Shown: positions 1 to 31,845 of the stretch, piece by piece | Position numbering within the stretch: position 1 is the stretch's first letter | Layout: each line of letters begins with the position of its first letter | Virus record (IMG/VR): IMGVR_UViG_3300035162_003914 | Location: 1 to 31,845 of that record | Reading direction: 5' to 3' (one strand) | Length of the DNA: 31,845 nucleotides | Source of the DNA: a virus | Made by a program: the position numbers and the translations under genes | The notes under the pieces: generated by a model | What the model was told of the DNA's origin: nothing | Database searches by the model: none | Seen by the model: the letters and a program-made list of their open reading frames with translations, nothing else

Positions 1-1292
1 CGAATATCGTTCTTAATTAAAGCAAAATCATCGGGGTTCATAATCCCCTTTAATACTAATTGCTTTTCGAGGATTGTAATGAATAGATGGGAGAATCTTG
101 CTCTTACTCTTCGAATGAATTTGCCGAATTTCAATTCATCTCGTGTTATTTCAGATACTCGGCCAAATGAATACATTGACTCCGGTTCTAGTCGAGACAG
201 AGGTACTCTAAGTGCTTTGTTCAACTTGCGTGAGAAATATAAAAGATTCTCATCACTGCTTAATGCTTGAGATGATCCACCAGCAAGTGTATCTACCTCT
301 GTAGTACGCTCACCTCCACGCCGAGGGAACCAGAAGTCCTCTGTCATGGTCATCATCTTCCTACCGTCTGTAATCTCTCCCGTCGATGAGTTGTACTGTA
401 GCTTGTTCTTATGGCGTACCATCATATCGCGTAAGTATTGCTCTGCCTTAGCTTTGGGCAAATTACCGACATCGATATAAAAAATTCTTCGTTCGGGGGC
501 TCGAGTTAAGGTATAGATTACTGTAGCATCTTCCAACATACGAAGCTGATTTAACGGCTTCATTGAAGGATGCAAGTGTGACAGAACCATCGCGTTGTTT
601 TCTGTTACAATGCCAGATGTTACTCTAGCAATAGAATCTTTGGATATCTTAACACCATTAGCATTACCCGCAGCACCAGCACCACCAGAAGTACCAAATC
701 CATTCTCAGAAAAAACGTAAAACTCATTCTTTACTGTTTTTGTAGGAACACCGACCTCACCACGCTTCTTGTCCATTTCACGAACAAGTTTAATTTTGCG
801 AGGATCGATATATCTTAATTCCACAACACCTTTCTTCAAGTCGTCTTCGTCTATCATTATATGATAGGTGATCCGACCATCCACATAGAACTTCGAAAAG
901 ATATCGTATGCATTATGGGTGAAATCTAGTAGAGATAGAATGTTATCAAATTCATCACGAACTTTATCCTGAATTTTATCAGGAAGTTCAGCATCGTCTA
1001 AGACAATTTCTACTACTTTATCGTAGGTATCGACGTTAATTGCCTCATTGACAATTTCATCGATAGCTTGTGCAATTTCTGGCTGCATAGCCAAGTTGCG
1101 GTATCGTGTGATCAATTCAGCTTCGGTTTTGGCCGAGCCTTCCATATCCAACATTGATGAATAAAATCCACCAAGTGATCCACCGACGGTTAATGCGCCG
1201 TCACTATTTGATGGTTCGACGAAAGAAGCTGGGGGATCCCCAGCTCCGTTTTCATCTGCGCCTCTAGTGATAGAGAAACCAAATAACTTCAT
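1..1292 (-). CDS. 20: gp20 portal vertex protein (3' end beyond window)
   Basis: This is the portal protein, which forms the dodecameric ring at the head vertex through which DNA is packaged and to which the neck binds. The frame is open from the ATG at 1292 to the window edge, giving 430 complete codons; T4 gp20 is about 524 residues, so roughly the last 90 residues are missing. Portal-family segments are readable: ITRYRNLAMQPEIAQAIDEI near residue 55-75, FYIDVGNLPKAKAEQYLRDM near 270-290, the NKLQYNSSTGEITDGRK stretch, MTEDFWFPRR near 325, and TEVDTLAGG just after it. The start is supported by an AGAGGTG ribosome site 7 nt upstream. The gene follows gp19 by 22 bp, the canonical T4 order. 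The identification is secure from these motifs together with position. Confidence 0.95.
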   Translation of the reverse strand, partial: MKLFGFSITRGADENGAGDPPASFVEPSNSDGALTVGGSLGGFYSSMLDMEGSAKTEAELITRYRNLAMQPEIAQAIDEIVNEAINVDTYDKVVEIVLDDAELPDKIQDKVRDEFDNILSLLDFTHNAYDIFSKFYVDGRITYHIMIDEDDLKKGVVELRYIDPRKIKLVREMDKKRGEVGVPTKTVKNEFYVFSENGFGTSGGAGAAGNANGVKISKDSIARVTSGIVTENNAMVLSHLHPSMKPLNQLRMLEDATVIYTLTRAPERRIFYIDVGNLPKAKAEQYLRDMMVRHKNKLQYNSSTGEITDGRKMMTMTEDFWFPRRGGERTTEVDTLAGGSSQALSSDENLLYFSRKLNKALRVPLSRLEPESMYSFGRVSEITRDELKFGKFIRRVRARFSHLFITILEKQLVLKGIMNPDDFALIKNDI

Positions 1293-1314
1293 CTTATAAC
1301 ACCTCTTATTTTAA

Positions 1315-1848
1315 TTAAGTGGTGGGAATGCCAGTATTGCCTTCAACTCGCCAGAAATCAAATTGGAAGGTGACACCGAATTCTTCGATAGTGTCTACCT
1401 GATCCCAACCTAATTCAATGGCATCTATTGTAAGTGGGTACATTCCCTCAAATACATAAGAGCGGAGTGGTGATCCGTCCTTACCAAATTGTGTGATAAT
1501 ACCATTTGATTTGTAATCTTGTGGCAAAGCTCGGATATTACTATCATGTGTATTGATAGCATTTGACCATGCTTCTAAAGAATTACGAATGGCAAAATCT
1601 TCATCGTTAATTACTGTGACTGTCCAATCTTCGAAAGTTCTATCGCCTGCATATCTAACATTACGCCCGAAATAAGGTACTTCAATTGTCCCAAGGGTCG
1701 ACCCAGGTAACTGGGCCGTTTTAACCATAAATGGTACCTTGAAATCAGCATTTGGCAACACAGGATTCAAAATTTGAACTTGGAAAAGAGTTGGACGAGC
1801 ACCACCGCCGGTAAGCTGTGACTTAAACTCGTTGATATTAAAACTCAT
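1315..1848 (-). CDS. 19: gp19 tail tube protein
   Basis: This encodes the subunit of the inner tail tube, which stacks as hexamers inside the contractile sheath and carries the DNA. The product is 177 residues, close to the T4 gp19 length (163). The N-terminal FKSQLTGGGARPTLFQVQI, the central VKTAQLPGSTLG and VPYFGRNVRYAGDRTFEDW, and the C-terminal GVTFQFDFWRVE are characteristic of the T4-like tube family. The ATG is preceded by AGGAGA at good spacing. The gene lies directly between sheath and portal, as in T4. A late-promoter-like octamer (AATAAATA) sits 26 nt upstream, overlapping the sheath stop codon, so the tube can probably be transcribed separately at high level. Confidence 0.94.
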   Translation of the reverse strand: MSFNINEFKSQLTGGGARPTLFQVQILNPVLPNADFKVPFMVKTAQLPGSTLGTIEVPYFGRNVRYAGDRTFEDWTVTVINDEDFAIRNSLEAWSNAINTHDSNIRALPQDYKSNGIITQFGKDGSPLRSYVFEGMYPLTIDAIELGWDQVDTIEEFGVTFQFDFWRVEGNTGIPTT

Positions 1849-1873
1849 CTTTTCGTTCTCCTATTCTATGTTC

Positions 1874-1881
1874 TATTTATT
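1874..1881 (-). promoter_or_regulatory. Late promoter-like octamer upstream of gp19
   Basis: On the minus strand the sequence reads AATAAATA, seven of eight matches to the T4 late promoter -10 element TATAAATA. It lies 26 nt upstream of the gp19 start and overlaps the gp18 stop codon. The mismatch at the first base lowers certainty; its position, equivalent to the perfect copies elsewhere in the window, supports it. Confidence 0.5.
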
Positions 1882-3799
1882 ATGAAAGTGAGCCAACAAT
1901 TTCGTCAAATTCAATTCCAGTTCGAGTTGCAACAAATGTCAATTCAATAACATTGATGGATCGTGCTGGTTTAATGTAGATATGCGCCTTGAACTTGTTC
2001 TGATCAATGACTTCGCCAGTGTTCACAGTACCATCCGAAACAACTCGGAAGTCTGTAATACCGCGTCGACCTTGAATCTCTCGCAAGAAAGGATCTACAA
2101 TATTTTTAAATTGAGTTTGAGTAAATTCATCATTAAGCTCGAACAAGAACGATTGTGCCGCATTGGCTATAGCTTTCTCAACAGCAATGAACAATCTTCG
2201 AACATTGAGTCGATCAAACGCACTGACTGCACCAAGACCAGTTTTATCACCAAAGAGAACAATTCCTTGTCCTACCTGAGACATTACTGGGTTAATATCA
2301 GATCCATACATCAGATCTCGTTGTGGTTTAGTCGGATTGAAAGCAAGCTTAACAACATTCTTAATGACACCCTTGCGGAAACCAGCGGGTGATTCATACG
2401 GCTCGACTCTTGCAGCAAGACCGGCCATATCACCGTTTAAAGGAACCCAACGATATACATCATTGTACTTGTCATATCGATACTTATAACCGGAATCGAT
2501 GAATGCATAAGATGAATTTTGTAGTTTATTACGATATGCAATAATCTTCTTCAACTTCTCACCGTTAATCAGCTCATCAACACAAGCTTCTTTAGATGGT
2601 GAGATGAATGCAACAACATCTTTTCGAGTTTCAGCAATATTACTAATCATGTAGTTTGCAGTAACGCCATTATCATCACCCTTGCCTTGCAGCGCGAATG
2701 AAATATCTACTTCGTTAGCGTTCTTAAATACATCCCAAGCATCAGAAATTTGGCCTAATGATGGAGTAGCAGTGCCGTCAGTACCGGTAGCAAGAACTTC
2801 ATAACCATAAGAAGTAGCTTCAAGGTATGCAGTATTTGCTGTAGCAATATAAGCAGACCCATTCATCAACACGTCTTTATAGTAGTTATTTCTGCCATCA
2901 GACTTTGTAGCACCTTCTGTCACTGACAAGTCATCAAAAATTTCTAAGATGTAGCCAGGGGTACCACTGATTCCACCTGCAGCGTCAACAACTACAAAGT
3001 GTCGACCTGTAGTGCCTGGAGCGGTGGAAAAATTACCATGATACTTCCACTTTTTGCTAATCTCAAGGTTAGTAGGATCTTCTTCACTGATCTGCCACTT
3101 GCTGTTGAATGTGATGTCATAAGAATAACCATCAACAATTTGATTATCAAGTGGATTCAGAAGAGCAACTTCAGCAAAGGTCACCACTTCAAGATCTTGA
3201 TAACCTCGAGCCGGACTACCTATACGAAGAATGTCTCCTGCTGATATTGAAGCAGTATTTGCGTCGATTCGATTTGCTTCGATAACTTCGAAGTAAAAAG
3301 AACTTGATAAGAATGTGAATGCAACTGCAGTATTTGCGTCAGACACACGAGCCGATGGAATCTCCCCAACCGAAAGCACATCTGCTTCGAATGAAGATGA
3401 ATTAGTCCATGCAACTTCGACACCATTAGCCAAAGAACCTTCATAAAGACCTTTAAATGCGGCTTCATGAGTGGTATCTAACTGAGTGTTGCCGCTAGGG
3501 TGTGGCACCAATACCTCAGGAGCAGTTGCGTGAGCACCACCCTTGCTGGCACGTGACACATACAGAGCATTTGCATAAGACAAATAATCTGCTGCAGTAA
3601 AAAACGTTTCGAAATTTGTGCCGTCAGGCTTACCAAATCGATTGACAAGTTCTGTTTCAGATGAAATTAGAATTGCTTCGTTGGTCGGTCCCCATTTGAA
3701 ATCCCCTGCGATTGCAGCAGGAGGGGTTGCGATGGCCGGGACAGCTGCCGATGCGTCCACTTCTCGAATAATCACGGAAGGACTTACGGAAAAAGCCAT
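1880..3799 (-). CDS. 18: gp18 contractile tail sheath protein
   Basis: This is the major sheath subunit that contracts during injection. It has 639 residues, against 659 for T4 gp18. The N-terminal strand region SVSPSVIIREVDASAAVPAI, followed by FKWGPTNEAILISSE and VNRFGKPDGTNFETFFTAADYLSYANALYVSRA (residues about 33-85), is the typical T4-like sheath start. The C-terminal part from about residue 530, with RLNVRRLFIAVEKAIA, FELNDEFTQTQF and FLREIQGRRGITDFRVVSD, is the conserved sheath core that holds neighbouring subunits together. The middle is the variable surface-exposed domain. The start has a strong AAGGAG site 7-8 nt upstream and a perfect late promoter 61 nt upstream, fitting a very abundant virion protein. 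Confidence 0.96.
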   Translation of the reverse strand: MAFSVSPSVIIREVDASAAVPAIATPPAAIAGDFKWGPTNEAILISSETELVNRFGKPDGTNFETFFTAADYLSYANALYVSRASKGGAHATAPEVLVPHPSGNTQLDTTHEAAFKGLYEGSLANGVEVAWTNSSSFEADVLSVGEIPSARVSDANTAVAFTFLSSSFYFEVIEANRIDANTASISAGDILRIGSPARGYQDLEVVTFAEVALLNPLDNQIVDGYSYDITFNSKWQISEEDPTNLEISKKWKYHGNFSTAPGTTGRHFVVVDAAGGISGTPGYILEIFDDLSVTEGATKSDGRNNYYKDVLMNGSAYIATANTAYLEATSYGYEVLATGTDGTATPSLGQISDAWDVFKNANEVDISFALQGKGDDNGVTANYMISNIAETRKDVVAFISPSKEACVDELINGEKLKKIIAYRNKLQNSSYAFIDSGYKYRYDKYNDVYRWVPLNGDMAGLAARVEPYESPAGFRKGVIKNVVKLAFNPTKPQRDLMYGSDINPVMSQVGQGIVLFGDKTGLGAVSAFDRLNVRRLFIAVEKAIANAAQSFLFELNDEFTQTQFKNIVDPFLREIQGRRGITDFRVVSDGTVNTGEVIDQNKFKAHIYIKPARSINVIELTFVATRTGIEFDEIVGSLS

Positions 3800-3824
3800 A
3801 TTTTTCTCCTTTATATTATTATCT

Positions 3825-3840
3825 ATTTAAAGCTTTAAAT
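3825..3840. repeat. Perfect 16-bp palindrome in the gp18 leader
   Basis: ATTTAAAGCTTTAAAT is its own reverse complement. It lies between the late promoter octamer (3860-3867) and the gp18 start (3799), so it would be inside the leader of the sheath mRNA. It could be an AT-rich hairpin, a protein site, or chance in an A+T-rich leader; no function can be assigned from sequence. Confidence 0.5.
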
Positions 3841-3859
3841 CAGGTTTTACCATATTCTG

Positions 3860-3867
3860 TATTTATA
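3860..3867 (-). promoter_or_regulatory. Late promoter (TATAAATA) for tail sheath
   Basis: The minus strand reads TATAAATA exactly, the T4-type late promoter recognised by the phage sigma factor gp55 with the clamp-dependent coactivator. It is in the 80-bp gp17-gp18 gap, 61 nt upstream of the sheath ATG. No -35 element is expected for this promoter class. Confidence 0.8.
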
Positions 3868-3879
3868 AAAAAGGGGTAT

Positions 3880-5505
3880 TTAAAAATTCCAGTCAACTTG
3901 TGGAGTGGTGTCCACAACTTTCCAGCCACCTTCATCCGAGTCTTCACCAACATCTATAAAACCAAAGGGCAAAAGTTCTTCTTCTATTTGCTCTTCTGTT
4001 TTTCTTCTTAGTTCATTCATTGTATTTATGTCAGTCATCTCTTTAAAATATGACTGTTCGCTTAACCAAGAAAATATAACTAAATTCATAACCAAATCAT
4101 CGTGATGGCCTTTTTCAGCCTCGAAAGAATTTCCCCTTTTAGAAAATCTTGATAATTCCTGTATCGTGTTATAATCTTGTACTATAAGTTGATTTTGCTC
4201 AATCAACATTTTTAACATGGAACAACCTACAGACTTCACAGTCTTAGTAGTTCTTACTCCGTTATCTGCTCTTTTACCAAATCCACCAGACACCCGTTTA
4301 CCTTTGGGGCCGGCGTTCTCTGTGTACAAGAGATTCTCATATCCATAATCCATAAGGAGTATGTCTGAAATTTGTTCACCGATATCATTGATTTCTATCA
4401 ACATAGCGGCCGTATTGTAAAGTGTACCTACCCTATATATAACAGACGAGAAATCGACCGGATTGATCATATTATCACGAAATACACACACTTGGGTATA
4501 AGGCATTTTTGTAATATCAAAAACAGTGAATGTGGAGTAATCTAACCCCTTGCCCCTCGAAACATCGACAGTCATTGCATAGACACTATCAGGCACCGGT
4601 CTTTCATATTGACTCAAATTATTTTCTTCGACCACAGGACGGGCTGGAAATAATTCCTTTAGTTTTGATCCATCAATAAGTGTGCCTGAACTGCCTTGAA
4701 AATCACAGCAATACTCCTGTCTGAATTTTTGTTCATCGAAGTCAAGTGCCTCTAGGGTCTCTTGTTTCCATTTATCGTCTCTGCCGGGAACATCGTTCCA
4801 CATAACCTTAACATATTCATACCCATTTGAACCTTCTTCGGCACCTTTACAAGTCTTCCAGAAGTGGTTTAAGCCATTAGGAGTAGAGGTCATAAGAAGC
4901 TTCGTAGATTCCCCAGAAGATATGGTAGGATACACTGAAGCAAAGAATTCATCGTATCCTTCAATGAAAGCAACTTCGTCTAGATACAAGAATGAAATCG
5001 ATTTACCTCGAATTGCAGAAGATGAAGTAGTACCAGCATATATCTTGCAACCATTCTCTAACGTAATATTGCCCTTATTCCATTCACTGACACCTTGTTG
5101 CATCCATCTAGGTAATGCTTCATATGCTAATTGTACTCTGGACAATACTTCTCTTGCAGAATCACCTTTATTTGCTAGAATTGCAGCGGTCTTGTGTTCA
5201 TTGAATAAGATATAGTGCAGAATTACTGCTGCAGCAGTTGTTGTCTTACCAGACTGACGAGCAGTTAAAACAGCAACACGTCTATTGTCAGTAATTTTTT
5301 GAATGATTTCTTCTTGATAACTATAAAGGTCTAAGGGTATCAGGCCATGATCTACATGCACAATCTTAATATAGTTACGAGCAAAGTAAACGGCATCCTT
5401 AGAGCATTTGAGATATTCTTGTAATAGATCAGGAGTCCACTCTATATCCTGACCTACTTTTTTTAGGTGCGTATTGCCTAGATACCCTTGAGGATTAGGT
5501 ATCAT
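3880..5505 (-). CDS. 17: gp17 terminase large subunit
   Basis: This is the packaging motor ATPase and headful nuclease that docks on the gp20 portal. From the ATG at 5505 the product is 541 residues (T4 gp17 is 610). The ATPase half shows a Walker A motif TARQSGKTT at about residues 81-89, Walker B with catalytic glutamate FLYLDEVAF at about 172-180, and the coupling motif LLMTSTPNG at about 204-212. The RNase-H-like nuclease half shows TVDVSRGKGLDYS (first acid about 314), LIEIND (about 369-374) and GHHDDLVM (about 466-473). A GTG at 5514 could extend the frame by three residues. I prefer 5505 because AGGTGAG then sits 4-5 nt upstream of the ATG. The gene overlaps gp16 by 11 nt, implying translational coupling. 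Confidence 0.97.
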   Translation of the reverse strand: MIPNPQGYLGNTHLKKVGQDIEWTPDLLQEYLKCSKDAVYFARNYIKIVHVDHGLIPLDLYSYQEEIIQKITDNRRVAVLTARQSGKTTTAAAVILHYILFNEHKTAAILANKGDSAREVLSRVQLAYEALPRWMQQGVSEWNKGNITLENGCKIYAGTTSSSAIRGKSISFLYLDEVAFIEGYDEFFASVYPTISSGESTKLLMTSTPNGLNHFWKTCKGAEEGSNGYEYVKVMWNDVPGRDDKWKQETLEALDFDEQKFRQEYCCDFQGSSGTLIDGSKLKELFPARPVVEENNLSQYERPVPDSVYAMTVDVSRGKGLDYSTFTVFDITKMPYTQVCVFRDNMINPVDFSSVIYRVGTLYNTAAMLIEINDIGEQISDILLMDYGYENLLYTENAGPKGKRVSGGFGKRADNGVRTTKTVKSVGCSMLKMLIEQNQLIVQDYNTIQELSRFSKRGNSFEAEKGHHDDLVMNLVIFSWLSEQSYFKEMTDINTMNELRRKTEEQIEEELLPFGFIDVGEDSDEGGWKVVDTTPQVDWNF

Positions 5506-5935
5506 CTTTCTCACCTTTTATCATCTTCAAAAGATCTGCTGTGGAAACAATTAAATTATTATTGGTGATGTTGGTCTCGGCTTTCTCTGGAGATTCTTCT
5601 TTTGCAAATTTCTTCTTTGTGGAAATATCGACATAATCTTTGTTTGCATCTAAGAGAGTTTTCATTAGGGTAGAAACTACTTCAAAGGCTCTGGGAGATT
5701 CGGATTGCTTGGCAATCTCTACCATCTCTTTAACTGCCTCATCACCTAATTCTATGATATTTTTAACATTTTCACGAGCTAGTTCAACATCGCGGAGATG
5801 TTCTTCATTGTCATTGTTGGCAACAGGAGCTGGTAAATGGACTTCCTTCTCAATGGGAAGATTCTCAATTGGCTCATCTTCAATTTCAGATAGAGGCCTA
5901 AGTCCAAGATTTGCGGCTATGATGTCTTTGCTCAT
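5495..5935 (-). CDS. 16: gp16 terminase small subunit
   Basis: This is the small terminase, the ring-forming regulator that stimulates gp17 and helps select DNA for packaging. The product has 146 residues, compared with 164 in T4. A mostly helical central region (about 48-110, HLRDVELARENVKNIIELGD followed by ALKTLLDANKDY-like helices) is flanked by an acidic N-terminus and a tail containing NNNLIVSTADLLKMIKGE, which resembles the C-terminal segment of marine T4-like gp16 proteins. The ATG has AGAGGAT 7-8 nt upstream. Identity rests on this similarity and on its position immediately before, and overlapping, gp17. Its upstream neighbour here is the giant repeat gene instead of gp15. Confidence 0.88.
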   Translation of the reverse strand: MSKDIIAANLGLRPLSEIEDEPIENLPIEKEVHLPAPVANNDNEEHLRDVELARENVKNIIELGDEAVKEMVEIAKQSESPRAFEVVSTLMKTLLDANKDYVDISTKKKFAKEESPEKAETNITNNNLIVSTADLLKMIKGEKDDT

Positions 5936-5958
5936 GATATAATCCTCTGTTATAAGAG

Positions 5959-5966
5959 TATTTATC
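5959..5966 (-). promoter_or_regulatory. Late promoter-like octamer upstream of gp16
   Basis: The minus strand reads GATAAATA, seven of eight bases of the T4 late element, 24 nt upstream of the gp16 ATG and just after the stop of the giant repeat gene. It would let the terminase genes be expressed independently of the 9-kb gene before them. The first-base mismatch makes it tentative. Confidence 0.5.
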
Positions 5967-5970
5967 TAAG

Positions 5971-8900
5971 TTAAGTACCGTCTGTGCCCCATGCTGGTCT
6001 ACTGTCAGGTAATATCCAAGCAGTTGCATTTAAGTCAAACCGGTAAGGCGGGGTTGAATTGCCGGGGGCAACACTAGCAGCTAGCACATTCCAACCACTC
6101 AAATCTTGATTGAATACATAAGCATTGTAGAACATATATCTCATATCAGTAACACTACTTACATCCCAAGAACTAATATCTTGATTGAATGAAACTGCAC
6201 TGGAGAACATAGTATCCATATTAGTAACACTACTCACATCCCAAGAACTAATATCTTGGTTGAATGCGTCAGCACCGTAGAACATAGTATTCATATCAAT
6301 AACATTAGAGGTCCCAGTTCCTGTAGTCCAAGTTAACGGGACACCACCATTATTAAATGCATCAGCATTGTAGAACATAGATTGCATATCAGTAACACTA
6401 CTTACATCCCAAGAACTAATGTCTTGATTGAATGCGGTAGCGCCATAGAACATACCATACATATTAGTAACAGTACTAAAATCCCAAGAACTAATATCTT
6501 GATTGAATGACTTGAAGAAGAACATACTCTGCATATTAGTAATAGGTTCATTCCACTTTACACGAATACCTTCAGCACCGGGCGTTGTGTCATAAACATA
6601 ACTGGCAGGAGCATAAGCAGATCTCCAAGTACTGTTAGTAGGATCTGTTGCACCCGTTAATGGATACAAGATTGTACCGTCTGTGCCCCAACCAGGTTTC
6701 TCTGCTGTTATCCAAGTGACGGGTGTATTGAGATCAAAGTTTGTTGGTGGAGTTGAATTGCCTGGTGCAATACTAGCCGCCAGCACGTTCCAAGAACTAA
6801 TGTCTTGATCGAATGCAGAAGCACCGTCGAACATTCTTTGCATATTAGTAACAGTACTGACATCCCAAGACGAAATGTCAGGATCATTGAACGTTGTATT
6901 AAATGTGAACAACTGTTCCATAGAAGTAATAGGCGATCCTGCTGGCATTAAAATACCAACGTTTGCAATCCACTGATAAGTTGGGTTGGCATTTCTCCAA
7001 GTGTTATTAGTACTAGTAGGATCTGTTGCAGTATTACTTAACGGATACAGGATGCCGCCACTTGTACCCCAGCCGGGTTTCTCTAATGTTGTCCAACTGG
7101 TAAGTGTACTGGTGTCAAAGTTCGTTGGTTCTGATGCTATTAGACTAACGTTCCAAGAACTAATATCTTGATCGAATGAAGTTGCTTGATAGAACATATA
7201 ACTCATATCAGTAACACTACTGACATTCCAAGAACTAATATCTTGATTGAATCCACTATTAGCATTGAACATATTTTGCATAGTATCAACACTACTTACA
7301 TCCCAAGAACTAATATCTTGATTGAACGCATCAGCATTGTAGAACATAGCATTCATATTAGTAACATTAGCAGTACCAGTTCCAGCAGTCCAAGTTAATG
7401 CTACACCACCATTGTTGAATGCGGTAGCATAGAAGAACATATCATTCATATTAGTAACACTACTCACATTCCAAGAACTAATGTCTTGATTGAATGCGTC
7501 AGCAGAGTAGAACATACGACTCATATCAGTAACACTACTTACATTCCAAGAACCAATGGGTTGATTGAATGCGTCAGCATTTTGGAACATAGTACCCATA
7601 TTAATAACACTACTCACATCCCAAAAACTAATGTCTTCATTGAATGTAGAAGCGCCGTTGAACATCTGACTCATATCAGTAATAGGAGCATTAGCACCTA
7701 TACCTTCGCCTGGATAATAAGTGTATCCAGCAGGTTTCGTCGTCCAATTAGCACTAGTAGGATCTGTTAATGATGTAAGTGCGTAAGTGTATGCTCGTGT
7801 ACTATAATCGGGTACAGTACCCCAGAGAGGTCTAGATAATACCCAAGCAGTTGCGTTGGTATCAAAGTCTGTAGGTGGCGTTGAATTGAATGCGGCAACA
7901 CTAGCAGCCAGCACATCCCAACCACTCAAATCTTGATTGAATGCAGTAGCACCGTCGAACATTTGGATCATATTAGTAACACTACTTACATTCCAACCAC
8001 TAATATCTTGATTGAATGAGGTGCAATCCTCAAACAAGTTATACATAAATTGAACATTAGCAACATTCCAACCACTAATATCTTGATTAAACGCACCTTG
8101 ATTAGTGAAGAACGATCCCAAGTTTTGAACATTCGACATGTTCCAATTACCCACGCCTGCGGCATTAAAGATGCCCGCGGAAACACCTATCTGAGAGAAC
8201 ATTTGATCGGCAAAAGTAACATATTGCATATCCCAAGTAAGAGGAACACCTCCATTATTAAATGCGGGTGTGCGGCCCAACATTTCTTCTACAAAGCCGT
8301 AGGGGGTAATAGTTGAAATGTCTTGGTTGAATGAGGTACAACCCTCAAACATGTACGCGAAAATCTGTGGATCATCATACGAATCTGTGTTAGGATAGTT
8401 CGTATAACTAGTACCATAGAGTGCAGTCATTGCCGCCGTTTCTGTTAGAGGACCAGTAGTAGTCCAAGTAAGCGCCACGCCACCGTTGTTGAATGCAGTA
8501 GCACTGTAGAACATAGCAAGAAACTTTATAACTTTTGTAACGTTCCAAGAACTAATATCTTGATTGAATGCATAAGCTCGATTGAACATGCCAGCCATAT
8601 TAGTAACACTACTAACATTCCAAGAATTCAATGGTTGATTGAATACATCAGCATTGTAGAACATAGAATCCATCCGCGTGACATTACTCACATCCCAAGA
8701 ACTGATGTCTTGATTGAACAAAAGAGCACTTCGGAACATGCCTCTCATAGTAGTAACAGCACTTACATCCCAAGATGAAACGGCCGGATCATTGAATACT
8801 AATGCAAACCAGAACATATAACTCATATCAGTAACATTACTGACATTCCAAGAACTAATATCTTGGTTGAATGCATTAGCTCGATAGAACATGCCAGCCA

Positions 8901-11900
8901 TATTAGTAACATTACTTACATACCAAAAACTAATATCAGGATCGTTGAATGTAGTAGCAGTTTGGAACATCCATCCCATATCAGTAATAGGTGATCCTGC
9001 TGGCATTAAAATACCAACGTTTGCAATGAACTGATACGTTGGATTAGCAGTTCTCCAAGTAGTACTAGTAGGATCTGCTGCAGTATTACTTAACGGATAC
9101 AAGATGCCGCCAGCAGTACCCCAAAGAGGTTTCTCTATTGTTGTCCAATTGGTAGTTGTATTATCATCAAAGTTCGTTGGTTTTGACGCTATTAGACTAA
9201 CATCCCAACCACTAATGTCTTGATCGAATGAAGTAGCACCGCTGAACATATCACTCATATCAGTAACACTACTTACATCCCAAGAACTAATATCTTGATT
9301 GAATGCAGTAGCATCCCAGAACATATCACTCATATTAAGAACACTATTTACATTCCAAGAACCAATATTTTGATTGAATACAGTAGCACCGGTGAACATC
9401 CCAGCAGTAGTCAGAAGACTACTGGTATCTGTCCAATCTAAGGCTACACCGCCATTGTTGAATCCATTATTAGCACTGAACATACGATACATAGTAGTAA
9501 CACTACTTACATCCCAAGAACTAATATCTTGATTGAATACATTAGCGGTGTAGAACATATTATTCATATCAGTAACATTAGCAGTACCAGTTCCAGTAGT
9601 CCAAGTTAGTGCTACGCCACCGTTGTTGAATGCTTCAGCATTTTGGAACATAGTACCCATATTCTGAACACTGCTCACGTCCCAAGAACTAATATCTTGA
9701 TTGAATGCATAAGCATCGTGGAACATACTATACATATTAGTAACTGAACTTACATTCCAACTGCTAATATCTTGATTGAATGCATTAGCGTGGTAGAACA
9801 TATAACTCATATCAGTAACATTAGCAGTACCAGTAGTCCAAGTTAGTGCTACGCCGCCGTTGTTGAATAGATCATTGTTATAGAACATCCGCTCCATAGT
9901 AGTAACACTACTCACATCCCAAGAACTTATATCTTGGTTGAATACAGCTCGATAGAACATCTGATGCATATTAGTAACACTACTCACATCCCAAGAACTA
10001 ATATTTTGGTTGAATTCATCAGCATCCGCGAACATACGAAACATATTAGTAACACTACTTACATCCCAGTAGCTTGTATGCTCATCTCCGGCAAACGCAG
10101 AGTTGTCGAACATTCTTTCAAAAGATGTTGGCGGAATATCACTAGACCAACCATGATTAGGGATATAAGCGGCCCAATCGCCATTGGCACCTGAGTCCGC
10201 GACGTTACTGTTAAAATAGCTACTAGTTAAATCAGTAGGACTATTGCATGGATAGTAATAAGCCAATGCACCAATGTCGGTTTTAAGGTTTTCATTAAAG
10301 GTGGCAAAATCAGGTCTGCTTAATAAGTAAGAAGTTGCCCCAAGATCAAACTCAAAATATGAAGCTCCGGATTTGACTAATCTATTAGTCCAACCAGACA
10401 AATCTTGGTTAAAGGCAGCTGCCCCTTTAAGCATCTTAGCAAATTTATTAATCGAAGTTACAACCCAAGAGCTGATATCTTGATTGAACGCTGAAGCATT
10501 TTCGAACATGGAAGATACATCAGTAACACTACTCATATCCCAAGTTATAACGTCTGGATCATTAAATGTCGTACTATCTTTGAATAGACTAGCAAAGCTA
10601 GTAGGTTGTCCTGAAAAATAAACTCCAATAGATGGCCGGAAGGTATATCCTAAACTATAAGATGCACTAATAGGATCCTCTGTTGTATTAGTGAGAGGAT
10701 ATAACACTAAGCCAACACCCCATGTCGGAATGTTCTCAGATTCTAGAGCAGAACCTGTAGCAAAATCAGTTGGTAGTGACGGTATTATTACCGTCCCCGT
10801 CCAACCACTAATGTCTTGATTGAATGTAGTCGCGCCATTAAACATGTTATCCATGTTAGTAACAAACGACACATCCCATTCAGTAATTCTTGGATCATTG
10901 AATGTCGTATTATCTCTGAACATGCCAGACATATTAGTAATAGGTTCACTAGTAAATATACCAGTTCCAGGCACTATTGTATAATCGGGCACGTTTAGCT
11001 CTGGATCGTTGTAGCCGTCGTAAGCTACTTGCGTAGCACCATTGTAACCGTCTGTTACAAATTGATATCCTTCAGGTGCATGTGCATCTCTCCAAGCCTG
11101 CGTTGTCGGGTCTGTTGTGTGTGAATCAGATAATGGATAATAATATCGATTAGGATATCCCCACATCGGGTGTGCTATCGAATAATCGTTAGCATTTCCA
11201 TCCTCATCGGCTTTAAAGTAGTTTGCTTTAGTACCATATTGAACACGGAACAAATCGAATAATCGGTCATTAATTTCACTATCAAAATCAACAAGATCGG
11301 ACCATACATTACCATATACTAATTTTCCTGCGTCTTGTAAAGTCTTTACAACGTCATAGACTGGAATTGCAGCCAAACTAGTATTCATTCTTGAAGCGTC
11401 GATCAACCCTAAAGGGCCAACACCTAATGCCGGATCTTCAGGTGTTCCTTGAAGCATGCCAGTAAAGTGCGCGCATCTGCGTAGATCCCAATCGATTCTA
11501 TATGTCCCACCGTTGTTGAATGAAGCGCCCGCAAAAGCTTGGTACACGGTTCTAACATCAGTCATATTCCAATTATCAAGATTCTGATTAAATGCATCAG
11601 CATTCAAGAACATATATTCCATATAAATGCCAGCGCCATAATTTTTATAAACTTCTCGTCGAGCACCTACGTTCCAATTACTGATGTCTTGATTGAATGT
11701 GGCATTACTGTAGAACATCGAATCAAATGCAGATACACTACCTACGTCCCAATTGCTAATATCACAATTGAAATCGCCGTAGGCAAAGCATTCGACCATA
11801 TCACCTATGTTTGATGTGTCCCAAGTATTGAATACACTAGTAGTTCCGACTGCACCACTGTAACCGAGCCTTAAAGAACCAAACAGTGCCGGTGTATCAA

Positions 11901-14900
11901 CTGCACTATCAAAAAAGGCATCCCAGTCTCCTTCCCAGTTTTGTCTTGCTATGCGGCCAAAATTGAAGTTTGGAAAGTTTGCATCTCCCCACTGAAGAAT
12001 CTTGTTCGGCCGGAGGTAAGTAGTATGATTATTTTGATTGTTTTTAATATGAATAGATGCGCCATATATTTTTACTTGCCGAGTGCTTTTATCGGCATAG
12101 TCGTGGCTAAAGTGTGAAAGAGGCTCTCCGCTAATAGTATTGTTACTATCGTCAGGAAGCTTCCAAGGCTTTCCAAAATAGTTATCAACATTGTCAGCAT
12201 CATCTTCGTCATAAGTCTTAGCTTCTTCCAACCAAGTTATATTAGTTGAGTAATCGATAGGCGAACCGTCGCCCCAATCAATTGCTATGTAATGGCCGTT
12301 TACATCTGGCTTGCCACCTAGAATGGTCAAATTTATGCTTGTTCCCGAAGACCCGGATGGGGATTCTCCAACCTCTATTATCATTGGTGTTCTTGTCAAT
12401 AAATCTGGCACCGGAGTCCAATCTACTTGATCTGTCACGTCTTCGTAAGCAACAGTCCAACCCCCATACTCGCCTCCCTGCCAATAATATATCGTAAATT
12501 TATATACATGTTCGTCAGTACGACATAAAAGATACCTGTGCCGATTAGTATTCTCGGCTGTCATTTCGCCCCAAGAGCCCCACGGTTCCGTGTGATCCCA
12601 CTGAAACCAATCGTACCACAGCTTCTCTGTTAAACAATTTTCTATGTTGTCCCAGCCTATAGCCCAAGAAGTCCCTTTAATCAACTTCGCGTAATCGCCT
12701 TCGTCCAGCTTATCATCATCTCCGGTCCAAGAAGGATACGCATTGTATAGTGGACCGTTATAATTTCTAATAATTACTATGCCGGGTTCGAGTGCAAGTC
12801 GAGAGTTCCCAGCTTCGCCGAAGTATTCATCGTCCATCCGAAGGTATTCAGTCGGCCCTGATTTGAAAACCGTAGCTTCTGGCCAATCTCTTCTAATATC
12901 GTCAATAGTGATGGGCTTACCAAGAGCCCCGATCGTTTCATCCTCCTCGCGGGTTGGATTCCGATTTGAATAACCGTAGCCTCCCATCATGTTCACATAA
13001 TAAGGATAAGTGGACCACCTATAATCTACAATATCATGTACAAGCTGTCGGTGATATCCTTCTCCTTTGCCTATCTCATCACCTGCCATCATGCCATATT
13101 GTAACTCAGTATGTGGTGTTTGAGTATGTAAAGAAAAAACGCGATAGAAGGATTCAATACCCGGTGACTCATAGTCATCTTCAAGTTGACTCCTATCTAA
13201 GAAACTAGTCAAGTTCCAATCTTGCGCGCTCCAAGTCCGGGCCGCGAGCGCTGATCGAGCAGTGGAATAACTAGACAAGCGAAATATATCATCAAACCCC
13301 GAGACTTTACTAGTATCCCAGTTGCTTAAGTCCCTTCGCATCCTGTAAGCATCGTAGAACGCAGAACTCATATCAGTAATATTACTTACATCCCAAGAAC
13401 TAATGTCTTGGTTAAATTCGGGGTTGTCCTCGAACGTGGAACTCAGACTAGTAACTCTACTAATATCCCAATTCCCAACGCCTAAAGGTGCGGCAGGATC
13501 TCCCACGATCTCGTAATCAGGCATCGTAAGGCTCCACGCGCCTTTAGATAATTGGCCCGAGCCATCTGCGGAACCGGATGGATCGTTAAAAATGAATCTT
13601 ATCTGGTGATCCGTATTGAGACTTGTTAGATCGCTTGGAGGCGGTTCTGCTGATGTAATTGCAAACATAGAACCGGCGTTTCGTGCAATGGGTGGATCAA
13701 GCGAAGGATTACTATCGCCTACGGTGTCATCATAATTTTCAAGTATAACATCATATAATGCTTTATCCGATTCATAAAAAATAACAGACCACTTTAGTTC
13801 ACCGTAGTAGTCTAGGTCAGATGCATCTATAGCGGTAAGGTCATACAAGTATTTTTGAATATATCTTGCGCTGACAACAAATTTTCTGTTGGGAGCGGTG
13901 CCGGTTTCTATTGTTTTGAGGTCGGCCAATACTGTTCCGCCTCCACCACCGCCAAGATATATCGTAGGGCCCGATACTTCATCTTCATTATCTTTTATGT
14001 AAGACCACCTTTCGGTAGGTGTGGTCAAAGCGGTAGAACTTCTGACATTGTTTTCGTTATTGTGTATTCCACCAAAATTAATCTTAGAAGAGTTTCCAAC
14101 CCAGAAAGATTTAAATTGCGCCTCATTGCTAAAGCCAGCAATGTCTATAGCCCAAGGAGCTACTACTATGTAATTGCCGGAACGATCATAAATAGCTGTT
14201 GAAGTCGGGTAAAGGGGGTAAACAATAGGATCAGTAATTACTCTATAAATTATAGTTTTACTGCTGGGGTCTGCCTCAATGTCTGACAGCTCTGCCATTT
14301 TAGTAGTGTAGAAAGAATCTTCGTTAGAAAGTGATTGTTCTATAATTCTGTTATTAGGACTTTCGACGAAAGGTACTGTCTGCAAGACATTAGTATTTTT
14401 AAAGGCGCTGTCCAAAGTAGTCACATAACCGGTTTTCCAATTAGTTACATCTATTGGAGCATTTCCTGCTGCCAATGGCTCACCCGCGAACATATCCTCC
14501 ATGCTGACGATAGGACGAGTAGAAGTTATCCCTACGGTAGCAGTAAATGTATATCCTGCTGGTGCTCGCAGAGGATTGCTATTCCACAGTTCAGACGTTG
14601 GATCAGTGAGCATTCCCGGCATAGGATATGTAAAAATCCCATCGACTGCGCCGAATTTAGGCTGTATTGTTTCAGTCCATTGAAAGGCCGCGCGAGAAAA
14701 ATTAATAGGAGGCCCAATGAATTCACTAACGCTCCAGGCAGTCAAATCTTTATTAAACTGCGTATTATTTTGGAACATGCCGTCCATATTTCTAATATTA
14801 GATACATCCCAACTAGAAATATCTTCATTAAATGTGGTGTTAGCAAACATATTAGCAGTGTTAGATACACCACTCATATCCCATTTGGTAATGTCAGCTT

Positions 14901-14910
14901 TTAATGGCAT
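5971..14910 (-). CDS. Giant DUF285/BspA-type repeat protein (2,979 aa)
   Basis: This is an enormous repeat protein placed between gp15 and gp16, where T4 has nothing. I count about 55 copies of a roughly 26-residue unit of the form MF-x5-FNQDISSWDVSSVTNM, the DUF285 (BspA-like, bacterial surface 26-residue) repeat known from secreted adhesins. N-terminal residues 1-150 and 460-560 carry diverged units. Residues about 150-460 and 570-860 are unique; the latter is rich in Trp, Tyr and Asp, for example WYDWFQWDHTEPWGSWGE. A PKD-like cap with AIDWGDGS lies near residue 875. From about residue 1,280 onward the units become nearly uniform. A linker P-x-WGT-x-LYPL-x-DPTS recurs about eight times, and the protein ends inside one copy (RPAWGTDGT). 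The start has AGGA 7 nt upstream of ATG, 4 nt after the gp15 stop. Role inferred: a virion surface or collar adhesin. No enzyme motif was seen. Confidence 0.9.
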   Translation of the reverse strand: MPLKADITKWDMSGVSNTANMFANTTFNEDISSWDVSNIRNMDGMFQNNTQFNKDLTAWSVSEFIGPPINFSRAAFQWTETIQPKFGAVDGIFTYPMPGMLTDPTSELWNSNPLRAPAGYTFTATVGITSTRPIVSMEDMFAGEPLAAGNAPIDVTNWKTGYVTTLDSAFKNTNVLQTVPFVESPNNRIIEQSLSNEDSFYTTKMAELSDIEADPSSKTIIYRVITDPIVYPLYPTSTAIYDRSGNYIVVAPWAIDIAGFSNEAQFKSFWVGNSSKINFGGIHNNENNVRSSTALTTPTERWSYIKDNEDEVSGPTIYLGGGGGGTVLADLKTIETGTAPNRKFVVSARYIQKYLYDLTAIDASDLDYYGELKWSVIFYESDKALYDVILENYDDTVGDSNPSLDPPIARNAGSMFAITSAEPPPSDLTSLNTDHQIRFIFNDPSGSADGSGQLSKGAWSLTMPDYEIVGDPAAPLGVGNWDISRVTSLSSTFEDNPEFNQDISSWDVSNITDMSSAFYDAYRMRRDLSNWDTSKVSGFDDIFRLSSYSTARSALAARTWSAQDWNLTSFLDRSQLEDDYESPGIESFYRVFSLHTQTPHTELQYGMMAGDEIGKGEGYHRQLVHDIVDYRWSTYPYYVNMMGGYGYSNRNPTREEDETIGALGKPITIDDIRRDWPEATVFKSGPTEYLRMDDEYFGEAGNSRLALEPGIVIIRNYNGPLYNAYPSWTGDDDKLDEGDYAKLIKGTSWAIGWDNIENCLTEKLWYDWFQWDHTEPWGSWGEMTAENTNRHRYLLCRTDEHVYKFTIYYWQGGEYGGWTVAYEDVTDQVDWTPVPDLLTRTPMIIEVGESPSGSSGTSINLTILGGKPDVNGHYIAIDWGDGSPIDYSTNITWLEEAKTYDEDDADNVDNYFGKPWKLPDDSNNTISGEPLSHFSHDYADKSTRQVKIYGASIHIKNNQNNHTTYLRPNKILQWGDANFPNFNFGRIARQNWEGDWDAFFDSAVDTPALFGSLRLGYSGAVGTTSVFNTWDTSNIGDMVECFAYGDFNCDISNWDVGSVSAFDSMFYSNATFNQDISNWNVGARREVYKNYGAGIYMEYMFLNADAFNQNLDNWNMTDVRTVYQAFAGASFNNGGTYRIDWDLRRCAHFTGMLQGTPEDPALGVGPLGLIDASRMNTSLAAIPVYDVVKTLQDAGKLVYGNVWSDLVDFDSEINDRLFDLFRVQYGTKANYFKADEDGNANDYSIAHPMWGYPNRYYYPLSDSHTTDPTTQAWRDAHAPEGYQFVTDGYNGATQVAYDGYNDPELNVPDYTIVPGTGIFTSEPITNMSGMFRDNTTFNDPRITEWDVSFVTNMDNMFNGATTFNQDISGWTGTVIIPSLPTDFATGSALESENIPTWGVGLVLYPLTNTTEDPISASYSLGYTFRPSIGVYFSGQPTSFASLFKDSTTFNDPDVITWDMSSVTDVSSMFENASAFNQDISSWVVTSINKFAKMLKGAAAFNQDLSGWTNRLVKSGASYFEFDLGATSYLLSRPDFATFNENLKTDIGALAYYYPCNSPTDLTSSYFNSNVADSGANGDWAAYIPNHGWSSDIPPTSFERMFDNSAFAGDEHTSYWDVSSVTNMFRMFADADEFNQNISSWDVSSVTNMHQMFYRAVFNQDISSWDVSSVTTMERMFYNNDLFNNGGVALTWTTGTANVTDMSYMFYHANAFNQDISSWNVSSVTNMYSMFHDAYAFNQDISSWDVSSVQNMGTMFQNAEAFNNGGVALTWTTGTGTANVTDMNNMFYTANVFNQDISSWDVSSVTTMYRMFSANNGFNNGGVALDWTDTSSLLTTAGMFTGATVFNQNIGSWNVNSVLNMSDMFWDATAFNQDISSWDVSSVTDMSDMFSGATSFDQDISGWDVSLIASKPTNFDDNTTTNWTTIEKPLWGTAGGILYPLSNTAADPTSTTWRTANPTYQFIANVGILMPAGSPITDMGWMFQTATTFNDPDISFWYVSNVTNMAGMFYRANAFNQDISSWNVSNVTDMSYMFWFALVFNDPAVSSWDVSAVTTMRGMFRSALLFNQDISSWDVSNVTRMDSMFYNADVFNQPLNSWNVSSVTNMAGMFNRAYAFNQDISSWNVTKVIKFLAMFYSATAFNNGGVALTWTTTGPLTETAAMTALYGTSYTNYPNTDSYDDPQIFAYMFEGCTSFNQDISTITPYGFVEEMLGRTPAFNNGGVPLTWDMQYVTFADQMFSQIGVSAGIFNAAGVGNWNMSNVQNLGSFFTNQGAFNQDISGWNVANVQFMYNLFEDCTSFNQDISGWNVSSVTNMIQMFDGATAFNQDLSGWDVLAASVAAFNSTPPTDFDTNATAWVLSRPLWGTVPDYSTRAYTYALTSLTDPTSANWTTKPAGYTYYPGEGIGANAPITDMSQMFNGASTFNEDISFWDVSSVINMGTMFQNADAFNQPIGSWNVSSVTDMSRMFYSADAFNQDISSWNVSSVTNMNDMFFYATAFNNGGVALTWTAGTGTANVTNMNAMFYNADAFNQDISSWDVSSVDTMQNMFNANSGFNQDISSWNVSSVTDMSYMFYQATSFDQDISSWNVSLIASEPTNFDTSTLTSWTTLEKPGWGTSGGILYPLSNTATDPTSTNNTWRNANPTYQWIANVGILMPAGSPITSMEQLFTFNTTFNDPDISSWDVSTVTNMQRMFDGASAFDQDISSWNVLAASIAPGNSTPPTNFDLNTPVTWITAEKPGWGTDGTILYPLTGATDPTNSTWRSAYAPASYVYDTTPGAEGIRVKWNEPITNMQSMFFFKSFNQDISSWDFSTVTNMYGMFYGATAFNQDISSWDVSSVTDMQSMFYNADAFNNGGVPLTWTTGTGTSNVIDMNTMFYGADAFNQDISSWDVSSVTNMDTMFSSAVSFNQDISSWDVSSVTDMRYMFYNAYVFNQDLSGWNVLAASVAPGNSTPPYRFDLNATAWILPDSRPAWGTDGT
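6926..7185 (-). repeat. Long direct repeat, copy 1
   Basis: This segment of about 260 bp matches 8984-9237 with only scattered differences and one two-codon indel. A 35-base run starting at 6935 is identical to one starting at 8993. It encodes the linker GSPIT preceded by the VGILMPA, YPLSNTA-DPTS and SLIAS-PTNFD segments. The copies are offset by 2,058 bp, exactly 686 codons, so recombination between them would stay in frame. Confidence 0.85.
8984..9237 (-). repeat. Long direct repeat, copy 2
   Basis: This is the partner of 6926-7185, in the same orientation and the same reading frame of the giant repeat gene. It bounds one complete super-module of DUF285 units plus linker. Confidence 0.85.
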
Positions 14911-14914
14911 TAAA

Positions 14915-16195
14915 TTATCCTGTATTCTTAAACATGTTTGAAGTATCTATGACGTTTGAAATATCCCAATTTGTTAATGAAGATGCTTCACCGGTGAAAT
15001 TAATGCAGTCTTCAAACATAGAAGACGTGGAAGATCCCGGCAAGAAATTAGGTTCATTAGGAGCAGTAAGTGTTACTAAATTTTCATTTCCTTTGAACAT
15101 TTCTACAGCACTTGAGAAGGTAGTGTTTTCACCCCAATCTATAACATCTATTACACTGGAGTCAAATTTGATATGAGCTCCTGCAAACACTAGTTTGATG
15201 TCTGCTATACCAGTGCCAGTGTATGTATGCGTCAGCACCGTATTAGCTGTCCCACCTGATATAGAAGTGGGTTCATTAGATCCATCTCCCCAATCAACAT
15301 CAAACTGCGTAGATAAGAAGCCAGATTGAGGTACGGTAATTGTTATTGTATTTCCAACCATTAAACTCTTATCGACTCGGACAATCATTTCATTGCCTCG
15401 ACCAATTTTCTTGATTACTCCGTAATCATCATCAAAGTTAATAAGAGAAAGGTCAACACTATCTTGAATTAACGTAGTTGGGCCACCTGCCACTGTTAAA
15501 CCTGGTTGGAATGATAATTGCTCTTCGAATTCTGTATTGATAGGTGTATCTGTAGCAATATCCAAATCGATAAACTTGATGACCTTCTTCTCGCGTTCGG
15601 GGCCGAAGTACCATGCTTTCATTGTAAAATTCAGAGTCCACATTATAGTGCGACTTTCCGTGAAAGCCCCCTCGTAGATCTCCTCACTAGACACACTATT
15701 CAAAATGAGAGGAATGTCCAAAGGATCTAGGCCATCCACGATGGTGGCCGTCTGAGTCATATCTGGATTAAAGAACGGCACGATTTGCTCAACCAACTGT
15801 ATGGCGTCTTCGTTATATTTTGCCATGATATAGAGAGAAAACTCCATATTATAGGGAGCACCAGCATAATGAAAGTTTCGTGAACCTGTATCTCCATCAC
15901 CGATTGTTTTTCTAATTTTACGAGTAGGTGATATTTTTCTTTCGGGATCGAAGGTGTATCCAGAAATCTCAAAAGACATTCTAGGTAATGTGATCTGAAC
16001 CCCTGGCTCTCTATCTGTTTGTGTGGCTTGTGCCAACACTTTTTGCCATGGAGCGTAAGAAATAGGGACAATCATCTGCTGGACGGTGACACCCTGATTG
16101 TCGACTCTCTTTACCATTAGCTGGTTGAAGTATGTGCCGAATAAAGCTACATATTTTCGAGTAGTCTTATTATAGAAATAATTAGCAATTGACAC
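14915..16195 (-). CDS. 15: gp15 tail terminator with C-terminal DUF285 extension
   Basis: Residues 1 to about 268 are the tail sheath stabiliser/terminator gp15, which caps the sheath and tube and joins the tail to the neck; T4 gp15 is 272 residues in total. Family features include FYNKTTRKYVALFGTYFNQ at the start, SYAPWQKVLAQ near 46-56, YNMEFSLYIMAKYNEDALQ-like text near 115-132 and FTMKAWYFGP near 190-199. Residues about 270-426 are extra: a PKD-like cap (QFDVDWGDGS near 297-306, VIDWGEN near 351) followed by the first DUF285 repeats (NWDISNVIDTSNMF, 409-422). The GTG start at 16195 has AGAGGT upstream and lies 1 nt after the gp14 stop. The frame stops after MFKNTG, while the DUF285 pattern continues in the next gene, four bases on and one frame over. 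Confidence 0.92.
   Translation of the reverse strand: MSIANYFYNKTTRKYVALFGTYFNQLMVKRVDNQGVTVQQMIVPISYAPWQKVLAQATQTDREPGVQITLPRMSFEISGYTFDPERKISPTRKIRKTIGDGDTGSRNFHYAGAPYNMEFSLYIMAKYNEDAIQLVEQIVPFFNPDMTQTATIVDGLDPLDIPLILNSVSSEEIYEGAFTESRTIMWTLNFTMKAWYFGPEREKKVIKFIDLDIATDTPINTEFEEQLSFQPGLTVAGGPTTLIQDSVDLSLINFDDDYGVIKKIGRGNEMIVRVDKSLMVGNTITITVPQSGFLSTQFDVDWGDGSNEPTSISGGTANTVLTHTYTGTGIADIKLVFAGAHIKFDSSVIDVIDWGENTTFSSAVEMFKGNENLVTLTAPNEPNFLPGSSTSSMFEDCINFTGEASSLTNWDISNVIDTSNMFKNTG
14918..15388 (-). other. PKD-like cap and first DUF285 repeats fused to gp15
   Basis: This domain-level feature covers gp15 residues about 270-426. DUF285 proteins commonly begin with a beta-rich WGDG-containing cap and an IxxWG strand before their repeats, and both are visible here. 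A second cap of the same type occurs inside the giant gene around 12,030-12,300, so the combined system looks like two concatenated BspA-type modules. Confidence 0.75.
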
Positions 16196-16196
16196 T

Positions 16197-16898
16197 TTAT
16201 ACCTCTGGGTTTGAATCTGGTATAGTTATGTTCTCACTGAAAGGATCGGTTTCAGTAAAATCAAGAATGTTGTCAGCCTCTTGTTCGAATACTAGGTTTC
16301 TAGCAAAAGCATCTTGTGAACCTAGAGTTTCAAGTGTCTCTGTGTTAGCAGTACCTTCGAATGTAGTGTCTCTGCTAGCAAAGTATCGATCTATGTTATC
16401 GCGACCCGTTTCGAATCTTTCATTAGAATATGTCATCAACTCACACTGCATGTCATAGACATATAGACTACCAGCCTGATAGAATACAGACTCATTCTCT
16501 ACAAATTTGATTTCGAACATTCTACCATCAAGTGGGAAATAGATGATGTCGCCTTCTCTCGGTCTAGTTTTGAGATAGTTCTCTTTTGTTACATAACGTT
16601 CAAAGGATCTATTAGCAACGGTGAATGTTGCAGTGTCTTTGATTTGTAAACCAAACTTAGACAGGAAGTCTCCTTCACCCTCGAAGCCATCCATGCTTTT
16701 CACATAGACTTCAAACTCAAAGGTCTGGTCAAAGATGCTCAAATCATCTTCATTTAATATCGTGTCTATTGCTTGATACGACCGAGTGATGTAGATAATA
16801 TCAATACCATACATACGAATAGATTCAATAACAAGATCATCGATTAGATTTTGTTCATTGAAATTATCATAATTTCTGAAAAATGGATTGGTAGGCAT
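16197..16898 (-). CDS. 14: gp14 neck protein
   Basis: This is a neck (head-to-tail connector) protein; in T4, gp13 and gp14 form the neck below the portal that receives the tail. The product has 233 residues, against 256 in T4. The N-terminal NPFFRNYDNFNEQNLIDDLVIESIRMYGIDI, then FEVYVKSMDGFEGEGDFLSKFGLQI (about 82-107) and RPREGDIIYFPLDGRMFEIKFV (about 130-152), match the conserved pattern of T4-like gp14. The ATG lies 3 nt after the gp13 stop codon with GGA from the gp13 end serving as ribosome site, and the 3' end is separated from gp15 by a single base. This packing indicates tightly coupled translation of gp13-14-15. Confidence 0.9.
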   Translation of the reverse strand: MPTNPFFRNYDNFNEQNLIDDLVIESIRMYGIDIIYITRSYQAIDTILNEDDLSIFDQTFEFEVYVKSMDGFEGEGDFLSKFGLQIKDTATFTVANRSFERYVTKENYLKTRPREGDIIYFPLDGRMFEIKFVENESVFYQAGSLYVYDMQCELMTYSNERFETGRDNIDRYFASRDTTFEGTANTETLETLGSQDAFARNLVFEQEADNILDFTETDPFSENITIPDSNPEV

Positions 16899-16901
16899 TG
16901 C

Positions 16902-17645
16902 TTATCCAATAAAATTATAGGTGAGTGGCTGGAGATTCTGAATAACCTCTTCTTCCATTAGCTTTCGTTCTTCTCTTGCCTCGGAGAGAATAGCTTCCCC
17001 GTTGAAAGATAATCCACCTACTAATTGAACACCGGTGAATTTGGTCAGATTAGCACCCCATTGCTCCTTTACTAATAATGTAGCATAATTCTGTAACCAT
17101 CGATCACCCCAAACATCGGGATATACTGCTGGATCGATAACATCATAAGCTTCGACTATCAAATAATCTCCAAGGACTAATGAAGAAGAATCAGTATCGA
17201 GATGCAATTTATTGACGTGTCTGTTATATCGAATAGTAGGCTGTCCTACTAGAATTTCTTGCATTTGCTCTATGTGCATCATCGATTGATAATAGTTCTG
17301 GACTTCATATCCAGTGATATCTTCCATATTATTTAATACAAACTGATATTGAACATTGAACATCCCAGCACCTGATGCGACACTGGAATTAAAGTTGAAG
17401 ATGCCAGAGATACCTAAGATGCCGGCAGGAAGTTCGAAGTACTTGTTGTCGATAGTATCTTGAGTAATTTGATGCTTCAGGAAGACTTGTTGGCTGCCAC
17501 TATAATGATAGTCTCGCCAGAAAGAAACCGCTTCATCAACCCTGTCTTCCACCTGCTCTTCAGATACATTGATCTCAATTACGGGAGCCCCGAGTTTCCT
17601 TAGAATATATTCTTTGAATAAATCTCTTGTGGTTGGTGCGGCCAT
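16902..17645 (-). CDS. 13: gp13 neck protein
   Basis: This is a neck protein that works with gp14 to close the filled head and accept the tail. It has 247 residues, against 309 in T4 and similar to shorter marine T4-like versions. The opening TTRDLFKEYILRKLGAPVIEINVSEEQVEDRVDEAVSFWRDYHY is highly characteristic, as are KHQITQDTIDNKYFELPAGI (about 57-76) and DRWLQNYATLLVKEQWGANLTKF (about 182-204). The ATG at 17645 has an AAGGA site about 9-10 nt upstream. A perfect late promoter lies 110 nt upstream, so this gene appears to open a transcription unit for neck and tail completion. Confidence 0.93.
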   Translation of the reverse strand: MAAPTTRDLFKEYILRKLGAPVIEINVSEEQVEDRVDEAVSFWRDYHYSGSQQVFLKHQITQDTIDNKYFELPAGILGISGIFNFNSSVASGAGMFNVQYQFVLNNMEDITGYEVQNYYQSMMHIEQMQEILVGQPTIRYNRHVNKLHLDTDSSSLVLGDYLIVEAYDVIDPAVYPDVWGDRWLQNYATLLVKEQWGANLTKFTGVQLVGGLSFNGEAILSEAREERKLMEEEVIQNLQPLTYNFIG

Positions 17646-17668
17646 TCCGTTATTTCCTTAAAAAAGTG

Positions 17669-17697
17669 TTGACAAGTGGCAAGAAGTATGTTATAAT
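17669..17697 (+). promoter_or_regulatory. Consensus sigma70 promoter, antisense to the operon
   Basis: TTGACA (17669-17674) and TATAAT (17692-17697) are both perfect consensus boxes with the ideal 17-bp spacing on the plus strand; initiation would be near 17704. All genes around it are on the minus strand, so transcripts would run antisense into 17806-19655. No plus-strand gene with a convincing start follows it. It may make an antisense RNA or be a relic of an early promoter. Confidence 0.55.
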
Positions 17698-17754
17698 TCT
17701 TTTATCGACTAAAAGATAATTGTAGATACCTTAAGAGTGTTTCCCCTCTTTCTC

Positions 17755-17762
17755 TATTTATA
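17755..17762 (-). promoter_or_regulatory. Late promoter (TATAAATA) for the neck genes
   Basis: The minus strand reads TATAAATA exactly, 110 nt upstream of the gp13 start, in the 160-bp gap that is the largest non-coding stretch in the window. The surrounding leader has no other open frame. Confidence 0.8.
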
Positions 17763-17768
17763 AAACCA

Positions 17769-17804
17769 AATGAGTTCACTCATTGAAATCAGAATGATTT
17801 CAAT
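17769..17804 (-). terminator. Pair of inverted repeats after the 235-aa gene; possible weak terminator
   Basis: Immediately after the stop codon at 17806 is a 9-bp inverted repeat with a 5-nt loop (ATTGAAATC/GATTTCAAT, 17782-17804). It overlaps a second inverted repeat, AATGAG-TGAA-CTCATT on the minus strand (17769-17784), followed by TGGTTTTAT. Stems are A+T-rich and the U-run is interrupted, so termination would be weak; the hairpins could also be alternative mRNA structures that protect the 3' end. Confidence 0.4.
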
Positions 17805-17805
17805 C

Positions 17806-18513
17806 TTACGGTTCTTGTGTTACAAACATAGTAAGACTATCAGTAGCAGTAACTGCCGGTTGCGCGATGACTCTTATTTCGACAGTGGCAGTCACCCCCC
17901 ATTCACCATCGATGTTATTGGTCGAAATAAACCAACTGCGGTTATTGACTAAACTTACAAAAGAAGTAGCGTCGTTGGTGTTAATAGGAGGCGCACCATC
18001 GCCTAGTGTACCATCCTGAGTGAATTTAACTTCGTAATCAGACGCGGTCTCACCAGATGGGAGCCAAGTACTATAGGTTACAGCTGCTTGCAGAACACCT
18101 GCATTATTGCTTAAAGCAAACTTCATCGTGCCATCATTGCTCGCGATTAGTTGTATCTGCGCAGACCCAGAGCCACTACCACCGGAGAGATACAACTTGA
18201 CCCGCGCATTTGGCAGATCTAATGTAGCAACAGGCGCTGTGATTTCGTCCACCAATGTACAAGCAAGAGAAGCTTCAGAATTTGCCACAGGGTTTGCTTG
18301 TTGTGCGACATGAATAGTGAAAGGTCTGTCTCCATCAGTGCCGGTACTCTCATTGATCTGTAGACTAAAATCAGACTGACTTCCAACACAAGTTATTGAA
18401 CCAGACGTAGCTACAAAGTCTGTCAGATCAGTTCCAGCTAAACCCCAATACAAAGTATTCCCATTAGGCACACCCGTAGTGTTTATTGTGTACGTGTAAC
18501 TTAAAATTGCCAT
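17806..18513 (-). CDS. Unknown Ser/Thr/Ala-rich virion-like protein (235 aa)
   Basis: I do not recognise a specific family. The sequence is rich in Thr, Ser, Ala, Asn and Gly with alternating hydrophobic strands and no enzyme motif, signal peptide or membrane segment. The opening pattern NTTGVPNGNTLYWGLAGTDLTDF resembles the N-G-x-LYW-x-GT-x-DF motif of immunoglobulin-like beta modules in phage tail and fibre proteins. A second strand-rich segment ends with GEWGVTATVEIRVIAQP near the C-terminus. A Gly/Ser stretch (LSGGSGSGSAQIQL, about 108-121) may be a hinge. It follows the 247-aa gene by 21 bp and is the last gene before gp13, where T4 has its fibritin gene. A minor tail or collar decoration role is an inference. 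Confidence 0.75.
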   Translation of the reverse strand: MAILSYTYTINTTGVPNGNTLYWGLAGTDLTDFVATSGSITCVGSQSDFSLQINESTGTDGDRPFTIHVAQQANPVANSEASLACTLVDEITAPVATLDLPNARVKLYLSGGSGSGSAQIQLIASNDGTMKFALSNNAGVLQAAVTYSTWLPSGETASDYEVKFTQDGTLGDGAPPINTNDATSFVSLVNNRSWFISTNNIDGEWGVTATVEIRVIAQPAVTATDSLTMFVTQEP

Positions 18514-18534
18514 TTAGCTTGAATCCATTTTATC

Positions 18535-19278
18535 TTATACATTGGCTGCTTCCATATCCCAACTCAGTGCAAGAGTGGCAGTATCATCTGGCACTGTCAA
18601 TGCGGTTGCTGTTGCGCTATTATAGAAATTAAGCTCGTAGTCTAGAGTCCAATTGATATTCTCGGTGTCATTTTGCGGCGCTGATATGGAGTAACTACCG
18701 GTATATGCTACACCACTTGTGTTGAGAGCAGTAGTAGTAGATGGGTTTAAAGTAGTATACTCCGATTGAGCAAAGAGGTTAACCTGCTGCTCTTGCCCTG
18801 CATTAGTTTTTTCCAGCCTTGTTGACCAAGTTCCAGTGGCATCTGGTAACACATATGCTAGGTATAGTTTTCCGGCTGAGGGGGTTGACGTACTTGGTGC
18901 TGACTGGCCGGTAATGTATTCAGACATAGCTACAGACGTCGTTGTCCCTTCTTGCTTGTAAGTGGCGACCTTATCACCAGCGTTCGAGTTCCAGCCAACC
19001 CAAACTTCTATATCATTAAGAGCGGTTTTCGCGACATATATGCTCCATCTACCATTACAGAGTATTGGTGACGACCCATTGTTGAAAGCTTCCAATGCGT
19101 CAATCCGGGCTGAGTATTGATTGGTAGAGAAAAGAGGTTTAACATCAAAAAGCCCTGTTCCCACAGAGGATGAATCTTCAATTGCTTGCGGGCCTGTGAT
19201 GCTATTGATCACACCAGTCTGATATTCAGTTCCTAGAGGCCCTGCAAACAAAACAAAATCGTGAGGTAATGCTCCCAT
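18535..19278 (-). CDS. Unknown virion-like protein (247 aa)
   Basis: No family is recognised. The protein is rich in Ser, Thr, Ala and aromatic residues and looks all-beta: GRWSIYVAKTALNDIEVWVGW (about 77-97) and GKLYLAYVLPDATGTW (about 136-151) read as successive strands, and the C-terminal half contains ENINWTLDYELNFYNSA. There is no signal peptide, transmembrane segment or catalytic motif. Its ATG overlaps the stop of the 125-aa gene in a TAATG junction, so the two are translationally coupled and probably work together. The location among tail and neck genes makes a structural role likely, for example a receptor-binding or fibre accessory protein. Confidence 0.75.
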   Translation of the reverse strand: MGALPHDFVLFAGPLGTEYQTGVINSITGPQAIEDSSSVGTGLFDVKPLFSTNQYSARIDALEAFNNGSSPILCNGRWSIYVAKTALNDIEVWVGWNSNAGDKVATYKQEGTTTSVAMSEYITGQSAPSTSTPSAGKLYLAYVLPDATGTWSTRLEKTNAGQEQQVNLFAQSEYTTLNPSTTTALNTSGVAYTGSYSISAPQNDTENINWTLDYELNFYNSATATALTVPDDTATLALSWDMEAANV

Positions 19279-19655
19279 TAAGCAGAGAACCCAACTGCAG
19301 AAGCTCTTGTTGTATCGTCACCCCATCTCACTATGGAAACATGCCAATACCTGTAATTAGACCAAGTTGGTTCCTGACCTTGCGGCCATGCATCAACCCC
19401 AGACCACGTTGGAGCATATCCTGCAGCACCTCTGTCTAAAAGAACCAATACAGTGGACCCGGCGCCGATGGGATGCGTGACTGTAGCAGTTGCGGCTACG
19501 GTCATGCCCCAATAGATCAATGACGTTCCGAAATCAATCGATGGTGCACTGCTGCTCGAAATTATCGGTTTTAAGTCCGAATAACTTAGATTTTTGAGTG
19601 TGGGTAAAGTAGATACGTTATCGATAACTACTGTTCCGGCTTCTGAGAATGCCAT
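19278..19655 (-). CDS. Unknown small virion-like protein (125 aa)
   Basis: No family is recognised. The product is a compact beta-type protein with an N-terminal polar segment (about 1-45, ending in a run of four serines, ISSSSAPSIDFG) and a hydrophobic, Trp-rich second half (SLIYWGMTVAATATVTH, TWSGVDAWPQGQEPTWSNYRYWHV). It has its own perfect late promoter 32 nt upstream and an AAAGGTC ribosome site. It therefore starts a short unit with the 247-aa and 235-aa genes. Its position between the sugar cassette and gp13 suggests a tail-associated component; this is inference from context only. Confidence 0.72.
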   Translation of the reverse strand: MAFSEAGTVVIDNVSTLPTLKNLSYSDLKPIISSSSAPSIDFGTSLIYWGMTVAATATVTHPIGAGSTVLVLLDRGAAGYAPTWSGVDAWPQGQEPTWSNYRYWHVSIVRWGDDTTRASAVGFSA

Positions 19656-19686
19656 GCTAATTGACCTTTATGTCTTTGTTATTGTA

Positions 19687-19694
19687 TATTTATA
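19687..19694 (-). promoter_or_regulatory. Late promoter (TATAAATA) before the 125-aa gene
   Basis: The minus strand reads TATAAATA exactly, 32 nt upstream of the start at 19655. It overlaps the stop codon of the cupin gene (TAA at 19690-19692), so promoter and coding sequence share bases. Confidence 0.8.
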
Positions 19695-20031
19695 AACGCT
19701 CGATATCATCCTCGTTGCAATCCTCACCATACTGTATTTCTAGTACCAAAAGCTCTTGGTTAGTATCATTTCGAAGTTGATGCCAATGACCAACTGGGAT
19801 GTCAAATCTATCAAACATTTGCATATGAACTGTTGTCAGAAAATCCCTATGCAACCCAAACCGGACAGTTGCATCACCACGAACAACCATCCATTGTTCA
19901 CTTCGATATCGATGTCTTTGTAGACTGAGTGATTTCTGAGGCTCCACGAACAATTCTTTTACTTTGACCGTAGCTGTTTTTCTCTCACTGAGCTCGTAAA
20001 AGACATTATAAGCTCCCCACGGTTTATTCAT
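19690..20031 (-). CDS. ManC-type cupin (mannose-6-phosphate isomerase domain)
   Basis: This small cupin corresponds to the C-terminal isomerase domain of bifunctional ManC/AlgA proteins, which interconvert fructose-6-phosphate and mannose-6-phosphate for GDP-mannose synthesis. From the ATG at 20031 it has 113 residues and contains only this domain, not the guanylyltransferase part. Family hallmarks are the opening NKPWGAY, then SLSLQRHRYRSEQWMVV (about 34-50; metal-binding His and Glu), DIPVGHWHQLRN (about 77-88; further His ligand) and the terminal EDDIERL. An upstream ATG at 20043 would add four residues, but GGTGG just upstream favours 20031. The start overlaps the methyltransferase gene by 8 nt. 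Stand-alone cupins of this type may bind or epimerise nucleotide sugars, so the exact substrate is open. Confidence 0.88.
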   Translation of the reverse strand: MNKPWGAYNVFYELSERKTATVKVKELFVEPQKSLSLQRHRYRSEQWMVVRGDATVRFGLHRDFLTTVHMQMFDRFDIPVGHWHQLRNDTNQELLVLEIQYGEDCNEDDIERL

Positions 20032-21250
20032 AAAACCACCCATCAGTAATATACTTGCCTTGTTCTGAGACTACTTTATTGTATAGCTCACCATCAAGTA
20101 ACGGCAAATTTACCCAGACATCTTCCAAACCAGTTTTGTGTGGAGTTGGAGAGGTGTTTATTGATTCTGCCAGTAAAGTATAACCATTCTTTCTCATCCG
20201 AGTTTTATATACTTCTCTTTCTTCACCAGAAATTTGCCTCATACCGAAAGTCACTATTCTGAATTTATATTCAGAAAAAGGTATCTTTTCCATCACCAGC
20301 TTCATTGAATCAAAACCATGGTCGACCTGCAGGTAATCAATAATCAACTCGGAGCCAGAGTACTCTAAGAAGTCCGTATAGTCAATCGACATAGGATCTT
20401 TGCAAATGAAGCCGTTTTTACGAATCTTTTTGTGTTCGATGGAAACACGAGGATTTTTCTCTATCGTCGTCCCTGTCCACTCAAAATCTTTTTCTAGCAA
20501 ATAAGTATTGTTTAACCTATCACCAAAAAGAGCACCGATTTGCAGATAGGTGCCGTTTCTCTTTCCCTTCAATAAAGACAGTACAATCATGTCTTGCAGA
20601 CGCCTGGAATAATTTTTGTCGATATATTCAAGGCCTGGGAAATCTATTTTCCAATTAGAGCATAACGATGAATTATATCTAATATTTTGAGGATATCCAT
20701 GCTCTAAAAGTAAATCATCAAATTTCTTTAAGTATTCGGGATCTTTATAGCCATTGTACCATGTTTTTGCTTCAAATGTCTTTTCTTTTGATTCCTCAAT
20801 CCCTCTTATCTTCCAATCGGCAAGCGCATCAAAATATAGCAACCCAAAGCGGCCTGGGTATTTGCAGTCAATATCATCTGTGGGCTCTTCACACAAGAGG
20901 CCGGAAGCAGCATACATGAAAGCTCGTTTCCAATGTGACTTTTCAACGCACCAACTGCATAACCAATACCATGCTTCAGGTCGATCTGGTCGAAGTGCAA
21001 TAGCATTCTGTAGGATTCCCTCAACAGTTCCAGTTCTACGCCCTAGTCGATGATACATGATGGCCATACGCAACAGACAAGTGTACTGGAGAAGTGTATC
21101 TTCCCATTCATTATCAGCACATCTAAGATAGAAAGGTACTGCTGCAGCACACTGGCCTCTTTTATCATATTCAGTTGCTAGTGCAAATAATTTTGCGGTA
21201 TCGTGAACATCCTCTAAGTGTTCATGCAATCGACGTGTTAACTCTAACAT
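20024..21250 (-). CDS. TPR-domain and FkbM-type methyltransferase fusion
   Basis: This 408-residue protein (from the ATG at 21250) has two parts. Residues about 10-130 contain helical pairs of the tetratricopeptide type (KLFALATEYDKRGQCAAAVPFYLRCA, then TVEGILQNAIALRPDRPEAWYWL), a protein-interaction scaffold often fused to sugar-modifying enzymes. Residues about 215-385 resemble FkbM-family SAM-dependent methyltransferases: the glycine-rich segment TYLQIGALFGD, then NNTYLLEKDFEWTGTTIEKNP, where the acid near residue 264 would bind the SAM ribose, and the later YLQVDHGFDSMKLV. FkbM enzymes O-methylate sugars or other small groups. The start is chosen because it lies one base after the stop of the upstream gene and has GAGG 10 nt upstream; a 15-residue extension would lie inside that gene. 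Confidence 0.82.
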   Translation of the reverse strand: MLELTRRLHEHLEDVHDTAKLFALATEYDKRGQCAAAVPFYLRCADNEWEDTLLQYTCLLRMAIMYHRLGRRTGTVEGILQNAIALRPDRPEAWYWLCSWCVEKSHWKRAFMYAASGLLCEEPTDDIDCKYPGRFGLLYFDALADWKIRGIEESKEKTFEAKTWYNGYKDPEYLKKFDDLLLEHGYPQNIRYNSSLCSNWKIDFPGLEYIDKNYSRRLQDMIVLSLLKGKRNGTYLQIGALFGDRLNNTYLLEKDFEWTGTTIEKNPRVSIEHKKIRKNGFICKDPMSIDYTDFLEYSGSELIIDYLQVDHGFDSMKLVMEKIPFSEYKFRIVTFGMRQISGEEREVYKTRMRKNGYTLLAESINTSPTPHKTGLEDVWVNLPLLDGELYNKVVSEQGKYITDGWFYE

Positions 21251-21251
21251 G

Positions 21252-22295
21252 TTAAAAAATCCTCGTTTTATCGACATATGACATAAAATCATCAAACGGC
21301 ATTTTCAATAAGAATGTCGCTGCATCAGCTAATCCGTAAGATATTAATATGCTTCCATTATGAAGAGCAACTCCTGTTGCAAATTCAATCCCATACTGGT
21401 GACCATTGTCTGCAAAAGTAGTAAGCCCCATAAAGTTAAACTGCTCACTCGCCTTAACTATATTCCAGTCATTGTCCCATATAACTACTCTGTGAAGATA
21501 TAGACCATCTTTTCGCACATGCGCATCTTTTCTTAATTCAACTTCGTGAGTTATAGCCATTCTGTGATTTGCATCAATTCGAATGACTTGAGTCCCGCCT
21601 CGGATATCTCTAGGAAAAGGATACTTCCTGTTATCTTGGCACATTACGGTGTATGATTGCTGAGTCTCTATGTCATACTTAACGACCTCTGTCGGATTAG
21701 TCCACTTAACAAAGTGCCATGGCATATCCAAAACTGGCATCCAATTTTTTTCACAATAAGTGTCACTATCGTTAGGAGCCTTAATAGGATTTCTAGAAAC
21801 TTCTCTCCATTCGTTATTGATATATTCAATTTCGGCCATTTCCATCCGACCAGTACCCTTGTCATCATAACAATCTCGGCGGACACCACACAAGAATAAA
21901 CGGTCTTCCCATTCGACAAGACGGCCATCTTCTAGTCCTATAAAATTCCAAGTTGGTTTGCCTGTATCAAAAGCCATATTTACTTTTGAAAAGCTTTTGA
22001 CATCAAGAGATTCGTCTAATTCGCAGACATAGTTATCTGTTTTTAGAGTGACATCATTTTCTGGATGTATGTACTGGAGAGGACCGTAAACATGTGGGAA
22101 CCTTTTACCTTCGCTATGATATAAGGCGTAATTCACCTGCCGGATGTTAAAAATAATTTTACCTTTGTGGATCAGAATAGATGGATTCATCTGCCCTGTT
22201 TCTGCGGTCTCTTCTGGTGGGAGAAAAACAGGATGCAAACTGCCTCCCCTCTTCACGGCCCAACTAGCTAACCCGCCATAGTATAACTCGTGCAT
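21252..22295 (-). CDS. GH130-like five-bladed beta-propeller protein
   Basis: This 347-residue protein resembles the beta-propeller glycoside phosphorylase/hydrolase families related to GH130, which act on beta-mannosides. Motifs seen: QMNPSILIHKGKIIFNIR (about 35-52), the family-like NFIGLEDGRLVEW (about 117-129) with its acidic ED pair, EKNWMPV (about 182-188), RGGTQVIRI (about 232-240) and the closing ISYGLADAATFLLKMP (about 318-333). These repeat with strand-rich spacers consistent with five blades. The ATG at 22295 is preferred over a GTG at 22301 because GGAG is five bases before the ATG. It ends one base before the methyltransferase gene. Whether it is catalytic or a glycan-binding propeller cannot be decided from sequence; such genes are found with tail genes in other marine T4-like phages. 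Confidence 0.78.
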   Translation of the reverse strand: MHELYYGGLASWAVKRGGSLHPVFLPPEETAETGQMNPSILIHKGKIIFNIRQVNYALYHSEGKRFPHVYGPLQYIHPENDVTLKTDNYVCELDESLDVKSFSKVNMAFDTGKPTWNFIGLEDGRLVEWEDRLFLCGVRRDCYDDKGTGRMEMAEIEYINNEWREVSRNPIKAPNDSDTYCEKNWMPVLDMPWHFVKWTNPTEVVKYDIETQQSYTVMCQDNRKYPFPRDIRGGTQVIRIDANHRMAITHEVELRKDAHVRKDGLYLHRVVIWDNDWNIVKASEQFNFMGLTTFADNGHQYGIEFATGVALHNGSILISYGLADAATFLLKMPFDDFMSYVDKTRIF

Positions 22296-22334
22296 ACACA
22301 CTCCATAATAAAAATCATATCTACTATATAGGAC

Positions 22335-22673
22335 TTACCAAGGTACTTTTTGGACTTCCCTTGGGGCTCTATTATATTCGATCAATAGCCTTCTGTCAAT
22401 CTCTGACAACTCTTTTTCCGACAACGAATCCGAGACCCACTGAGTCACATGTTCATTATACAAGTCACCGTATGGAATATAGTCGTTTTGATCTGTGTCG
22501 AGAGAAGAAAGCTTAGTTTTGCCTACAAATTTACATTCGCGTTCGTCTGGCCCCTTGATCATTCTATTCCAGTGGACGACACGAACAGACTCTTGGAACC
22601 AAGCCCCTTGGAAATTTAGTTCGGGGCTTGTTTCGAGTTTAATGATATTCCAAGAATAGTGTTTGATGGACAC
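22335..22673 (-). CDS. Small protein paralogous to its upstream neighbour (112 aa)
   Basis: The function is unknown. The central region DERECKFVGKTKLSSLDTDQNDYIPYGDLYNEHVTQWV (about 43-80) can be aligned with the 158-aa protein encoded just upstream (the segment FFGGTPFTAESLGTADFVPF-ADLTEEMVMGWI), and both continue into an acidic/basic helix and a short PW motif at the end of the shared part (VPW here, LPWNP there). The start codon is GTG and shares one base with the TAG stop of the upstream gene, so translation is coupled. The short size, charged helix and tail-operon setting suggest a virion accessory or fibre-assembly protein, without direct evidence. Confidence 0.78.
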   Translation of the reverse strand: MSIKHYSWNIIKLETSPELNFQGAWFQESVRVVHWNRMIKGPDERECKFVGKTKLSSLDTDQNDYIPYGDLYNEHVTQWVSDSLSEKELSEIDRRLLIEYNRAPREVQKVPW

Positions 22674-23149
22674 TAGTCAGTGTCTACCGTGGAGTCAGGA
22701 TCAGGACCAACCTCGTCCTCGCCGGGTTCTGCCGGAGCAGGATCAGGATCAGGTTGATCCTCTACCATGTCGGGACCACCATGCAACAGAGGAGCGGTAG
22801 GATTCCAAGGCAAGTGCTCTTCTCGTTCCACACCTGTTGCTTCCTCAATCTGAACCATGATGCGTTCTTTAATGTGATCCAGATAACCAGGCATCGAATT
22901 GATGTAGCCCGTGATCCAGCCCATTACCATCTCTTCAGTGAGATCTGCAAAAGGAACAAAATCTGCAGTGCCTAGAGACTCTGCTGTGAAGGGAGTTCCT
23001 CCGAAAAACGTTGCAGTGTTACCGTCTTCATCCACACCCTTTGCATTCCAGTGAGTTTGAACGATGGCATCAGTTAATGTAACGCCATCTGCATTAGTTT
23101 GATTCCGTACCTTTAACGATAGGACTTCATAAGTCATTGTTAGGGCCAT
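22673..23149 (-). CDS. Conserved phage hypothetical protein (158 aa)
   Basis: This protein is of a kind often seen beside tail-fibre genes in marine T4-like phages; its function is not known to me. The opening TYEVLSLKVRNQTNADGVTLTDAIVQTHWNAKGVDEDGN is a beta-rich half, followed by the conserved FFGGTPFTAESL and a helix ITGYINSMPGYLDHIKERIMVQIEEA (about 79-104). The C-terminal 40 residues form a low-complexity acidic, proline-rich tail (DPDPAPAEPGEDEVGPDPDS). Ribosome site GGAGG lies 7 nt before the ATG and a seven-of-eight late promoter octamer is 32 nt upstream. The next gene encodes a shorter relative that lacks the acidic tail. Confidence 0.82.
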   Translation of the reverse strand: MALTMTYEVLSLKVRNQTNADGVTLTDAIVQTHWNAKGVDEDGNTATFFGGTPFTAESLGTADFVPFADLTEEMVMGWITGYINSMPGYLDHIKERIMVQIEEATGVEREEHLPWNPTAPLLHGGPDMVEDQPDPDPAPAEPGEDEVGPDPDSTVDTD

Positions 23150-23180
23150 AATTGGGCCTCCAAAATTAGTTAGTTAATAT

Positions 23181-23188
23181 TATTTATT
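23181..23188 (-). promoter_or_regulatory. Late promoter-like octamer before the 158-aa gene
   Basis: The minus strand reads AATAAATA, seven of eight bases of the T4 late element, 32 nt upstream of the ATG at 23149 and just after the stop codon of the 163-aa gene. The spacing matches that of the perfect copy at 19687-19694. Confidence 0.5.
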
Positions 23189-23191
23189 AAT

Positions 23192-23683
23192 TTAGTCTTC
23201 AACAGCTGTCGAATAATAGCTACTCGTCTTCAAGTGATTATATGCTTGTACTAAATGACTGTCAGAAGAATCCATATCAATGAAGAACTTAATTACGTGA
23301 TCAAGACCTTTAGTTGACACACCGTCGACCTGGTTCATGTTCTCACCCAGATTATTGTAGCTATCCCCGGTTTTTGTTGGATTAATGCCAATATAACCAA
23401 TAGGATCTTTGCCGTCATCCCTAGCTTGTTTACTTGCCCAAACCATTATATTGATTGTGCCAATATAACCTGCTTTCCAGTAAACAGGATCTCCCATTTG
23501 TTCTATCATAGACGCTTCATCAGTTGGATCTGCATCACCGGTAACTCCAGACGATGCTGCTGGATCGGGCGGAGGGTCAAAATTTGTCATTCTCTTTTCG
23601 ACATCAACATGATTGATTACATGGTATGCTTCGGTAGCAACCATGCCGGTGTCGTTTATTTCATAAGCTTTAATCAACGCCAT
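23192..23683 (-). CDS. Unknown protein downstream of the tail fibre (163 aa)
   Basis: No family is recognised. The protein starts MALIKAYEINDTGMVATEAYHVINHVDVEKRM, continues with an Asp/Pro-rich linker (NFDPPPDPAASSGVTGDADP, about 54-73) and has a second half with WKAGYIGTINIMVWASKQARDDGKDPIGYIGINP and a C-terminal helical segment HLVQAYNHLKTSSYYSTAVED. There is no signal peptide or membrane segment. The ATG lies 1 nt downstream of the tail-fibre stop codon, with GGAGAA about 9 nt upstream inside the fibre gene. The close coupling to the fibre gene suggests a fibre accessory, such as an assembly chaperone or tip protein, as an inference. Confidence 0.8.
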   Translation of the reverse strand: MALIKAYEINDTGMVATEAYHVINHVDVEKRMTNFDPPPDPAASSGVTGDADPTDEASMIEQMGDPVYWKAGYIGTINIMVWASKQARDDGKDPIGYIGINPTKTGDSYNNLGENMNQVDGVSTKGLDHVIKFFIDMDSSDSHLVQAYNHLKTSSYYSTAVED

Positions 23684-23684
23684 T

Positions 23685-26600
23685 TTATATATTCTCCAAT
23701 AATTTATTTACCATAATCTTCAATTCATCAATTTGCTCTTGTTGACTATTTATGATATCTTGTTGGCCTTTGATTGCTTCGATGAATAGTCCGCCCATCT
23801 TACCATAATCCACACCGTATTCATCTCTATCTTCGGCGTAAGTAACAACATCTGGAAAATGTTCAAGCACTTCCTGTGCAATGACACCAGACTTTCTAGC
23901 ACTAGCTTCTTCAAGTGTTATGTGTTCTCTCTCAGCAACTTCTTCTGGATCTTTGAGCGTATAATAGACTCCTCTCAAGTTCAATAAGATATCCAGAGCT
24001 CCATCGATAGTATGGATATTCTCTTTCTTCCTACGGTCTGAATAAGCCACAATATTACTAGTAGCATATATAGCGCCATTGACATACATAGTATAAGCTG
24101 AAGATGTTGCGCTTGTCCCAACGCCCTGGCAGAATCTATCCCACACCCAGTATTGAGACCACCCTCGATCTTGCCAGTATATGCCCCCAGCACCTTGGCG
24201 CCCGCCTTGGAACATGAGATGAGGTCGTGCAGTGACCTGGGAAAAAGCAAAACCATACCAACCGTTTCTATTACCAAGGATGTTCCAAGAACCATAACTT
24301 GTTGATTGGTTGGGGTAGATGTGACCCCCGTTTGTATCCGTATAGAACCCAGATGTATTGGTTTTCATCCAAGTATATTTGTATGAGTAACCGCTAGTAC
24401 CGTTGATCTGGAATCTAAGAGCACTGCTGTTGTAATCCGAGTAGAACCGCATGCCCTCATAATTCTGGTATGCAGCAAACTTCAGGCCAGTATGGTACTG
24501 GAATACCGTATCGGGGTAAGGATAGGACCACCCCCCGGTTTCTTGAAAGCCCCAACGATAAGGTTGACTTGATCTGGTGATGCCTGAGTTACCGCCAGGA
24601 TAAGGATTGCCGTATGATCCATAGGCGTCGATGTTCTGAAAGCGGGAAGTGCCGGCCCAAAGAATTCTATACTTTGGGTTATTATAATCGTAGGCCGATG
24701 CAAACCGGAGAACTCTCCTAACATATGTATCACCGGTCGAATAGTAATTAAGGTATAGCCCGTAGCCCCCTGCGCGAGCATCAAGGTGCAGATTGCCGTT
24801 CGTGACTGCCACTGATGCATATGAAGAAGAAAATCCTTGGCGGCCGTTTGTACCAACTGCTAAATAAGCTCCCCAAGTTAAGTTAGGACCATATAATGTT
24901 CCAGTTCGGAATCTACTTCCATATGCACTTGAGGTAGAATTTAGATCTAGATAATAATTTGCATCGCTAGCATCACGGAAAATATATGCCCGAGAATCAC
25001 CAAGCGTAAAGTTGTATGCGTATCCAGCGTTCTGCTGAAGATATTGACTTAATCGGCCGCCATTAGCAGTTGTTCCATAATAGCTTCGGATATATGAAGT
25101 ACCATTATTACTATTCGTGTCAACTCGCAACGTGATGTCGGCATACGAGTTTATAGACATGTTGTCGTTGAATGCGCCGGATGAGGATGTCGACGCGATT
25201 CCATGATTGCTATATGAATTATAATTTGCATTCCAATCAAATGATATGTAAGAAATTCTATGCAGACTTGATGAATACGTACCATATCTTCTAGCGTAAC
25301 CGTTAGCGGATGATCGACCAAGATAGATGATGTCTGCATAGACCGTCGGTGCTCGCAGGAATGAATTAACCTGATATCGCCAGAAGGTAGAACCCGATGT
25401 TGGCCGTACTTCTCCAGTATAGAAAAGTCCATTATAATTATACACGTATGAAGTGGAGACAGACCTTAATGCCCAACCCCCACCTTGGTTCAAAAATCCG
25501 ATACTTGGTGCGGTATCAGTGTAAACATATCCTCTTGTGGTGGTGTTTCCAGTTTGGAATCGGATGTACGAGGAGGTTGACGGCGTGGCAAGAATCATTC
25601 TATTACTGCCGTCGGAATACCAATTGACTCCTGTAGCAGAGTTTCTCAGTCCCCGGCTGGTTGCGTTATTAATGAACTCGCCATCATTATCAATAGTACC
25701 ACGGACATCCAAAGATCTCACTATGGAAGTACCGTTAAAGTCTCCGTAAAAATCTGAGTCGTTGCTGTCGTAATAACGTTCCGCGTAAATACCCACACCA
25801 CTGATATTAACCTGGCCATAATGAGTTGTAACGTCGGAGTTTCGATCATACAGCATCAACCATCTGGAAGGATTTAATCTATAAACACCCCAATATCTTG
25901 CTCGTCCCAGATGGATCCTTGACGCGCCGCTGTTATAACCGTTAGACATTATTACATATGAATTCGAATGTGCATAGCCGTTCCAGCCGCTTCTGCCGCT
26001 GACACCGTAAGTCGCTACGTTGCCATAAGGACTTGCCCCGGCAGACTCTCCGCCCGAGGATGTAGAACCGGCCCCTGCCGCCCAAATTCCTGTGCCATAA
26101 GATTGGAAGTACACACCTGTCCTGCCAAGGGGTCTAAACCAATTGCGGGCATATACAGCGCTCAAATAGGAGCTGCCGTTCAAGTCGAGATAATAGTTGC
26201 CGGGATCATTATAGTCTTCCCATCTTACAGCGGCAATACCGGAGGAATTAGGTATATCTACCCGAGCTCCTCCTCGGATCTTAACCCTCCAATCATCTGC
26301 GTTATTCTTAAGCCCAAAGTCATTGGCGTTATTTGCTTCGATCCACCCTCGCGCGATGTTAGACGTGGTAGTGAACAGCATCTTATTATCAGCTCGAACC
26401 GAATAAACTCTCCATCGGTTAATAGCGTCTGAGTAAAAATGCATCGCATTTGCAGTGTTATATAAACCACGACCATTGGTGTCATTGCGGAACCAACCAT
26501 CGTTATAGATTTCACCACGGTTATCAATGTTGTTCGTTATAGAAGTAGAAGCAAAATCTCCGTAGTAGGTACCGTTATTACTATCGTAAAATCGTTGTGC

Positions 26601-29600
26601 GTATGTGTATCTGGTGGTGAATGTATCGCCATTGCCTCTAATGAGGAAGTTGCTCGTGCCACTAAGACCACCATCTCTAAATACTATATCTTCATTACCT
26701 GATGTAGCAATAATTAAGTGAGCATCATCTGTATCGGTAGCTTGAATATAACCCCGTAGATTACCAGCAGCGGTGTAAAATCTTGCCTCTGCGCCGACGT
26801 TAAATCTGATATCGTCATCGATATTAATGCTAGACATGACCGATCTAGAAGCCATATCAACATAGTAATTACCATTGTTGTTGTCTCGAAGTATCGGGGC
26901 ATATACAGTCTGATCGAAGCCTACATACCCTAGAGTATTATTAATATACCCGCCGTATGTTAATTTGAATGCTTGGGTTGGATTGGAATCACTACCACCA
27001 ATTGCCATGTACCAACCTGTTTGCGCATTCCCCCAACCGCTTGGGACTTTATACAAACCAGTACTGACATGAGTCCTGTAACCCGAATTATATAACGCCG
27101 TTTGGTGTGTCAGTGGTAAGTATGCAGCGGTCGTGCCGATATTATAATCTCGGTTTCTTGTCGAGATTGGAGCATTTGTCAGTCCACTCGGATCAGTAGC
27201 ATCATATTGCTGAACATCATCTACATAGAAAATTCCATTAGCTGTAAATGTTCCTGCCGTATTGAGACCAACGATGTTCGAAGTAGCATTGGGATCCATG
27301 TAATAAGTTGGATCATCCAAATCATAGAATCTTTTCGCGTATATACCGTTTGAACCGTAGAATCTTGACTCAGTAGTATTTGTCTTGACAGCAGTCGAAC
27401 CCCAACTACTAAATCTGTAACCATGATTATATCTTACTTCATAGTCGTTAGTATCGAACATGCCGGTAGACCAACCGGTACGACCAGTTGAGAAGTAACC
27501 AATACTAGGTCTGTCACTGTCAGTGCCGGACTCAGTTACAAATTCAGCAACTAGGCCGTAAGAATGATTTCCTCTTTCATGTGAAAAACGAGCAGTAACA
27601 TTATTGCCTGGAGCGCTGCCAGTTTTTCTGACTTGGAAGATCCGAGCTGCAGATGTTGATTCGACGTTGAGTCGAGCCAATCTTGACTCAGCACCAAAAT
27701 CACCGTAGTAATTAGGGTCGTTAGAATCATAGAATCTTGGAGCATAGAAATTGCCAGGAGCAGTGATTCGCATGTTGCCCCAGCCAATGTCTCTACCGAG
27801 GAACAAGTCATCAGTCCCATCATAGAATATTGCTGAATTTACTTCATCTGCAGAATCGTGTAATGTCATTTCCCAAGTTTCAGAGAAATTTGCATGAATC
27901 CCAGATCGAATATCAGAAGCCCATGTGCCATCTGCAAAGTTGTAGTTTGTATCAGTACGGCCTATATTCAAAGCACCCGGCTGTAGGTTGCCGACTGCAT
28001 AATTAGAGTTACTAATCTCACCGTAGACTCTTATTGATGTATCGCCGTTACCGTTGAAATAGTAAGTGGGGTTATTTCTATCATAGAAAATATTTGCTCT
28101 TACATCATTCAGGTAAGATGTGGAGGCCGGATCAAGATAGTAATTAGTAGGATTGGCCCTATCTCTGAATATATTTGCAGTAATCTCATCTGACAGGATA
28201 TCATCAGCTTCCAGATCATCGACTAATAAATTAGATTCTGCATTACGGCGTTTGAGCATGATCCCGCCGTATGCTCTATTTGCGTAAAGTCCAGTGCCAT
28301 CTGGATAGTTCATCAAGACGCGAATTCTTACATAGTGAACGCCAGCGCCATCCGACACGCCTTGCGGACCATTATATGGTGCATGAGAGGTTGGGATTGT
28401 TGTGTGCCCACGTCTTGTTTCCCAGCCTGTATTGCCAGCAATCTGTCCGCCTCGAACAAAGTAATCGCAACCAGCGTTGGTAGCGATTGGAAGTTTATCT
28501 TTATCAAAACGTTCGACACCGTAATATGTTCTGCCCCGCGGAGAGCCAGAAATATACTTCTCTGATATTTCCCCATAGATTTCCTCACCCGGAGCTACTG
28601 GAATGTAGTCTGAGTAAAATACTCTATAATTGCTTACTGTCCATGCCTTGCCGGCAAATGGTGAAACTGGATCTTCATAGAAGTTAGCACCAATATTATT
28701 ACTCTCATTGGATTGCAATACATACCCAACCTCTGCTTCGGAGTATGTGGTAAAATCAAATAATACGAGATCAGCACCACCAGAACCATAAGCAGGATTG
28801 AGCGAGATGTTGGAAGCAGGGCCGACAATATTAAAGTTATCTGCATAGACCTCACCATCAAAGAAAGCATCACCGGTGTCGAGATCAATAGAAGCTTTTA
28901 CATTTCCAGAACCAACAAACACCATTTCATTCGGATTAGTTGTGCCGAAATATGAATATGATGGATTATCATTACCCGCCCAGAAGATACCCCAATTAGT
29001 CGCAGTGTTCCAGACCCAAGAAGAATAGTCTTGAGCAACGAGGAATTTATTATCGTCACCACCACCAGTAGTATTGAAATTAGATCTTACAATCTGGCCA
29101 GTCATCGACAACTGCGTTTCAGTATTTCCAGTACGATTGGGATAGTAATAAGCCGAGGTGTTGTTTGTGCCGTAATAGATCGGCGCGCGCATCTCATTGT
29201 CTGCAGTGAAGTAACCGTTTCCTGTTTGTGCCTGTTGAATCCCGTTATAGTATAATAATGTTCCTGCGTTTCTATACCATTGTTGCATCCACTCATTGTC
29301 GAGATCATTATAGATTCCGACTCTTGTGTTGTCGACAGACATGAAGACATATCGACCATTGATCGAATAACCTTCCCAGCCACCCTTACCACCACCATTG
29401 ACTTGGATAGAGCCATAATCGCCTGTAGGATAATCTATATAAATCCCAGTGTTATTATCGTAGGCAGGATAGATCCTATTTGCTCTCAATACATTAATTT
29501 GAGATGTCCCAGCAGGATCTACATATCGTGTAGTAGGAGTGGTTGTGTCTCTGAATATCGGAGATCGAATTTCGTTGTTAGCTAGGAAGTATCCGTCTGC

Positions 29601-31845
29601 AGTTTCTGCCTGTGTGATATTAGCATATCTTAATTCTACCGAACTGCCCATGGTATGGAGCAGACCCCATTGGTTATTCACATCATCATAGAGACCGGCA
29701 GCGCTTGCGCCATTGTGCATTAATAGATATCGGCCACCAATACTGAACCCTTCATACCCGCCGGTGGCCCCACCAGCAATTTGCAGAGAACCGAATGACC
29801 CAGTGGGCTCGGTCAATTGAACTGCATTATCATCGAGCGTGATTGTTTTTAATCTAGAGTCACTATTGGGATTTACATACCAGGCTGTATTAGTCCAATC
29901 ATAATAGATTGGAGACTGAATTTGGTTCAGAGCCCTAACGGTCGTATTGTTGACTAACAGACGAGCAGAGCCGCCCGTGACTACACGCCATGAATCAGCT
30001 GCATTAAACTGAAGATATGTATTAGTATCGCCATCGTGAATGATTTCACCGGTCATAGTGATATCATTCATTCTAGAATTTAGATGCGGATCTGTATAGA
30101 AAGTAATGTCATTGGCATCATAATAGATATCGGCATAAGCATTAGTAGCAGTTACATCACCTGTAATAGTGACAGGACGATTAAAATAGAATTGATTTGC
30201 GCCACTAGAACCACTTTGAATTTGGAAGTAGAAGCTATGATCGTTGGTTCCAGTCTCATCTTGATAGTAACGCAGATACCCGGTGTTATCATCTACATAC
30301 AAGTTAATTCGTTGAGTAGATCCTCGGCCGATGTTGATTTCACCGTTTGCTTCGCCAGAATAGAAGTTAGCTCTTCGCATGAGTGAAGTGCCGGCAAAGT
30401 CTCCATAGAAACTAGTATTATTTCTATCATAGAAGACTTGTGCTATCATATCGGTATATGATTCTAGCTGAGAATCAATGACTAGTCGTGTAGCACTACT
30501 TGCATATAATTGAGGCCCAGCACCGGCAAGATCCGCTCTACTAAATTTAAGTGCCCACGGGACACTGTCATTTGCGATAATATTAACAAGGGGGCTGTTT
30601 GTAGAAGGGCCATCGTTTATTACAAGTGGGGCACTAATATTAGAACCAGCACTTGGATTGACGTAGAAGGCATTGTCATCAGCATCAATAAGCTGGTTGC
30701 CGTAAATATCACCGCCTGTGCTGAAGTCTTTATCATTCCTCACCTTAAGTGTGGTGGCCTCGGTCATGTATATACCGCCACCCCAACCAAAGGCTAATTC
30801 CTCGTCCTTTAAGAATGACGATGCACCGGCACTGAATACGATAGCATCGTTTGCACCGTTCAACTGAATGCTGCCACCTTCGAAGTGGAATTTATTGCTA
30901 CTAGGCTGAGTTGTCAGTGCAGTATTATCTGTATCAGTATATGTGGCAATATAAGTGCCAAAATAAACGGACTGGTCATGTGCAAAATGAGCAACAGGTA
31001 AGAATGTATCTCCTGTCCAGATCTGGAAGCCATTCTGTGATGAGGGATCGGCAGGAGTATCGTTCAATAACATGAAGATATTGTTGCCGTTACCCTCAGA
31101 GGACAATGCTGCTATACTAGCTCCTTCATTGCGCATGTCGATGAACATTGCGGCCGGATCCCAAGGATTCGGATTGATAGAGTCGAGCCTGTTTAATACC
31201 AGTAATTGATTGCCACCATTATCACCAGAGACAGCAATCTGCGGATTCTCGGTCCCGCCATCCCAGCCTTGTGTATTGAGAGCAATACCACCATCTGGTT
31301 GCAATGCAAATGTATCAGTTGCCCGATTGCCATTACCAACAATTCCGAATCTAGCGGATCCTGCTGCAGTAACCGAAAGAGACTGATCTAGATCAACAAA
31401 ATATGAATTATTATTATAGTCAATTAAGTTGGAAGCATAAAAATTAGTACTTCTAACAGTTGTTGTCGTGTCTGTGACCTCAACCCTTTGAACACCACCT
31501 GTGACAATCTCGAATTCATTTGCATTAGGGAATTTAATCCATGTGTCAGTATCACCATTGCTTCGAATCTTATCTACTAGATTGATACGATTCAAGACAG
31601 ATGAGGCTTGGGGGTCTAAGAAGTAAGCAGAATCTCCAGAGTCAATGAAGAAATCGAATGTTGCGGTTTCTGTTCCGCCATATCCTGAAATGCTGCCGTC
31701 AAACTCTACGGGCTTGTCAAAATAGTATTTTGCTCTGTCCGTGTTAAAGTGACTGTAACTGGTATTCTGAGGCCCGATTCGAACATATCCACTAGTCGTT
31801 TGGAATCGATGACCGCTGACCTCATTAGGATTCCAATAAAAATTA
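23685..31845 (-). CDS. Giant tail fibre with S74 chaperone domain (5' end beyond window)
   Basis: This is a very long tail-fibre protein that presumably binds host receptors. The frame is open to the window edge, so 2,719 residues are visible and the N-terminus is missing. A TTG or ATG-like site near 31595 is not a real start, because YFLDPQASSVLNRINL reads straight through it. The protein is built from at least 17 repeats of a motif such as RFYDSNDPNYYGDFGAES, spaced irregularly by beta-rich segments with S-x-NG, W and Y residues. The last 118 residues (23688-24041) form a Peptidase_S74 intramolecular chaperone: SDRRKKENI opens the domain with the catalytic serine, followed by KSGVIAQEVLEHFPD, YGKMGGLFIEAIK and a terminal coiled coil (QQEQIDELKIMVNKLL). 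In this family the chaperone trimerises the fibre and then cuts itself off. Confidence 0.93.
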   Translation of the reverse strand, partial: NFYWNPNEVSGHRFQTTSGYVRIGPQNTSYSHFNTDRAKYYFDKPVEFDGSISGYGGTETATFDFFIDSGDSAYFLDPQASSVLNRINLVDKIRSNGDTDTWIKFPNANEFEIVTGGVQRVEVTDTTTTVRSTNFYASNLIDYNNNSYFVDLDQSLSVTAAGSARFGIVGNGNRATDTFALQPDGGIALNTQGWDGGTENPQIAVSGDNGGNQLLVLNRLDSINPNPWDPAAMFIDMRNEGASIAALSSEGNGNNIFMLLNDTPADPSSQNGFQIWTGDTFLPVAHFAHDQSVYFGTYIATYTDTDNTALTTQPSSNKFHFEGGSIQLNGANDAIVFSAGASSFLKDEELAFGWGGGIYMTEATTLKVRNDKDFSTGGDIYGNQLIDADDNAFYVNPSAGSNISAPLVINDGPSTNSPLVNIIANDSVPWALKFSRADLAGAGPQLYASSATRLVIDSQLESYTDMIAQVFYDRNNTSFYGDFAGTSLMRRANFYSGEANGEINIGRGSTQRINLYVDDNTGYLRYYQDETGTNDHSFYFQIQSGSSGANQFYFNRPVTITGDVTATNAYADIYYDANDITFYTDPHLNSRMNDITMTGEIIHDGDTNTYLQFNAADSWRVVTGGSARLLVNNTTVRALNQIQSPIYYDWTNTAWYVNPNSDSRLKTITLDDNAVQLTEPTGSFGSLQIAGGATGGYEGFSIGGRYLLMHNGASAAGLYDDVNNQWGLLHTMGSSVELRYANITQAETADGYFLANNEIRSPIFRDTTTPTTRYVDPAGTSQINVLRANRIYPAYDNNTGIYIDYPTGDYGSIQVNGGGKGGWEGYSINGRYVFMSVDNTRVGIYNDLDNEWMQQWYRNAGTLLYYNGIQQAQTGNGYFTADNEMRAPIYYGTNNTSAYYYPNRTGNTETQLSMTGQIVRSNFNTTGGGDDNKFLVAQDYSSWVWNTATNWGIFWAGNDNPSYSYFGTTNPNEMVFVGSGNVKASIDLDTGDAFFDGEVYADNFNIVGPASNISLNPAYGSGGADLVLFDFTTYSEAEVGYVLQSNESNNIGANFYEDPVSPFAGKAWTVSNYRVFYSDYIPVAPGEEIYGEISEKYISGSPRGRTYYGVERFDKDKLPIATNAGCDYFVRGGQIAGNTGWETRRGHTTIPTSHAPYNGPQGVSDGAGVHYVRIRVLMNYPDGTGLYANRAYGGIMLKRRNAESNLLVDDLEADDILSDEITANIFRDRANPTNYYLDPASTSYLNDVRANIFYDRNNPTYYFNGNGDTSIRVYGEISNSNYAVGNLQPGALNIGRTDTNYNFADGTWASDIRSGIHANFSETWEMTLHDSADEVNSAIFYDGTDDLFLGRDIGWGNMRITAPGNFYAPRFYDSNDPNYYGDFGAESRLARLNVESTSAARIFQVRKTGSAPGNNVTARFSHERGNHSYGLVAEFVTESGTDSDRPSIGYFSTGRTGWSTGMFDTNDYEVRYNHGYRFSSWGSTAVKTNTTESRFYGSNGIYAKRFYDLDDPTYYMDPNATSNIVGLNTAGTFTANGIFYVDDVQQYDATDPSGLTNAPISTRNRDYNIGTTAAYLPLTHQTALYNSGYRTHVSTGLYKVPSGWGNAQTGWYMAIGGSDSNPTQAFKLTYGGYINNTLGYVGFDQTVYAPILRDNNNGNYYVDMASRSVMSSINIDDDIRFNVGAEARFYTAAGNLRGYIQATDTDDAHLIIATSGNEDIVFRDGGLSGTSNFLIRGNGDTFTTRYTYAQRFYDSNNGTYYGDFASTSITNNIDNRGEIYNDGWFRNDTNGRGLYNTANAMHFYSDAINRWRVYSVRADNKMLFTTTSNIARGWIEANNANDFGLKNNADDWRVKIRGGARVDIPNSSGIAAVRWEDYNDPGNYYLDLNGSSYLSAVYARNWFRPLGRTGVYFQSYGTGIWAAGAGSTSSGGESAGASPYGNVATYGVSGRSGWNGYAHSNSYVIMSNGYNSGASRIHLGRARYWGVYRLNPSRWLMLYDRNSDVTTHYGQVNISGVGIYAERYYDSNDSDFYGDFNGTSIVRSLDVRGTIDNDGEFINNATSRGLRNSATGVNWYSDGSNRMILATPSTSSYIRFQTGNTTTRGYVYTDTAPSIGFLNQGGGWALRSVSTSYVYNYNGLFYTGEVRPTSGSTFWRYQVNSFLRAPTVYADIIYLGRSSANGYARRYGTYSSSLHRISYISFDWNANYNSYSNHGIASTSSSGAFNDNMSINSYADITLRVDTNSNNGTSYIRSYYGTTANGGRLSQYLQQNAGYAYNFTLGDSRAYIFRDASDANYYLDLNSTSSAYGSRFRTGTLYGPNLTWGAYLAVGTNGRQGFSSSYASVAVTNGNLHLDARAGGYGLYLNYYSTGDTYVRRVLRFASAYDYNNPKYRILWAGTSRFQNIDAYGSYGNPYPGGNSGITRSSQPYRWGFQETGGWSYPYPDTVFQYHTGLKFAAYQNYEGMRFYSDYNSSALRFQINGTSGYSYKYTWMKTNTSGFYTDTNGGHIYPNQSTSYGSWNILGNRNGWYGFAFSQVTARPHLMFQGGRQGAGGIYWQDRGWSQYWVWDRFCQGVGTSATSSAYTMYVNGAIYATSNIVAYSDRRKKENIHTIDGALDILLNLRGVYYTLKDPEEVAEREHITLEEASARKSGVIAQEVLEHFPDVVTYAEDRDEYGVDYGKMGGLFIEAIKGQQDIINSQQEQIDELKIMVNKLLENI
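23688..24041 (-). other. Peptidase_S74 (endosialidase-type) chaperone domain
   Basis: This is the C-terminal 118 residues of the tail fibre. The conserved SD-x-R-x-K-x-NI entry motif includes the serine that performs auto-cleavage in endosialidases and related fibres. GVIAQEV and the YGK-x-GLFIEAIK segment are also conserved, and the end is a short coiled coil suited to a trimer. Cleavage would release this domain from the mature fibre. Confidence 0.9.
24900..31660 (-). repeat. YD-N-YY-DP-S repeats in the tail fibre
   Basis: At least 17 degenerate copies of a roughly 25-residue motif (Y/F-x-D-x-N-x-x-Y-Y-x-D-x-x-x-x-S) are scattered through the fibre at spacings of about 50 to 200 residues. 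Examples are QVFYDRNNTSFYGDF, NIFRDRANPTNYYLDP, RFYDLDDPTYYMDP and RYYDSNDSDFYGDF. They alternate with unique beta-rich inserts, as expected of a modular trimeric fibre. Confidence 0.8.

Follow-up and report, generated by a model that had tools for sequence, protein, structure and literature searches.

Gene order and composition of the locus

The stretch of DNA analysed here (the window, 31,845 bases) carries on its minus strand, in this order, gp13, gp14, gp15, a giant DUF285 ORF, gp16, gp17, gp18, gp19 and gp20. The initial annotation had placed a DUF285 array inside this conserved T4-like block from gp13 to gp20, and the gene order confirms it; however, the region from 5971 to 16195 had been read as one protein, which is incorrect, because the gp15 ORF stops at a TAA and the giant starts at the ATG at 14910 in another frame. 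A large S74 tail-fibre-like ORF is found in the window approximately 6 kb upstream of gp13. The features of the locus are as follows:

16902..17645, minus strand: gp13 neck protein (context); phrog_211, head-tail adaptor; no Pfam match
16197..16898, minus strand: gp14 neck protein (context); Pfam and PHROGs
14915..16195, minus strand: gp15 ORF with a C-terminal extension (gp15x), 426 aa; PF16724 and Foldseek; ends with TAA
15410..16195, minus strand: gp15 core, residues 1-262; collinear with the complete gp15 of relatives
15131..15388, minus strand: PKD-like "WGDG" stretch, gp15x residues ~270-355; begins near Met270
14924..15031, minus strand: DUF285 match in gp15x, residues 389-424; PF03382
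14908..14921, minus strand: gp15x/giant gene boundary; AGGA, TAA, 4 nt, ATG
5971..14910, minus strand: giant DUF285/BspA ORF, 2,979 aa; repeat profile and PF03382; ends with WGTDGT
5970..15405, minus strand: inserted segment, 9,436 nt versus 27 nt in locus L009; flanks match L009
5495..5935, minus strand: gp16 small terminase (context), the next gene after the giant; Pfam and PHROGs

The gp15x ORF has a GTG start with GAGG 6 nt upstream. PF16724 matches its residues 6-222 with 211 bits (cut-off 25), and a Foldseek search with the AF2 model of the core gave T4 gp15 as the top match (9mkb_AB, E 8e-14), along with 4huh and 4hud, with E values to 1e-11; the core of 14915-16195 is thereby shown to be gp15. 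Past approximately residue 263 a linker leads into a WGDG/PKD-like stretch, roughly one DUF285 repeat follows, and the protein terminates with MFKNTG and the TAA. PKD_4 had no match in the PKD-like stretch of the window itself, and in the homologous stretch of L197 it was detected with an E value of 7e-5 and 23 bits, under the 27-bit cut-off. PF03382 matched residues 389-424 of gp15x with 20 and 22.5 bits in two scans (cut-off 25), and the MFKNTG end lies two residues past this match; a six-frame match at the same end reached 25.2 bits, but it extends across the stop. Structure prediction of gp15 with its extension, which had been proposed at the outset, was thus successful for the core, which matches T4 gp15, but not for the extension, which was modelled mostly under a pLDDT of 56. 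Met270, inside gp15x, has GAGG 7 nt upstream, so that the inserted gene may once have begun at this residue, or may still do so. The extension is very likely present on the virion.

In the window, PF03382 matches 20 places, the best of them with 118 bits; all but one exceed the 25-bit cut-off, either singly or together with neighbours in the same frame. A 25-aa profile, made from 22 of the giant's own units and counted above a threshold of 5 bits, gave 52 matches in the 2,979-aa ORF and one in the gp15 ORF, against none in each of 20 residue shuffles; for this reason the earlier estimate of about 55 DUF285 copies over nearly 3,000 residues is a fair one. Header modules are interspersed between the repeat units. 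DUF285 was the only Pfam family over its cut-off in the giant, scanned over its full length in three pieces, and PHROGs returned for the whole ORF four families of unknown function and one weak endolysin row. No whisker or fibritin family appeared in the whole giant with Pfam at E values up to 1 or with PHROGs at E values up to 0.01, and Laminin_G_3 (PF13385) had no match anywhere in it. The 25-residue repeats are those of the DUF285/BspA/PARCEL proteins (PF03382, TIGR02167). The last 369 residues of the giant gave an AF2 model with a pLDDT of 71. With the DUF285 model nothing significant was found by Foldseek (best E 0.66, a leucine-rich repeat protein); among the VIA-align matches listed nearly all were leucine-rich repeat proteins, internalins included, with values up to a Z of 11.8 at rmsd 3.3 over 188 aligned residues, a score that is inflated by repeats. 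The modelled DUF285 repeats seem to resemble leucine-rich repeats, with the reservation that repetition itself raises such scores.

The boundary between gp15x and the giant ORF

At the boundary, an AGGA (14918-14921) is followed by the TAA of gp15x (14915-14917), 4 nt and the ATG of the giant (14908-14910), which reads in another frame than gp15x, +1 in the window. With its own Shine-Dalgarno sequence, located 7 nt upstream, and its own ATG, the giant is most probably translated separately from gp15; an equally good Shine-Dalgarno sequence precedes 8 of the 274 ATGs inside the giant ORF. In 12 true neighbour gene pairs the spacing varies between an overlap of 20 nt and a gap of 80 nt, and as this range spans the 4-nt spacing, the boundary looks like an ordinary one between genes. 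The putative solenoid is cut in the middle of a repeat: the half with MFKNTG belongs to gp15x, and the half M..[KL][AV]DI[TS]KWDMS begins the giant. A scan for near-copies of the junction with a 20-base pattern gave one chance match, in an unrelated contig.

The same split was detected in a second phage, G041 (locus L184, 38.9 kb), where a gp15 ORF of 425 aa carries this extension too, likewise ending with MFKNTG, and the junction consists of TAA-AAT-TAA followed by the ATG of a 4,387-aa giant in the frame of gp15. These are the only two records in which gp15x and the giant were found together. Between them, 182 of 260 aligned residues of the gp15 core (70%) and 88 of 160 residues of the extension are identical. 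Synonymous sites approach saturation (pS 0.74-0.86), and pN is 0.22 for the core, 0.30 for the extension and 0.33 for giant residues 2-60, from which it follows that these three regions are under purifying selection. Residues 1-55 of the G041 giant fit best at residue 1 of the window giant (score 161; runner-up 136), and in the reverse direction the N-terminus of the window giant also fits best at residue 1 of its counterpart (161; runner-up 142); the last 34 residues of gp15x score 125 between the two phages, versus 56 for the best placement within the window giant. As judged from these alignments, the break is old and has been kept at a homologous point in both records.

A repeat interrupted in mid-unit could indicate that frameshifting or read-through of the stop joins gp15 and the giant into a single chain, the more so as a +1 shift preserves the M-to-W spacing of the preceding unit (17). 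This is very improbable in our estimation, given that the window giant has its own Shine-Dalgarno sequence and ATG, and that in G041 the giant lies in frame behind two TAA codons, where a double read-through would be needed. A programmed frameshift fusion would not involve the same shift in the two phages, which is +1 in the window and absent in G041, with two TAA in between. Sequencing error was considered as the cause of the break, and it was ruled out because the break is kept at a homologous residue in G041; a shared frameshift was also rejected because the G041 stops are in frame. Since a stop and a new start have been kept in two phages, any attachment of the giant to gp15 is non-covalent, or the giant is attached elsewhere. 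The earlier proposal that the array is attached to gp15 stands insofar as gp15 carries a DUF285 extension of about one repeat, but no covalent link joins the giant to it.

Among the 80 gp15 loci retained from one scan, all without the extension, the nearest is L009, which represents an empty site. Its gp15 is 81% identical to that of the window over residues 1-263, is shared up to YGVIK and has a normal end; position 15406 of the window pairs with 6299 of L009, and 5969 with 6327. Both flanks of the insert therefore match L009, and the same arrangement and stop-start are found in G041 in spite of saturated synonymous divergence. These observations make it most improbable that the locus is an assembly chimera or the product of sequencing error, an explanation that could otherwise draw on the metagenomic origin of the record and on the frequent truncation of DUF285 ORFs at contig edges, as though repetitive sequence had interrupted the assembly.

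DUF285 proteins and gp15 extensions in related phages

The extension was absent from 80 of the 80 gp15 loci retained from one scan (80 of 174 confirmed), a figure that is not a census because that scan missed L184. A PF03382 search across T4-like genomes was suggested in the initial annotation; in the records behind 38 of the 80 unextended loci it gave no match (0 of 38), many of these records being fragments. In loci with gp16, the gp15 match is separated from the gp16 match by 33 to 1,417 nt, and the longer gaps carry other genes, which by their motifs look like nucleotidyltransferases and FkbM-type methyltransferases. As such gaps in relatives hold other genes, position alone is no proof of a neck role. 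Of 153 complete gp15 ORFs, 42 have at least 420 aa; duplicates were kept in this set, L089, L091 and L092 coming from a single record, and the share is inflated since an extended gp15 served as query.

Direct searches of viral contigs with the extension or with giant residues 1-980 gave no confirmed relatives; among phage records the extension matched 2 and giant residues 1-980 matched 30, all of them short and weak, and the last 710 residues of the giant matched 112. A single scan of genome contigs produced one match, which was weak and came from a Lachnospiraceae MAG. Related giants were reached stepwise: the last 710 residues led to L089, the gp15 of L089 to L143, the DUF285 ORF of L143 to L178, and L178 to L183-L185. 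In L178 and L183 the giant, cut by the contig edge, is directly upstream of gp16 and gp17, and in L184 and L185 two ORFs are located between the giant and gp16. The gp16 of these four loci is 72-74% identical to that of the window, and the gp17 of L178, L183 and L185 is 77-78% identical; L178 and L183 share 99.8% identity over 4.5 kb, and L184 and L185 90% over 4.4 kb. Only L184 among the four contains the gp15 end. Laminin_G_3 (PF13385) is over its cut-off at the C-terminal end of the giant in L184, L178 and L089; the end of the L185 giant is almost like that of L184, and the L183 end is like that of L178.

Other arrangements were also observed. In L089, L096, L097, L100 and L137 a giant DUF285 ORF precedes a subtilase/tail-fibre-like gene and gp13, and in L116 a DUF285 ORF is directly upstream of gp13. 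The gp15 of L089 (428 aa) has a Big_9/cadherin-like C-terminal domain, and in L117, L128, L134 and L156, which are of the L089 kind and have a long gp15, no DUF285 ORF was detected. L143 has a DUF285 ORF of 985 aa 3 kb after an unextended gp15 and before a tail-spike-like gene, so that neither in the L089 group nor in L143 does the giant adjoin a DUF285-extended gp15. DUF285 ORFs are also present in L090, L177, L179-L182 and L186-L194, in which the gp15 queries had no match; the L177 record has one sub-threshold PF16724 match. In Nohivirus S31C1 the DUF285 gene lies two genes after an annotated tail-fibre gene and away from gp15, and in ACG-2014f it is near tail-collar genes, far from gp15.

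It could be proposed from these arrangements that the giant, as an adhesin of the virion, is carried by the baseplate or tail fibres, that the gp15-gp16 gap is a cargo slot and that the extension is an unrelated leftover of insertion. In favour of this proposal, many relatives have unrelated genes in the gap, in other phages DUF285 genes are near tail-fibre or tail-collar genes and away from gp15, and the window has its own S74 ORF. On the other hand, the two phages with the giant after gp15 have in common a DUF285-type extension that is under purifying selection, and in both the extension ends at the same point, where the giant begins. Weighing both sides, we consider this mounting unlikely, though it is the strongest competitor of a neck location.

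A putative adhesive fibre at the tail-neck joint

The position of the giant next to gp15, together with the same array split in a related phage, suggests a sticky fibre docked at the neck of the virus. The tail terminator of T4 is a gp15 hexamer that contacts gp14 through residues 203-245 (PMC12270204; PMC3004832), so that a domain on the gp15 C-terminus should lie at the tail-neck joint. The extension of gp15x, from the linker through the PKD-like stretch to roughly one DUF285 (leucine-rich) repeat, would thus hang from the tail-capping hexamer, and the next gene, through the close stop-start, would yield a DUF285 solenoid some 3,000 residues long, or 4,387 residues in G041. Most likely the giant would dock by completing the repeat that it shares with gp15x, in such a way that the solenoid continues over two chains and adhesive fibres are formed at the joint; the concanavalin/laminin-G-like domain at the end of the relatives' giants could bind sugars. 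To this reading, in which a docking domain on gp15 completes the solenoid of an adhesive neck fibre made by separate translation, we assign a probability of about one half. The close stop-start spacing would couple the translation of gp15x and the giant; the more specific version, in which the six gp15 subunits template the non-covalent docking and the stop-start sets the number of giants per gp15, is tentative and less probable. We infer the presence of the giant in virions, its docking, its copy number and its adhesive function, and consider it likely that it is an adhesive protein. The initial idea of a neck adhesin is consistent with the neck/packaging block, the extension, the recurrence and the lectin-like ends of some giants, and it has to be modified in regard to covalent attachment to gp15.

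DUF285/PARCEL repeats are described as mobile coding elements, and the proteins that carry them mainly as membrane-associated ones, found in bacteria and eukaryotic microbes and spread by horizontal transfer (PMC2996958). From this precedent, the giant could be a non-virion protein, either a moron or cell-surface protein produced during infection inside the host, or else an insertion in decay. Against it, the two reading frames remain intact over 2,979 and 4,387 aa, and purifying selection acts on their N-termini; they are placed in the late structural block, lectin-like ends are present in relatives, and the structural protein gp15 bears the same repeat. This alternative is accordingly improbable, more so than mounting on the baseplate or tail fibres.

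If the neck-fibre reading is correct, T4-like phages mount huge leucine-rich adhesins on a conserved virion joint, with one repeat shared between two proteins. It would also give a testable function to phage DUF285 proteins, whose PHROGs families are of unknown function, and it is relevant to the adhesion of phages to cells or particles. A search of the literature by title and abstract, covering few subscription papers, returned no treatment of a gp15-DUF285 pairing and no account of a DUF285 protein split with a phage tail terminator; neck fibres (T4 and A-1(L)), a giant phage DUF285 ORF (pir03) and BspA proteins are already known.

The whiskers or collar of T4 (fibritin, gp wac) are likewise fibres at the head-tail joint, by gp13, gp14 and gp15, as is proposed here. 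In T4 the fibritin gene is directly before gp13, a position that is not matched by the window giant, located between gp15 and gp16. Fibritin is a coiled-coil trimer, whereas here a DUF285 repeat protein follows gp15 and a matching repeat is present on gp15 itself. In an older review a loop of fibritin touches gp15 (PMC3004832); fibritin has now been located on domain III of gp13 (PMC12270204). In cyanophage A-1(L), gp82, gp81 and gp80 form long neck fibres, the distal protein of which includes a carbohydrate-binding module, for which no host binding was found in that paper; this fibre differs from the one proposed here in that its trimers are strung like beads and hook onto a gp5 pentadecamer, and the accessible text mentions no docking domain on the tail terminator (PMC10966104).

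The Vibrio jumbo phage vB_VhaM_pir03 also has a giant DUF285 ORF (ORF 200, 19,254 bp, PARCEL/DUF285), and its authors considered such a domain undescribed in phages to date; in their table a DNA-packaging protein comes shortly downstream (PMC7765460). Both are labelled hypothetical in the GenBank record, and, unlike in the window, no T4 gp15 context was seen in the parts of these sources that were available. As for extended gp15 proteins, the cultured Pelagibacter phage Mosig EXVC030M (532 aa) and L089 have, as in the window, a T4-type gp15 with a C-terminal extension, though the domains differ, that of Mosig having none over the cut-off; the gp15 C-terminus would then be a site where phages add domains.

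DUF285 proteins in other viral records

The DUF285 proteins of the window (C-terminal stretch, 5971-6030) and of L143 (5948-8905), another locus with a DUF285 ORF, have the C-terminal motif PDSRP[AV]WGTDGT in common, and these two proteins belong to two different T4-like lineages. DUF285 units were also detected in 21 small ORFs, for the most part in tandem, of a 180.8 kb viral record (L187); a search of this record for gp15 (PF16724) gave no match.

Extensions of gp15 in other phages

Among the loci found with the gp15 of L089 as query, many of those with a complete gp15 have a protein of 425-436 residues. Two gp15 proteins carry other C-terminal additions:
L089, 15647-16933: gp15 with a Big_9/cadherin-like domain at its C-terminus
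L172 (Pelagibacter phage Mosig EXVC030M), 7989-9587: gp15 of 532 residues
By eye, the extension of the Mosig EXVC030M protein looks lectin-like; a Pfam scan of it returned no family over the cut-off.

Other genes of the window and of related loci

The remaining features are as follows:
Window, 19690-22301: a cupin/mannose-6-phosphate isomerase-like gene and two ORFs
Window, 23685-31844: a giant ORF of tail-fibre-like type that is still open where the window ends
Contig of the related phage G041 (L197), 18290-18904: ORF upstream of gp13
The cupin-like gene and the two ORFs beside it, which gave weak TPR and GH130 matches, have counterparts in L009, L010 and G041. A Peptidase_S74 chaperone domain lies close to the C-terminal end of the tail-fibre-like ORF. 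The G041 ORF contains a putative intein/Hint-like motif. In L183, gp20 (6345-8033) seems to be split into two ORFs separated by a gap, possibly due to an insertion or a frame break.

Follow-up and report, generated by a model that had tools for sequence, protein, structure and literature searches.

The locus examined here raises the question of why three genes with links to sugar chemistry should sit, tightly packed, among the structural genes of a phage. The source record is a virus contig of 31,845 bases, and the whole of it (referred to as the window) was analysed. The window covers the structural region of a T4-like phage, which reads along the minus strand. A long S74-type fibre gene, small genes, and two DUF7936 genes are followed by the three-gene cassette (propeller, TPR-FkbM, and cupin) and then by three small genes, a gp13-like neck protein (PHROG head-tail adaptor Ad2), further neck and tail genes, sheath, tube, and portal. 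The long fibre-like protein (23685..31595, minus strand) carries a C-terminal Peptidase_S74 chaperone (PF13884, E = 3e-13). The two DUF7936 genes (22335-22673 and 22673-23149, minus strand) precede the cassette in nearly all close relatives; they are counted here as neighbours of the cassette, not as members of it.

Taking the order in the window together with that in relatives, the cassette lies between the fibre genes and the neck genes of a marine T4-like phage. As judged by the sheath protein, the nearest cultured phages have Sinorhizobium (43%), Stenotrophomonas (42%), and Pelagibacter (40-42%) as hosts. No close DNA relative of the window was present in the phage collection searched, and other genes occupy the cassette slot in Sinorhizobium phage phiM12 and Pelagibacter phage Mosig, which are among the nearest cultured phages when sheath proteins are compared. 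The original prediction had placed three genes at 19690-22295, packed with a 1-nt gap and an overlap; these coordinates are right, and the open frames were found as described. All three genes lie on the minus strand, with a 1-nt gap between the propeller and TPR genes and an 8-nt overlap between the TPR and cupin genes, a spacing that makes translational coupling likely. A PADLOC search for a defence function gave no match for the cassette.

A propeller of the GH130/GT108 fold

The first gene of the cassette (21252..22295, minus strand; ATG at 22295, stop at 21252) encodes a protein of 347 residues. GGAG stands a short way 5' of the ATG, and the protein sequence contains no hydrophobic N-terminal signal. 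The GH130 profile (PF04041) matched the propeller just under its cut-off (E = 1e-4; 21.8 versus 26 bits), and neither single-sequence nor profile searches gave a direct sequence match to solved GH130 structures. A profile comparison of the propeller family with true GH130 proteins returned only a short C-terminal alignment (E = 0.003). The sequence evidence alone is weak; the assignment was decided by the AlphaFold model (pLDDT 82.7). When this model was searched against the PDB by Foldseek, the top 44 matches were all GH130 or GT108, led by the mannoside synthase Uhgb_MS (E = 7e-10), and VIA scored it at Z 24.2 for GH130 5ay9, 18.1 for GT108 6q4x, and 17.5 for the best GH43. As modelled, the protein is clearly a five-bladed propeller of the GH130/GT108 fold.

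Invariant positions in 32 phage homologues are N37, R52, E122-D123-x-R125, R150, K183, H250, and D324. In a mixed MAFFT alignment of phage propellers with real GH130 proteins from bacterial genomes, N37, E122-D123-x-R125, R150, H250, and D324 align with GH130 FNP, EDPR, the Arg of RIALA, YHG, and AAD, respectively. R150 and H250 thus line up with GH130 basic residues, and the invariant K183 was not aligned to GH130 Lys by MAFFT; GH130 enzymes of the phosphorylase type have three basic residues that bind phosphate. The Asp of the GH130 E-D-P-R motif is the family's invariant catalytic residue (PMC4599007), and the propeller keeps this Asp in its E-D-x-R motif along with the -1 subsite Asn and Asp (residues per PMC4599007).

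The propeller accordingly shares with the CAZy GH130/GT108 families (beta-mannoside phosphorylases, mannosidases, and Leishmania mannosyltransferases) the same five-bladed fold, the E-D-x-R motif, and the -1 subsite Asn and Asp. It differs from them in its low identity (about 12-15%), in the change of EDPR to EDGR, EDAR, or EDCR, and in an invariant C-E-K-N-W motif carried by the phage propellers. Unlike GH130 proteins, it also falls below the Pfam cut-off and is structurally nearer to uncharacterised giant-virus proteins, some of them annotated as fucosyltransferase, LicD, or WcaK-like. Because these giant-virus proteins gave much stronger matches when Foldseek was run against viral models, the phage propellers seem to belong to a virus-rich branch of the GH130/GT108 clan, as far as modelled structures can tell. 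Most of the bacterial hits proved to be this phage module again or further virus-like contigs, so bacterial gene-cluster context could not be used; a GH130 search of the metagenome-assembled (MAG) genomes behind these hits found none.

A TPR protein with an FkbM-like domain

The second gene (20024..21250, minus strand; ATG at 21250, stop at 20024) encodes a 408-residue protein in which a TPR region (about residues 1-190) is followed by an FkbM-like methyltransferase domain. Its model consists of a confident TPR half (mostly pLDDT over 90) and a Rossmann-like half. A PDB profile search matched the TPR half to a consensus TPR (E = 8.5e-18), and VIA, with the whole protein as query, listed TPR proteins only. 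For the C-terminal half of the whole-protein model, Foldseek retrieved the methyltransferase Bud23 (E = 2e-4, TMt 0.56-0.62). The FkbM profile PF05050 gave no match to the window's own FkbM part, matched 11/34 close members at E up to 0.1 (best 5e-6), and was strong in distant members. The model and the relatives together support a predicted identity of TPR plus an FkbM-like domain. Methyltransferase activity of the window copy is uncertain because the motif I, W378, and H381 positions are altered. The acidic residue of SAM motif I is E in 32/34 members and D in 1, and it is Q237 in the window, with GAxxG kept; Q237, L241, V378, and N381 of the window all stand at positions kept in 32-33/34 members, including the conserved W378 and H381.

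Structural matches of the TPR half include OGT and SPINDLY, which are TPR enzymes that glycosylate proteins. The TPR-FkbM protein resembles them in that a TPR is joined to a sugar-modifying enzyme, but the catalytic domains are unrelated and the match is confined to the TPR part. It is like FkbM methyltransferases in its C-terminal domain, which matches PF05050 in relatives, and unlike them in that the domain is fused behind a TPR and, in the window copy, has neither the motif I acidic residue nor the Pfam match.

A cupin, fused in relatives to an RfaE-II-like domain

The third gene (19690..20031, minus strand; ATG at 20031, with ATG 20043 possible, and stop at 19690) encodes a ManC/PMI-type cupin of 113 residues that scores well over the Pfam cut-off (PF01050, E = 5e-20; 72.3 versus 23.6 bits). 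Residues Q38, H40, E45, and H84 (Q-x-H...E...H), presumably metal ligands, are kept and are invariant in 29 members. Only positions 361-461 of the 467 in the ManC model TIGR01479 are matched; the guanylyltransferase domain is absent, and the cupin, unlike that of ManC, is not joined to one. In 26 of the 29 sequences left after dereplication, a CTP_transf_like nucleotidyltransferase precedes the cupin in one fused protein (PF01467 plus PF01050). The best NCBIfam match of this nucleotidyltransferase is RfaE domain II (TIGR02199, E = 3e-22), in likeness to RfaE/HldE, at 76-80 bits against an equivalog cut-off of 181.5 bits. The fusion of RfaE-II and PMI-type cupin is unlike either parent, and in the window the nucleotidyltransferase is missing and the cupin stands alone.

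A cupin-only third gene is found in the window, in loci L003, L004, and L014, and in their closest relatives, while L026/L027 and L118 are without a third gene. Locus L069 has an inserted phosphopantetheinyl-transferase-like gene. An acyl-carrier gene, suspected from L069 in a 214-nt gap of some relatives, was rejected, as the gap holds a coiled-coil-like small open reading frame instead.

Among the family calls of the original prediction, those for the cupin (by PF01050), the propeller fold (by the model), and the TPR hold, and the FkbM call is backed by the model and relatives, with the window part itself giving no PF05050 match. The proposed link to mannose or sugar modification stands for sugar modification and falls short for mannose as the sugar; relatives add an RfaE-II domain of the manno-heptose type.

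Conservation of the cassette

A search of IMG/VR with the propeller yielded 230 stretches, and the best 80 loci were kept. The TPR gene adjoins the propeller in all of these best loci (80/80), and a recognisable third gene is present in 72/80, with most of the others being contig ends. With the TPR protein as query, the propeller was adjacent in all loci but one, again a contig end. Cassette order and strand are kept in over 100 loci, and the order is nearly invariant in the clade; given this conservation, the arrangement is not due to chance. As a test free of cassette-query bias, the neck gene was used as query, with counts that include near-identical contigs. Where neck identity was 65% or more and 7 kb or more of upstream sequence was available, the cassette was present in 14/14 loci (not dereplicated); at a neck identity of 54% or less, it was present in 0/19 (not dereplicated). 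Locus L183, with 6.5 kb upstream, was left out of this count. On the basis of these neck-gene counts, the cassette is a core trait of the clade.

A sugar-modification cassette in the tail region had been predicted, and loss of catalytic residues in all three proteins or a lack of co-occurrence in relatives had been named as outcomes that would weaken the idea. Both were checked. The catalytic residues of the propeller and the metal-ligand-type residues of the cupin are kept, and co-occurrence in relatives is near-total, so that neither outcome came about.

The propeller-TPR pair in divergent phages

A profile built from distant members places the propeller family on at least 592 viral contigs. 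In a divergent sample of 80 loci, 76 of which had room for a next gene, a TPR protein came directly after the propeller in 63/76, mostly with an 8- or 4-nt overlap. The part of this partner that is conserved across divergent members is the TPR N-terminus. Its C-terminal modules (n = 49) comprised FkbM (17), GT25 (11), GT2 (10), DUF6445 (9), GT7C (6), GT17 (5), WavE (3), and radical SAM (3). Upstream neighbours (n = 65 divergent loci) included collagen-like proteins (13), S74 fibres (8), and tail assembly chaperones (5), and the upstream PHROG names were mainly tail fibre and virion structural. Downstream, the divergent loci carry GT2, GT17, FkbM, radical SAM, terminase, and neck genes. In cyanophage DSL-LC02, the pair lies inside the fibre-gene cluster on the other strand, and in S-SCSM2R it comes after the baseplate/tail-pin gene. 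Because of these two phages and the neighbours in divergent loci, the fibre link can be said to recur across different genomes.

Expression signals

A perfect sigma70 consensus promoter (TTGACA-N17-TATAAT; 22399-22371, minus strand) lies in the 3' end of a DUF7936 gene, 76-104 nt before the propeller ATG. Of 28 dereplicated relatives, 12 have a sigma70 site scoring at least 11/12 in the 130 nt ahead of the propeller, and 9/28 have a perfect 12/12 site with a 17-nt spacer there, compared with 1.9% of random 310-nt stretches. Since similar sites also precede other small genes in relatives, the feature is not peculiar to the cassette. In the 130 nt ahead of the TPR gene (0/28) and the third gene (0/27), the dereplicated relatives showed neither a sigma70-type site (11/12 or better) nor the T4-late-promoter-type motif TATAAATA. 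It is thus literally true, as first reported, that no promoter lies between the cassette genes; the perfect site upstream of the block had been missed. Some sigma70-like sites also fall within the TPR gene in relatives; these lie at the conserved peptide IDNSEALCYN and were left out of the promoter count.

The motif TATAAATA lies at the end of the cassette (19687..19694, minus strand), 32-39 nt before the next gene (19655). The window has copies of it ahead of three genes (the one that follows the cassette, the neck gene, and the sheath gene), and its count in the window alone is at chance level. Across 28 relatives, it occurs 69 times on the coding strand versus 9 times on the other, and in 3/28 it is found ahead of the propeller gene too. 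The cassette had been described as a co-expressed late function. These positions do not support that description, as a consensus host-type sigma70 promoter is found ahead of the cassette both in the window and in 12/28 relatives, and the late-type motif of the window comes only after it. We infer from the sequence that the cassette has a promoter from which host RNA polymerase can probably read it, independent of late transcription.

Proposed function and alternatives

Judging by the cassette, these phages may add sugar to their own fibres or to the host surface. Our leading explanation, put forward tentatively, is that it forms a glycan-building and glycan-capping module in a fibre-to-neck "host recognition" island and most likely decorates the phage's own tail-fibre protein, with the long S74 fibre-like protein (23685..31595) as a candidate acceptor. 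The cupin, together in relatives with the fused RfaE-II-like nucleotidyltransferase, may help to supply an activated sugar, presumably manno-configured. The GH130/GT108-fold enzyme would then move this sugar from a sugar phosphate or nucleotide sugar onto the putative acceptor; fold and catalytic residues are in place for this step, for which a synthetic direction and the substrate are assumed. GT108 enzymes and mannoside synthases work in the synthetic direction. The TPR domain may bind the acceptor protein or the propeller enzyme and bring along a C-terminal enzyme that can be exchanged and is FkbM-like in this phage, which would methylate the sugar or extend it, as the observed pairing and module exchange would suggest. 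Host RNA polymerase would transcribe the cassette from the sigma70 promoter, with a timing that is likewise presumed. Because FkbM motif I departs from the consensus and the nucleotidyltransferase is absent, the window lineage may do only part of the reaction series. We note, against a fibre target, that adjacency to fibre genes does not prove the fibre to be the acceptor and that the sigma70-type promoter, if used, permits expression before fibres are made. The sequence similarity of the propeller to true GH130, being weak and below the Pfam cut-off, also counts against this explanation.

Modification of the host envelope is a close reading and nearly as likely as fibre decoration. The enzymes may change the O-chain of the infected cell, or other glycans of its envelope, thereby blocking superinfection or the re-adsorption of progeny to debris. 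For the glycosyltransferases and rfaE of the same pelagimyophage fibre-neck island, modification of the host O-chain is the reading favoured in PMC7029224. The third gene of relatives (RfaE-II-like plus PMI cupin) and the LPS-type neighbours that occur (GT25, WavE, UDP-glucose dehydrogenase, and GDP-mannose dehydratase) favour such a role, and an own sigma70 promoter would suit expression ahead of the late genes. However, the cassette has no membrane, export, or undecaprenyl-linked enzyme, the pair keeps adjoining fibre or baseplate genes in unrelated phages, and the partner protein is best conserved in its TPR part, which points to interaction with a protein and not with a polysaccharide.

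An unlikely alternative is auxiliary metabolism, in which a cytoplasmic mannoside phosphorylase would free sugar phosphate from host glycans and the cupin would isomerise it, feeding the infection. Although GH130 phosphorylases are cytoplasmic and produce Man-1-P (PMC4599007), the cupin is a PMI-type domain, and R150 and H250 line up with GH130 basic residues, a constant TPR-linked methyltransferase or glycosyltransferase partner and a fixed fibre-neck place make little sense for catabolism. Transporter or mannan-degrading genes were also not seen among the listed neighbour families. Equally improbable, in our estimate, is a decaying or repurposed cassette in the window lineage, the module working only in part after loss of the nucleotidyltransferase and change of the FkbM motif. 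The cupin-only third gene, shared with L003, L004, L014, and the closest relatives, speaks for it, as do Q237, L241, V378, and N381 in place of residues kept in 32-33/34 members, but the open frames, tight coupling, and propeller catalytic residues are all intact, and the changed motif still reads GAxxG, as in other FkbM proteins. A dN/dS comparison with L003 gave no estimate of selection, as dS was saturated.

Relation to known systems

For marine T4-like phages, namely pelagimyophages and cyanomyophages, PMC7029224 already describes sugar genes in this slot under the name "host recognition cluster" (HRC), and the setting is hence not an unusual one. Going by the same text, the cassette is like the HRC in its fibre-to-neck slot, the HRC having sugar genes that include rfaE and glycosyltransferases. 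In contrast, the HRC is hypervariable and non-syntenic, whereas the three-gene cassette is nearly invariant in its clade, and no mention of a GH130-like/TPR pair was found in the available part of the HRC description (PMC7029224). For mycobacteriophages, phage genes have been proposed to glycosylate virion proteins, including the tail tube (Freeman et al. 2023, as cited in PMC12619734). As far as that citation goes, the cassette differs from this system in its enzymes, and glycans were observed there but are inferred here from genes.

Sugar genes in the fibre-neck island are thus already known. No report of a GH130-like/TPR pair in phages was found in the literature searched, of which coverage was partial; within that coverage, neither the pair, nor the size of its family, nor the RfaE-II/cupin fusion was found. 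Glycosylated phage fibres are, to our knowledge, barely known. It is possible, although we hold the idea with some doubt, that these genes represent an undescribed and widespread phage glycosylation system in which a GH130/GT108-fold enzyme is paired with a TPR scaffold bearing exchangeable modules (FkbM, GT25, GT2, GT17, and radical SAM). Such a system would place glycans on tail fibres, including collagen-like ones, and would have enzyme relatives in giant viruses.

A conserved and recognisable pair, present on at least several hundred aquatic phage contigs beside receptor-binding fibres, would make fibre glycosylation or host glycan remodelling directly testable. Either process could matter for host range and for the avoidance of re-adsorption. 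The pair also suggests what may be the role of a large GH130/GT108 branch, so far without a name, that is common to phages and giant viruses.

Promoter sequences in the structural region

Across 359 kb of the structural region in the clade, perfect sigma70 promoters were found 26 times on the coding strand versus 6 times on the other strand, counts that include some sites within coding sequence. Such promoters lie ahead of g6 and DUF7936 homologues in several loci from other contigs (L006, L007, L024, L066, L075, and others). The window itself holds a second perfect sigma70 promoter sequence (17669-17697, plus strand; TTGACA-N17-TATAAT with an extended -10), located in the intergenic stretch that precedes the neck gene and oriented opposite to the tail operon.

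The gp15/neck-region gene of the window (14915-16195, minus strand) encodes ∼160 extra residues that end in DUF285-type repeats. It is followed in a different frame by a gene (5971-14910, minus strand) for a 2,979-residue protein with 19 DUF285 repeats. The extension and this protein look like a single repeat protein broken by a frameshift or an error.

Cassette variants and homologues

Some relatives carry insertions within the cassette. In L069, a phosphopantetheinyl-transferase-like gene (10288-10638; PF01648, E = 2e-11) separates the TPR-FkbM gene from the nucleotidyltransferase-cupin gene. A conserved coiled-coil-like open reading frame of ∼77 residues is inserted between the propeller and TPR genes in L038, L041, L045, L054, L055, L058, and L065. 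TPR partner or neighbor proteins (L001:12959-15109 and L091:1651-5493) combine FkbM, radical SAM/SPASM, or GT25 domains.

A distant propeller homologue (25 to 28%) lies within a Bradyrhizobiaceae chromosome (L092:7659-8573). Three contigs carrying the same phage module (L084, L086, and L088) were all binned to one Rhodobacteraceae MAG, which may be either a binning artifact or a faint clue to the host.
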